This document shows, one piece after another, positions 1-35,667 of a stretch of 35,667 nucleotides of DNA. The position numbers were made by a program, and so were the translations under genes. The notes below the pieces were generated by a model. That model was given only the letters and a program-made list of their open reading frames with translations. It made no database searches and was not told where the DNA came from. Origin of the DNA: Elusimicrobia bacterium GWB2_63_22 (GTDB taxonomy: Bacteria; Elusimicrobiota; Elusimicrobia; Elusimicrobiales; UBA9959); contig MGUA01000034.1 in the NCBI GenBank assembly GCA_001799735.1, positions 121,227 through 156,893 of the forward strand. Reading direction: 5' to 3'. The first letter of the stretch is position 1; the number at the start of each line of letters is the position of its first letter.

Positions 1-1249
1 GCCGCCCGGCGTGGATGCCGATGCCGAAGTCCACCTTGAAAGGCACCTTGCCCGAGGCGTTGAACTCGGCCAGGGAGCGGCGCATGCCGGCGGCGGCGCG
101 CACCGCGTCGGCGGCGTAATCCGAGGAGCCCAGCATCGGCGTATAGATGGCCATCACCGCATCGCCCAGGAATTTATTTATGACGCCGTTATTGAGGCTT
201 ATCGACGTGGTTACGTAGCTGAAATAGGTGTTCAGGAAAGCTACCACTTCCGCCGCGTCCATTTTCTCGCTGAGCGGCGTGAAGTTGCGGATATCGCAGA
301 ACATCACCGCGGCCTCCATGGCCTCGCCGCCGAGGTTGACTTTCTTCTTGTGGATCAGCTCGCGGGCTATCTCTATCGACATATACTTGCCGAAGGTATC
401 CTGCAGTTCGTCGCGTTCCTTCAGGCCGTCGAGCATCTCGTTGAAGCCGGCTTTCAGCCGCGCGACCTCGTCGGAGAAATAAATGCGCGTCTTGCCGTAG
501 TCGCCCCCGGCCACGCGGCGCATCCGCCCTATCAGCCCGTTCAGCGGCCGCTGTATGCCGGAGAAAACCACCCAGAGCCCCAGCAGCAGGGTCACGGAGC
601 ACATCCACATCAGCGTTGTAAAAGGCCCGGACCAGGCCGTCACCGGCACGCCGGACCTCAGCGCGCCGGTGGCCAGCACGAAAGGCAGCAGGGCGCAGGA
701 AACCACGAGCAGGGCCACCTTCAGCGACAGCGGCAGCGAGAAGCCGGGGCGCAGGGAATAGATATCCTCCCCTTCGTAGAAGAGCTCCATGAGGTTGCCG
801 CTGCGGCCCCTCAGCCCGTCTATGATTACGGGCAGCACGGACAGCTGCACCAAAAGGGAAAGGAACAGCGCCGGCAGGATCCCGTCCCGGGTGGCGTCCC
901 GGAACAGCGCGTGCAGCAGAAGCGAAGGAAGCGCGGTAATCACCAGGAGCGCGGAAGCGTGGGCGTAGATGTTCTCGAAGCGCCGGCGGACCTTCGCCTT
1001 GAGCTCCGGGGAAGGGTTCATCTTGTAGAGGCGGGCCGGGCGGACCCAGATGTAGCCGAGCACTACCAGCGTAAGAAAACCAAAAGGGATGGAACTTTTA
1101 AATTTGCCCGCGGCCGAGTGCTCGAAGGCCGCCAGGTACATATAGGCGAAAGCCTCTCCCATTTTCCCCAGCCAGAACGGGATGAAGAGGAAGAACATAA
1201 GGCCCGACACCAGTTCTTTTCTTTTCTTTTCCAAATCCGTTTCAGACAT
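1..1249 (-). CDS. Membrane-bound class III adenylate cyclase with HAMP domain (3' end outside window)
   Basis: Makes cAMP from ATP at the inner face of the membrane, judged from its domains. The 416 residues visible contain several hydrophobic segments in the first 210 residues, a HAMP-like linker (GLIGRMRRVAGGDYGKTR) near 215-260, and the start of a class III cyclase domain. That domain shows the first metal-binding Asp in VMFCDIRNF, the second in FLGDAVMAIY preceded by the adenine-selecting Lys (NKFLGD), and ends at FGIGIHAG where the window stops. The ATG overlaps the stop of the upstream transporter gene by one base (TAATG), so the two are translationally coupled. The C-terminal part, including the remaining substrate-specificity residues, lies outside. 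ATP rather than GTP specificity is inferred from the single Lys seen. Confidence 0.88.
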   Translation of the reverse strand, partial: MSETDLEKKRKELVSGLMFFLFIPFWLGKMGEAFAYMYLAAFEHSAAGKFKSSIPFGFLTLVVLGYIWVRPARLYKMNPSPELKAKVRRRFENIYAHASALLVITALPSLLLHALFRDATRDGILPALFLSLLVQLSVLPVIIDGLRGRSGNLMELFYEGEDIYSLRPGFSLPLSLKVALLVVSCALLPFVLATGALRSGVPVTAWSGPFTTLMWMCSVTLLLGLWVVFSGIQRPLNGLIGRMRRVAGGDYGKTRIYFSDEVARLKAGFNEMLDGLKERDELQDTFGKYMSIEIARELIHKKKVNLGGEAMEAAVMFCDIRNFTPLSEKMDAAEVVAFLNTYFSYVTTSISLNNGVINKFLGDAVMAIYTPMLGSSDYAADAVRAAAGMRRSLAEFNASGKVPFKVDFGIGIHAGR

Positions 1250-2487
1250 TAGCTGCTCCTCAGGAAAACCCAGTATATTATGGCATTTAGGGCGGTCAGC
1301 GGAACCCCGATCCGGGCGAATTCCAGGAAAGTGATGGTCTCGCCGGCCTTCTTCTCGGCGGTCTGGATGATGATGACGTTGCTGGCCGCCCCGAGTATGA
1401 ACAGGTTGCCGGCGAAGGTGGAGGCGGCGGCCAAGGCCATCAGCGCCGGCGTGCCGGCCCCGGCGTGCTGCAGAACGGGCAGGTAGAGCGCCACCAGAGG
1501 CACGTTGGAGATAAGCTGGCTCATGATCACGCTGACAATCATCACCGGGCCGATCCCGGCGATATCGGCCCCGGAGCGCGCGATAAAACCCTGGAAGAAG
1601 CCGGTGTCCCAGACGGCGCGCATCAGCACGAACATCCCGGCGAAGAAAGCCAGCGTGCTCCAGTCCACTTTGCGCGCTATCTCGAAGCGCCTGCGGCTGA
1701 GCAGCAGCCCGGGCGCCGCGGCGGCCAGCGCTATCCAGGTGAGCCGGAAATCCAGGGCCGGGTTCACGGAGACCAGGAGCACCTTGGCCGCTATCATCAG
1801 GCCCAGCACTCCCGAGGTGACCTTGGCCAGCCGGGCCAGGTCTTTATCCTTAACAGGCTCCTGGGAATGCTTCAGCTCCACGGCCCGGAACTCTTCGCGG
1901 TAAAAATACCGCACCAGCAGGAAAACCGCGCCGAGGTTGAGCAGCGTCGGAACAGCCAGGTATTTAAGGAAAGTCAGGAAAGGCGCCGCTATGCCGCCCT
2001 TTACCGCCACCAGCAGGTTTTGAGGGTTGCCTATCGGGCTCATCACGCTGCCGACGGTAATAGAGAAAGCCAGCGCCAGCAGCAGCGCTTTCGGCGAGAT
2101 CTTGTGCTTGCGCGCCAGCAGCAGCGCCACCGGCGTGCCGATGATAGCCAGTGTGTCGTTCATCAGCAGGGCGGAGGCCAGGCCCATAAAGAACACCAGG
2201 ACGAGCAGCAGGCCTTCTTCGGTGCGGGCGCGTTTGAAGATCTCGAACTTGGCGTGGGCCAGCCAACCGCTGAGCTCCAGGGTCTGCCCGGCGGCGAACA
2301 TGCCGAACAGAAAAATCATGACGTCCCAGTCTATGGCCTCCAGGGCGGGCAGGGGCTTTATATCCCCCGACAGCAGCATGGCGGCGGCCCCGGCGCACAT
2401 CACCTGCCAGATCTCCAGCCGCACGCGCCCCACCTGCCTCACCGCGATCAGCAGGAAGACGAGGGCAAGGATTATTATCGGGAACAT
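1249..2487 (-). CDS. ArsB/NhaD-type ion transporter (IT superfamily permease)
   Basis: A 412-residue polytopic inner-membrane protein of the ion-transporter superfamily (ArsB, NhaD, CitM, SLC13-like). About ten to eleven hydrophobic segments are visible, with the two internally related half motifs typical of the fold: LLMNDTLAIIGTP in the first half with SVMSPIGNPQNL after it, and QLISNVPLVALYLPVL plus NLFILGAASNVI in the second. These re-entrant loop motifs bind substrate and ions in the superfamily. The substrate (arsenite, Na+/H+, or a dicarboxylate) cannot be told from sequence. Its start overlaps the stop of the nucleotidyltransferase gene by one base, and its stop overlaps the cyclase start, so it sits mid-operon. 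Confidence 0.85.
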   Translation of the reverse strand: MFPIIILALVFLLIAVRQVGRVRLEIWQVMCAGAAAMLLSGDIKPLPALEAIDWDVMIFLFGMFAAGQTLELSGWLAHAKFEIFKRARTEEGLLLVLVFFMGLASALLMNDTLAIIGTPVALLLARKHKISPKALLLALAFSITVGSVMSPIGNPQNLLVAVKGGIAAPFLTFLKYLAVPTLLNLGAVFLLVRYFYREEFRAVELKHSQEPVKDKDLARLAKVTSGVLGLMIAAKVLLVSVNPALDFRLTWIALAAAAPGLLLSRRRFEIARKVDWSTLAFFAGMFVLMRAVWDTGFFQGFIARSGADIAGIGPVMIVSVIMSQLISNVPLVALYLPVLQHAGAGTPALMALAAASTFAGNLFILGAASNVIIIQTAEKKAGETITFLEFARIGVPLTALNAIIYWVFLRSS

Positions 2488-3089
2488 CAGCCGGCCTTCA
2501 CCAGCGCCTCGTAGTCTTCGGGCGTGTCGAAGTCGCGGATGATCTCCGGGTCTTTCACTTCCAGGTCGGTTATTCTTACGGCAGGGTGGTGGGTCACCCA
2601 GTGCAGGCCCTTGTCCAGCGGCCCCTCGAAGCAGAGCGCCTTGTGCGCCGCGGGAATTATGATGGGATGGCCCCGCTTCAGACGGGAATCCGCGGCCCTG
2701 AAGGTACGCGGTATCACGATGGTCTCCTTGTTGGAGAGCCAGCAGTCGATGACTTTTTTATAGGTTTCGGCCGATATGGTGGGCTGGTCCGCGAGGCAGA
2801 CCAGGAAGCCTTCGGAGAAATCAGAGAGTTCGGCCAGGCCGGCCCTCAGCGACGAGAGTTGGCCGTGCTCGGGCTTAACGTTGACCGTCACTTTTTCCCC
2901 GGCGGGCGTCCAGGCCGCCAGTATCTCATGGGAAGCCCGGCCGAGAACCGCCACCCTGTCCTCCACGCCCGCCCGGCGCAGCGCGGCGCAGACATGTTCG
3001 ATGAAAGGCAGTCCCCGCCATTGCAGCAGGGCCTTGGCCCCCCCCATGCGGGAAGAGTCGCCGGCGGCCAGTATTATCGCTGAGAGCAT
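2487..3089 (-). CDS. MocA/MobA-like nucleotidyltransferase
   Basis: A 200-residue NTP-transferase of the MobA/MocA family (GT-A fold). The start shown gives the family N-terminus MLSAIILAAGDSSRMGGAKA, the nucleotide-binding loop LAAG.S.RMG.K. Later come CLADQP (metal-binding Asp) and RGHPIIIP, as in MocA, which cytidylates molybdopterin for xanthine-dehydrogenase-type enzymes. The reading frame stays open upstream into the phosphofructokinase gene, but that extension is antisense-like noise. The start lies 14 bases after the phosphofructokinase stop, with only a weak ribosome site. Neighbouring amidohydrolases fit a purine-catabolism setting, as E. coli mocA lies near ssnA. No molybdenum enzyme is seen, so a different cofactor or sugar nucleotide remains possible. 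Confidence 0.85.
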   Translation of the reverse strand: MLSAIILAAGDSSRMGGAKALLQWRGLPFIEHVCAALRRAGVEDRVAVLGRASHEILAAWTPAGEKVTVNVKPEHGQLSSLRAGLAELSDFSEGFLVCLADQPTISAETYKKVIDCWLSNKETIVIPRTFRAADSRLKRGHPIIIPAAHKALCFEGPLDKGLHWVTHHPAVRITDLEVKDPEIIRDFDTPEDYEALVKAG

Positions 3090-3103
3090 ACGCCGGGGAC
3101 CCG

Positions 3104-4210
3104 TCAGTCGCCGAAGCTGACGCCGAGGCTGCGCGCGGTAAGGACGGAGTCGCAATCCAGCGGCACCGTCTTGAGGCGCTTGGTGGCCTGGGCCAGCGGC
3201 ACATAGCGCACCTTGGGCGGGTCCAGCGCCACCATCACGCCGCTCTTGCCTTCCGCCAGCGCGCGCACGGCCGCCGAACCGAAGCGCAGGGAGAGCAGGC
3301 GGTCGAAAGTGGTGGGGCTGCCGCCGCGCAGCAAATGCCCCAGCACTACGGTGCGGCATTCGCGGCCTGTCAGCTCCTGCAGTTCCCTGGCTACCCGCTC
3401 GCCGCAGCCGCCCAGCTTTTCCTGGCGGCCCAGCTCCTTGCTGACCACGCAGACACTGCCGCCCTTGGGCCTGGCGCCTTCGGCGACTACGACTATGCCG
3501 AAGTATTTATTGCGCTCCTCGAGGGCTTTCATGGCCGCGGCCAGCTTGTTGATGTCGTAAGGGATCTCGGGGATCAGGATGGCATCGGCGGTGCCGGAGA
3601 TGCCGGTATTGAGCGCGATCCAGCCGGCGTAGCGGCCCATCACCTCTATCACCATGATCCGGCGGTGCGCCTCGGCGGTGGAATGCAGGCGGTCCAGGCA
3701 TTCGGTGGCGAAAGCCACCGCGGTGTCGAAACCGAAGGTGGCCACGGTGCCCTTCAGGTCGTTGTCTATGGTCTTCGGCACGCCGATCACGCGCAGGCCT
3801 TTCTCGGCCAGCATGTTGGCTATGCCCAGGGACCCGTCGCCGCCCAGGGCTACCAGCGCGTCTATCTTGTGCTTTTTGAACAGGGCCACCAGTTCCCCGG
3901 TGCGGTCCTTCTCGTACCAGCGGCCGTCCTTGCCCAGCGTCGGGTATTTGGCCGGGTTGCCTTTATTGGTGGTGCCGAGTATAGTGCCGCCGAGGTGCGT
4001 GATGCCGCGCACCCGGCTCCGGTCCAGCTTAACCAGGCCGCCGTCCGGGTAGTCCTGCGGCAGCAGCAGGCCGTTGTAGCCGTCGCGGATGCCTACCACC
4101 TCCCAGCCCATGTTCCAGGCCGAGATGACCACGGCCCGGATAACGGCGTTCAGGCCCGGCGCGTCCCCGCCGCCGGTGTTTATAGCTATCCGCTTTATTT
4201 TAGCAGCCAT
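3104..4210 (-). CDS. 6-phosphofructokinase (ATP or PPi dependent)
   Basis: Phosphorylates fructose 6-phosphate in glycolysis. The protein is 368 residues, slightly longer than the 320-residue bacterial ATP enzymes. Visible motifs are the N-terminal GGGDAPGLNAVIR loop, GGDGS at 123-127, the catalytic PKTIDND at 145-151, MGRYAGWIAL, and HLLRGGSPTTFDR. At the two phosphoryl-donor positions (E. coli 104 and 124) it has Gly126, usual for ATP enzymes, and Lys146, usual for PPi enzymes. This mixed pair also occurs in ATP-dependent trypanosome enzymes, so ATP use is more likely but not certain. A strong G-rich ribosome site precedes the ATG, 11 bases after the deaminase stop. Its place between purine-type genes is odd. 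Confidence 0.95.
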   Translation of the reverse strand: MAAKIKRIAINTGGGDAPGLNAVIRAVVISAWNMGWEVVGIRDGYNGLLLPQDYPDGGLVKLDRSRVRGITHLGGTILGTTNKGNPAKYPTLGKDGRWYEKDRTGELVALFKKHKIDALVALGGDGSLGIANMLAEKGLRVIGVPKTIDNDLKGTVATFGFDTAVAFATECLDRLHSTAEAHRRIMVIEVMGRYAGWIALNTGISGTADAILIPEIPYDINKLAAAMKALEERNKYFGIVVVAEGARPKGGSVCVVSKELGRQEKLGGCGERVARELQELTGRECRTVVLGHLLRGGSPTTFDRLLSLRFGSAAVRALAEGKSGVMVALDPPKVRYVPLAQATKRLKTVPLDCDSVLTARSLGVSFGD

Positions 4211-4221
4211 TGTTCCCCCCG

Positions 4222-5592
4222 TCAGACTCCGGCTTTCCGGTACAGCGCGGCGGCGGCCTTATTGGCGCGCTCCGCGAGCTTAAATTCGTCCACCTGCGTC
4301 AGGCGGCCGTTCTTAACGACTACTTTGCCGTTGACCACGGTATACTTGGTGCGGTGCGAGGCGCCGCAGAACAAGAGCGAGGCCAGCGGGTCCGACTTGG
4401 ACCCCGCGAAATCCAGGCCGCTCACATCGAAGATGGCGAGGTCCGCGGCCTTGCCCGGCGCTATGCAGCCGATATCGGAGCGGCCCAGCACGGCGGCGCC
4501 GCCGCGCGTGGCGATACGGAAAGCCTCGCGCGCCGGCATGGCTTTTACGCCGGTGCCTACGCGGTGCACCAGCATGCACTGGCGCACTTCGCCCAGCATA
4601 TCGCAGGAATCGTTGGAAGCGGAGCCGTCCACGCCCAGGCCCACCGGCACCTTGTGCTTAAGGAACATCGGCACCGGGGCTATGCCCGAGCCCAGCCGCA
4701 GGTTGGAGCAGGGGCAATGCGCCACGCCGGTATGGGTTTTCCCCATACGCTTCGCCTCGGCCTCGTTGATATACACGCAGTGGGCGAACCAGGCGTTGCC
4801 CTGGTCCACCCAGCCGACGGATTCCATGTATTCCAGCGGGCGCATCTTGAAGAGCTTTTTGCAGAAGGCTTCCTCGTCCTTGGTCTCGGCGAGGTGGGTA
4901 TGCATGCGTACGTCCCACTTTTTGGCCATCTCCGCGGTGAGCTTAAGCAGTTCCGTGGTGACGGAGAAAGGCGAGCAGGGCGCCATGGCCACGTTGGTCA
5001 TGGCGAACTTCTCGCGGCCGTGGAACTTGTTGATCAGGCGCTCGCAGTCCTTAAGGATGAAATCCTCGCTCTGCACCACGCTGTCCGGCGGCAGGCCGCC
5101 TTTGGAGCGCCCGCGCGACATGGAGCCGCGCGTGGCGGTAAAGCGCATGCCGACGGCGCGCGCCGCCTCTATCTGCGTATCTATAAAGAAGCCGCTGTCC
5201 TTTTTGGGGAACAGGTAAAGGTGGTCGGAGCTGGTGGTGCAGCCGGTCAGCAGCAGCTCGCCCAGGCCCGCCTGCGTGCTGGCGTAGATAGCTTCAGGGT
5301 TCACGTGCTTCCAGATGTCGTAGAGATAGACCAGCCAGTCGAAAAGTTCGGCGTCCTGCACCTTGGGCAGGTTGCGCGTCAGCGTCTGGTAAAGATGGTG
5401 ATGGGTATTCACGAAGCCGGGCAGCACCACGCAGCCCTTGGCGTCTATGACGGTATCGGCCTTAACTTTGAGGCCTTTGCCAACCTTCTTGATCTCCGGG
5501 CCTTCTATATATACGTCGCCGCCGCTGATCTCGCGGCCGTTGTCATCCATGGTCGCCAGCACCAGTGCGTTCTTTATTAGGAGTGTTTTCAT
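4222..5592 (-). CDS. Amidohydrolase, probable 8-oxoguanine deaminase
   Basis: A 456-residue metal-dependent deaminase of the TrzN/AtzB/SsnA branch of the amidohydrolase superfamily, acting on an amino-substituted heterocycle. The metal ligands are visible: NTHHHLYQT near 60-70, MHTHLAET, WFAHCVY, and the Asp in GLGVDGSASNDS. The stretch CPCSNLRLGSGIAPV followed by VGLGVDGSASND matches my recollection of the 8-oxoguanine deaminase group (Pseudomonas PA0142 type). Deamination of 8-oxoguanine gives urate. I chose ATG at 5592 because GAGG lies six bases upstream; a TTG four codons earlier has no such site. It heads the leftward operon and diverges from the kinase gene at 5641. A hydroxydechloroatrazine-type substrate is the alternative. 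Confidence 0.88.
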   Translation of the reverse strand: MKTLLIKNALVLATMDDNGREISGGDVYIEGPEIKKVGKGLKVKADTVIDAKGCVVLPGFVNTHHHLYQTLTRNLPKVQDAELFDWLVYLYDIWKHVNPEAIYASTQAGLGELLLTGCTTSSDHLYLFPKKDSGFFIDTQIEAARAVGMRFTATRGSMSRGRSKGGLPPDSVVQSEDFILKDCERLINKFHGREKFAMTNVAMAPCSPFSVTTELLKLTAEMAKKWDVRMHTHLAETKDEEAFCKKLFKMRPLEYMESVGWVDQGNAWFAHCVYINEAEAKRMGKTHTGVAHCPCSNLRLGSGIAPVPMFLKHKVPVGLGVDGSASNDSCDMLGEVRQCMLVHRVGTGVKAMPAREAFRIATRGGAAVLGRSDIGCIAPGKAADLAIFDVSGLDFAGSKSDPLASLLFCGASHRTKYTVVNGKVVVKNGRLTQVDEFKLAERANKAAAALYRKAGV

Positions 5593-5620
5593 GGTAGTCC
5601 TCAAATTTTATGACTCCGAA

Positions 5621-5629
5621 TATTATAGT
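5621..5629 (+). promoter_or_regulatory. -10-like element of the Ser/Thr kinase gene, near-leaderless transcript
   Basis: TATTAT or TATAGT on the plus strand lies 12-15 bases before the kinase ATG at 5641. A start site 7 bases downstream would leave a leader of only about 5 bases, and no Shine-Dalgarno sequence is present, so translation is probably leaderless. Confidence 0.4.
5622..5627 (-). promoter_or_regulatory. -10 element (TATAAT) of the leftward deaminase-cyclase operon
   Basis: The minus strand reads TATAAT here, about 30 bases before the deaminase ATG. No good -35 hexamer is visible at 16-18 bases spacing. It overlaps the probable -10 of the divergent kinase gene, so the two promoters may exclude each other. 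Confidence 0.5.
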
Positions 5630-5640
5630 AAAATCAATTA

Positions 5641-8214
5641 ATGGGGATGCTCAAGAACGGCGAAGAAATAGGGAGCTATAAAATAACCGGCGAGCTGGGC
5701 CGCGGCGGCATGGGCGTGGTATACCGGGCGCACGACAAGGTGCTGCAGCGCGACGCCGCCCTGAAGATGGTGCTGCCCGAGGCGGTCACGCCCAACAGCA
5801 AGCGCCGCTTCCTGCGCGAGGCCGCGGCCATCGCCCGCTGCGACCATCCCGGCATCATCAAGGTCTATTCGTTCGGCGAGCACGAGGGTTTGCCCTACAT
5901 GGCGATGGAGTTCGTGGACGGCAAGACGCTATTATCCTATCTGGAGCTGGCCCGCGCGGTGCACAACGCCGGGGACATGGAGGAGCTCAGGCGCTACGGC
6001 TACATCCAGGAGCCCTCCCCGGAAGACGAGGACCTGCCGTACTTCCTGCGGCCGCTGACCGGCCCCCCGCTGCCCGACCCGGATTACGAGAACCGCGCCG
6101 CCTACCTGCTGGCCGGCGTGGCCGACGCGCTCTACGAGGCGCATTCCCTGGGCATACTGCACCGCGACATCAAGCCCTCCAATATCCTGATAGGCCGCAA
6201 AGGCCCGCCCAAGCTGGCGGATTTCGGCCTGGCAAAATTTTCGGATTCTTCGGACATCACCACCGGCCAACCGATGATGGGCACGCTCCGTTACATGGCG
6301 CCGGAAAACTTTTCCGGCGGAGAGGCTTCGGCCGCCTCCGACATCTACAGCCTCGGCACCGTGCTCTACGAGTTGATGACCCTGGAACACCCCTTCAAAG
6401 CAGACAATACCGCCGCTTTCATAAAAGCCGTTACGCAGGACAAGTGCGTTCCTCCTTCCAAGGTCAACCCCTCGATCTCCCCCGCGCTGGGGCTGGTGAT
6501 AATGAAATGCCTGGAGAAGGCCCCGGCCCGCCGTTTCAAGGACGCGCGGGAACTGGCCGACGCCATCCGCCTGGCCGCGCGCCCCAAAGGGATAAAGACG
6601 CAGATCGTGGACGGCATCCGCGGCATGCTGAAATCCTCCCCCGAAGAGGAGAAGAAGGCGCAGGCCGCGGCGCCTGTCTCCGAGGCTAACCGCCGCGAGG
6701 CGCGACGGCTGGCCGGGGAGGCCGCGCTGGTCTACTTCGTGGATTTCTCCGTGAACGAGGCCGCCACCCTGGTCAACGACGCGGTCGGCCTGGACCCGCT
6801 CTCAGTGGACGCCAACGCCATGGTGGCCGTGCTGCGCCCCCACCTGGGCGAGGCCCCGATCGTGCGCAAGGCGGCCGCGCGCATGCGGCAGGCGGCAAAA
6901 ACAGGCAGGAGCCCGGAAGAGCGCCTCCACGCCGGGCTGCTGGCCGGCTTCTTCTTCGGCGAGAAGGACTGGCAGCGCAACATCGAGCATTACCTGAAGG
7001 GCGGCGAGGAGGACCCCGCGCTCCTATCCATCTGCGCACGGGCGCGCATGATGGCCGGGGACCACGAGCGGGCCAGGGATTACGCCGCGCGCATAGACGC
7101 CGCTATACCCGGCCCGTCGCTGTTCACCTGGTTCGTCGAGGCCTACCACAACTCCTGGATGGGGCGCTTCGATGAATGGCACCGGCTGACCGCGGAGGAG
7201 ATCCGCCACCACCCTGGCAACATCATGCTCCGCTTCGCCCTGACGGAGGGCTTGCTGCACGCCGGCAGGCTGGACGAGGCGGAAACCACGATAAACGAGG
7301 CAGCGGCGCTGGCGAAAGACCATGACTTCATACCGGTCATGCGCGCCGATCTCGCCGTACTGCGCGGGGATTACAAGCAGGCCTGCATAGAGATCCGCAA
7401 GACCATAGGCGGCAGGCAGGAAGAGGAGATCTCCGGGCTGTACTACCGGCTCAGCAAACTCTACTCGCTGCGCGGCGACAGGAAAGAGGCGCTGCGCCAC
7501 CTGGCCATCGCGCGCAACCTTGGCCCGGAATTCAACTACAAGACCACGGACGAACTGAAGGCCGTGGTGGAGGGCAACCTGGAATACAGGCCCGCATTCC
7601 CGGAACTGCCGGAACCCTGCCTGCAGTTGAACCACGAAAACGCGAAGCGGGCGGCGCTGGACAGCGCGCTCTCCTGCCGGCACGGAGTGGGACTCCCGCA
7701 CTCCACCGTTTACGTCTTCTCTCCGGACGCCGAGCCGGCCGCCGTGCGGGCCTGGCTGCCGTTCAACGAGAGCCATCTGGCCGCACAGGACAAGGCCAGG
7801 ATATTCCTGCCGGCCCTTCCCCTTTCCTCCTTTCTCGACGCGCGCGGCACACCGCTGAGGGCGGATTTCACCCGCGTACAGTCCGAGTACGGCAGGTACG
7901 GCGCCTCGGTGGTCTATTCCTCCCCGCTCAGGCAGCTCTCGCTGACGCAGCTGGAAACCAGGCTGAACCTGGAAGGGCTCTGGGCCCGGCGCCAGGGCGG
8001 CGTGATAGACCTGCGCCTGGATGAGGTAAACCACCGGCCCGGCTGGCGCGCACATATCCTGGCCCTGCCGCAGGATTCCGAAATTTCAGAACTTTCCGAC
8101 CGCGCCGACGAGGAAACAAAGAAGGAAGGCTGGCGCTTCCTGATCTTCCGCAGGTTCTTTTTCGACTGCGAACATTTCCGGCTTAAGGCCAGGATCCGTC
8201 ATAAACGGGTCTAA
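5641..8214 (+). CDS. Hanks-type Ser/Thr protein kinase with TPR-like repeats
   Basis: An 857-residue soluble signalling protein. Residues 10-315 form a eukaryotic-type kinase: glycine loop GELGRGGMGVVY at 17-28, ATP-binding Lys42 (AALKMV), catalytic HRDIKPSN with Asp176, DFG at 194-196, then GTLRYMAPE and SDIYSLGTVLYEL. All catalytic residues are present, so it should be active. An acidic, proline-rich insertion (about 107-150) splits the lobes. Residues 345-640 are helical and read like degenerate TPR repeats, followed by a roughly 200-residue tail I do not recognise. No membrane segment is found, unlike PknB-type receptors. It is divergent from the deaminase operon, and 39 bases separate it from the flavoprotein gene downstream. 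Targets are unknown. Confidence 0.93.
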   Translation: MGMLKNGEEIGSYKITGELGRGGMGVVYRAHDKVLQRDAALKMVLPEAVTPNSKRRFLREAAAIARCDHPGIIKVYSFGEHEGLPYMAMEFVDGKTLLSYLELARAVHNAGDMEELRRYGYIQEPSPEDEDLPYFLRPLTGPPLPDPDYENRAAYLLAGVADALYEAHSLGILHRDIKPSNILIGRKGPPKLADFGLAKFSDSSDITTGQPMMGTLRYMAPENFSGGEASAASDIYSLGTVLYELMTLEHPFKADNTAAFIKAVTQDKCVPPSKVNPSISPALGLVIMKCLEKAPARRFKDARELADAIRLAARPKGIKTQIVDGIRGMLKSSPEEEKKAQAAAPVSEANRREARRLAGEAALVYFVDFSVNEAATLVNDAVGLDPLSVDANAMVAVLRPHLGEAPIVRKAAARMRQAAKTGRSPEERLHAGLLAGFFFGEKDWQRNIEHYLKGGEEDPALLSICARARMMAGDHERARDYAARIDAAIPGPSLFTWFVEAYHNSWMGRFDEWHRLTAEEIRHHPGNIMLRFALTEGLLHAGRLDEAETTINEAAALAKDHDFIPVMRADLAVLRGDYKQACIEIRKTIGGRQEEEISGLYYRLSKLYSLRGDRKEALRHLAIARNLGPEFNYKTTDELKAVVEGNLEYRPAFPELPEPCLQLNHENAKRAALDSALSCRHGVGLPHSTVYVFSPDAEPAAVRAWLPFNESHLAAQDKARIFLPALPLSSFLDARGTPLRADFTRVQSEYGRYGASVVYSSPLRQLSLTQLETRLNLEGLWARRQGGVIDLRLDEVNHRPGWRAHILALPQDSEISELSDRADEETKKEGWRFLIFRRFFFDCEHFRLKARIRHKRV

Positions 8215-8253
8215 AAATAATAAAATCTATTATCATCGTTTGAAGAGGTGCCT

Positions 8254-10707
8254 ATGAAAAAAATAACTTTCCTGACCGACGCGCAGATCAAGACCGAAGC
8301 GGAGCGCTGCCTCTACTGCGAGGACAAGCCCTGCCAGAAGGCCTGCCCGGCCGACTGCTCCCCCGCCGATTTCATCATGGCCGTGCGCCAGATGGCTCCC
8401 TCCGATTTCAAACGCTCCGCCGCGCTGATCATGGGGCACAACACTTTCGGCGGCGTCTGCGGCGCCGTCTGCCCCGACTGGTTCTGCGTAAAGGCCTGCT
8501 CCCGCAAGCTGTTCGACAACCCGATAAAGATCCCGCCCATGCAGGCCGCCATCGTACAGCGGGCCAAAGAGCTGGGCGTGATGCCCGAATTTAAGAAAGC
8601 CAGGCCCAACGGCAAAAAGGTCGCCGTGATAGGCGCCGGCCCCGCCGGCTTCTCCGCCGCGGGCACGCTGGCCCAGCTCGGCTACAAAGTGGACGTCTTC
8701 GAGAAGGACAAGCGGGCCGGCGGCGCCTGCAACCTTATCCCCGACGCCCGCTTCCCGAAAGAAGTCCTGAAGACGGAGATTGAATGGGTCAAGAAACTCG
8801 GCGACATAACGGTAAAAACCGGCGCGGGCGTTAAGGACCCCGCAACGCTCCTGAAGAAATACGATTCTGTAATAGTCACCGCCGGCGTGGAAGAACAGCT
8901 TAAGCTCGGCATAGAGGGCGAGGCCCTGGGCGTAGAAGGCCTGGAATACCTCCGCAACACTGCCAAGTACAAGGTGAAAGGCCGGAACGTGGCGGTGGTC
9001 GGCGGCGGCGCCGTGGCCGCAGACTGCGCGATGAAAGCGTTGGAGTACGGCGCGGCCCGCGCCGAGATCTTTACCCGCAAGAACATCGGCGACATACAGC
9101 TGCCCGAGCACGAACTGCGCGACATCCTGAAGGCCGGCATCAACATCAACGGCCGCTCCCGCATCACCGGCATCCTCAAAGGCGGAAAAGGCATAAAGGT
9201 AGTCCGCCTCGACGACAAAGCCAAGGACATAGCCGGCACGGAGCAGGTCCGTTCCGACATACAGTTCACCGTGCTCGCCATCAAGAACATCCCCGTCTTC
9301 AAGGATAAAAAAGAGAAGGGCGTATTCCTGGCCGGCGACTGCCGCAACGGCGCGGCCACCGTGGTAGAGGGCACCGCCTCCGCCAAGAACGCGGCTATGG
9401 CGGCACACGCCTACATGCAGGGTAAAAAAGCGCCGGTCATCGTGGACGACAAGAAGAGCCATGTTATGCTGGCGGGCCGCGACCTGCAGCCTGTCGACCT
9501 GACCACCGACTTCTTCGGCAGAAAGCTTAAATCCCCGTTCATCATCTCCGCCTCCCCCCACTCCGACGGCTACGACCAGGTAAAGGCTGCCTACGAGGCC
9601 GGCTGGCCCGGCGTGGTGATGAAGACCGCCTTCGACGGCCTGCACATCCACATCCCGTCGGAATACATGGTGACCTTCACCGAGAACACCTACGGCAATT
9701 CCGACAACGTCTCGGGGCACCCGCTCGACCGCGTCTGCAAAGAGGTGGCGCGGCTGGTAAAGGAATACCCGGACCGCCTCACCGCGGCCTCCACCGGCGG
9801 CCCGGTGACCGGCAACGACGAGTTCGACCGGAAAGGCTGGCAGAGCAACACCCTCAAGCTCGAGAAAGCCGGCGCTATGGCCATCGAGTACTCGCTGTCC
9901 TGCCCGCAGGGCGGCGACGGCACCAAGGGCGACATCGTCTCCCAGGACCCGGAGCTGGCCGCCAAGATCATCGGCTGGGTGATGGAAGTCTCGGACCCGA
10001 ACATCCCCAAACTATTCAAGCTGACCGGCGCCGTAACGGCGATCTGGCAGGTGGTCAACGCCATAAAGCAGGTCTATGCCAAGTATCCCCACAAGAAGGC
10101 CGGCATAACCCTGGCCAACTCCTTCCCGGCGCTCTCCTTCCGCCCGCGCATGAGCGGCAAGGGCAAGTGGGAAGAAGGCATGATAGTGGGCATGAGCGGC
10201 GAGGGCGTGGCCCCCATCAGCAACCTGACCATCGCCAAAGCCGTAGGTCTCGGCGTGCCGATCTCCGGCAACGGCGGGCCCATGGACTACAAGGCCGCCG
10301 CGCATTTCCTGGCGCTGGGTGCCAAGTCCGTGCAGTTCTGCACCGTGGTCATGAAGTACGGCTTCGGCGTGATAGGCGAACTGGAAGCCGGCCTCAGCCA
10401 CATGCTCGAGGAGAAGGGCTATAAATCCGTCGAGGAATTTATCGGCTGCGCCCTGCCCTCCCCGGTGACCAACTTCCCCGACCTCACCCCTGTAAAGAAC
10501 ATCCCGTCGGTGGACGCAGAGCTGTGCCGCCACTGCGGCAACTGCGAGCGCTGCGGCTACCTGGCCGTCAAACTGGACGGCAGCAAGGTCCCGGCTTTCG
10601 ACGCGTCCAAGTGCATAGGCTGCTCGCTGTGCGTGAAGAAATGCTTCTCCGGCGCGCTCAAGATGCGAAAGCGCACCCCGGCCGAACTGAAGGTCTGCCC
10701 GGACTAA
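8254..10707 (+). CDS. Dihydropyrimidine-dehydrogenase-like iron-sulfur flavoprotein with altered active site
   Basis: An 817-residue fusion with the layout of mammalian dihydropyrimidine dehydrogenase or bacterial PreT+PreA. N-terminal Fe-S motifs are CLYCEDKPCQKACPADC (19-35) and CGAVCPDWFCVKAC. A GltD-like FAD site (GAGPAG, 127-132) and a NAD(P)H site (VVGGGAVAADC, about 248-258) follow, then an FMN barrel (about 410-740) with the FMN-binding Lys in KLTGAVT. Two C-terminal 4Fe-4S motifs are CRHCGNCERC and CIGCSLCVKKC. The pyrimidine-binding Asn of NLSCP is Ser547 here, and the catalytic Cys position is Val562/Ser563, so a different substrate is likely. GAAGAGG precedes the ATG. It lies upstream of the SsnA-type gene, suggesting a purine-like substrate. 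Confidence 0.88.
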   Translation: MKKITFLTDAQIKTEAERCLYCEDKPCQKACPADCSPADFIMAVRQMAPSDFKRSAALIMGHNTFGGVCGAVCPDWFCVKACSRKLFDNPIKIPPMQAAIVQRAKELGVMPEFKKARPNGKKVAVIGAGPAGFSAAGTLAQLGYKVDVFEKDKRAGGACNLIPDARFPKEVLKTEIEWVKKLGDITVKTGAGVKDPATLLKKYDSVIVTAGVEEQLKLGIEGEALGVEGLEYLRNTAKYKVKGRNVAVVGGGAVAADCAMKALEYGAARAEIFTRKNIGDIQLPEHELRDILKAGININGRSRITGILKGGKGIKVVRLDDKAKDIAGTEQVRSDIQFTVLAIKNIPVFKDKKEKGVFLAGDCRNGAATVVEGTASAKNAAMAAHAYMQGKKAPVIVDDKKSHVMLAGRDLQPVDLTTDFFGRKLKSPFIISASPHSDGYDQVKAAYEAGWPGVVMKTAFDGLHIHIPSEYMVTFTENTYGNSDNVSGHPLDRVCKEVARLVKEYPDRLTAASTGGPVTGNDEFDRKGWQSNTLKLEKAGAMAIEYSLSCPQGGDGTKGDIVSQDPELAAKIIGWVMEVSDPNIPKLFKLTGAVTAIWQVVNAIKQVYAKYPHKKAGITLANSFPALSFRPRMSGKGKWEEGMIVGMSGEGVAPISNLTIAKAVGLGVPISGNGGPMDYKAAAHFLALGAKSVQFCTVVMKYGFGVIGELEAGLSHMLEEKGYKSVEEFIGCALPSPVTNFPDLTPVKNIPSVDAELCRHCGNCERCGYLAVKLDGSKVPAFDASKCIGCSLCVKKCFSGALKMRKRTPAELKVCPD

Positions 10708-10725
10708 AGCCGACCGGGAATTTTT

Positions 10726-10796
10726 TCGTCATCCCGGCAAAAGCCGGGATCCAGCCCTGACCCGGAACTGGACACCGGCTTTCGCTGGTGTGACGA
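10726..10796. repeat. REP-like paired palindrome between flavoprotein and ssnA genes
   Basis: The 71-base block begins TCGTCA and ends TGACGA. The left arm forms a hairpin (CATCCCGGC / GCCGGGAT) and the right arm a second (CACCGGC TTTC GCTGGTG). Translated, it gives the well-known VIPAKAGIQ / IPAFAGMT peptides of dispersed extragenic palindromes. It fills almost all of the gap and may stabilise or attenuate the transcript. Confidence 0.8.
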
Positions 10797-10812
10797 GGTC
10801 GAAGGACACAAC

Positions 10813-12135
10813 ATGAAGAGCATACTCATAAAGAACGGCATCATCGCCACCCTCGGCGCGAAGAACAAGGTGCTCACCGGCCACGCCCTGCTGATAGAGG
10901 ACGGCCTGGTAAAGAAGATAGCCCCGCAGAAAACCTTCAAGGGCAAATACGGCAAGGTGATAGACGCCTCCGGCAAACTGGTAATGCCGGGCTTCATCAA
11001 CGCGCACATGCACTTCTACAGCACGTTCGCGCGCGGCCTGGGCAAGGCGGAGCCCTCCCGCAACTTCGTCGAGATCCTCAACAATCTCTGGTGGCGGCTG
11101 GACAAGCAGCTCACCAACGCGGATTCCTATTATAGCGCCGTAATCCCGCTCATCAACGCCATCCGCAAAGGCACCACCACTCTCATAGACCACCACGCCA
11201 GCCCCTTCAACATTACCGGCTCGCTGGCGGCGGTAGAGCAGGCTGTGCGCGAGACCGGCCTGCGCGCGGCCCTCTGCTACGAGATCTCCGACCGCGACGG
11301 CAAAGAGAAGGCCAAAGAAGGCCTGGACGAGAATTCCGCCTTTATCGCCGCCTGCCAGGCTAAAGACGACAATACGGTGAAGGCCATGTTCGGCCTGCAC
11401 GCCTCTTTTACCCTCTCCGACGAGACGCTGGAGGAGGCGGCCTACCGCGGCCACAAGCTCGGCGCCGGTTTCCACATCCACACCGCGGAATCCCAGGCCG
11501 ACCAGATAGACTGCGAATCGCACCACAAGCTGCGCGTGGTAGAGCGCCTGCGCGACTTCGGCATCCTCGGCCGCCAGTCCATAGCCGCCCATTGCGTGCA
11601 CGTCAGCGAGAAGGAAATAGAGATCTTGAAAGAGACCGAGACCGCGGTGGTCCACAACCCGCAGTCCAACGCCAATAACTCGGTAGGCATAGCCGACATC
11701 ACCGCCCTGACCGAAAAGGGAGTGCTGGTAGGCCTCGGCACCGACGCCATGACCGTCAACATGCTGGAAGAAGTCCGCTGCGCCCTCTGGCTGCAACACT
11801 TGAAGCGAGACCCGTCCCAGGGCTTCATGGAGACCGCCAACGCCCTGCTGGTCAACAACGCCGTGATAGCCAACCGCTACTTCAAGGGCCTGGGCGAACT
11901 GAAGGCCGGCTTTGCCGCCGACATAGCGATAATAGACTATCTCCCCCCCACGCCGATGGACGCCTCCAACTTCGCGGGGCATCTGATCTTCGGCATCAGC
12001 CAGGCCACGGTGGACACCACCATAGCGGCGGGCCAGGTGCTCATGGAGAACAAGGAGTTGAAACTGGACCTGGACGAGGCGGAAGTCTCGGCCAAGTCCA
12101 TGGAACTGGCGAAGAAACTCTGGAAGAAGTTCTGA
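10813..12135 (+). CDS. ssnA: SsnA-type putative aminohydrolase
   Basis: A 440-residue amidohydrolase closely resembling E. coli SsnA in length and sequence. Shared features are FINAHMHFYSTFARGL (metal ligands HMH), NLWWRLDKQL, TLIDHHASPFNITGSL, the later ligands in HIHTAES and AAHCVHV, the shortened VVHNPQSNANNSVG, GLGTDAMTVNMLEE, and PTPMDASNFAGHLIFG near the end. Such enzymes hydrolyse amino groups of purine-like rings, but SsnA itself has no proven substrate. GAAGGA lies eight bases before the ATG. It follows the flavoprotein after the REP-like block and ends at a strong terminator. With the second deaminase at 4222-5592, the region encodes two related heterocycle deaminases. Confidence 0.92.
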   Translation: MKSILIKNGIIATLGAKNKVLTGHALLIEDGLVKKIAPQKTFKGKYGKVIDASGKLVMPGFINAHMHFYSTFARGLGKAEPSRNFVEILNNLWWRLDKQLTNADSYYSAVIPLINAIRKGTTTLIDHHASPFNITGSLAAVEQAVRETGLRAALCYEISDRDGKEKAKEGLDENSAFIAACQAKDDNTVKAMFGLHASFTLSDETLEEAAYRGHKLGAGFHIHTAESQADQIDCESHHKLRVVERLRDFGILGRQSIAAHCVHVSEKEIEILKETETAVVHNPQSNANNSVGIADITALTEKGVLVGLGTDAMTVNMLEEVRCALWLQHLKRDPSQGFMETANALLVNNAVIANRYFKGLGELKAGFAADIAIIDYLPPTPMDASNFAGHLIFGISQATVDTTIAAGQVLMENKELKLDLDEAEVSAKSMELAKKLWKKF

Positions 12136-12142
12136 CCCAGGG

Positions 12143-12190
12143 GCCGCAAATGAAAGAGCCCGCCTGCGAGCGGGCTCTTTCATTTGCGGC
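12143..12190. terminator. Perfect bidirectional terminator between ssnA and the histidine kinase
   Basis: A perfect 21-base inverted repeat (12143-12163 with 12170-12190) around a 6-base loop separates two convergent genes. AAATGAAAGAG / CTCTTTCATTT inside the arms gives T-rich ends in both directions. Confidence 0.9.
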
Positions 12191-12197
12191 GACCGGG

Positions 12198-13463
12198 TTA
12201 GACCACCAGCGGCAGGCGGGTTATAACGTTTAAGCCGCCCTCCGGCCTGTTGGCGAATTGTATATCCCCGGAGTTGCGGGCCAGCAGGTCATGGGTCACC
12301 AGCAGCCCCACGCCGGTGCCGTCCGGCTTGGTGGTGATCTTCCTGCGGAAGGCGTTATGGAGCAGGTCCAGCGGCATGCCGGGTCCGTTGTCGGAGATAG
12401 CCACCACAACCTCCCTCTCCTCACACCTTATCTCTATCTCCACTACCTTGCCGGCAGAATTATCGCTGACGGCGTCAAAAGCGTTCTTAAGTATATTGAA
12501 ATAGGCCTGTTGCAGGTCCGGCCGCGAGGCGAAGACGCATATCTTCATTTTCTCCGGGTACTTTTTCACCAGCGTTACGCCTCTCGCCTGCGGCGCGAAA
12601 GAGGCCACGGCCAGTATCTGCCTGAAGAACTCCAGCAGTTCCAGCCTTTCGGCCGGCACCGGGGAAGTCTTGCCGAAGCGCGTGATGGCCTCCAGCGAAG
12701 CCGCCATGTCCGTCACCGCCGTATCAATGTCGCCCAGGGACTGCCTCAACTCCAAGGGATGGCCCTTAAGCAGCTCTATCTGCAGATAACCAGAAATTGC
12801 TCCCAGCGGGTTACGCAGGTTATGCACTATATGGTGGGCCAGCGCGCCTATATGCGCGGTAGCCTCCAGTTCGGAGAATTTCTTAAGCAAGCCTTCTTTC
12901 TGCTCGTTCTCCATTGCCAGTTTGACCAGCACGGCGTTTATTATCAGGCGGGAACTGAACCCGGCCATTATAATATAGGTGCAGTTGAGCCCCGCCACCA
13001 GCCAGACAATAACGGGGTTGGGATAAAGCGCGGCCTGCAGGGTGGGCGGCACCCCGAACATGCCGTGTATATCGCAGCATACGGAAAGCAGGTAACAGAG
13101 CGCGGCGAACACCGGCACCCACGGGTCGTCTATGCCGTACATCGCCTCGGAAATTATCACCCAGAAGAAAAGGAAGATGAACGGCGAGGACATACCGCCG
13201 GTATCCATCACCGCGAAAGCCAGCAGTGCCACATTGAACCAGGTAAGAGAAATATAAAAAAGGCGTTTCCTGTTGAAACGCGGGAAGAGCAGCCAGCCGC
13301 CCAAATGCGCAAGGCCGGACAATGCGGCGCTGGCGGCGAAGACCGCGCTGAACGGCGGCGAGGGCAGCAGCCACAGCAGGGCGCTGCCGCAGCCCATGGC
13401 GCCCACCATGGCCATGCTGCGGCGCAGCATGGCCGGGTTAAGCACGCCGCGCATGGGGTTCAT
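12198..13463 (-). CDS. Membrane histidine kinase of the carotenoid operon
   Basis: A 421-residue sensor kinase. Residues 15-180 contain about six hydrophobic segments without a large periplasmic loop, implying sensing within or at the membrane. A short coiled linker leads to the H-box AHHIVHNLRNPLG with phosphoacceptor His214. ATP-binding motifs follow: NILKNAFDAV (N-box), ISDNGPGMP (G1), and GTGVGLLVTHDLL (G2). No receiver or regulator gene is adjacent. The ATG overlaps the preceding stop in ATGA, with GGAGG upstream, so it is cotranslated with the lycopene-cyclase-like genes. This suggests that it senses, or is tuned by, membrane or carotenoid state (inference). Confidence 0.9.
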   Translation of the reverse strand: MNPMRGVLNPAMLRRSMAMVGAMGCGSALLWLLPSPPFSAVFAASAALSGLAHLGGWLLFPRFNRKRLFYISLTWFNVALLAFAVMDTGGMSSPFIFLFFWVIISEAMYGIDDPWVPVFAALCYLLSVCCDIHGMFGVPPTLQAALYPNPVIVWLVAGLNCTYIIMAGFSSRLIINAVLVKLAMENEQKEGLLKKFSELEATAHIGALAHHIVHNLRNPLGAISGYLQIELLKGHPLELRQSLGDIDTAVTDMAASLEAITRFGKTSPVPAERLELLEFFRQILAVASFAPQARGVTLVKKYPEKMKICVFASRPDLQQAYFNILKNAFDAVSDNSAGKVVEIEIRCEEREVVVAISDNGPGMPLDLLHNAFRRKITTKPDGTGVGLLVTHDLLARNSGDIQFANRPEGGLNVITRLPLVV

Positions 13464-13990
13464 CTGCCGCCCTCCAGCGGCCGCTCCCAGTAGCGCACAA
13501 AGGTAGGCCCCACCAGCATCAGCAGGCTGTAACCGAACAAGGCCTCGAGAGGCATATTGACGACCGGGATGTTCCCCCAGTCCCAGAACAGCCGGTCCCA
13601 GCGGTAGGTCCAGAGCCCCAGCTTGGCGCAGGCGGTCTCAATAGGGAAGCACACCAGGGCGCCGGCCAGCACGTCGAAGAGGAAGATGCGCTTGTCGTAC
13701 GGCTCTATCCGGTCCTTCTTAAGAAATTTGCAGTACAATTTCTCCGACACGAAAACGACCAGCGTGAACATGACGCCCCAGCCCAGCACCAGTATCAGCG
13801 GCGTGTCCTTATAGATATTGAGCCGCAGATGGTAGTCCCAGAGCGGTTCGGTGGCGAACTCGTTGAAAGCGCCTATCATGCTGCCGGCTATCATCTCGCC
13901 CAGCACATTGCGCTTAGCGAAGCGTTTGAACAACCACCAGATGATGGGCAGCTGTATGTAGGACCAGACCTCTACGATGATGAGCGTCAT
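13460..13990 (-). CDS. Polytopic membrane protein, possibly CruF-like carotenoid enzyme
   Basis: A 176-residue membrane protein with about five hydrophobic segments. I do not recognise it with certainty. PLILVLGWGVMFTLV after a short aromatic stretch, and DVLAGALVCFPIETACAKLGLWTYR, resemble the PL..PLGW and D....D.....P.A...G.W.W patterns of the CruF/DUF422 carotenoid hydratase family. The tail PVVNMPLEALFGYSLL also echoes the P.EE membrane motif of the neighbouring cyclase halves, so it may be a divergent relative of those. The start at 13990 overlaps the preceding stop (ATGA), and its own stop overlaps the kinase start. A role in modifying a carotenoid end group is inferred from context. 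Confidence 0.72.
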   Translation of the reverse strand: MTLIIVEVWSYIQLPIIWWLFKRFAKRNVLGEMIAGSMIGAFNEFATEPLWDYHLRLNIYKDTPLILVLGWGVMFTLVVFVSEKLYCKFLKKDRIEPYDKRIFLFDVLAGALVCFPIETACAKLGLWTYRWDRLFWDWGNIPVVNMPLEALFGYSLLMLVGPTFVRYWERPLEGGR

Positions 13991-14367
13991 TCTACTTCGC
14001 CTTTCCGGTCGTCCAGCCAGTTCTTGATGGCGTGCAGGCAGATCACCACGAACAGCGGCGGGAACCAGTAGTACAAGAGCGGCTCCTCTATGGGAATGCC
14101 GAAGAACATGGGCCCCACCACCCGGTCCGGGTTCCAGATCCAGTGCTGCCGGCTGACCGAGAAATACTCGGCCAGGAACATGACCACCTCGAAGGTACAG
14201 ATCATGGCTATGGCCGCCGGCCAATGCACCGACTTGCGGGCCGCCCTGTACAGAGGGATGGCGAGCAGCATGAACGGGGCCACCAGCACCACGGTGGCCG
14301 GCCACCTTTTTACCGTCTGCGGCGCGGCGGTCTTCTTTTCTTCTTCGTTGTTCAATGGTTCAGGCAT
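13987..14367 (-). CDS. Lycopene cyclase domain protein (second half, CrtYd-like)
   Basis: A 126-residue membrane protein with three hydrophobic segments after a charged, mostly polar N-terminus. FFGIPIEEPLLYYWFPPLFV carries the P.EE motif of the small heterodimeric lycopene cyclase domain family (CrtYc/CrtYd of actinobacteria, CarR/CrtYB domains of fungi). In that family two such halves combine to close beta-rings on linear carotenes. Its start overlaps the end of the first half gene by eight bases, the usual close spacing of this pair. No phytoene synthase or desaturase is in the window, so the carotene must be made by genes elsewhere. Confidence 0.85.
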   Translation of the reverse strand: MPEPLNNEEEKKTAAPQTVKRWPATVVLVAPFMLLAIPLYRAARKSVHWPAAIAMICTFEVVMFLAEYFSVSRQHWIWNPDRVVGPMFFGIPIEEPLLYYWFPPLFVVICLHAIKNWLDDRKGEVE

Positions 14368-14683
14368 TTAGCTTCTCCAGCAGTTTGCGGTACGAGAGGT
14401 AGATAGCCAGGCAGAAAGGCGTGGCGCCGAACCAGAACACGAACTCCTCCACCGGCGCCGGCCCCAGCCAGATGCCCAGCAGCGGGTCAAACTTCTCAGA
14501 GAAAGACCAGACGTCGAATTTAAGGTAGAGGTACTCCATAATAATGGACAGCACGCCCATTAGCGCGGAGGTCAGCCAGAAAGACTTCTTAAGCGAGCCG
14601 TCGAACAACTTCAGCAGGAAGACAATGAAGAAGAGCGACGGCACCCAGAACAACGCCGTGTAGGTAATGAAGTATAGTGGCAT
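14360..14683 (-). CDS. Lycopene cyclase domain protein (first half, CrtYc-like)
   Basis: A 107-residue membrane protein with three hydrophobic segments: a start MPLYFITYTALFWVPSLFF, a second helix, and LGPAPVEEFVFWFGATPF, which has the family's P.EE motif. It pairs with the next gene to form a split, heterodimeric lycopene cyclase. An in-frame ATG at 14698 (five codons earlier) is possible, but that ATG overlaps the probable -10 element and would lie before the transcription start; neither start has a ribosome site. It is the first gene of a four-gene operon with the second cyclase half, the CruF-like protein and the kinase. Confidence 0.83.
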   Translation of the reverse strand: MPLYFITYTALFWVPSLFFIVFLLKLFDGSLKKSFWLTSALMGVLSIIMEYLYLKFDVWSFSEKFDPLLGIWLGPAPVEEFVFWFGATPFCLAIYLSYRKLLEKLNA

Positions 14684-14696
14684 AGTTTGATATGCC

Positions 14697-14733
14697 ATCT
14701 TACCATGCCGCAGGTCGGAAAATCCCGAAGAGA
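14697..14733 (-). promoter_or_regulatory. Promoter of carotenoid operon with CTTCGGGATT element
   Basis: The minus strand shows TCTCTTCGGGATT (14721-14733), an 18-base spacer, and TAAGAT (14697-14702). The same upstream element occurs before the genes at 24155 and 26872. The -10 overlaps an upstream ATG, so the transcript would start about 14690 and have a very short leader. Confidence 0.55.
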
Positions 14734-14751
14734 TTGTGATTAATAAAAAAA

Positions 14752-14776
14752 TAAGCCCGCCGGGCTGGCGGGCTTA
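14752..14776 (-). terminator. Terminator of the L,D-transpeptidase gene
   Basis: A ten-base stem TAAGCCCGCC / GGCGGGCTTA with a five-base loop, followed on the minus strand by a T-rich run. It lies just after the transpeptidase stop and isolates that gene from the carotenoid operon. Confidence 0.88.
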
Positions 14777-14798
14777 CTGAAACAGAGTATATCTGGCC

Positions 14799-15479
14799 TT
14801 AATTAGCTGGGGTCGTCCCTGTCACACAGATGCTGGCGTTAGCCTTGCCGGCGGCCTTTACCACTCCGAAAAGCGTCTGGGCGTTGGCCTTGGACAGGCG
14901 TATGCAGCCGTGCGAGGCGGGCTGGCCCAGCTTCCATTCCGCCTCGGTGCCGTGGAGGGCGATATTGCCGTTAAAGAAGATGGAGTGGGGCATGGGCGCG
15001 CTGTTATAGAGGCTGGAGTAATGCATGGTCTCTATAAAGTCCGGGGCGAAGCACCGGCCGCTGCCGGGAGTGCCGTGCTCTGGGGGCAGGCCGGAGGAGA
15101 TCTTGAAAGTGGCGGAACTGCCGGGGGCGGTATAGCGCAGGCGCTGGGCGCTTAGGTCTATGGTTATCTGCACCGTGGCGAGCTTTGCCAGGTCGTTGCT
15201 GATTTTGTAGCGGGCCGGGAAACCATAGGCTTCCGCCCCGTCGTTGACCGGCAGGCCGAAGGCCAGCCCCACTTCCTCGGGGGTACGTTCGTCTATAAAC
15301 TTATCCGGATCGGCGGCGGCCTCCGCCCGCAGGGTTTCGGCGTCGCCTTGCGGCAGGGCCGCGGCGGGGATATAGGCCGCGACCGCATCGGAATCAAGCC
15401 CGTCGAACTCCCAGGCGGCCGAGTTGCCCGCGGCTAAAGCCAGCAGGGCGCAGGCTGCGGCAAATTTAAGGCTCTTCAT
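14799..15479 (-). CDS. L,D-transpeptidase (YkuD family)
   Basis: A 226-residue secreted enzyme that forms 3-3 peptidoglycan crosslinks or attaches proteins to the wall. A signal peptide is visible at 1-22 (MKSLKFAAACALLALAAGNS AA). The YkuD domain covers about 100-220, starting with IDLSAQRLRYTA and ending with the active-site motif: His176 in ALHGTE, then SHGCIRL with His190 and catalytic Cys192. Length is typical of single-domain members, with a short linker of about 75 residues after the signal. GGAG lies upstream of the ATG. It has its own terminator and probably its own promoter. Confidence 0.92.
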   Translation of the reverse strand: MKSLKFAAACALLALAAGNSAAWEFDGLDSDAVAAYIPAAALPQGDAETLRAEAAADPDKFIDERTPEEVGLAFGLPVNDGAEAYGFPARYKISNDLAKLATVQITIDLSAQRLRYTAPGSSATFKISSGLPPEHGTPGSGRCFAPDFIETMHYSSLYNSAPMPHSIFFNGNIALHGTEAEWKLGQPASHGCIRLSKANAQTLFGVVKAAGKANASICVTGTTPAN

Positions 15480-15531
15480 TATTCAACTCCTTGTTATGGC
15501 TGCAAGGATAATTGAACCAAAATATTAAAAA

Positions 15532-15565
15532 TCCGGTATGAGCCAAAAGAACCCTAAAATGTCAA
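15532..15565 (-). promoter_or_regulatory. Possible promoter of the L,D-transpeptidase gene
   Basis: TTGACA on the minus strand (15560-15565) overlaps the stop of a small upstream gene. Only a poor -10 is seen at 18 bases (TCATAC); an AT-rich TATTTT further down is an alternative. Tentative. Confidence 0.3.
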
Positions 15566-15735
15566 TCTTTAGGCCCCCCTCCGCATAGGCCCTTTATCCC
15601 CTGATCATCCACAGCCATGTCCGCCACCATCCAACCGCCGGATATAAAGAGGAAACCACATATGAGGCAGGAGAAAAAGACCAAAACGGAGAGCGCCAGA
15701 GCGGCCAGGCCGCAGAGTTTGGGGAAGAGCTGCAC
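15562..15735 (-). CDS. Small membrane protein (hypothetical)
   Basis: A 57-residue protein with one long hydrophobic stretch, LAALALSVLVFFSCLICGFLFI, and a short polar tail. I chose GTG at 15735 because GGAG lies eight bases upstream; the longer open frame above it runs antisense-like through the zinc-binding gene. It lies 26 bases after that gene. I do not recognise it, and it could be a non-coding open frame. Confidence 0.42.
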   Translation of the reverse strand: MQLFPKLCGLAALALSVLVFFSCLICGFLFISGGWMVADMAVDDQGIKGLCGGGPKD

Positions 15736-15761
15736 TATTAAATCTCCATCGCAGGGAACAA

Positions 15762-15971
15762 TCAGGTGGCCGGCTCTTCCGGCAAAGACTTTTGGTACTC
15801 TTGATACCACTCTTCGCCGCCGTATATTTTCCGCATGCAATCCGGGCACACGCCATGCGAATAACTGGTTTCACCATCATTTACCGGCGGCAGTTCAAAC
15901 TTGGACCAATCGCCGTTGGTGTCGTGCCTTTTTCCGCACACGCAGCAAAGAACTATGAATTTACGCGACAT
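15762..15971 (-). CDS. Small CxxC...CxxC zinc-binding protein
   Basis: A 69-residue protein with LCCVCGKRHD near the start and SHGVCPDCMRKIYG in the middle, giving two CxxC pairs about 35 residues apart. The spacing and the SHG.CP.C...Y signature match the small zinc module often found free or at the C-terminus of PAS and receiver proteins in environmental bacteria; its function is not known. The start is uncertain: ATG at 15971 gives MSRKFIV, ATG at 15980 adds three residues, and neither has a clear ribosome site. Confidence 0.68.
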   Translation of the reverse strand: MSRKFIVLCCVCGKRHDTNGDWSKFELPPVNDGETSYSHGVCPDCMRKIYGGEEWYQEYQKSLPEEPAT

Positions 15972-16077
15972 AGCAGGCATCGTCAAATAGTATCAGTTCG
16001 CTTTCTGGAAAGGACACTAAATTTATTTTTAAGTTCCAGCGCGGATCTTCGAACTCCGCCACTGCCACATCGTATTA

Positions 16078-16770
16078 TCAGTCGGTTTTCAGGAGGGAGA
16101 TTTCGATACGCCTGTTCCTGGCTCGTCCTTCGGGCGTGACGTTATCTCCGACCGGCCGGTTATCCCCGTAGCCTATGCCTGCCAGATGCCTGGAGGAAAG
16201 CCCCTGTTCTTCCATAAAGCGCAGCACCGTATAAGCCCTGGCCATGGATAATTCCCAGTTGGAGGAGTATTTGCCGTTCCTGATAGGCAGGTTGTCGGTA
16301 TGCCCCTCAATGATCACGTCGTTCGGTATTTTCTTAAGCTCGGCGGCTATAGGCGCAAGGACCCGCCGGGCCGGTTCTTTTAATTCGGCCTTGCCGGAGG
16401 CAAAAAGCACGCCCTCGGTCAGCACCAGTTTGACTTTGCGCTCGTTGGACTGAACCTGCACAAGCTTCGCCAGCTCCTCGGTCTGCATGGATTCCTTAAG
16501 ATTGCTTTCCACCTGCGCCTCCTGCTCGCGCGCCTTGGCGCGTTCCAGGCCGGCGGAATCCGCCTTTCCCCCGAAAGCTTTCTGTATGTTGCCCAGCGAC
16601 TCCTCGTACTTGCGGCTTTTGGACTTATCGTTCTTCGCCACGGAGAACGAGAAAAGCACCAAAAAGAAGATCATGAGGTAGCTCATCAGGTCTCCGTAGG
16701 TCACGGCCCACAGAGCCCCTTTATTCAGGTGATTCTCCACATCGTCCCGTCTCTCCCGGCGCACCGTCAT
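16078..16770 (-). CDS. MotB-like stator protein with OmpA peptidoglycan-binding domain
   Basis: A 230-residue stator subunit that should anchor a proton- or sodium-driven motor to peptidoglycan. A single membrane helix at 21-43 carries Asp27 in WAVTYGDLMSYLMIFFLVLF, the ion-binding residue of MotB. A charged linker (45-105) leads to an OmpA-type domain with IIEGHTDNLPIRNG (153-166), NWELSMARAYTVLRFM, and RARNRRIEI. It is the last gene of a seven-gene operon and its ATG overlaps the stop of the coiled-coil gene. MotA is four genes upstream, separated by a FliF-FliG fusion and two coiled-coil genes rather than directly adjacent as usual. Confidence 0.93.
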   Translation of the reverse strand: MTVRRERRDDVENHLNKGALWAVTYGDLMSYLMIFFLVLFSFSVAKNDKSKSRKYEESLGNIQKAFGGKADSAGLERAKAREQEAQVESNLKESMQTEELAKLVQVQSNERKVKLVLTEGVLFASGKAELKEPARRVLAPIAAELKKIPNDVIIEGHTDNLPIRNGKYSSNWELSMARAYTVLRFMEEQGLSSRHLAGIGYGDNRPVGDNVTPEGRARNRRIEISLLKTD

Positions 16771-17696
16771 AAGTTCCCCTCCCGGCCGACGGCCGGTGCT
16801 TTTTTATCCGGCATCAGGAAAGCCAGTTCCACCCGAAAATGATTAAAGAGAGCGGTCAACTGCCCCACCTGGCGGGAAAGAGAATCCAGGTCCGAGGCCG
16901 TCTTTCCCTGCCCGGCCGAAACGGCGGCCGTCCGCTGCGACAGCCCGGTAAGAGACTTCTGCATCTCCTCAAGGCTGGGCTTAAGCGCCTGGATGGCGGC
17001 CTCACATTCGTATATCCGCTCGAACTTCCCCTCGCTGCCGCTCAATCTGGCCTCCAGATAGACGGATCTGGCCCCGGCCTCTTCCAGCTTGTCTATACGC
17101 CGCATATTCCCGCCGGAAGTCTCCAGCGCGGCCAAAGCCTTACGCCTGGTCTCCGCGAGCGCGGCGTCGAAAGCCTCCAGCCGCCGCGAGACCTCCTCCG
17201 CTACCCCCGCCTTCAATTTAAACACTTCCTCCTCAGGCAATACCGCCGTCCGGGCAGGGGGCGGCGCAGCCGCGGCATTGTGACAAGCCGCCGCCTCCGC
17301 CGCGCCAAGGCGGGAATTCAAGGAAGACAGTTCCGCCGTTATCCGGCCTGAGAGGATCTCCAACCGCGAGTTTTCCTGAAGGGCATAGGCCCTGACTTCC
17401 TCCACCTCCCTTTTTAGTCCCAAGGTCATTTTTTCCAGTTCGCGCCGGACGCTTTCGGGCGCGGCTTCGCACTTTTTAATTATGTTCTCCAACTCATTGA
17501 TCTTGGCCGTATCGGAAATGGCAGGGCCGCTGGCCGCAGCCTCTATTTTCTTTATTCTGTTTTCCAACTCCTCTATCTTTGCTCTGTCGGGAGAACCCGG
17601 AGGCGGAACCGGGGCAGGGGCAGCGGCGGCGCCCCATGCTTCTCCCGGAGGTTCAGCTGGTTTGAGAAAAGAGAAAAGGGAATCTTTGGATTTCAT
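16767..17696 (-). CDS. Proline-rich coiled-coil protein 2 of the motor operon
   Basis: A 309-residue protein with no signal peptide or membrane segment, so probably cytoplasmic. The first residues, KSKDSLFSFLKPAEPP, are followed by a Pro/Ala linker (20-38). Long heptad-like helices follow at about 39-130 and 155-295 (IEELENRIKKIEAA, INELENIIKKCEAA repeats), split by an Ala/Pro linker near 140. The N-terminal S(I/L)FS...P...EPP pattern is shared with the next protein, so the two may be paralogs or may dock to one partner. I do not recognise a family. It lies between a FliG-like rotor and MotB, which suggests a scaffold or transmission role (inference). Confidence 0.85.
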   Translation of the reverse strand: MKSKDSLFSFLKPAEPPGEAWGAAAAPAPVPPPGSPDRAKIEELENRIKKIEAAASGPAISDTAKINELENIIKKCEAAPESVRRELEKMTLGLKREVEEVRAYALQENSRLEILSGRITAELSSLNSRLGAAEAAACHNAAAAPPPARTAVLPEEEVFKLKAGVAEEVSRRLEAFDAALAETRRKALAALETSGGNMRRIDKLEEAGARSVYLEARLSGSEGKFERIYECEAAIQALKPSLEEMQKSLTGLSQRTAAVSAGQGKTASDLDSLSRQVGQLTALFNHFRVELAFLMPDKKAPAVGREGNL

Positions 17697-17697
17697 A

Positions 17698-19101
17698 TCA
17701 ATCCCCCGGGTTCAGGCGCACCGATTTCAGATTAATTTCTATCTCCGCGCGCACCCCCGCCACGGAAACGGCTTCGCGTTCCAGCGCGCCGATAAGCCCT
17801 GACGCCGCCTCAAAATTCTTCCGCACTATGGAACCGGAAACGCCCATCAGGCCGTCCAGGTTGACGGCCTCAAGGCTCCTGACCATGGTCTTCAGTCCTT
17901 TCATAACCTCCGCCAGCCGGAGTTCCAGCCGCGAGACAGCGGAGACAGAAGCCGCCATGGCGGCGGAACCGGCGGCGGACAGATGCAGCGCCTCTTTTAT
18001 GCTTGCCAACTGCCCCGCGTTCTCCGCGCGCAGCGCCTCCACCAGTTCCGCTGCGCGTTTTCCCATCCCCTTCTCCGCGTCGGCGAGCATTTCGGAGACG
18101 CGCTTTTCCAGCGCCGCCCCCCTTTCCTCCCCCCGGCGCTGCGCTTCCGAAATTTCGTCCATGTGGCAGACAAGCGTCCGGGCCAGCGAATCCAGGCGTT
18201 CGCGCGCGTCCAGCGCGGACGCGTCCAGGTGCCGCACAAAGGCGGCGCTCCCTTTTTCCACTCCCTCGGGCACGGCCGAAAGGATCTCCTGCCGGGTCTC
18301 CAGCACCCTTTCCTCCACCGCCTGTTTACCGGAGAACGCGTCTAGGCGCTGCTGGCGCAACTCCTCTCCGAACTCTTTTAACCTGGCGTCTATGCCGGCC
18401 ACCGCCTCCCTGGCCCCGGCCTCTATCCAGCCGGTGGGGGCGGGTGCGGCCTCCGCACGGGCGGAAAGGGAGACCACCGCCGCCTCCAGCGCCTTCAAGC
18501 GCCCGGCCAGCGCCGCTTCCACGGCGCGCGCGGCGCCGGCGGCAACCTCCTCCGCGGTCAAATTCGGCGCGCGCGGTCCCTCCTCTTTTTTCGCCGCCGA
18601 GGCATACACTTCCATCAGGCGTTTTTCCATCTCCTCCACGCGGCTCCAGGCCTTCTCCAGCTGGTCGTGCATCTGGCGGTCCAGCTCGGTGTATTTCTGT
18701 TGTTCGCGCACAGCTTTCAACAATTCCTCTATTTCACGCCTGGCGCCTATTTTGGACTCCTCAATATTCTTCATCTGGGCCGTGCCCATGACGAATTTTT
18801 CCTGAAACTCTTTAAGGCGGTTCTCCATCTCCGTCATTTTGGCCAGCATGGCCGGTGCCAGCGGGGACGGCGGCGGGGGCGGGGGAGGCGCCTGCTGCGC
18901 CAGTTTTTTCCCCAGCTCACCCACTATATTGCTCTCCATGAGATCAATTTTTCTGCTCAGCGCGTTAATGCGCTCCGCGTCCGGGGCCGGAGCCGGCCTG
19001 GGCGCGGGCTCGGCGGGCCGTTCCGGCTGGGCCGGCGGCTCGGAAAGCCCGGGCATTATCCCCGAGAAAATAGACCTCTTTTTGTCCTGGTTGCGTTCCA
19101 T
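17698..19101 (-). CDS. Proline-rich coiled-coil protein 1 of the motor operon
   Basis: A 467-residue protein without signal or membrane helix. It starts NQDKKRSIFSGIMPGLSEPP, then has two proline-rich linkers (about 20-42 and a run of prolines near 72-80). Several coiled-coil segments follow, with clear heptads such as MLAKMTEMENRLKEFQEKF and WSRVEEMEKRLMEVYA, and an alanine-rich helical C-terminal half. The start resembles coiled-coil protein 2. GGAGGGAG precedes the ATG, ten bases after the FliF-FliG stop. No family is recognised. Position and composition suggest a cytoplasmic scaffold linked to the FliG-like domain, comparable in idea to helical tether proteins of gliding machines, but this is inference. 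Confidence 0.87.
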   Translation of the reverse strand: MERNQDKKRSIFSGIMPGLSEPPAQPERPAEPAPRPAPAPDAERINALSRKIDLMESNIVGELGKKLAQQAPPPPPPPSPLAPAMLAKMTEMENRLKEFQEKFVMGTAQMKNIEESKIGARREIEELLKAVREQQKYTELDRQMHDQLEKAWSRVEEMEKRLMEVYASAAKKEEGPRAPNLTAEEVAAGAARAVEAALAGRLKALEAAVVSLSARAEAAPAPTGWIEAGAREAVAGIDARLKEFGEELRQQRLDAFSGKQAVEERVLETRQEILSAVPEGVEKGSAAFVRHLDASALDARERLDSLARTLVCHMDEISEAQRRGEERGAALEKRVSEMLADAEKGMGKRAAELVEALRAENAGQLASIKEALHLSAAGSAAMAASVSAVSRLELRLAEVMKGLKTMVRSLEAVNLDGLMGVSGSIVRKNFEAASGLIGALEREAVSVAGVRAEIEINLKSVRLNPGD

Positions 19102-19110
19102 ACTCCCTCC

Positions 19111-20649
19111 TTAGGCCGCGGCCTGCCCTTCCGCCCCTATCAAGGGCTGCCCGCCAACGGCAGGGTTGGCTATCCTGCCGTCCCTTATCATCGTCTCCGC
19201 GGCACCCATGATGCGCTCCACGGCCTGCTCCGTCCTCTCCTGCGAGGGAACGCCGTAACTAATGCTCTGCTCTATCATCTGCCAGGTCTTTTCCGCCATC
19301 TGGGTTTTCAGCTTGTCCCGCGCTTCAGCCGGCAGTTCCAACATGGCCGCGGCCCATTCCTCCACGTTTACCGCGCCGGCCATCAGCGAGAGTTCCCTGT
19401 CGCTGAACAGCGCCAGGTCCTCGGGCATTAAGATCTGCCGGCGCATCTCGGCCGCCAGTTCCGGCTGCTTTTTGCGAATTTCCTCCATTACCACCCTCTT
19501 GCCGCGCAGGCTCATGCCGCCTATAGCCTCAAGCGTGCCGTCTATCCCCCCTGTGGCGCCGCTAAGGCGCCGCTCCAGCTCGTCCTTGAGCGTAGCTATG
19601 ATCTCCGGTTCCACAAAGCGGACCTTGGCCATATTGATCAGCACCTCGGAGGAAAACTGCGGCGGCAGCTTCTCAAGGAAATCCTGGCGGACCTCCCTGG
19701 ACAGATGCGCCGCAACCAGTGCCACGTTGGCGGGCTCCTCCCCGGCCATCATGTTCACCAGGAAAGGCACCTGCTCGCGGCTGATCTCAAAGCGCAGCGC
19801 GTCCCGGCTCCCCGCCTCCTGATCCTTGGACAAAGCGGCCAGCAGCGGCCTCTCCGCGGCGCCTAAGGCCGGCGACCCCGCTTCAGCTCCGGGCTCGGTT
19901 CCCTTGCCCAGTTCCATGGTTATCTGGTGGTTCTGCTGCACTTTGGCCATTGTGCTCATGGCGCCGGCGAGCTTGAGGAAACCCACCGCCACCACGCCCA
20001 TGGCTATTATCGCCATGAGCGCCAGCATGATGTATTTCAGCCCCTCGGGCGTATACCAGACCGTGCGCCAGAACGGGGCGAACTGCGTCTTTATCACGGA
20101 TAACTGGTCCCCCCTTGCGGGGTCCAGGGAAAGCATTTCCGACACCACACGCCGCACGTTCTCGGCCTCGCCAGCCGGCAGTTCACGGTTCACTATAACG
20201 CTTACCGTCATCTTTTTAACAAAAGCCGCCGGGTAGATGGTCTGCCTGTTATAGGTCTTGTTCTCCGGCGCGGCGGCCGGGCCCTCCGGGGACGGGAAAC
20301 CCGGCAACAGGTAGCCCTCTCCGGTTTCCGGCTCGGCGCCGGTCTGCCATTTAAACAGCCCCCCGCCGGAACCGTTCTTTACCGGTTCCCCTTTCATCTC
20401 CAGTTTCTCCATACGGTTAAAATCCATCAAGATCTCCACCACTACCTTGGCCTGGTTGGGGCCCAGCAGCCGCAGCAGCACCTCGTCAACCTTCTGTTCA
20501 AGGCCCCTTTCGTACCGCGCCTTATCCTCGAAAGGCAGGGACTGCGCGTGGGAGGCGCCGGGCCGGGCCGCGGCCGTAAGCAGGCCGGCCAGGCAAAGCG
20601 CGATAATTTTAAGCGGGCTTGCCGTCAGGGTTATATTCACGTTAGACAT
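19111..20649 (-). CDS. Natural FliF(C-terminal)-FliG fusion, reduced rotor protein
   Basis: A 512-residue fusion of MS-ring and switch proteins. Residues 1-37 are a signal or first membrane helix. Residues 45-195 match the C-terminal periplasmic part of FliF: RLLGPNQAKVVVEILMDFNRMEK, KMTVSVIVN, and LDPARGDQLSVI. A membrane helix (about 205-228) follows, then FliG middle domain (EEPANVALVAAHL, about 290-365) and C-terminal domain (GGIDGTLEAI, PELAAEMRRQILMPEDLALF, about 366-495). The FliF ring domains 1-2 and the FliG N-terminal domain, which normally binds FliF, are missing; covalent fusion replaces that contact. The torque-helix motif is SDRELSLMAGAV, less charged than DDR.IQ.LLREVD. I chose 20649 because GGAG precedes it; 20661 is an alternative. 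Confidence 0.92.
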   Translation of the reverse strand: MSNVNITLTASPLKIIALCLAGLLTAAARPGASHAQSLPFEDKARYERGLEQKVDEVLLRLLGPNQAKVVVEILMDFNRMEKLEMKGEPVKNGSGGGLFKWQTGAEPETGEGYLLPGFPSPEGPAAAPENKTYNRQTIYPAAFVKKMTVSVIVNRELPAGEAENVRRVVSEMLSLDPARGDQLSVIKTQFAPFWRTVWYTPEGLKYIMLALMAIIAMGVVAVGFLKLAGAMSTMAKVQQNHQITMELGKGTEPGAEAGSPALGAAERPLLAALSKDQEAGSRDALRFEISREQVPFLVNMMAGEEPANVALVAAHLSREVRQDFLEKLPPQFSSEVLINMAKVRFVEPEIIATLKDELERRLSGATGGIDGTLEAIGGMSLRGKRVVMEEIRKKQPELAAEMRRQILMPEDLALFSDRELSLMAGAVNVEEWAAAMLELPAEARDKLKTQMAEKTWQMIEQSISYGVPSQERTEQAVERIMGAAETMIRDGRIANPAVGGQPLIGAEGQAAA

Positions 20650-20667
20650 ATTAGACTCCATTTGCGC

Positions 20668-21408
20668 CTACCGGCAGAACGACTGCAGGCGGCGCTCCAC
20701 CACCATAGGCAGGCTTCCTTTCATTATTTCCAGTATCCCTTCCATAATCATGGACCTTGTATGCGTCTCCATTATGCCCCTGGCCCTTATCTTCCCGGCC
20801 ACCGGTACGCAGACCAGGTTGGAGAAAACTATGCCGTAGAAAGCGGAAGTAATGGCCATGGCCATGGCCGGCCCTACATTCTCCGGGCTGGCCAGGTCTT
20901 TAAGCACGCCGATTATCCCGATCAAGGTTCCCAACAGGCCGAACATGGGCGCCATGACGCCCATGGTCCGGTAGACGTTGGCCACCTCGTTCTTCTCATC
21001 CAGGGCCTGGTTTATCTCCTCCTCCAGCACCTGTTTAACGAACTTATAGTCGTTGTACTCCAGCGCGGCGGCCGCCGCCCTGGCCAGGAACCCGCCCGCG
21101 GCCGCCGGGTCCGCGTCCTTAAGGGCTGCCAGGCCGCGCTGCCGGCATTGTTCCGCCAGTTCCACCATCGGCCCGATCATTTTTTCCGGCCTCATCCCGT
21201 CCTCCGGAGCCAGAATGGACCGTATTTCCAGCGCCGCCTTCCGCAGATAGGCGGCCGGACTGTTTATCAGCATGGCCACGGCGGTGCCGCCCAGAACTAT
21301 CAGCACGCCATGCAGATTTATCAGCGCCGCGGTGAACTGGCCCGCGTACGCGCCGCCGGCGGCCAGGGCCGCCAGGAGCACTATCCCGCTTACCGTAGCT
21401 ACGTCCAT
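20668..21408 (-). CDS. MotA-like stator protein
   Basis: A 246-residue MotA/ExbB-superfamily ion-channel subunit of MotA type. Four membrane helices are visible (about 5-24, 31-50, 148-170, 183-205) with a large cytoplasmic loop between helices 2 and 3. MAPMFGLLGTLIGIIGVL and SNLVCVPVAGKI contain the two conserved prolines (154 and 202) that couple ion flow to movement. With MotB it should form the 5:2 stator, and the FliG-like domain next door is the natural rotor partner. GGAGGAG precedes the ATG. No FliM, FliN, rod, hook, filament or export gene is in the window. Confidence 0.93.
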   Translation of the reverse strand: MDVATVSGIVLLAALAAGGAYAGQFTAALINLHGVLIVLGGTAVAMLINSPAAYLRKAALEIRSILAPEDGMRPEKMIGPMVELAEQCRQRGLAALKDADPAAAGGFLARAAAAALEYNDYKFVKQVLEEEINQALDEKNEVANVYRTMGVMAPMFGLLGTLIGIIGVLKDLASPENVGPAMAMAITSAFYGIVFSNLVCVPVAGKIRARGIMETHTRSMIMEGILEIMKGSLPMVVERRLQSFCR

Positions 21409-21431
21409 TACTCCTCCTTCCCGCCGGCGCC

Positions 21432-22373
21432 TCAGGACAGCGCCGGAACCTTGAAATAAAACGTGGAACCTTTACCAAGCCCCGGGCTGGAAGCCCCTAT
21501 CTCGCCGTCGTGGGAGCGGACTATCTCCTGGGCTATGGATAGGCCGAGCCCCCACCCCAGCTTACGCAGTTTCTGGTCCTTCTGGTATTTGGCCTGGTAA
21601 AATTTCTCAAATATCTTCCTGGTCTCGCTGGGATGTATGCCTATCCCGGCGTCCCTTACCAATGTTGTTATGTATCTGCCTTCCCTCCGGAACGAGATCT
21701 CCACTTTTTTCCCGGACGGCGTGAATTTGATGGCATTGTTAACCAGGTTCATGAACACCTGCGAGAGCCGGAACTTATCCCCGTCCACCAGCGTCCCCGC
21801 CGGGAGCTCATAAACCAGCAGTTCGACGCCCTTTTTCTGGGCGTTGATGGCGATGCCGGGCAGCACGTCCGCGGCCATGGCATAGAATTCAAAGGTCGCC
21901 TTCTCCATTTTAAGTTTGCCGGCCTCTATCATGGCGAGGTCGGTCAGGTCGGAGATAAGATGCCCCAGTTGGTCGGTGGAACTGATAATGCTTTTCAGAT
22001 AGGCCGTTTCTTTCACCCCCCCGGTCCGCTTCGCCAGCAGTTCGCTGAAGCCCCTTATAGAGGCCAGCGGGGTGCGCACGTCGTGCACCACCATGGAGAG
22101 GAACTTGCTCTTCATCTCGTTGAGCCGCCCCAACTCCTGGTTGGAGAGCGAAAGTTTGGAGGACATGGCCTCCAGCTCCTGCTTACGCTGATACAGCTGG
22201 CCTTGCGCCAGGGCAATGCGTTCCATATAGCGCTGTATAACCATATTTGAGAAGTTCTGCCGCTGATTATAGCGGGACGACTGCACGAAACCCGACACAT
22301 GGGCCACCACCAGGAATCCCGCCGCCAACAGCAGCAGCGAGAGCGGGATAAAAGCGATGACCAGCATTTCCAT
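21432..22373 (-). CDS. Histidine kinase of the motor operon
   Basis: A 313-residue sensor kinase. One membrane helix (5-27) is followed by a long coiled linker (about 50-85), then the H-box FLSMVVHDVRTPLASIRGF with His97. ATP-binding motifs are NLVNNAIKFTP (N-box), VRDAGIGIHPSE (G1), FEKFYQ (F-box), and GWGLGLSIAQEIV (G2). There is no periplasmic sensor domain, so the input is probably at the membrane or through the helix. It lies between the PorV-like gene and motA: its GAGG ribosome site overlaps the preceding stop. A role in controlling motor activity, perhaps through the nearby CheY-like receivers, is inferred. Confidence 0.92.
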   Translation of the reverse strand: MEMLVIAFIPLSLLLLAAGFLVVAHVSGFVQSSRYNQRQNFSNMVIQRYMERIALAQGQLYQRKQELEAMSSKLSLSNQELGRLNEMKSKFLSMVVHDVRTPLASIRGFSELLAKRTGGVKETAYLKSIISSTDQLGHLISDLTDLAMIEAGKLKMEKATFEFYAMAADVLPGIAINAQKKGVELLVYELPAGTLVDGDKFRLSQVFMNLVNNAIKFTPSGKKVEISFRREGRYITTLVRDAGIGIHPSETRKIFEKFYQAKYQKDQKLRKLGWGLGLSIAQEIVRSHDGEIGASSPGLGKGSTFYFKVPALS

Positions 22374-22379
22374 AAGGCC

Positions 22380-24155
22380 TCAACGGACGGCCGGCTTGGC
22401 GTCAACAGCCTTGTCGGGCGCCGGCAGGGCCTCGGCGCTTGTCTCCGCCCAGCCCTGTTCCCGCATAAATCTCCTTATAATCTCATCCCCGGGCTTTATG
22501 GAGAGAGCCTTTTTAAAGGCTTCCTTCGCCCTCTCCTGGTCGCCCATCATGTAGTAGGAAGACCCCAGCTTGGTCCACGCCTGGTGATTCTCCCCGTCCA
22601 GCACCAGCACCTCTTCGCACTCGCGCACGGCCGCGTCGAACTGGCGCAGGTAGAAAGCCCTGCCCGCCTTCTTCAGTTTCTCCTTCAGCAGGGCCTCACG
22701 GCGCAGTATCTCGTCGCGCCTGACCGGAAGATTTACCAGCCCGCTGAGCACGGTGAGCAGCTCCTCGTACACCGGATCTCCGCGCATGTCTATGCCCAGG
22801 GCGGCATGGGCCAGCAGGAAAGACTTGAACCGCCCGCCCTCTACGTATTCCGCTATCGCCTGCGCGGCGGCGCCGGCCTGCTCGGAAGCTGCCGCCAGCA
22901 CGCCCTCGCGGCCCTGGATACTCCCCAGCCGCAACCCGCCGATTATTTCAGCCAAGCGCTTCTGTCTGCCGCCCCATGCGCCGTTCTTAAGGGCCGGTTC
23001 CAGGTTAAAGGCCTTGTTAATGTTCCCGTCAGCCGCCACGTACCTGCGGGCGGCCAGGTCTTTGCCCGCCAGCTCCAGAAAGTCCTTCGCAAAAAGTTCC
23101 AGCTTCTCGATCTTTTCTTTTGTAGCTATCAGTTTGGCTTTCTCGGCCCGCTTGGTCTTTCCATCAAGAGGCCGCCGGGCGGCCGGGGCCCCGAAGCGCA
23201 TGGAAACGCCGAACTTATGCATGGCCCCCAGCTCGCCGTACGGGGACAAGGAATAATCGATATCCACCACCGAAAGCCTGAAGCCCAGGCCGAAACGAAA
23301 CCCGGAACCTATATCCTGCCCCGTCCTGTAACCGCAGCGCACGGCCAGCAGCTGCATGGCCTCGTATTCGGCGCCCAGGGCCGCATAATAATTTTCGTCG
23401 TTGGAGATGGTCTGGTCCAGACTGATTATAAGCCGCGAATCCCCTTTGGGATAGGACTGCCAGGAGGCGCCGGCGGTAACGGACAGCGGCAGCGGGGCGG
23501 AGCGGTTGTCGAACTTAAGGCCCGGGCCTATATTCCTTATTACCAGCGCCGCGCGTAATTCGGGCGCCCGGGCCTTTTTAGCCCAGTAGCCGGACGGCCT
23601 TATGTAGTAGATCGCCCCCAGGTCCAGCGCCGCGGTGTTGGCCGAGACCCCTGCCAGCTTTTCACTTATCAGCTTAAGCCCGGCGCCGGCGCTGAGTACC
23701 GGACGCTCGATCTCGTCCTTAAGCAGCGCGCGCCCGTAGGCCGCGCCCAAAGCCAGGTCGGAGGACTCCACATTGCCGGTCGGAGTGCCGAGCGCGTCGT
23801 AGCCCCGGAACGGGGAGACGCTGAGCCTGGTAAGGCTCAGGGCCGCGGCGGAACCGTAGCGCAGCGGGTAGGCCGCGGAAAGGTACTGGTGAGTCACGTC
23901 CTCGAGGGAAGCATTGTGCGTGGCGGCGGCCTCGGCACGCTCCAGGGCGCCCAGGCCGGCAGGATTCCACCAGGGGGAGTAAGCGTCCTCGCTTACCGAG
24001 GCAAACGACTCACCCATGCCGCTGGCGCGGGGGCTGGGTGAGATCTTAAGGAAAGACGCCCCGGAATACCCCGCCTCACCGCCCGAAGCCGGGAAAGCCC
24101 ATACTGCAAGGCATAGCGCGGCAAAGCCGATCTTTATTTGTTTTTTGCGCTTCAT
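22380..24155 (-). CDS. PorV/PorQ-like outer-membrane barrel with C-terminal TPR
   Basis: A 591-residue exported protein heading the motor operon. A signal peptide covers about 1-25. Residues 30-325 read as the PorV/PorQ (UPF0164) barrel: GASFLKISPSPRASGMGESF, DAYSPWWNPAGLG, and FGVSMRFGAP at the end. In Bacteroidota PorV is a shuttle of type IX secretion. A charged helical part follows, then TPR-like repeats near 510-575 (AWTKLGSSYYMMGDQERAKEAFKKAL). The C-terminal TPR half is not part of standard PorV. ATG at 24155 has AGGTG upstream; a GTG three codons earlier is possible. It may connect the inner-membrane motor to the outer membrane (inference). Confidence 0.87.
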   Translation of the reverse strand: MKRKKQIKIGFAALCLAVWAFPASGGEAGYSGASFLKISPSPRASGMGESFASVSEDAYSPWWNPAGLGALERAEAAATHNASLEDVTHQYLSAAYPLRYGSAAALSLTRLSVSPFRGYDALGTPTGNVESSDLALGAAYGRALLKDEIERPVLSAGAGLKLISEKLAGVSANTAALDLGAIYYIRPSGYWAKKARAPELRAALVIRNIGPGLKFDNRSAPLPLSVTAGASWQSYPKGDSRLIISLDQTISNDENYYAALGAEYEAMQLLAVRCGYRTGQDIGSGFRFGLGFRLSVVDIDYSLSPYGELGAMHKFGVSMRFGAPAARRPLDGKTKRAEKAKLIATKEKIEKLELFAKDFLELAGKDLAARRYVAADGNINKAFNLEPALKNGAWGGRQKRLAEIIGGLRLGSIQGREGVLAAASEQAGAAAQAIAEYVEGGRFKSFLLAHAALGIDMRGDPVYEELLTVLSGLVNLPVRRDEILRREALLKEKLKKAGRAFYLRQFDAAVRECEEVLVLDGENHQAWTKLGSSYYMMGDQERAKEAFKKALSIKPGDEIIRRFMREQGWAETSAEALPAPDKAVDAKPAVR

Positions 24156-24176
24156 ATAGACCACACCTGTGTATAT

Positions 24177-24212
24177 AGTCTATAGCAGCCGGCGCCGCGA
24201 ATCCCGAAGAAA
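24177..24212 (-). promoter_or_regulatory. Promoter of motor operon with CTTCGGGATT element
   Basis: The minus strand reads TTTCTTCGGGATT (24200-24212), then TATAGA at 15 bases or TAGACT at 17 bases. The upstream element is the same as before the carotenoid operon and before the kinase at 26872. Confidence 0.55.
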
Positions 24213-24232
24213 TGACGAAAATCGCGGCGCCG
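24190..24232. repeat. Perfect 11-base inverted repeat around the motor promoter element
   Basis: CGGCGCCGCGA (24190-24200) pairs with TCGCGGCGCCG (24222-24232). The 21-base loop holds the CTTCGGGATT element. It lies just after the receiver operon, so it may act as a terminator-like hairpin (no T tract) or as an operator of the motor promoter. Confidence 0.7.
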
Positions 24233-24248
24233 TGGCGAGGGAGGGTGA

Positions 24249-24627
24249 TCAGGGGGCGGTACGTTTTTTTACGGCCAGCAGCTCCTGCGCGGCCGCCAGC
24301 AGTCCCTCCCCCTTCGCGGGTTTTTTAAAAACCCGGACTTTCTCCCTGGTAAGCGCAAAGGCCGTAACCCGCTCCGGCAGGCCGGTAACAAAGATCACCA
24401 GAACCCCTCCGGCGAGAAGTTCTCGAGCGATACTGAAGACACGTTCCCCCCCCGCCCCCCGGCATCTCGGCGTCCAGCACCAGCAATTCCGGATGGAAGT
24501 CGTAATACAAGTCCATACCGGACGGCACGTCCGGGGCTGTCCGTACGTCATGACCAGCCTCCCCGAACAGCGCGGAATAATAAGCCGCCATCGCAGAGTC
24601 GTCGTCTACCTCAAGTATTCGCGCCAT
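24249..24627 (-). pseudogene. CheY-like receiver gene frameshifted at a G tract
   Basis: The first frame (from ATG 24627, with AAGGAG upstream) encodes MARILEVDDDSAMAAYY through ELLVLDAEMPGG, which is the receiver N-terminal half with the phosphoacceptor Asp. The second half, FSIARELLAGGVLVIFVTG through VRVFKKPAKGEG with the conserved Thr and Lys, continues in another frame. The break lies at C8-G-C6 on the plus strand (24446-24460), i.e. two G runs in the coding strand. The rest of the gene is intact on both sides. It could be a phase-variable gene, a fresh null allele or a sequencing error. Last gene of the kinase-receiver operon. Confidence 0.8.
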
Positions 24628-24678
24628 ATATGCTCCTTTATAACAATTGGCCGGCACGGTCTCCGCGGCCATCCCGGG

Positions 24679-25050
24679 TCAGTTAAATCTGCGTCTGTGC
24701 TCCACCCGTTCTATCTCGGCGGCTATCCGGTCAAAGTCAAAAGGCTTCGCCAGCACCGGGATCTCCCTGGGCAAGCCCGCGCGCTTTAAATCCGCCTCGG
24801 TGGCGCCGGTTATAATTATAACCGGGATCCCCTCCAGGTCCGGGTACATGTCCATCATGGCAACCATGGACCCGCCGTCCATGCCCGGCATGTTCAGGTC
24901 GGTGATAACCAGTTCGGGGCGCTCCCGCAGGGCCAATCTGACAAGGTCTACCCCATTCACCGCGCTTTTAACTTCGTGGCCCAGCCCGGTCAGAAAGTCC
25001 TCCAGCAGCGCCCGCAAAAGTTCGTCGTCCTCGGCTATAAGTGTCCGCAT
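24679..25050 (-). CDS. CheY-like single-domain response regulator
   Basis: A 123-residue receiver with no output domain. Acidic pocket LIAEDDELLR, phosphoacceptor Asp in LVITDLNMPGMDG, Thr in VIIITGA, and Lys in VLAKPFDFD are all present. Its ATG follows the upstream receiver's stop after four bases, and that stop overlaps its GAGG site. It must act through a partner protein. In this setting the kinases and the FliG-like rotor are candidates, but no FliM is found. Confidence 0.92.
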   Translation of the reverse strand: MRTLIAEDDELLRALLEDFLTGLGHEVKSAVNGVDLVRLALRERPELVITDLNMPGMDGGSMVAMMDMYPDLEGIPVIIITGATEADLKRAGLPREIPVLAKPFDFDRIAAEIERVEHRRRFN

Positions 25051-25054
25051 AACC

Positions 25055-25447
25055 TCAGTTCCGGCCCCCCAATATCTCTACCACACGCGCCAGCACCGTC
25101 TCAGGCGGCGTCATTTTAGGGTAATAGCACACAAAGCCGCGCGCTTTTGCAAACACCTTGTCCAGTTCCGCCTCCATGAAGTTTTCCCCGGTCATCACCA
25201 CGAACGGAATAGCATTCAGCCTCCCGTCAGTAACGCCGCGGCGCCCCAGTTCTACCACGAACTCTTTCCCGGACATCTCCGGCATGGACACGTCCAGCAC
25301 CATGAAATCGGGCAAAGAGCGCCCCAACGCCTCCAGCGCCTGCAACCCGTTGCCGGCCAGGTCCACCTGGTACCCGGCCTCTTCGAACACGTATTTATAG
25401 AGTTCCCTGATGCTCGGTTCGTCATCCACTATAAGTATCTTTGCCAT
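25055..25447 (-). CDS. CheY-like single-domain response regulator (divergent C-terminus)
   Basis: A 130-residue receiver. AKILIVDDEPSIRELYKYVF and FMVLDVSMPEMSG give the acidic pocket and phosphoacceptor; VVMTGE carries the Thr. The usual KP motif reads YYPKMTP, so the Lys is present but shifted or altered. AGGAGG lies upstream of the ATG. It follows the PAS kinase gene and is closely similar at its N-terminus to the receiver fragment at 29985-30194. Confidence 0.92.
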   Translation of the reverse strand: MAKILIVDDEPSIRELYKYVFEEAGYQVDLAGNGLQALEALGRSLPDFMVLDVSMPEMSGKEFVVELGRRGVTDGRLNAIPFVVMTGENFMEAELDKVFAKARGFVCYYPKMTPPETVLARVVEILGGRN

Positions 25448-25474
25448 AATTATGCAGGCCTCCTGTGGCCGTAT

Positions 25475-26872
25475 TCAGCGGGGCGGCGCCTGGGGTACGC
25501 ACGGAAGCACGAAGCAGAACCTGCTGCCGCGGCCTTCTTCCGATTCCACCCAGATACGGCCCTTATGCAGTTCCACCGCCATCCTGCACATGGCCAACCC
25601 AAGCCCGAACCCCATGTATTTGTGTTCCTCCAACTGCGCGTATTTTTCAAATATCTCCTGCTGTTTCTCCCTTGGAATGCCGGGCCCGTCGTCCTGCACC
25701 CCGAACAGCGTTTCCCCTTCCGCGCCGCGGCAGGAGATCACCACCTTCCCCCCGGCAGCGGCGAACTTCAGCGAATTGCCCACCAGGTTGCACAGCACGC
25801 GTTCCAGCAGCCTCGGGTCGCCGGAGAAAAAAAGATCTTCTGCCGGCAGGTCCATGGAGAGGGTTATCCCCTTCCTGGCGGCGAGCGGCGCGTGCAGCTC
25901 ATAAACCCGCGCGCACATATCGCGGGCCTCCAGCCGCACGGGCACCAGTGTCATCTCCCCGCGCTCCAGCTTTACGGTATTCAGGATATCGCTTATCATA
26001 CCGTTCAGGCGGGCGGAGGCGCGCCTGATCACCTGCAGGTGCTTTTTCCCGCCGCTGCCAGGAGGCATGTCCTTTTCCAGCAGTTGGGCGTAGCCTTGTA
26101 TGCTCGACAGCGGAGCGCGCATGTCGTGCGTCACCATGTGAAAGAAGGTTTCGCGGGCGCTCTCTATCTCTTTCTCCATGGTCACGTCCCGTATTACTAT
26201 AACACGCCCGGGCCGCTTGAAGGTCGCCAGGTCAAAACGGCGCGAGATTACCCGGTACTCCTTGCCTGGCGGCGAACCGTCGGGGCCCGGCGGCACGCTG
26301 ACCTCCGCCTTCAGGGCGGCATCCGTCCCCGCAAGCGCCTCCGCCACGGCAGCGGCGAAAGCCTGCTCCCCTACCGAGGCGGGCAGGGTGATGTCCTGTT
26401 CTTGCGCGGGAATGCCCAGTAACCTGAGCGCGCGCTGGTTAGAGTAGATCAGCCGCCCCCGCTCCCCCACCAGCAGCACACCGTCCGTTATGGTCTCTAT
26501 GAGCGCCTGGGCTTTGGCCCGGTCCTCCACCACCTGGTTAAGGTGGAAGGCGCGGTAGGCGCCCAGCTCCAGCATAAGCCTGTTGAGCCCCGAGACGACC
26601 CCCTGGGCCTCGGACCACCCCTCTTTGGGCAGCGGCGTCTCCAATCTGCCGTCCGCCAGGATAAAAGCTTTCAGGCGCCCGGAGATATTGCTAAAAGGCA
26701 GCAGAAGGCCGTTGCGCAATATCCTGGCGACAGGATACGAGACCAGCGCGGCGGCTATCACCGCCGCGCCCAGGCAGTAATTGCTCCCTGGCCCGCAGGA
26801 ATATAGCGCCAGCGCGGGCAGCAGGGCAGCGGCAAAGGTCAGCGCGTTGAGTTTTACGGTGCTATTCTTCAT
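25475..26872 (-). CDS. PAS-containing membrane histidine kinase
   Basis: A 465-residue sensor kinase. Two membrane helices (about 8-25 and 34-50) with almost no periplasmic loop are followed by a HAMP-like linker (50-115), a PAS-like domain (about 122-232, ITDGVLLVGERGRLIYSN), the H-box FFHMVTHDMRAPLSSI with His249, and ATPase motifs NLVGNSLKFA, VQDDGPGIP and GFGLGLAMC. It is the first gene of an operon with three single-domain receivers, so it probably phosphorylates one or more of them. Its promoter shares an upstream element with the motor and carotenoid operons. Confidence 0.93.
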   Translation of the reverse strand: MKNSTVKLNALTFAAALLPALALYSCGPGSNYCLGAAVIAAALVSYPVARILRNGLLLPFSNISGRLKAFILADGRLETPLPKEGWSEAQGVVSGLNRLMLELGAYRAFHLNQVVEDRAKAQALIETITDGVLLVGERGRLIYSNQRALRLLGIPAQEQDITLPASVGEQAFAAAVAEALAGTDAALKAEVSVPPGPDGSPPGKEYRVISRRFDLATFKRPGRVIVIRDVTMEKEIESARETFFHMVTHDMRAPLSSIQGYAQLLEKDMPPGSGGKKHLQVIRRASARLNGMISDILNTVKLERGEMTLVPVRLEARDMCARVYELHAPLAARKGITLSMDLPAEDLFFSGDPRLLERVLCNLVGNSLKFAAAGGKVVISCRGAEGETLFGVQDDGPGIPREKQQEIFEKYAQLEEHKYMGFGLGLAMCRMAVELHKGRIWVESEEGRGSRFCFVLPCVPQAPPR

Positions 26873-26896
26873 GATCCGGTTCTCTCATGGCGGCGG

Positions 26897-26932
26897 ATAT
26901 TATACACATACTTCCGCGAACAATCCCGAAGA
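26897..26932 (-). promoter_or_regulatory. Promoter of kinase-receiver operon with CTTCGGGATT element
   Basis: The minus strand reads CTTCTTCGGGATT (about 26920-26932), a 17-base spacer, then a perfect TATAAT (26897-26902). This is the clearest of the three copies of this promoter type. Confidence 0.68.
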
Positions 26933-26986
26933 AGCGATACCCGGCTTTATCTTGCCAGGGAGGGAGAGATTGAGTTGTATGTCACC

Positions 26987-27214
26987 TTAATCCTTGATCT
27001 TGGTTTTTTTTAGTTTCAAAAAGCTCACATAGGCGACCACGGAGCCGAATATTATGGGGAGCAGGCCCATCAGCCTTTCTATACCGTTAAACTGGTGCAC
27101 GCTGCCGGACGCGGAAGCGGTTTCAAGGGCGCCATGGGATATAACTTGCAGCCCTCCCAGGATTAACAATATCCCGAGAATAATAAAACCGACCTGTTCA
27201 AGAATATTTTTCAT
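26987..27214 (-). CDS. Small two-helix membrane protein (hypothetical)
   Basis: A 75-residue protein with hydrophobic segments at about 8-27 (FIILGILLILGGLQVI) and 48-66, and a basic tail KLKKTKIKD. The first helix GF..LG..L...G resembles small DUF3185-like proteins, but the match is weak. A good ribosome site (GGAGG) precedes the ATG. It lies 20 bases after the broken FGE-like gene. Function unknown. Confidence 0.72.
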   Translation of the reverse strand: MKNILEQVGFIILGILLILGGLQVISHGALETASASGSVHQFNGIERLMGLLPIIFGSVVAYVSFLKLKKTKIKD

Positions 27215-27233
27215 ATTTAAACCTCCATCTCTT

Positions 27234-27380
27234 TTACCTGGCGCAGCGGAAGCCGAGGGAGGCGCCCGAGGCGGTCGGCAAGGTGGCGCCGGAGAAGCCG
27301 TATATCCCGGTAAGAGTGGTGTTGACCCAGGTGAGGCCCCTCATCCCAACGTTCCAGACCGCAGTACAGCCGAAATATTT
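27234..27380 (-). pseudogene. C-terminal remnant of an FGE-like (formylglycine-generating enzyme-type) protein
   Basis: The minus strand encodes KYFGCTAVWNVGMRGLTW and then a C-terminus ASGASLGFRCAR before a stop. The GFRCAR end is typical of FGE-sulfatase-type secreted or lectin-like domains. The frame is interrupted on its upstream side by the insertion sequence. The other flank (28411-28480) encodes GRFYMAGGAPVRS, possibly from the same gene. Only the last 45 or so codons survive here. Confidence 0.5.
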
Positions 27381-28325
27381 GAGTTAAGTAAACTTTCGTG
27401 TTGGTTTTTGTGCTCCAGACCCATCCCGCGGTGCCTGTGCAGCAATTCTTTTATCCGACTGTTGATCCCGCCCTCCACCAGGTTCGTTGTGCTTGGCACA
27501 CCAGGGTAATCAATGTAAACAAAAAGGTTCTCTAGGGCCTGCGTAAGTGTGTTTTTCATGGCCCTTATCCTCCTGTGGGTATACCACCAGGTGCGCTTGC
27601 CGCAAGGGTGAAGGCCATAAGTTCTTTCTTTTAAGAACCGCTCCCACCGTGTACCCCATGCGTCAAAATCGAACAGCCATTTATCCCTTTCCTGCGCTGT
27701 TTTAACAGTATGCAGCGCATAAACAAGCTTTAATAGTTCCTGCCCTGCAGGCGTCTTGGGCCGCCGTGTCAGCTTCTGTATTCCAAGGCGATGCATGTGC
27801 GGCAGGCACCTTTGGACCTTAACCTCCGGCCAAAGGCCTTTCACGGCGGAAAGAAGACCGCTTTGGCCGTCACAGATAAGCGCTTTGGGCTTGGGAATCA
27901 TGCGTATAAATTCAGTCCAGGCGGACAGGGTTTCCTGCCTGGCAAAAAGCCAAAACACATGATTCAAACCGGTCCGACCTATCAGCACGCATTCGTTGTG
28001 CCCAGATAGATAAATCGCGTCAGCGACCAGATATGTGCCGGCAAGGTCTTCGGGGATTGTGGGCACCGGGATGGTTTCCCATAAAGATGAAAATGATTTT
28101 GAAAGGGCTTGTCGTGTGTGGTTTCTTGTGGAGGCTATCCGTTGAAGTGTGTCGGTCCCAGTAACCCAGTTCCGAAATAGCCTCAATAGCCAGCGCTGTT
28201 CTAGATCCGGACGCTTTTGCACGCTGCTTTTTGCACAAAACCGGCAATACCAGCGAATTTTACCGGCTTTAGTGCGCCCCCACTTCTGCATGCGGTGACC
28301 GCAGGCCGAACATAGCCTTTTTCAT
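27341..28325 (-). pseudogene. IS1249-like (IS256/Mutator group) transposase, frameshifted at the start codon
   Basis: From ATG 28291 an open frame of 316 codons remains. It has the Mutator-type catalytic motifs: VADAIYL (first Asp), ALICDGQSGLLSAV (second), and TTNLVEGGINSRIK (Glu), plus CLPHMHR and HRRIRAMKNTL. Upstream in the same frame are RLCSACGHRMQKWG and then WYCRFC, forming a zinc ribbon, but this part has no start. The ATG near 28324 is one base out of frame: MKRLCSACGHR would result if the A5 run were A4. The frame also runs through the left inverted repeat and adds about 14 foreign codons. Probably inactive, or rescued by frameshifting. Confidence 0.75.
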
Positions 28326-28410
28326 TGGGTTATACTAGCACAAGTATAAGTAAAGGGGCTTTCCCGTCGGGAAAGCCCCTTAAAAACCAACACCAAAGTT
28401 TACTTAGCTC
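27381..28410 (-). mobile_element. IS1249-like insertion sequence, about 1.03 kb
   Basis: Terminal inverted repeats lie at 27381-27409 and 28382-28410: GAGYTAAGTAAACTTT then SGTGTTGGTTTTT, 27 of 29 matching. The element holds one transposase. I see no matching target duplication (AAATATTT on one side, CGGACCGG on the other), so one end may have been rearranged. It lies between parts of an FGE-like gene. Confidence 0.8.
28354..28378. repeat. Hairpin inside the insertion sequence, upstream of the transposase
   Basis: GGGGCTTTCCCG / CGGGAAAGCCCC forms a near-perfect 12-base stem between the right terminal repeat and the transposase start. Such hairpins in insertion sequences limit expression from outside promoters. 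Confidence 0.75.
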
Positions 28411-28515
28411 CGGACCGGCGCGCCGCCGGCCATATAGAAACGGCCCCTGTCGATAGAAAAACCCGGCAACACGGTTTTTTTATTTAAGTGCGCGGGGCAT
28501 GCGCGCACGATAAGA

Positions 28516-28547
28516 AACAGCCAGCCGGAACTATCCGGCCGGCTGTT
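28516..28547 (-). terminator. Terminator of the repeat-protein gene
   Basis: AACAGCCGGCCGGA / TCCGGCTGGCTGTT, a 14-base stem with one wobble pair, lies 18 bases after the stop of the leftward repeat gene and is followed by TCTTAT on the minus strand. The rest of 28411-28564 shows only a short open remnant (GRFYMAGGAPVRS) and no complete gene. Confidence 0.7.
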
Positions 28548-28564
28548 AGTTTGAAATGGCGAGG

Positions 28565-29323
28565 TTATTTCGACACTTTCACTTTCTTCGCTGGGGCTTT
28601 CCAGGTGCCTAAGAAGTATGAGATGGGGATTACCGGGGCATTTGGGTTCACGGCGTAGGCGGGTACCCCGTTAACCAGAAAATATGAGATGGGAACTACC
28701 GGGGCATTGTCGTTCGGGATATAAGCGGGGGACCCGTTGTTTAAGAAGAATGAAACAGGCTTTACCTGTGCATTTTCATTCACTACATATGCGGGTATCC
28801 CGTTAACCAGAAAATATGAGATGGGAACTACCGGGGCATTGTCGTTCGGGACATAAGCGGGGGACCCGTTGTTTAAGAAGAATGAAACAGGTTTTACCGG
28901 GGCGTTTTCATTCGGGACATAAGCGGGGGACCCATTGCTTAAGAAGTGTGAGATGGGCATTACCGGGGCATTTGGGTTCACGGCATAGGCGGGTACCCCG
29001 TTAACCAGAAAATATGAGATGGGAACTATCGGGGCATTGTTGTTTGGGACATAAGCTGGGGACCCGTTGTTTAAGAAGAATGAAACAAATTTTACCGGGG
29101 CGTTTTCGTTTATGACATAAGAAGGTTTTGCCGTGTCGATCACAGCTGCTTTTGGAACCGGGATATTTCCATCGTTGCTTTCAAATGCGGGAATAGTGAT
29201 ATCGAAGTCCTGAGACGCCACCGCGTCCCTCAAGTCGGAAGGCGGGGTGTTTTTTGTCCGCGAGAAACCGAACACGCCCGCAGACACAAATATAAGTGCT
29301 ATCACTGATATTCTGGTTTTCAT
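28565..29323 (-). CDS. Secreted protein of 22-residue tandem repeats
   Basis: A 252-residue exported protein that I do not recognise. A signal-like N-terminus (MKTRISVIALIFVSAGVFGF) is followed by a 50-residue polar stretch. Residues 76-229 are seven full 22-residue repeats, and a partial eighth precedes a basic tail (KAPAKKVKVSK). Two alternating versions exist: PVKPVSFFLNNGSPAYVPND and PVVPISYFLVNGVPAYAVNP, each closed by NA. The alternating hydrophobic and aromatic residues with NG turns suggest a beta-rich solenoid or barrel-like fibre. AAGGAG precedes the ATG, and a good promoter and a terminator flank it, so it is a single transcription unit. Confidence 0.88.
   Translation of the reverse strand: MKTRISVIALIFVSAGVFGFSRTKNTPPSDLRDAVASQDFDITIPAFESNDGNIPVPKAAVIDTAKPSYVINENAPVKFVSFFLNNGSPAYVPNNNAPIVPISYFLVNGVPAYAVNPNAPVMPISHFLSNGSPAYVPNENAPVKPVSFFLNNGSPAYVPNDNAPVVPISYFLVNGIPAYVVNENAQVKPVSFFLNNGSPAYIPNDNAPVVPISYFLVNGVPAYAVNPNAPVIPISYFLGTWKAPAKKVKVSK
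28637..29098. repeat. 66-base tandem repeat array in the secreted repeat protein
   Basis: Seven copies of a 66-base unit, with two alternating variants (order about A B A/B-hybrid A B A B). Several copies are nearly identical in bases, for example the two B units with AACCAGAAAATATGAGATGG, so unit number probably changes by recombination. Confidence 0.88.
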
Positions 29324-29388
29324 AACACACTCCTTCCCTCTTTTACTGCTCATTAAGCCCTGTTTCCGTCCGAATGCCTTACACGCAT

Positions 29389-29416
29389 AGTATATCAGAC
29401 ACTGTAATTCTGTCAA
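29389..29416 (-). promoter_or_regulatory. Sigma-70-type promoter of the repeat-protein gene
   Basis: TTGACA (29411-29416) and TATACT (29389-29394) lie 16 bases apart on the minus strand, about 66 bases before the ATG. This is the best consensus promoter in the window, unlike the CTTCGGGATT type. Confidence 0.75.
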
Positions 29417-29443
29417 GGGCCGCCCAGCCCCACTAATCCTCAG

Positions 29444-29962
29444 CTAAGAGTGTTGCCCCATATGGGGACAGAATGTCGGAAACGAGGGCGCTCTGCCCAG
29501 GGCGCAGGTGTCCTCAAAGGCGTCTACATAGGCTTTATTGGCCGCGGCGTCGGCGCTTGCCGGCGCGGCCAGCCCCTGCAGGGCGGCGCCGCAATATTCA
29601 GCCGCGTATATTTCACCCGCGCCCGTCATGCGGATAACCTCGGAGGCCCCGGTGGAGATCAGCACCAGGGCGCCGCCGGCGCCCGCGGCGGAGGAGATAT
29701 GCAGCAAAGCCGCCGGGGCAGCGGTGCCTATGCCTATTTTGCCGTAGCTCACGGCAAAGGAAGAGCCTCCCACGCTGAAACCGGCCCCCTGCACGTCCGC
29801 GCTGCCCTGTATCACGGCGTAAGCGCCCACGCGCAGCTTGTCCACAGCTTCAAATTCCGCGACGGAAAGAACAGGGGCCGCGGTTAAGAAGGGGACGGCA
29901 ATAAAGCAAGCCGGGAGGAACGCCCGCTTTAAGAACCGGTATTTGGCGCCGCTGGTAAACAC
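29444..29962 (-). CDS. Secreted tail-fibre-like modular protein
   Basis: A 172-residue exported protein. A basic N-terminus and hydrophobic stretch (FLPACFIAVPFLTAAPVLS) form a signal. FEAVDKLRVGAYAVIQGSAD, then GSSFAVSYGKIGIGTAAPA, is the repeated module common to the proteins at 34839 and 35319. The C-terminal part has a phage-fibre-like linker (AAPASADAAANKAYVDAF) but ends soon after with TCALGRAPSFPTFCPHMG, perhaps truncated. GTG start at 29962 with GGAG five bases upstream. Such modules are found in tail-fibre or adhesin stalks; the true ligand is unknown. Confidence 0.78.
   Translation of the reverse strand: MFTSGAKYRFLKRAFLPACFIAVPFLTAAPVLSVAEFEAVDKLRVGAYAVIQGSADVQGAGFSVGGSSFAVSYGKIGIGTAAPAALLHISSAAGAGGALVLISTGASEVIRMTGAGEIYAAEYCGAALQGLAAPASADAAANKAYVDAFEDTCALGRAPSFPTFCPHMGQHS
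29710..29870. repeat. Duplicated 160-base module, copy A
   Basis: It matches 35051-35211 with one difference seen (offset 5341). It encodes the FEAVDKLRVGAYAV...GIGTAAPAA module; the sequences on each side differ. Confidence 0.83.
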
Positions 29963-29984
29963 AAGACTCTCCTTTATCCCCGGT

Positions 29985-30194
29985 TTATATTTTCGCCCGG
30001 CGAATTAAGTTGCGTGTCACCTTATTTTCCCCAGAGCCGCCCCGGAGCGCGCCCAGGGCCTCCCGGCCGTTGTTCGCCAGTGCCACCTCGTGGCCGGCGT
30101 CCTCAAAAACATATTTAAACAGTTCCCGGATAGCGGGTTCATCGCCAAAAATAAGTATTTTGGCTTTATAGCGGCCGAGATTTGTTTTTTGCAT
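29985..30194 (-). pseudogene. Truncated response-regulator receiver fragment
   Basis: 69 codons. KAKILIFGDEPAIRELFKYV and GHEVALANNGREALGAL match the first 45 residues of the receiver at 25055-25447, after which the frame turns into an unrelated GSGENKVTRNLIRRAKI and stops. The phosphoacceptor region and the rest of the domain are absent, and the acidic pair is changed (FGDE). It is a relic, probably left by duplication and deletion. Confidence 0.75.
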
Positions 30195-30229
30195 ATCTTT
30201 GGTTTGCTATTTCATGAAAACGCTAAAAG

Positions 30230-32212
30230 TTAATATAAAATCACAACCAAACCAGGAAAGCCGCGGGCTCCCGCGCTGCCGGTATAATATGGGTCGGTAT
30301 TATTGCCGGGAGTCCCTCCCGACCCCGTCGTCTCCACCGTAGCCGTGCCGGTAACAAGGCTGCTTCCGCCGCCGCCTCCTCCACAATATGAAGTGCAGCC
30401 GCTGCCGCCGCCGCCGCCGCCCCCAAATCGTCCGCCGCCGCCGCCGCCACCACCATAGACACCAGAATTATATCCGGCACCGCCGGTATTAGCGCTGCCG
30501 GCAATACCACCACCAGAGCCACCGGCACCACCGGCGGTGGGTGTACCACCGCCACCATACTGACTGCCATCAAGTCCGGCTTGCCCATTAGCACCGCCAC
30601 CGGCGCCACCCTTATAGAGAGCAGCACCACCACCGCCACCTCCACCGCCAGCTTGTATCAGAAAGGTGCCGCCGCGCTTTAGCGCGGAATAGCCGCCACC
30701 ACCGCCGGAGTACCAGGCCGTTGAGCCGGCAGCTCCGCCGCCATTGAGCCCACCTGCGCCACCACTGCTGCCGTTGCCAGCGCCTCCGGGGCCGCCAACC
30801 ATAACCGTGAGACTTTCACCGGGAGTAACCGCGATAGTCGCCTGCGCGAATCCACCGCCACCGACGATGTTATAGAATGACCCGCCGCCGGCTCCCCACG
30901 CTTTGACGGTTATTGAGGTTACTCCCGCTGGTACGACAAAAGTGGTTCCGGCGGTCGCCGTTGGGAAAACTCCAGACATTGTTGTCACGCTCCAGACGCC
31001 TGAGGTCGTGGGCCCCACTTTGACGACCGCCGTCGTCATCGTGTTGGCGCTGCCCGAAGAAGTCTGCCGGATAGCGATGGTGTCTCCGGCCACAAAACCG
31101 CTAACCGAACCTCCCGAGAATGCCCCGCCGTTGCGCGAGATGCCGGTGCAGCCCGCGCCGCAGGTGGCGGTGACCGGACCGACGAAACCGGTCAGCGCAA
31201 CCGCGTTGCTCGCGACCTGGGAACTGATATAAACGTTCGTCTGGTCGGTGAAAGAGAAGGCCGCCGGCGCGGCGCCCGTAGTCACGTCCCAGGCGCCCGA
31301 GGTAGTGCCTCCCACGCTGACGGTCGCCATTTTCATCGTATAGGCGCTGGTAGAAGAAGTCTGCTGGATCGCGATGGTATCTCCGGCCATAAAGCCGGTC
31401 ACCGGAAAGGCCGAGAAGGCCCCGCCGTTGCGCGAGATGCCGGTGCAGCCCGCGCCGCAGGTGGCGGTGACCGGGCCGCTGAAACCGGTCAGCGCAACCG
31501 CGTCGCTCGTGATCGTGTAATTAAAATAGACGTTCGTCTGATTGGTGAAAGAGAAGTCCGCCGGCGCGCTGCGCCTCGGCAGGCTCGTCCAACCCGCGCC
31601 GTCACAATATTCCTGCGCATGGGTGGAGTAATTGTAGCGCTGCGTGCCTTCGAACAGCGAGTTGCAGTTTGGTACGGCAGTTTGACTCCCGGCGCGTATC
31701 CCTCCGCCGACATCCAGGCCGACTTGCGGCGTGGTAGTCCCGATGCCGACCTTGCCGCCCGTGACGACCAGCGTAGAGCCGCCCACCGAAAAGGCGTCCC
31801 CATGAACGGTGATGGTAGACGCGGTGGTGAGCTGGCCGCTCATGAAGTCGCCGGTCCTGGCAACCCGGCCCTCAACGGTTCCCGTAGTCAACTGGACCCA
31901 GGCCAGAGCGGTCCTGTCCCACACTTTGTAATAAGTCCCATCAAAGTACAACCCTCCCGGGGTGGCCAACTGCGTAGCCAGGGCTGGATTATCGGGGGCC
32001 GCCGGCATGGCGCCCAAATAACTGACGCTAGAGATATTGAACTGGTTGGCCACCGTGAAGCTGTCCGCCGCGATCTGGAACTCGGAGGCACGCGCCGCAG
32101 GCGCGGCCAGGAGCAATGATAAAACCAGGAACACGGCTGTGTCCTTGCACCGCAAGCCCGTCCGGCGGCGTCCGGGCCCGCTATATATTTTCTGTGCGAA
32201 GCAGTTGTCCAT
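30230..32212 (-). CDS. Secreted modular adhesin-like protein with glycine-rich C-terminus (copy 1)
   Basis: A 660-residue exported protein. A signal peptide ends near 43 (VLSLLLAAPAARAS). The N-terminal module (44-215) has GLYFDGTYYKVWDRTALAWV, VGIGTTTPQ and TQRYNYS. Two approximately 97-residue repeats (about 217-412) each contain FSFT.QTNVY, VTATCGAGCTGISRNGGAFS and GDTIAI.QTSS. The rest (about 420-660) is a glycine-rich domain starting TFVVPAGVTSITVKAWGAGG, as in collagen-like and fibre-tip proteins, with few charged residues. It is a close paralog of copy 2 upstream. It probably forms a surface fibre or binding protein; a phage-derived tail fibre is the alternative. Confidence 0.87.
   Translation of the reverse strand: MDNCFAQKIYSGPGRRRTGLRCKDTAVFLVLSLLLAAPAARASEFQIAADSFTVANQFNISSVSYLGAMPAAPDNPALATQLATPGGLYFDGTYYKVWDRTALAWVQLTTGTVEGRVARTGDFMSGQLTTASTITVHGDAFSVGGSTLVVTGGKVGIGTTTPQVGLDVGGGIRAGSQTAVPNCNSLFEGTQRYNYSTHAQEYCDGAGWTSLPRRSAPADFSFTNQTNVYFNYTITSDAVALTGFSGPVTATCGAGCTGISRNGGAFSAFPVTGFMAGDTIAIQQTSSTSAYTMKMATVSVGGTTSGAWDVTTGAAPAAFSFTDQTNVYISSQVASNAVALTGFVGPVTATCGAGCTGISRNGGAFSGGSVSGFVAGDTIAIRQTSSGSANTMTTAVVKVGPTTSGVWSVTTMSGVFPTATAGTTFVVPAGVTSITVKAWGAGGGSFYNIVGGGGFAQATIAVTPGESLTVMVGGPGGAGNGSSGGAGGLNGGGAAGSTAWYSGGGGGYSALKRGGTFLIQAGGGGGGGGAALYKGGAGGGANGQAGLDGSQYGGGGTPTAGGAGGSGGGIAGSANTGGAGYNSGVYGGGGGGGGRFGGGGGGGSGCTSYCGGGGGGSSLVTGTATVETTGSGGTPGNNTDPYYTGSAGARGFPGLVVILY
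31806..32165. repeat. Duplicated 360-base block, copy A
   Basis: This block, encoding the signal peptide and N-terminal module of copy 1, looks identical by eye to 33801-34160 (constant offset of 1995). The flanking DNA differs clearly, so the identity is a recent duplication or gene conversion. Confidence 0.85.
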
Positions 32213-32227
32213 GGCTTAAGTTCTCCG

Positions 32228-34198
32228 CTACTGGACCACGACCAAACCCGGATAACCGGGATTTCCCGCGTTGCCGGTACGGTCTGGGTCTGTATTATTG
32301 CCGGGAGTCGTTCCCGCCCCCGCCGTCTCCACCGTGGCTGTGCCTGTAACAAAGCTGCTTCCGCCGCCGCCACCGCCGCCGCCGCCAGTTAGGTCGTCTC
32401 CTCCTCCTCCTCCTCCTCCGAATCGTCCGCCGCCGCCGCCGCCGCCCATACTGTAGTAGATGTTATCTCCAGTTCCGGTGCCGCCGGTATTTGCGCTGCC
32501 GGCAGTTCCACTCGGTGCGCCATTAACGCCAACACCACCAGCTCCGCCGGCGGTGCTGGTGCCGCCGCCGCCGCCGGCGGTGGAATAAGAAGAGCCGGCG
32601 AGACCAATCGCTCCGCCACCGGCACCTCCCGGATAGCCGCTGCCGCCGCCGCCACCGCCGGCTTGCATCAGAAAGGCGCCGCCGCGCATCAGCGCGGAAT
32701 AGCCGCCGCCGCCGTTGCCGTAGGAGCCGGTGCCGATGCTGCCGCCGCCGCCATTAAGCCCCCCCGAATAAAGACCGCCGGGGCCGCCGACCATAACCGT
32801 GAGACTTTCGCCGGGGGTAACCGCGATGGTCGCCTGCGCGAATCCACCGCCGCCGCCGGTAGCGCCGCCGCCGCCTGCACCCCACATTTTTACGGTTAGC
32901 GAGGTTGCTCCCGCCGGCACCACAAAGGTGGTCCCGGCGGTTGCCGTTGTGAATGTGTAATGATAAGAAGCACCAGTAGTCACGCTCCAGGCGCCTGAGG
33001 TTGTGCCTCCTACACTGACGGTAGCTGTTGTCTGCGTGCTGGCGTCGCCAGAAGAAGTCTGCCGGATTGCGATGGTGTTTCCGGCCATAAAGCCGGCCAC
33101 CGGACCGGCCTCGAATAGCCCGCCGCTGCGCGAGATCCCGGTGCAGCCCGCGCCGCAGGTGGCGGTGACCGGACCGACGAAACCGGTCAGCGTAACCGCG
33201 TTACTCGTAATCGTGGAATCGCGATAGACGTTCGTCTGGTCGGTGAAGGAGAAGGCCGCCGGCGCGGCGCCCGTAGTCACGTCCCAGGCGCCCGAGGTAG
33301 TGCCTCCCACGCTGACTGTCGCCGTAGTTGTCGTGTAGGCGCCGCCCGAAGAAGTCTGCCGGATCGCGATGGTGTCGCCGGCCACAAAGCCGGCCACCGG
33401 ACCGGCCGAGAAGGCCCCGCCGTTGTACGAAATCCCGGTGCAGCCCGTGCCGCATGCGGCGGTCAGGGAACCAACGAAACCGGCCAGCGTAACCGCGTTG
33501 CTAGTGATCGTGTAATTAAAATAGACGTTCGTCTGGTTGGTGAAAGAGAAGGCTGCCGGCGCTGTGCTCGCCGTCATGCTCGTCCAATCCGCGCCGTTGC
33601 AATATTCCAGCGCATGTATAGAGTAATTGTAGCGCTGCGTGCCTTCGAGCGGCGAGTTGCAGATCGTTACGGTCGTTTGACTACCCGCGCGTATCCCTCC
33701 GCCGACATCAAGGCTGACCTGCGGCGTGGTTGTCCCGATGCCGACGTTGCCGCCGATCACTACGAATGTCGAAATACCCATTGAGAAGGCGTTACCCTGG
33801 ACGGTGATGGTAGACGCGGTGGTGAGCTGGCCGCTCATGAAGTCGCCGGTCCTGGCAACCCGGCCCTCAACGGTTCCCGTAGTCAACTGGACCCAGGCCA
33901 GAGCGGTCCTGTCCCACACTTTGTAATAAGTCCCATCAAAGTACAACCCTCCCGGGGTGGCCAACTGCGTAGCCAGGGCTGGATTATCGGGGGCCGCCGG
34001 CATGGCGCCCAAATAACTGACGCTAGAGATATTGAACTGGTTGGCCACCGTGAAGCTGTCCGCCGCGATCTGGAACTCGGAGGCACGCGCCGCAGGCGCG
34101 GCCAGGAGCAATGATAAAACCAGGAACACGGCTGTGTCCTTGCACCGCAAGCCCGTCCGGAGCTTGTGAGATATTCCCCGCGCGAAGCAGTTGTCCAT
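32228..34198 (-). CDS. Secreted modular adhesin-like protein with glycine-rich C-terminus (copy 2)
   Basis: A 656-residue paralog of copy 1 with the same order: signal peptide, N-terminal module with VGIGTTTPQVSLDVGGGIRA, two approximately 97-residue repeats (FNYTITSNAVTLAGFVG and YRDSTITSNAVTLTGFVG), then a glycine-rich end beginning TFVVPAGATSLTVKMWGAGG. The repeat and tail regions differ from copy 1 in many places, although the first 360 bases look identical. GGAG lies about ten bases before the ATG, and its stop lies 15 bases before copy 1. The diverged ends on a shared frame suggest selection for variable binding. Confidence 0.87.
   Translation of the reverse strand: MDNCFARGISHKLRTGLRCKDTAVFLVLSLLLAAPAARASEFQIAADSFTVANQFNISSVSYLGAMPAAPDNPALATQLATPGGLYFDGTYYKVWDRTALAWVQLTTGTVEGRVARTGDFMSGQLTTASTITVQGNAFSMGISTFVVIGGNVGIGTTTPQVSLDVGGGIRAGSQTTVTICNSPLEGTQRYNYSIHALEYCNGADWTSMTASTAPAAFSFTNQTNVYFNYTITSNAVTLAGFVGSLTAACGTGCTGISYNGGAFSAGPVAGFVAGDTIAIRQTSSGGAYTTTTATVSVGGTTSGAWDVTTGAAPAAFSFTDQTNVYRDSTITSNAVTLTGFVGPVTATCGAGCTGISRSGGLFEAGPVAGFMAGNTIAIRQTSSGDASTQTTATVSVGGTTSGAWSVTTGASYHYTFTTATAGTTFVVPAGATSLTVKMWGAGGGGATGGGGGFAQATIAVTPGESLTVMVGGPGGLYSGGLNGGGGSIGTGSYGNGGGGYSALMRGGAFLMQAGGGGGGSGYPGGAGGGAIGLAGSSYSTAGGGGGTSTAGGAGGVGVNGAPSGTAGSANTGGTGTGDNIYYSMGGGGGGGRFGGGGGGGDDLTGGGGGGGGGSSFVTGTATVETAGAGTTPGNNTDPDRTGNAGNPGYPGLVVVQ
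33801..34160. repeat. Duplicated 360-base block, copy B
   Basis: Partner of 31806-32165. Both blocks lie in the same part of their genes, and identity ends sharply within the codons just after the start of each gene. Confidence 0.85.
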
Positions 34199-34224
34199 AG
34201 CTTAAGCTCTCCGCTCTTGACCGG

Positions 34225-34830
34225 CTACAGGCTTGTCCAACCCGTGCCGTCGCAATATTCCAGCGAATGTGCGGAGTAATTGTAGCGTTGCGTGCCTTCG
34301 AGCAACGAGTTACAGATCGTTACGGTCGTTTGACTACCCGCGCGTATCCCTCCGTTGACATCAAGGCTGATTTGCGGCGTAGTAGTCCCGATACCGACGT
34401 TGCCGCCCGTAACAACCAGCGTAGAGCCGCCCACCGAAAAGGCGTCTCCCTGAACGGTGATGGTAGACGCGGTGGTGAGCTGGCCGCTCATGAAGTCGCC
34501 GGTCCTGGCGACCCGGCCCTCAACGGTTCCCGTAGTCAACTGGACCCAGACCAGAGCGGTCCTGTCCCACACTTTGTAATAGGTCCCATCAAAGTACAAC
34601 CCTCCCGGAGTGGTCAACTGCGTAGCCAGGGCGGGGTTATTGGGAGCCGCCGACAGAGCGCCGAAATAACTGACGCTAGACAGGTTGACCTGGTTGTCCA
34701 CCGTGAAGCTGCCAGCCACTATCTCGAACTCGCTGGCCGCGGCGCCGCACGGGCCAAACCACACGAACGCCGCCGCCAGGGCCGCAAATCCAATGAATCT
34801 CCCGCCCGCCGGCTTGTCTGATTTCTTCAT
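34225..34830 (-). CDS. Short paralog with only the N-terminal adhesin module
   Basis: A 201-residue exported protein. A signal peptide (about 1-33) precedes the same module as copies 1 and 2: FEIVAGSFTVDNQ, GLYFDGTYYKVWDRTALVWV, VGIGTTTPQISLDVNGGIRA, and EYCDGTGWTSL at the very end. A stop follows exactly where the paralogs continue into the 97-residue repeats, so it is either a natural head-only protein or a truncation at a module border. No clear ribosome site is seen. Confidence 0.82.
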   Translation of the reverse strand: MKKSDKPAGGRFIGFAALAAAFVWFGPCGAAASEFEIVAGSFTVDNQVNLSSVSYFGALSAAPNNPALATQLTTPGGLYFDGTYYKVWDRTALVWVQLTTGTVEGRVARTGDFMSGQLTTASTITVQGDAFSVGGSTLVVTGGNVGIGTTTPQISLDVNGGIRAGSQTTVTICNSLLEGTQRYNYSAHSLEYCDGTGWTSL

Positions 34831-34838
34831 AAACTTAA

Positions 34839-35300
34839 CTACGCCTTTATATTCGCTAAAATGTTCCCATAAAAGCCCACAATTTTAATCATAGCTCCAG
34901 AGATAACAAATTGCAGGGACGTTCCCCCGTCGGTGATGGTGACCGTGCCTGCGCTTACGCCGTAAGGCACCTGCAGGTTGCCGGTCGCTGTGAACGTGCT
35001 CTTCGTCGCGCCCGAACCGAACTGGGCCGCACCGCTTACCTCCAAGAGCGCCGCCGGGGCAGCGGTGCCTATGCCTATTTTGCCGTAGCTCACGGCAAAG
35101 GAAGAGCCTCCCACGCTGAAACCGGCCCCCTGCACGTCCGCGCTGCCCTGTATCACGGCGTAAGCGCCCACGCGCAGCTTGTCCACAGCTTCAAATTCCG
35201 CGGCGGAAAGAAGAGTCGGATAAACCTGGATGAGACCTATGATTACAGCACGGGATAAAGCCCGGCCACCAATGAAGTATTTATAGAGAACAGCGAACAT
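34839..35300 (-). CDS. Secreted tail-fibre-like modular protein
   Basis: A 153-residue exported protein. A hydrophobic N-terminus is followed by FEAVDKLRVGAYAVIQGSAD and SYGKIGIGTAAPAALLEVSG, matching the protein at 29444 in bases as well as residues. The C-terminal half (TKSTFTATGNLQVPYGVSAG, VTITDGGTSLQFVI) is different. GGAG lies six bases before the ATG. It shares orientation and close spacing with its neighbours and probably one transcript. Confidence 0.8.
   Translation of the reverse strand: MFAVLYKYFIGGRALSRAVIIGLIQVYPTLLSAAEFEAVDKLRVGAYAVIQGSADVQGAGFSVGGSSFAVSYGKIGIGTAAPAALLEVSGAAQFGSGATKSTFTATGNLQVPYGVSAGTVTITDGGTSLQFVISGAMIKIVGFYGNILANIKA
35051..35211. repeat. Duplicated 160-base module, copy B
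   Basis: Partner of 29710-29870. It lies in the protein at 34839-35300, so one module has been copied between two different secreted proteins. Confidence 0.83.
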
Positions 35301-35318
35301 AAATATCTCCGGTACCTC

Positions 35319-35667
35319 TTACTGACTCATCCTGGCTACTTCAATGCCGTTCACGCGCAGGCTAACATAACCGGCCTGGGGATCCACCTGAAAGCCGGCC
35401 ATGCCTGTAGCGGCCACTTCCAGTTTATAGCCGGGCGCGGCCGTGCCTATGCCGATGTTGCCGTTGTTCAGAGCCACCAGCGTAGAACCGGCCACATTGA
35501 ACAGCGCGCCGGAGCCCGAAACGCCGGCTCCGGTCAGCGTCATGCTCGAAACATTATCCACGGCGAAGCCGGCAAGGTCCAGCGCCTGCGTGGCCGTATG
35601 CGTACCCAGGTTATCTCCGGCAGGCAGGCCGCTAGCGCCTGAGATATCGCCGTAGAATTTGGCCGCA
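35319..35667 (-). CDS. Secreted tail-fibre-like protein, C-terminal part (5' end outside window)
   Basis: The frame is open to the window edge. The visible 115 residues begin AAKFYGDISGASGLPAGDNL and continue GTHTATQALDLAGFAVDNVS, the GDNLG.HTATQ.L phrase seen in many tail-fibre-like secreted proteins. NNGNIGIGTAAPGYKLEVAA gives the GIGT..P module, and the protein ends VARMSQ. It lies 18 bases upstream of the next gene. An internal ATG at 35561 exists, but the sequence above it is clearly part of the same protein. Confidence 0.82.
   Translation of the reverse strand, partial: AAKFYGDISGASGLPAGDNLGTHTATQALDLAGFAVDNVSSMTLTGAGVSGSGALFNVAGSTLVALNNGNIGIGTAAPGYKLEVAATGMAGFQVDPQAGYVSLRVNGIEVARMSQ

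Follow-up and report, generated by a model that had tools for sequence, protein, structure and literature searches.

The locus described here resembles parts of two known systems. The CrtYc/CrtYd cyclases and their homologues (CrtYe/CrtYf and LitAB) are tandem, half-size membrane proteins that are homologous to each other, contain a CarR/Lycopene_cyc domain, and each carry a P.EE motif. The redox kinases RegB, PrrB, and ActS have a membrane N-terminus and HisKA and HATPase_c domains; the quinone-binding heptapeptide of RegB is GGXXNPF (PMC8191878).

The stretch of DNA that was analysed (35,667 nucleotides, hereafter the window) is from Elusimicrobia bacterium GWB2_63_22 (GCA_001799735.1, contig MGUA01000034.1, positions 121,227-156,893), the genome of which is available as a 3.06-Mb draft. 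In this window, genes similar to both systems are found in a single block.

The four-gene block and its proteins

The block comprises four genes on the minus strand, preceded by a putative promoter element that is found exactly three times in the window, each time before a minus-strand operon:

14360..14683, minus strand: CrtYc-like half cyclase, 107 amino acids, motif APVEEF (TIGR03462 and PF18916 matches, both under cut-off)
13987..14367, minus strand: CrtYd-like half cyclase, 126 amino acids, motif IPIEEP (PF18916 match over cut-off, TIGR03462 match under)
13460..13990, minus strand: TM3, 176-amino-acid membrane protein with five predicted helices and invariant E118, P147, and E149
12198..13463, minus strand: RegB/PrrB-like sensor histidine kinase, 421 amino acids, with GGMSSPF in the membrane part
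14697..14730, minus strand: putative promoter element CTTCGGGATT-N18-TAAGAT, preceding CrtYc
24177..24209, minus strand: the same CTTCGGGATT element, preceding the motor operon
26897..26931, minus strand: the same CTTCGGGATT element, preceding histidine kinase/receiver genes (24679-26872)
14750..14778, minus strand: terminator-like hairpin and T run (12-bp stem; consensus match only)

The gene ends overlap at CrtYc/CrtYd (ATGCCTGA), CrtYd/TM3 (ATGA), and TM3/kinase (ATGA), which bears out the claim of a preliminary description of this DNA that the kinase is in one operon with the pair, with overlapping starts and stops. An L,D-transpeptidase gene (14799-15479) lies upstream, and the hairpin separates it from the CrtYc promoter.

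The two halves belong to the CrtYc/CrtYd, Lycopene_cyc/CarR-domain superfamily. In profile searches, PF18916 matches the CrtYd-like protein with an E value of 2.6e-6 (over the cut-off) and the CrtYc-like protein with 1.3e-3 (under it), while TIGR03462 matches CrtYc at 1.1e-7 and CrtYd at 2.4e-6, both below the curated cut-off of 39.4 bits. The halves are mutually homologous (hhalign P 1e-5), and none of the 14 CrtYc-like or the 14 CrtYd-like orthologues departs from the proline or either glutamate of P.EE. These matches and the invariant motif confirm that two half-size, cyclase-type proteins are present, each with a P.EE motif, as had been proposed. The predicted structure of CrtYd is too poor for use (pLDDT 61), and a search for plasmid-borne relatives found none.

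The third protein had been described as CruF-like. This identity is rejected: in a profile search TM3 has no match to PF04240, its sole match being to DUF6989 (0.012, under the cut-off). A real CruF-like gene (L028:10080-10937, PF04240 1e-11) is found elsewhere in the genome, on contig C12, which is the only contig of this genome with a PF04240 match in the profile search. When TM3 was compared, as a candidate third cyclase half, with the CrtYc and CrtYd profiles, hhalign P values were 0.007 and 0.047 and HMM scores fell within those of shuffled controls; judged by these comparisons, homology of TM3 to the cyclases is not significant. A 346-amino-acid membrane protein of genome G024 (L119:6058-7098), with two similar halves and a P.E motif in each, weakly resembles both TM3 and Lycopene_cyc, and by BLAST looked like a bridge between them; genes for a radical SAM/SPASM protein and an adenylate/guanylate cyclase are located near it.

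The kinase is complete and RegB-like. Profile searches identify HATPase_c (9e-17) and HisKA (5e-6) domains, and the H, N, G1, and G2 boxes are all intact. A RegB-type model matches residues 72-410 at 1.2e-17, far below the cut-off of that model. The motif GGxxSP[FLM] is present in all 19 aligned kinase homologues and reads GGMSSPF in the window kinase: this is near the RegB heptapeptide but not identical to it, as S replaces N. No redox-box cysteine was seen in the kinase by eye.

Conservation of the block and the promoter of the window copy

The CrtYc/CrtYd pair is found in 13 of 32 same-genus genomes. TM3 accompanies it in 10 of these 13 and is tandemly duplicated in five of the 10. The order CrtYc-CrtYd-TM3 (one or two copies)-kinase holds in every same-genus locus with TM3 and extends to more distant Elusimicrobiota, some of which have an extra Lycopene_cyc protein before the kinase. 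The exceptions are G010, in which the kinase is absent beside CrtYd, and G007, G010, and G018, in which TM3 is absent. A FadL-like outer membrane gene follows the kinase in ten loci of the genus (L028-L037), and receiver or HTH-receiver proteins are encoded upstream of CrtYc in L037, L126, L122, and L132. A scan of named genomes with two TM3 peptide patterns, which does not exclude other phyla, identified 18 loci, 16 of them titled Elusimicrobia, Elusimicrobiota, or Elusimicrobiales and two titled only "bacterium". Because it recurs in 13 genomes of the genus and in other Elusimicrobiota, the four-gene block is real and under selection; it is a conserved Elusimicrobiota module.

Contig C12 of the same genome holds a further copy of the block that has diverged from the one in the window and is preceded by another kinase. 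Upstream of this copy are hypA-like and Mrp-like genes, and downstream are an OMPP1/FadL-like gene, the CruF-like gene noted above, and an ABC importer resembling BtuF/C/D (the hypA and Btu names were assigned from reading the sequences). CruF-like (PF04240) members are also found in six relatives. In a tree of CrtYc and CrtYd the window and C12 copies fall apart from each other, so that recent duplication is not supported as the origin of the window copy; it is instead an old paralogue or was acquired by transfer.

The preliminary description had also claimed that the block shares a promoter element with a motor operon, and the genome-wide search upholds this. The pattern CTTCGGGATT-N17/18-TANNNT has only three genomic matches, each of them within the window, versus 0 for a reversed-pattern control, which is more than chance would give. 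The operons behind these sites are the CrtYc block, a FliG/MotA/MotB motor operon (start 24164), and histidine kinase/receiver two-component genes (start 26872). The receiver proteins encoded at 24679-25447 have no DNA-binding domain that could be seen. The motor operon (16078-24164, minus strand) encodes a PorV/TPR protein, a histidine kinase, MotA, a FliF/FliG fusion, two further proteins, and MotB-OmpA; the fusion joins the FliF C-terminal, FliG middle, and FliG C-terminal domains in a single protein. No flagellar filament genes were seen beside this operon. MotA orthologues with 58-65% identity are found in most same-genus genomes, and the element is present in 14 of the 16 motor-operon regions of relatives examined, mostly with a 17-base spacer. 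Across the 32 genomes there are 93 matches to the element versus 6 to the reversed control. The element defines a small regulon in the genus: most genomes have 1-7 matches, G022 has 20, and some relatives carry two copies of it 11 bp apart.

The CTTCGGGATT element is absent from the CrtYc loci of relatives and from the C12 copy; most of these loci share a different element near AACTTGCTATCATT. Given the promoter element held in common with the motor operon, the window copy is a member of the motor regulon or has been drawn into it. Elsewhere in the window, at 29444-35300 (minus strand), genes for secreted proteins recur in tandem as near-copies, a judgement based on the N-terminal parts of the proteins: 30230-32212 resembles 32228-34198, and 29444-29962 resembles 34839-35300.

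Candidate functions and the carotenoid pathway in carriers

Our leading interpretation, held tentatively and as something short of probable, is of a membrane module whose cyclase-like pair and TM3 modify or sense a membrane isoprenoid and are coupled to a redox-type, RegB-like kinase. The CrtYc/CrtYd-like pair and TM3 would be translated together with the kinase and may form a physical complex with it. The pair would bind, or cyclise or protonate, a membrane isoprenoid other than lycopene (a quinone tail, a polyprenol, or a squalene-type lipid); since both P.EE motifs are retained, something is probably still bound or protonated. The kinase would report the bound lipid or its redox state, and the promoter element that the window copy shares with the FliG/MotA/MotB operon suggests a link to motor output. 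A broader proposal, which we regard as possible but more doubtful, is that a cyclase-type heterodimer has been repurposed phylum-wide as a signalling input, passing information on a non-carotenoid isoprenoid to a dedicated kinase and, here, to a non-flagellar FliG-MotAB motor.

It is also conceivable, though we consider it unlikely, that the module is a non-catalytic lipid sensor, in which the CrtYc/CrtYd-like proteins and TM3 serve the kinase as subunits that bind a ligand, much as Insig-type lipid sensors do. The near-constant linkage to a kinase and the response regulators of some loci are consistent with this, as is the predicted fold of TM3. The AlphaFold model of TM3 is good (pLDDT 82, pTM 0.78, five helices), and MvINS, an Insig homologue from mycobacteria, is its top fold match (VIA Z 7.8, versus 4.9 for the next unrelated row). 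However, this match is weak by Foldseek (E 0.18, TM-score about 0.4), and on account of that E value we treat it as a lead only. TM3 has no INSIG sequence match in the Pfam profile search, and a search of solved structures by sequence returned nothing useful. The invariance of both P.EE glutamates in both halves also argues against a purely non-catalytic role, as it points to chemistry.

An improbable explanation, in our assessment, is that the pair genuinely cyclises lycopene (or a C30 carotene), with the kinase merely co-transcribed or regulating pigment; desaturation would then be carried out by a distant CrtI-like protein, or the substrate would be taken up via the FadL-like porin. Superfamily membership, the intact P.EE motifs, and the CruF-like and FadL-like genes of the sister locus on C12 favour this explanation, and the genome has some candidate pathway genes. 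When crtB and crtI were sought, as the preliminary description had advised, only distant homologues were found in this genome: two SQS_PSY genes, one HpnD-like and one SQS-like, whose best scores are to the HpnD/squalene type, and one CrtI-family flavoprotein on contig C7 (183 bits, with a cut-off of 238). The gene for this flavoprotein is followed, in the same operon, by three B12-radical SAM-like genes (L038:6335-12178), and the same arrangement is found in G003 (L240:1782-7625).

Against a carotene cyclase stands the distribution of CrtI. In profile searches (E below 1e-20), CrtI-family genes are absent from 11 of the 13 same-genus carriers of the pair, and the other two carriers, this genome and G003, have the distant CrtI-like flavoprotein only; the sole full-strength CrtI of the genus is in G029, a genome without the pair. 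With p values uncorrected for kinship among 32 phylogenetically non-independent genomes, and absences that rest on drafts, the pair and CrtI are not associated (Fisher p 0.42), while TM3 (p 4e-6) and the CruF-like PF04240 (p 5e-4) are found only in pair carriers. One carrier of the pair, the 95% complete genome G010, lacks any SQS_PSY gene. Among eight other carriers, G062 alone has real CrtI genes, two in number; they are on a different contig from the pair, with no synthase or cyclase (CrtY) beside them. These two CrtI-type genes flank a probable aldehyde dehydrogenase gene (L238:6286-10773), reminiscent of C30 carotenoid clusters. Plant-type or other desaturases were also considered and provisionally set aside, as the full-length PF01593 matches look, by eye, like protoporphyrinogen oxidase or mutase-type flavoproteins.

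Of the earlier suggestion that the block forms carotenoid end groups, the CrtYc/CrtYd-type halves stand, and the carotenoid role itself is doubtful by that description's own test for carotene genes, CrtI being missing from most carriers. With CrtI mostly absent and no SQS_PSY gene in G010, lycopene is an unlikely substrate, and carotene cyclisation an unlikely activity, in most hosts; because most relatives with the same genes lack a pigment pathway, the pair probably does or senses something else. The CrtI-like flavoproteins of this genome and G003, and the CrtI genes of G062, mean that the pair may still act on carotenoids in some hosts. Finally, the exceptional loci noted above (G010 without the kinase next to CrtYd; G007, G010, and G018 without TM3) would be expected if the genes were mere neighbours with unrelated roles, linked by local history, but the starts overlap, and the order is kept in distant genera as well as at two separate loci of this genome, which makes this very improbable.

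If the isoprenoid-module interpretation is correct, the CrtYcd family would be separated from carotenoid chemistry, and the block would provide a testable example of a protein from a cyclase family that senses or modifies another membrane isoprenoid. It would also caution against predicting pigments solely from a lycopene cyclase annotation. The shared promoter element offers a direct way into the question of what the module controls or responds to.

Comparison with known systems

The pair differs from the CrtYc/CrtYd cyclases in that its scores are under the curated cut-offs (save that of CrtYd in Pfam) and in its genetic context: crtB and crtI are not linked to it, the genome as a whole usually lacks CrtI, and the linked genes are instead those for the kinase and TM3. 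The kinase shares the membrane N-terminus and the HisKA and HATPase_c domains of RegB, PrrB, and ActS but has GGxxSP rather than GGXXNPF, and no RegA is adjacent to it in the window, a regulator being found only in some loci. CruF (PF04240) is represented downstream in the C12 sister locus and not by the 176-amino-acid protein of the window. The resemblance of the TM3 model to MvINS, its best structural match, may reflect a common helical arrangement only, given the weak score and the lack of a sequence match.

Among the papers searched, we found none that ties CrtYcd to Elusimicrobia or to an operon with a kinase, nor any description of this gene combination, of its conservation in a phylum largely without a carotenoid pathway, or of a promoter shared with a motor operon. 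The components themselves are familiar: both halves fall within an established superfamily, and the kinase likewise belongs to a recognised type.

Follow-up and report, generated by a model that had tools for sequence, protein, structure and literature searches.

The FliFG operon

The window, that is, the whole stretch of DNA analysed here, comprises 35,667 nucleotides from Elusimicrobia bacterium GWB2_63_22 (contig MGUA01000034.1, positions 121,227 to 156,893). It contains an operon in the order PorV/TPR, histidine kinase, MotA, FliFG, CC1, CC2 and MotB, with short or no gaps between the genes; motA is located 6 bp upstream of FliFG, and CC2 overlaps the start of motB by 4 bp. The genes were assigned as follows.

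22380..24164, minus strand: outer-membrane protein of the PorV/PorQ family (T9SS-type) with C-terminal TPRs (NCBIfam PorV_fam, 3.7e-48; Pfam PorV)
21432..22373, minus strand: membrane histidine kinase (HisKA + HATPase_c)
20668..21408, minus strand: MotA stator subunit, 246 aa, flagellar MotA/PomA type (Pfam, 9luc profile, NCBIfam)
19111..20661, minus strand: FliFG, 516 aa, a FliF(RBM3+TM)-FliG(M+C) fusion (Pfam, PDB profiles, AF2/Foldseek)
17698..19101, minus strand: coiled-coil protein CC1, 467 aa, no signal peptide
16767..17696, minus strand: coiled-coil protein CC2, 309 aa
16078..16770, minus strand: MotB stator subunit, 230 aa, with MotB_plug TM and OmpA peptidoglycan-binding domain

A natural FliF-FliG fusion had been claimed in a preliminary description of this DNA, with an ORF extending over 19111-20649. 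The ORF was found to be real, but its start lies at 20661, 20649 being the second in-frame ATG.

In another part of the window, several adjacent minus-strand ORFs of 153-660 aa at 28565-35300 gave no significant Pfam match, and two of them (29444-29962 and 34839-35300) have AEFEAVDKLRVGAYAVIQGSADVQGA in common. The region has the appearance of a repeated surface-protein-like cluster and adjoins a Mutator-type transposase ORF at 27341-28291.

Domain architecture of FliFG

Pfam searches with FliFG returned YscJ_FliF_C at residues 136-194 (5.8e-10), FliG_M at residues 301-369 (6.5e-11) and FliG_C at residues 393-497 (7.5e-11), all of which were above the curated cut-offs. The claim of a natural fusion was upheld. 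The following segments were delimited.

20542..20661, minus strand: signal-peptide-like N-terminus, residues 1-40, hydrophobic at 10-28 (hydropathy, sequence)
20077..20535, minus strand: FliF RBM3 (S-ring) domain, residues ~43-195 (YscJ_FliF_C, 9yh6 profile, family alignment)
19963..20049, minus strand: single TM helix, residues ~205-233, equivalent to FliF TM2 (hydropathy, model)
19552..19779, minus strand: FliG middle domain, residues ~295-370 (Pfam, profile, alignment)
19171..19485, minus strand: FliG C-terminal (torque) domain, residues 393-497 (Pfam, profile, alignment)

The N-terminal segment occupies the place of FliF TM1/RBM1/RBM2. A profile built from 33 N-terminal parts of the family matched the FliF S-ring domain (9yh6, 1.5e-10) over the entire domain and SpoIIIAG weakly (1.9e-4), and a profile from the three paralogues of the same genome matched Thermotoga maritima FliG-MC (1lkv, 6.1e-43); both returns were those expected in the preliminary description. 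The AF2 model of FliFG was a monomer with a mean pLDDT of 62.5, which is moderate overall and better within domains. With this model, Foldseek retrieved FliG-MC (1lkv, 5.7e-9) and the FliF S-ring (8z5v, 1.8e-4) from one chain. A lone strong TM peak was observed in the hydropathy profile at residues 211-229 (mean 2.76), and a long helix at 205-247 in the model. Pfam, profiles, hydropathy and Foldseek thus agree that the C-terminal periplasmic domain and last helix of FliF and the M and C domains of FliG are kept, as had been proposed. The family alignment showed a shortened collar insertion and a conserved LPG motif in RBM3; the FliG middle domain has EEPA where EHPQ is expected, with GGID conserved. 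Judged from the sequence, the FliF part consists of a complete split RBM3 (~residues 45-195) with the last TM helix after it, which is more than a C-terminal fragment.

No Pfam match to the YscJ-like RBM1-RBM2 was obtained in FliFG, and its FliG_N match was sub-threshold (0.0084, overlapping FliG_M), compared with 2e-13 for the canonical FliG of genome G032 used as a control. The FliF C-terminal tail is also absent. The lack of FliF rings 1-2 and of FliG_N, and with it the loss of the normal FliF-tail/FliG_N contact domains, had been described correctly. There is no need for the further claim that any ring must have another construction: the S-ring is built by RBM3, and the isolated domain was reported to form rings (PMC8786727). 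The RBM3-like SpoIIIAG is cited in the same paper as a 30-fold homo-oligomeric channel, and RBM1-2 are the parts in common with the T3SS ring protein SctJ (PMC8786727). An export apparatus is absent from the fusion genomes.

An assembly or frameshift artefact was rejected on the basis of uninterrupted homologues of the same architecture in 60 genomes. Such homologues in tens of independent genomes also rule out an assembly join, a concern of the preliminary description.

Distribution, paralogues and locus types

The FliFG profile matched 61 of 199 Elusimicrobiota genomes and 38 of 65 genera, the match in G032 being to an ordinary FliG; a fusion without a flagellum was found in 60 of the 199 sampled genomes. 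The small-genome family f2 is almost wholly without the fusion, one member (G135) carrying it. A contig scan with one peptide pattern gave only matches titled Elusimicrobia, Elusimicrobiota, Elusimicrobiales or 'bacterium'. The window genome has four FliFG paralogues, the further three of which are listed below; their partners differ, including a TPR tail, kinase neighbours and a double MotB.

L005:9489-11423, minus strand: further FliFG paralogue
L004:8517-9956, plus strand: further FliFG paralogue
L065:8985-10520, minus strand: further FliFG paralogue

The FliFG loci could be sorted into four types. In type I, the fusion is ~650 aa long with a C-terminal TPR, and the locus reads large secreted protein, PorV/TPR, FliFG, coiled coil, FlbD, MotA, MotB and lipoprotein. 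In type II, a fusion of ~480 aa is preceded by a CTD protein, a PorP/SprF-like PorV/TPR protein and a histidine kinase and followed by a coiled coil/kinase; MotA-MotB, a kinase and regulators lie close by. The window represents type III, whose layout is kept at L102, L103, L106, L107 and L109, including the position of the histidine kinase; CC1 is conserved across these operons, while the coiled-coil genes vary somewhat. The exact gene order of the window, CC2 excepted, recurs in other genera (L102, L106). Type IV loci, from distant classes, have the order FliFG, MotA, MotB, MotB, often with PorV. MotA and MotB were both found within 12 kb at 50 of 62 distinct long FliFG loci, and no linked MotA was found at 12 of the 62, some of which are contig ends.

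Two variants were also observed. At L081:6417-10151 (minus strand), an ORF of 1244 aa encodes FliFG and continues, in the same frame, into a second signal-peptide-like segment and then a secreted protein resembling a beta-propeller, which ends in a T9SS CHU_C C-terminal domain; this ORF may be either a gene fusion or the result of a lost stop. L074 and L076 encode a divergent type of fusion, in which TM and FliG are separated by a long linker and Arg is kept at the R281 site; MotA/MotB are linked to them, and a nearby FlbD or PorV gene was not recognised.

Absence of a flagellum and origin of the fusion

FlhA (PF00771) was detected in 1 of 199 genomes, namely G032, a genome without the fusion. 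Likewise, the FliF N-terminal ring domains (PF01514) and FliM/FliN (PF01052) were over the cut-off only in G032 among the 199, PF01514 not being found in the window genome; for each of these searches, the four flagellated control genomes were positive. G032 (L079/L080) is the only sampled genome (1/199) with a real flagellum, possessing FlhA, ringed FliF, FliM/N and full-length FliG. Its FliG is ordinary (355 aa, FliG_N present), lies beside the real flagellar cluster and is separate from FliF. An ordinary flagellar locus was ruled out by the FlhA, FliF-N and FliM/N searches. The homology of the parts, their gene linkage and the absence of a flagellum are direct observations of this analysis.

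FlbD is a flagellar/swarming gene. It was present in 52 of the 60 fusion genomes versus 3 of the 139 others (Fisher p = 2e-35, ignoring shared ancestry), with a Pfam match of 8.5e-24, and in type I loci it is positioned before motA. All other flagellar genes tested were missing, as would be expected if FliFG were left over from a lost flagellum and no longer worked as a motor. Such a relic is scarcely credible: the ORFs are intact, one genome has four paralogues, the clade is ancient and spread across many families, and the conservation of operons, domains and motifs is unlike decay.

A tree was built from 44 fusions together with 4 canonical FliGs; it has no root relative to the flagellum. 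The fusions lie together on one side of a branch with support of 97/94, which is consistent with a single origin of the FliFG fusions. The same branch could also be expected if RBM3-FliG with MotAB were a primitive motor that has survived and that gave rise to the flagellum, and the module needs no T3SS. Nevertheless, such a pre-flagellar ancestry is very unlikely, since the tree is unrooted in this respect and holds only 4 canonical FliGs, FlbD before motA resembles a piece of a flagellar operon, and the paralogues were seen in one phylum only (the sampling being of Elusimicrobiota). The FlbD-motA-motB order favours a module that is a reduced flagellum rather than an older system. FliFG had been presented as a curious flagellar fusion; the fusion stands, but it belongs to a phylum-wide, multi-paralogue, flagellum-less motor module with its own MotAB.

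Stator and rotor residues

The window MotA aligned with MotA/PomA over its full length (9luc, 7.7e-33) and matched the NCBIfam flagellar motor protein model (3.3e-45), flagellar models outscoring those of TolQ/ExbB. In the window MotB, the ion-binding Asp is kept in the plug/TM motif YGDLMSY. By the MotA/PomA similarity, the MotB TM Asp and the OmpA domain, the stator is classed as true flagellar type. The conserved MotB Asp and the peptidoglycan anchor imply an active stator. They speak against the idea that a non-rotating FliFG ring with MotAB serves signal transduction or mechanosensing, reporting load or ion-motive force to the histidine kinase. Histidine kinases and response regulators do occur in type II and III operons or next to them, as such a sensor would have it, but no kinase is linked at most type I and IV loci, and a sensing role is regarded as very improbable.

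The torque positions K264, R281, D288, D289 and R297 of Escherichia coli FliG correspond to L, K, Q, S and S in the window protein. R281 is replaced by G, N, S, D or K in nearly all fusions and is kept in the flagellar G032; the acidic residues at 288/289 are often kept among the fusions, but not in the window type. At the positions equivalent to MotA R90/E98, the window type has R/K, type I has K/E and type II has Q/T or Q/S. Strict retention of the canonical rotor-stator charges was therefore not found in either the FliG or the MotA alignment, and torque transfer would have to use other contacts. The type-specific changes in both partners fit cognate rotor-stator pairs.

Two tandem MotB genes were found at L071, L066 and L075. 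At several tandem-MotB loci, the ion-binding Asp of one copy is replaced by N, A or G, which suggests that MotB heterodimers may be formed.

T9SS-like context

A PorV-family gene was found within 12 kb at 53 of 62 distinct long FliFG loci. PorP/SprF-like and type-B CTD proteins are encoded beside type II loci, and secreted FlgD_ig proteins beside type I loci. The window genome encodes the following protein, which matched TIGR04189 at 2.1e-36 with 124.7 bits, under the cut-off of 200.

L122:1435-6786, minus strand: SprA/Sov-like protein, 1783 aa (TIGR04189)

SprA-like proteins were detected in 162 of 199 Elusimicrobiota genomes, including some without FliFG. GldL was not found over the cut-off in any Elusimicrobiota genome and GldM was not found at all, the control genomes holding neither GldL nor GldM. 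Taken together, the PorV linkage, the CTD and FlgD_ig neighbours and the presence of SprA-like proteins without GldL would accord with a T9SS-like energiser, in which MotAB/FliFG replaces GldLM and, instead of moving the cell, drives the export of CTD proteins by way of SprA/PorV. This is considered unlikely, since many genomes with SprA-like proteins are without FliFG and export does not need it; a motor required for T9SS export in this phylum is disfavoured by the same observation. Because SprA-like proteins exist without FliFG, an accessory surface function such as gliding is more likely for the motor than export.

None of the products of the window operon is proven to link the periplasmic ring with the outer membrane. 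The lipoprotein beside type I MotB was folded in search of such a link, and the predicted model had a pLDDT of only 34.

Comparison with known systems

FliFG and its partners share with the flagellar motor FliF RBM3 and TM, FliG M/C, a MotA/PomA-type and MotB stator and, in type I, FlbD. In the flagellum, however, FliF and FliG are separate, and RBM1-2, the FliF C-tail, FliG_N, FliM/FliN and FlhA with the export apparatus are present, whereas FliFG genomes hold several paralogous motors in which the torque charges are changed. The flagellum-less FliF-FliG rotor with MotAB resembles a flagellar-motor core but lacks several of the features by which a flagellum, a full FliF and a full FliG are defined. 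A covalent rotor like that of Elusimicrobiota FliFG is also found in Salmonella FliF-FliG mutants and in engineered Vibrio FliFG (PMC6079021, PMC7355467, PMC11481574), and the Salmonella deletion fusion likewise has most of FliG_N missing. These fusions retain RBM1-2 and the whole flagellum, whereas those of Elusimicrobiota are natural, ancient and flagellum-less. SpoIIIAG of the sporulation channel is similar in that its periplasmic ring domain is RBM3-like and the other parts of FliF are missing, but it has neither FliG nor a stator.

In Bacteroidota, GldLM is an ion-driven inner-membrane motor tied genetically to SprA/PorV/CTD proteins. The likeness here lies in the linkage to PorV and CTD genes, with SprA-like genes elsewhere in the genome, whereas the Elusimicrobiota motor consists of MotAB and FliFG and is probably of flagellar descent. 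We know of no FliG-type rotor in the Myxococcus Agl/Glt gliding motor or in other non-flagellar MotA/TolQ systems. They have a non-flagellar MotA/B-like channel, as here, and were placed in a generic ion-transporter clade (PMC12505986), whereas for the Elusimicrobiota MotA the closest proteins are true flagellar MotA/PomA, and a FliG rotor accompanies it. FliF-FliG/MotAB in Elusimicrobiota was not described in the literature searched, preprints and most subscription papers lying outside that search.

A probable flagellum-independent motor

With MotA and MotB, FliFG quite probably makes up an ion-driven motor that works independently of a flagellum and in which it supplies the rotor subunit. 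We infer the ring assembly, rotation and output of this motor as follows. FliFG would be sec-exported as a single-pass protein, and its periplasmic RBM3 would assemble an S-ring-like ring in the inner membrane. The cytoplasmic FliG M and C domains would then form a torque ring without FliM/FliN, on which the peptidoglycan-anchored MotA/MotB stator would push. RBM1-2 may be gone because there is no export gate to house, and the FliF-tail/FliG_N joint because FliF and FliG are one chain. Loss of this joint should be tolerable, since a Salmonella FliF-FliG fusion mutant is motile (PMC6079021) and a fusion without most of FliG_N still makes a smaller C-ring (n=31) (PMC7355467); that such Salmonella fusions can work had been stated in the preliminary description.

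As for its output, the motor could quite possibly drive T9SS-delivered cell-surface proteins, most likely for surface (gliding-type) motility, under the histidine kinase of the operon. We tentatively propose a previously undescribed engine of locomotion or surface transport, in which, within a phylum that almost lacks flagella, flagellum-derived rotary FliFG with MotAB drives T9SS-exported surface proteins, each cell having several specialised paralogous motors.

These results suggest a new use of the flagellar rotary engine in many flagellum-less Elusimicrobiota, where it would power something else at the cell surface. The torque core of the flagellar motor would exist there without the export, switch, rod, hook and filament parts, forming a conserved multi-paralogue module. 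FliFG allows a direct test of a minimal flagellar rotor (RBM3 + TM + FliG-MC) and of whether a C-ring needs FliM/FliN to take torque, and it bears on the relation of RBM1-2 to export rather than rotation. For the phylum, the FliFG motor is a concrete candidate for the movement of Elusimicrobiota, and a possible parallel to GldLM built from different parts.

What the first reader, a model, noticed from the sequence alone, without database searches (positions are those of the whole stretch)
22380..24155. PorV-like barrel with TPR heading a motor operon
PorV/PorQ proteins belong to type IX secretion, which in Bacteroidota is powered by the GldL-GldM proton motor. Here a PorV-like barrel is cotranscribed with a MotAB/FliG-type motor. 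This may be a parallel solution: a different motor serving an outer-membrane secretion or gliding apparatus. The periplasmic TPR tail could link the two membranes.
Basis: inference. Interest (0 to 1): 0.78.

Follow-up and report, generated by a model that had tools for sequence, protein, structure and literature searches.

The report
Flagellar-type motor with PorV-type carrier
Bacteria of the phylum Elusimicrobiota carry a flagellum-like rotary motor with no flagellum, encoded next to an outer-membrane carrier protein and often a very large surface protein, which suggests an undescribed machine for crawling over surfaces.

Summary
Window 22380-24155(-) encodes a PorV/PorQ-family outer-membrane barrel (NF033709, 3.7e-48; best fold matches are PorV of the type IX translocon) with a C-terminal TPR solenoid, in a tight operon with a histidine kinase, MotA, a FliF(C-terminal)-FliG fusion, two coiled coils and MotB. 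The link is not chance: all four FliG loci of this genome have a PorV-family gene beside them; across the phylum 63 of 81 FliF-FliG genes have one within four genes upstream, as do 44 of 44 named MAG loci with readable upstream DNA. In this genome only motor-linked barrels have TPR tails. In 37 of 63 loci a type-IX-like sorting-domain protein lies upstream of the barrel, up to 17,343 aa.

The translocon SprA is in 213 of 247 Elusimicrobiota genomes, including this one. GldL/GldM were not found; flagellar FlhA and FliM/N are absent here. SprA occurs without this motor in 35 re-tested genomes, so the motor is probably not the translocon's energiser. Most likely it moves SprA-exported adhesins held by PorV-TPR carriers: gliding by a flagellum-derived motor. 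Architecture is shown; movement is inferred. No paper describing it was found.

The parts
22380..24155 (-). PorV/PorQ-family 14-stranded outer-membrane barrel with C-terminal (periplasmic) TPR solenoid
   Evidence: NF033709 3.7e-48; AF2 pLDDT 87.9; Foldseek top hits PorV 8gl6_F, 6h3i_F; start codon
21432..22373 (-). HK_B: membrane-anchored histidine kinase without an evident sensor domain; fused to the N-terminus of FliF-FliG in seven class-level relatives
   Evidence: HisKA 7.7e-18, HATPase_c 4.4e-24; fusions listed, two confirmed by Pfam
20668..21408 (-). MotA stator subunit
   Evidence: PF01618 4.2e-20; MotA/PomA structures up to 7.7e-33 over residues 1-244
19111..20661 (-). Rotor protein: FliF C-terminal (RBM3-like) periplasmic domain, one transmembrane helix, FliG middle and C-terminal domains in one chain
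   Evidence: PF08345, PF14841, PF01706 over cut-off; Foldseek FliG 1lkv 1.3e-10 and FliF MS-ring region ~2e-5
17698..19101 (-). Predicted coiled-coil protein CC1, no signal peptide seen
   Evidence: no Pfam family over cut-off; coiled-coil-like proteins recur at this place
16767..17696 (-). Predicted coiled-coil protein CC2
   Evidence: no Pfam family over cut-off; similar proteins in some close relatives, L061, L062, L065, L078
16078..16770 (-). MotB stator subunit with plug and OmpA peptidoglycan-binding domain; ion-binding Asp conserved
   Evidence: PF13677 2.9e-12, PF00691 4.8e-20; MotB 6ysf 5.5e-32; Asp in 52 of 54 loci
24249..24672 (-). Response regulator RR3, broken by a frameshift in a run of G near 24445-24460
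   Evidence: PF00072 7.9e-7 in the first frame, rest in another frame
24679..25050 (-). Single-domain response regulator RR2 (CheY-like)
   Evidence: sequence; similar genes upstream of the barrel in L061, L063, L064, L070, L071
25055..25447 (-). Single-domain response regulator RR1
   Evidence: sequence; similar genes in close relatives
25475..26872 (-). HK_A: PAS histidine kinase, first gene of the co-directional run
   Evidence: HATPase_c 1e-27, HisKA 1.5e-14, PAS
14799..15479 (-). L,D-transpeptidase (YkuD) downstream of MotB; membership in the system uncertain
   Evidence: PF03734 2.8e-12; also beside one relative's locus, L063

Best explanation
The operon encodes a trans-envelope motility (gliding-type) machine powered by a flagellum-derived motor. 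MotAB, held to peptidoglycan by the OmpA domain of MotB, uses the ion gradient to turn or push a ring of the FliF_C-FliG fusion. The ring's periplasmic RBM3-like domain acts on the TPR tail of an outer-membrane PorV-family barrel. That barrel is a carrier: it holds the C-terminal domain of a surface protein exported by the SprA translocon, as SprF and PorV hold adhesins in Bacteroidota. Moving the carrier moves the adhesin and so the cell. The kinases and response regulators in the operon control or read the motor. Shown here: domain make-up, conserved operon, SprA and sorting domains in the genome, TPR tail confined to motor-linked barrels. Inferred: ring assembly, TPR-to-rotor contact, barrel-to-CTD binding, movement, gliding.
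For: Operon conservation: a PorV-family barrel within four genes upstream of 63 of 81 FliF-FliG genes and directly upstream of 44 of 44 named loci with readable upstream DNA. All four FliG loci of this genome have MotA, MotB and a PorV-family gene nearby; at the C12 locus barrel and TPR are separate genes. TPR tail: of 17 PorV-profile barrels in the genome only the two in motor loci carry it, plus the C31 motor barrel found by neighbourhood. CTD upstream of the barrel in 37 of 63 loci, 14 of them stand-alone CTDs of 95-161 aa, with CHU_C, Por_Secre_tail, TIGR04183 or FlgD_ig over cut-off in several. In the C1 locus the CTD ends an 11,836-aa ORF with a signal-peptide-like start; 17,343 aa in a relative. 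CTD-barrel adjacency is general: 14 of 17 barrels here. SprA present. FlhA and FliM/N not found. In Bacteroidota SprF links adhesin SprB to a moving track (PMC12635249), and type B CTD proteins bind PorP-like barrels (PMC9143113). Genomes with motors had 16-37 CTD matches; seven motor-less gut-type genomes had 0-6.
Against: No movement has been shown, and no cultured member carrying the motor is known to me. The window's own locus has no CTD protein beside the barrel; 25 of 63 loci have none detected, and upstream of the window's operon lie fibre-like proteins of no Pfam family. The usual torque residues are not strictly kept: MotA E98 is K in the window, and FliG D288-D289 is Q-S. FliM/N are absent, so the ring may not resemble a C-ring. 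CTD matches to curated models are partly below cut-off.
Confidence: 0.5

Rival explanations
1. The motor energises export: it replaces GldLM as the power source of the SprA translocon, and the PorV-TPR barrel is the part of the translocon that takes up the force.
For: GldL and GldM not found in 60 genomes; 90 of 91 genomes with the FliF-FliG gene also have SprA (my comparison of the tables); PorV is the CTD acceptor at SprA in Flavobacterium (8gl6).
Against: SprA is kept in 35 genomes where a FliF-FliG profile finds nothing, among them the gut families f2 and f12. One SprA but up to four motor loci per genome, several with their own CTD protein and barrel.
Confidence: 0.2
2. The motor rotates or retracts a surface fibre or adhesin in place, for attachment, predation or cell-cell contact, without net gliding.
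For: Giant or fibre-like surface proteins next to the motor; a rotor ring suits rotation about a fixed axis; several separate motor loci per genome.
Against: No rod, hook or coupling protein was recognised that would carry torque through the outer membrane; the PorV-type carrier resembles laterally moving carriers.
Confidence: 0.15
3. Mechanosensing: the rotor-stator with its kinase reports surface contact through the surface protein, and movement is secondary.
For: HK_B is among the best conserved genes (up to 80% identity) and is fused to the rotor in seven relatives; response regulators in the operon.
Against: HK_B is absent from the older, phylum-wide version of the operon; a full ion-driven stator is more than sensing needs.
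Confidence: 0.08
4. The barrel and motor are only neighbours by shared regulation and do not touch.
For: No interaction data exist; in some loci MotAB lie elsewhere.
Against: Adjacency held across many families of the phylum; TPR tail only on motor-linked barrels; C-terminal TPR also on the rotor in the phylum-wide version.
Confidence: 0.07

Closest known systems
Bacteroidota gliding machinery with type IX secretion (SprA, SprB, SprF, GldJKLMN)
   Same: SprA-type translocon, PorV-family barrel, C-terminal sorting-type domains, very large surface protein encoded beside its barrel, ion-driven inner-membrane motor of the MotA/ExbB superfamily
   Different: GldL and GldM not found; the motor is MotAB with a FliF-FliG rotor; the carrier has a TPR tail; another phylum
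Bacterial flagellar motor (MotAB, FliF, FliG)
   Same: MotA, MotB with plug and OmpA domain, FliG middle and C-terminal domains, FliF RBM3-like domain
   Different: No FlhA and no FliM/N found in the genome; FliF RBM1-2 and FliG N-domain missing; FliF and FliG in one chain; operon with an outer-membrane carrier
Myxococcus Agl-Glt gliding machine (from memory, not tested)
   Same: Ion motor of the same superfamily coupled through the periplasm to outer-membrane proteins and an adhesin; cytoplasmic coiled coil
   Different: AglRQS lacks a FliG rotor; Glt proteins were not searched for here
PorP/SprF carriers of type B CTD proteins (PMC9143113)
   Same: Barrel that anchors the C-terminal domain of a surface protein; here the two are also encoded side by side
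   Different: PorV-family rather than PorP-family barrel; covalent TPR tail

Membership tests
Type IX secretion system | SprA/Sov translocon | tested here: met
   Profile of phylum SprA finds 1741 bits at G000:C39:55437-60668 and 213 of 247 genomes; seeds hit PF14349 over cut-off and TIGR04189 at 9.6e-51, 172 bits, below its cut-off of 200
Type IX secretion system | PorV/PorQ-family barrel | tested here: met
   NF033709 164.8 bits over cut-off 90; equivalog models PorV and PorQ below their cut-offs; fold
Type IX secretion system | Substrates with C-terminal sorting domain | tested here: met
   CHU_C, Por_Secre_tail and TIGR04183 over cut-off in some motor loci, below in others; 22 matches of a custom CTD profile in the genome; none beside the window's own barrel
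Type IX secretion system | GldL/GldM (PorL/PorM) motor | tested here: not met
   PF12080 0 of 60 genomes; TIGR03513 0 of 60 over cut-off, three weak partial hits; no control genome known to have them
Type IX secretion system | GldK/GldN ring or track and PorU sortase | not tested
Bacterial flagellum | MotAB stator and FliG rotor domains | tested here: met
Bacterial flagellum | Export gate FlhA | tested here: not met
   PF00771 no match in own genome; rings in flagellated controls
Bacterial flagellum | Switch proteins FliM/FliN | tested here: not met
   PF01052 no match in own genome; rings in four controls
Bacterial flagellum | Complete FliF MS-ring protein (RBM1-3) | tested here: not met
   only the C-terminal RBM3/collar part is present, fused to FliG
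Gliding machine (function) | Adhesin movement along the cell surface | not testable with these tools
   needs live cells

The most novel reading that the evidence does not exclude
Elusimicrobiota have a third kind of gliding machine, widespread in the phylum: a flagellum-derived rotary motor without a flagellum, reduced to MotAB and a FliF-FliG ring, that moves giant SprA-exported adhesins on outer-membrane PorV carriers through a periplasmic TPR coupler. It would show that a FliG rotor can serve outside flagella and that SprA-type secretion is older or wider than the Bacteroidota group.
Probability: 0.45. Interest if true: 0.92.

Novelty: new variant of a known kind. Interest (0 to 1): 0.8.

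Why it matters
Reviews place the type IX system in the Fibrobacteres-Bacteroidetes-Chlorobi group (PMC11205867). Here its translocon, carrier barrels and sorting-type domains occur across Elusimicrobiota, without GldL/GldM being found. Separately, FliG is known to me only as a flagellar rotor; here it sits in a genome without FlhA or FliM/N, next to outer-membrane carriers. If the reading holds, it is an independent answer to how an inner-membrane ion motor can drive adhesins across the outer membrane, and a test of which parts of a flagellar motor suffice for torque. It also predicts motility in a mostly uncultured phylum.

Tried and rejected
Chance neighbourhood: rejected by recurrence. Remnant of a flagellum: unlikely, FlhA and FliM/N absent and stator sites kept. 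Motor as the sole energiser of SprA: made unlikely by SprA-positive genomes without it. Conserved stator-rotor charge pairs: tried; where MotA position 98 is K/R, FliG position 287 is usually E, otherwise often K/R, but this may be one clade, so it is weak support only. A conserved cysteine in the TPR (window C516, 21 of 32 sequences) recalls the disulfide link of SprF, but it lies inside a helix and no partner was looked for. Literature: nine searches found no paper on this system; the library lacks preprints and most subscription journals.

Full report
What is there. It matches the PorV/PorQ family over the whole profile (NF033709, 3.7e-48) but not the cut-offs of the PorV or PorQ equivalogs. 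The AlphaFold model (pLDDT 87.9) has 14 strands followed by a helical solenoid from residue 338 to 569. Foldseek puts two PorV chains of the type IX translocon first, about eight orders of magnitude or more ahead of the next match. An even-stranded barrel has both ends in the periplasm, so the TPR tail should be periplasmic (established topology, not tested).

The operon. On the same strand follow HK_B, MotA, a FliF_C-FliG fusion, two predicted coiled coils and MotB, with gaps of 1 to 23 bp or a 4-bp overlap up to MotB (Pfam). MotA and MotB match solved stators over nearly their full length. The fusion has the C-terminal part of FliF (RBM3-like), one long helix that should cross the membrane, and the FliG middle and C-terminal domains; both halves are found by fold comparison. 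FliF RBM1-2 and the FliG N-domain are missing. Upstream lie a kinase and three response regulators, one frameshifted.

Is the link real? This genome has four FliG_C loci. All have MotA, MotB and a PorV-family gene near; in one, on C12, barrel and TPR are separate genes. In loci from across the phylum, 63 of 81 FliF-FliG genes have a barrel within four genes upstream on the same strand; four of the 18 exceptions lie at a locus edge. A separate scan of named genome contigs returned 47 loci, 45 titled Elusimicrobia/Elusimicrobiota or their sub-groups and two titled only 'bacterium'. By my reading of the printed table, all but L185, L186 and L210, which are cut off upstream, have the barrel directly upstream: 44 of 44. 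That scan used one peptide pattern, so absence elsewhere is not shown. With some twenty barrels in a genome of about 3 Mb, such adjacency by chance would be rare (estimate, not computed).

The barrel as carrier. The own genome has 17 PorV-profile matches. In 14, a frame ending in a CTD-like domain lies directly upstream (some of these matches are weak). Only motor-linked barrels have the TPR tail: window, C1 and C31; the one other long barrel, on C8, has a non-TPR extension. Upstream of motor-linked barrels, 37 of 63 loci have a CTD protein within three genes. Some are stand-alone CTDs of 95-161 aa; others are very large. On C1 the CTD ends an open frame of 11,836 aa with a signal-peptide-like start, and a relative has 17,343 aa. 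Curated models recognise several of these CTDs: CHU_C, Por_Secre_tail, TIGR04183, FlgD_ig; others fall below cut-off. The window's own clade mostly lacks an adjacent CTD protein.

Type IX context. A SprA profile built from 15 phylum sequences finds SprA in 213 of 247 genomes, 168 of the 176 best ones. GldM and GldL were not found above cut-off, with the reservation that no control genome was known to carry them. The gut-type families f2 and f12 mostly keep SprA and nearly all lack the motor. In 40 genomes searched with a FliF-FliG profile, two were positives put in as controls; of the 38 SprA-positive, apparently motor-less rest, 35 stayed without a match. The motor is therefore not needed for SprA in those organisms.

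How it most likely works. In Flavobacterium, SprB is carried by SprF, which is fixed to a moving periplasmic track (PMC12635249), and type B CTD proteins bind PorP-like barrels (PMC9143113). By analogy, the PorV-TPR barrel carries a surface protein, and its TPR tail takes force from the FliF-FliG ring driven by MotAB. Several motor loci per genome against one SprA fits a carrier drive better than an export drive. Steps shown: genes, domains, order, conservation. Steps inferred: contact, ring, force, movement.

The kinase. HK_B is among the most conserved genes and is fused to the rotor in seven relatives (two confirmed by Pfam); it is not part of the phylum-wide version, so it is a regulator or reporter rather than a core part (inference).

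Novelty. It fails membership of the flagellum (FlhA, FliM/N, full FliF) and of the canonical type IX motor (GldL/GldM). It works like a type-IX-linked gliding machine with another motor. I rate it a new variant of a known kind; a categorically new machine is the novel case. No paper on it was found, within the limits of the library.

Noticed in passing
window 24249-24672(-): Third response-regulator gene is split between two frames at a G-rich run (about 24445-24460): assembly error or pseudogene.
   Followed up: partly
window 27341-28291(-): Mutator-family transposase (PF00872 2.4e-7) between the fibre-like genes and the kinase HK_A.
   Followed up: partly
window 30230-32212(-) and 32228-34198(-): Two closely similar tandem secreted proteins with glycine-rich ends and no Pfam family; shorter relatives at 29444-29962, 34225-34830 and 34839-35300. 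The contig ends here.
   Followed up: partly
window 28565-29416(-): Secreted protein of repeats such as NAPVxPISYFLxNGxPAYV, no Pfam family.
   Followed up: no
window 13987-14367(-) and 14360-14698(-): Two small membrane proteins of the lycopene cyclase type (PF18916, the second below cut-off), followed by a kinase.
   Followed up: no
G000:C1, frame ending at about 108768 (L224, L225, L234): A single 11,836-aa open frame with a CTD, next to a second motor locus; 17,343 aa in relative G037.
   Followed up: partly
L081, L084, L085, L087, L088, L089, L090: Histidine kinase fused in frame to FliF-FliG (809-842 aa).
   Followed up: partly
L151, L155, L156, L158, L161, L060: Two MotB-like genes side by side beside the motor.
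   Followed up: no
G000 genome-wide (L006-L022): Most PorV-family barrels lie directly downstream of a CTD protein, suggesting dedicated substrate-carrier pairs in the phylum.
   Followed up: yes
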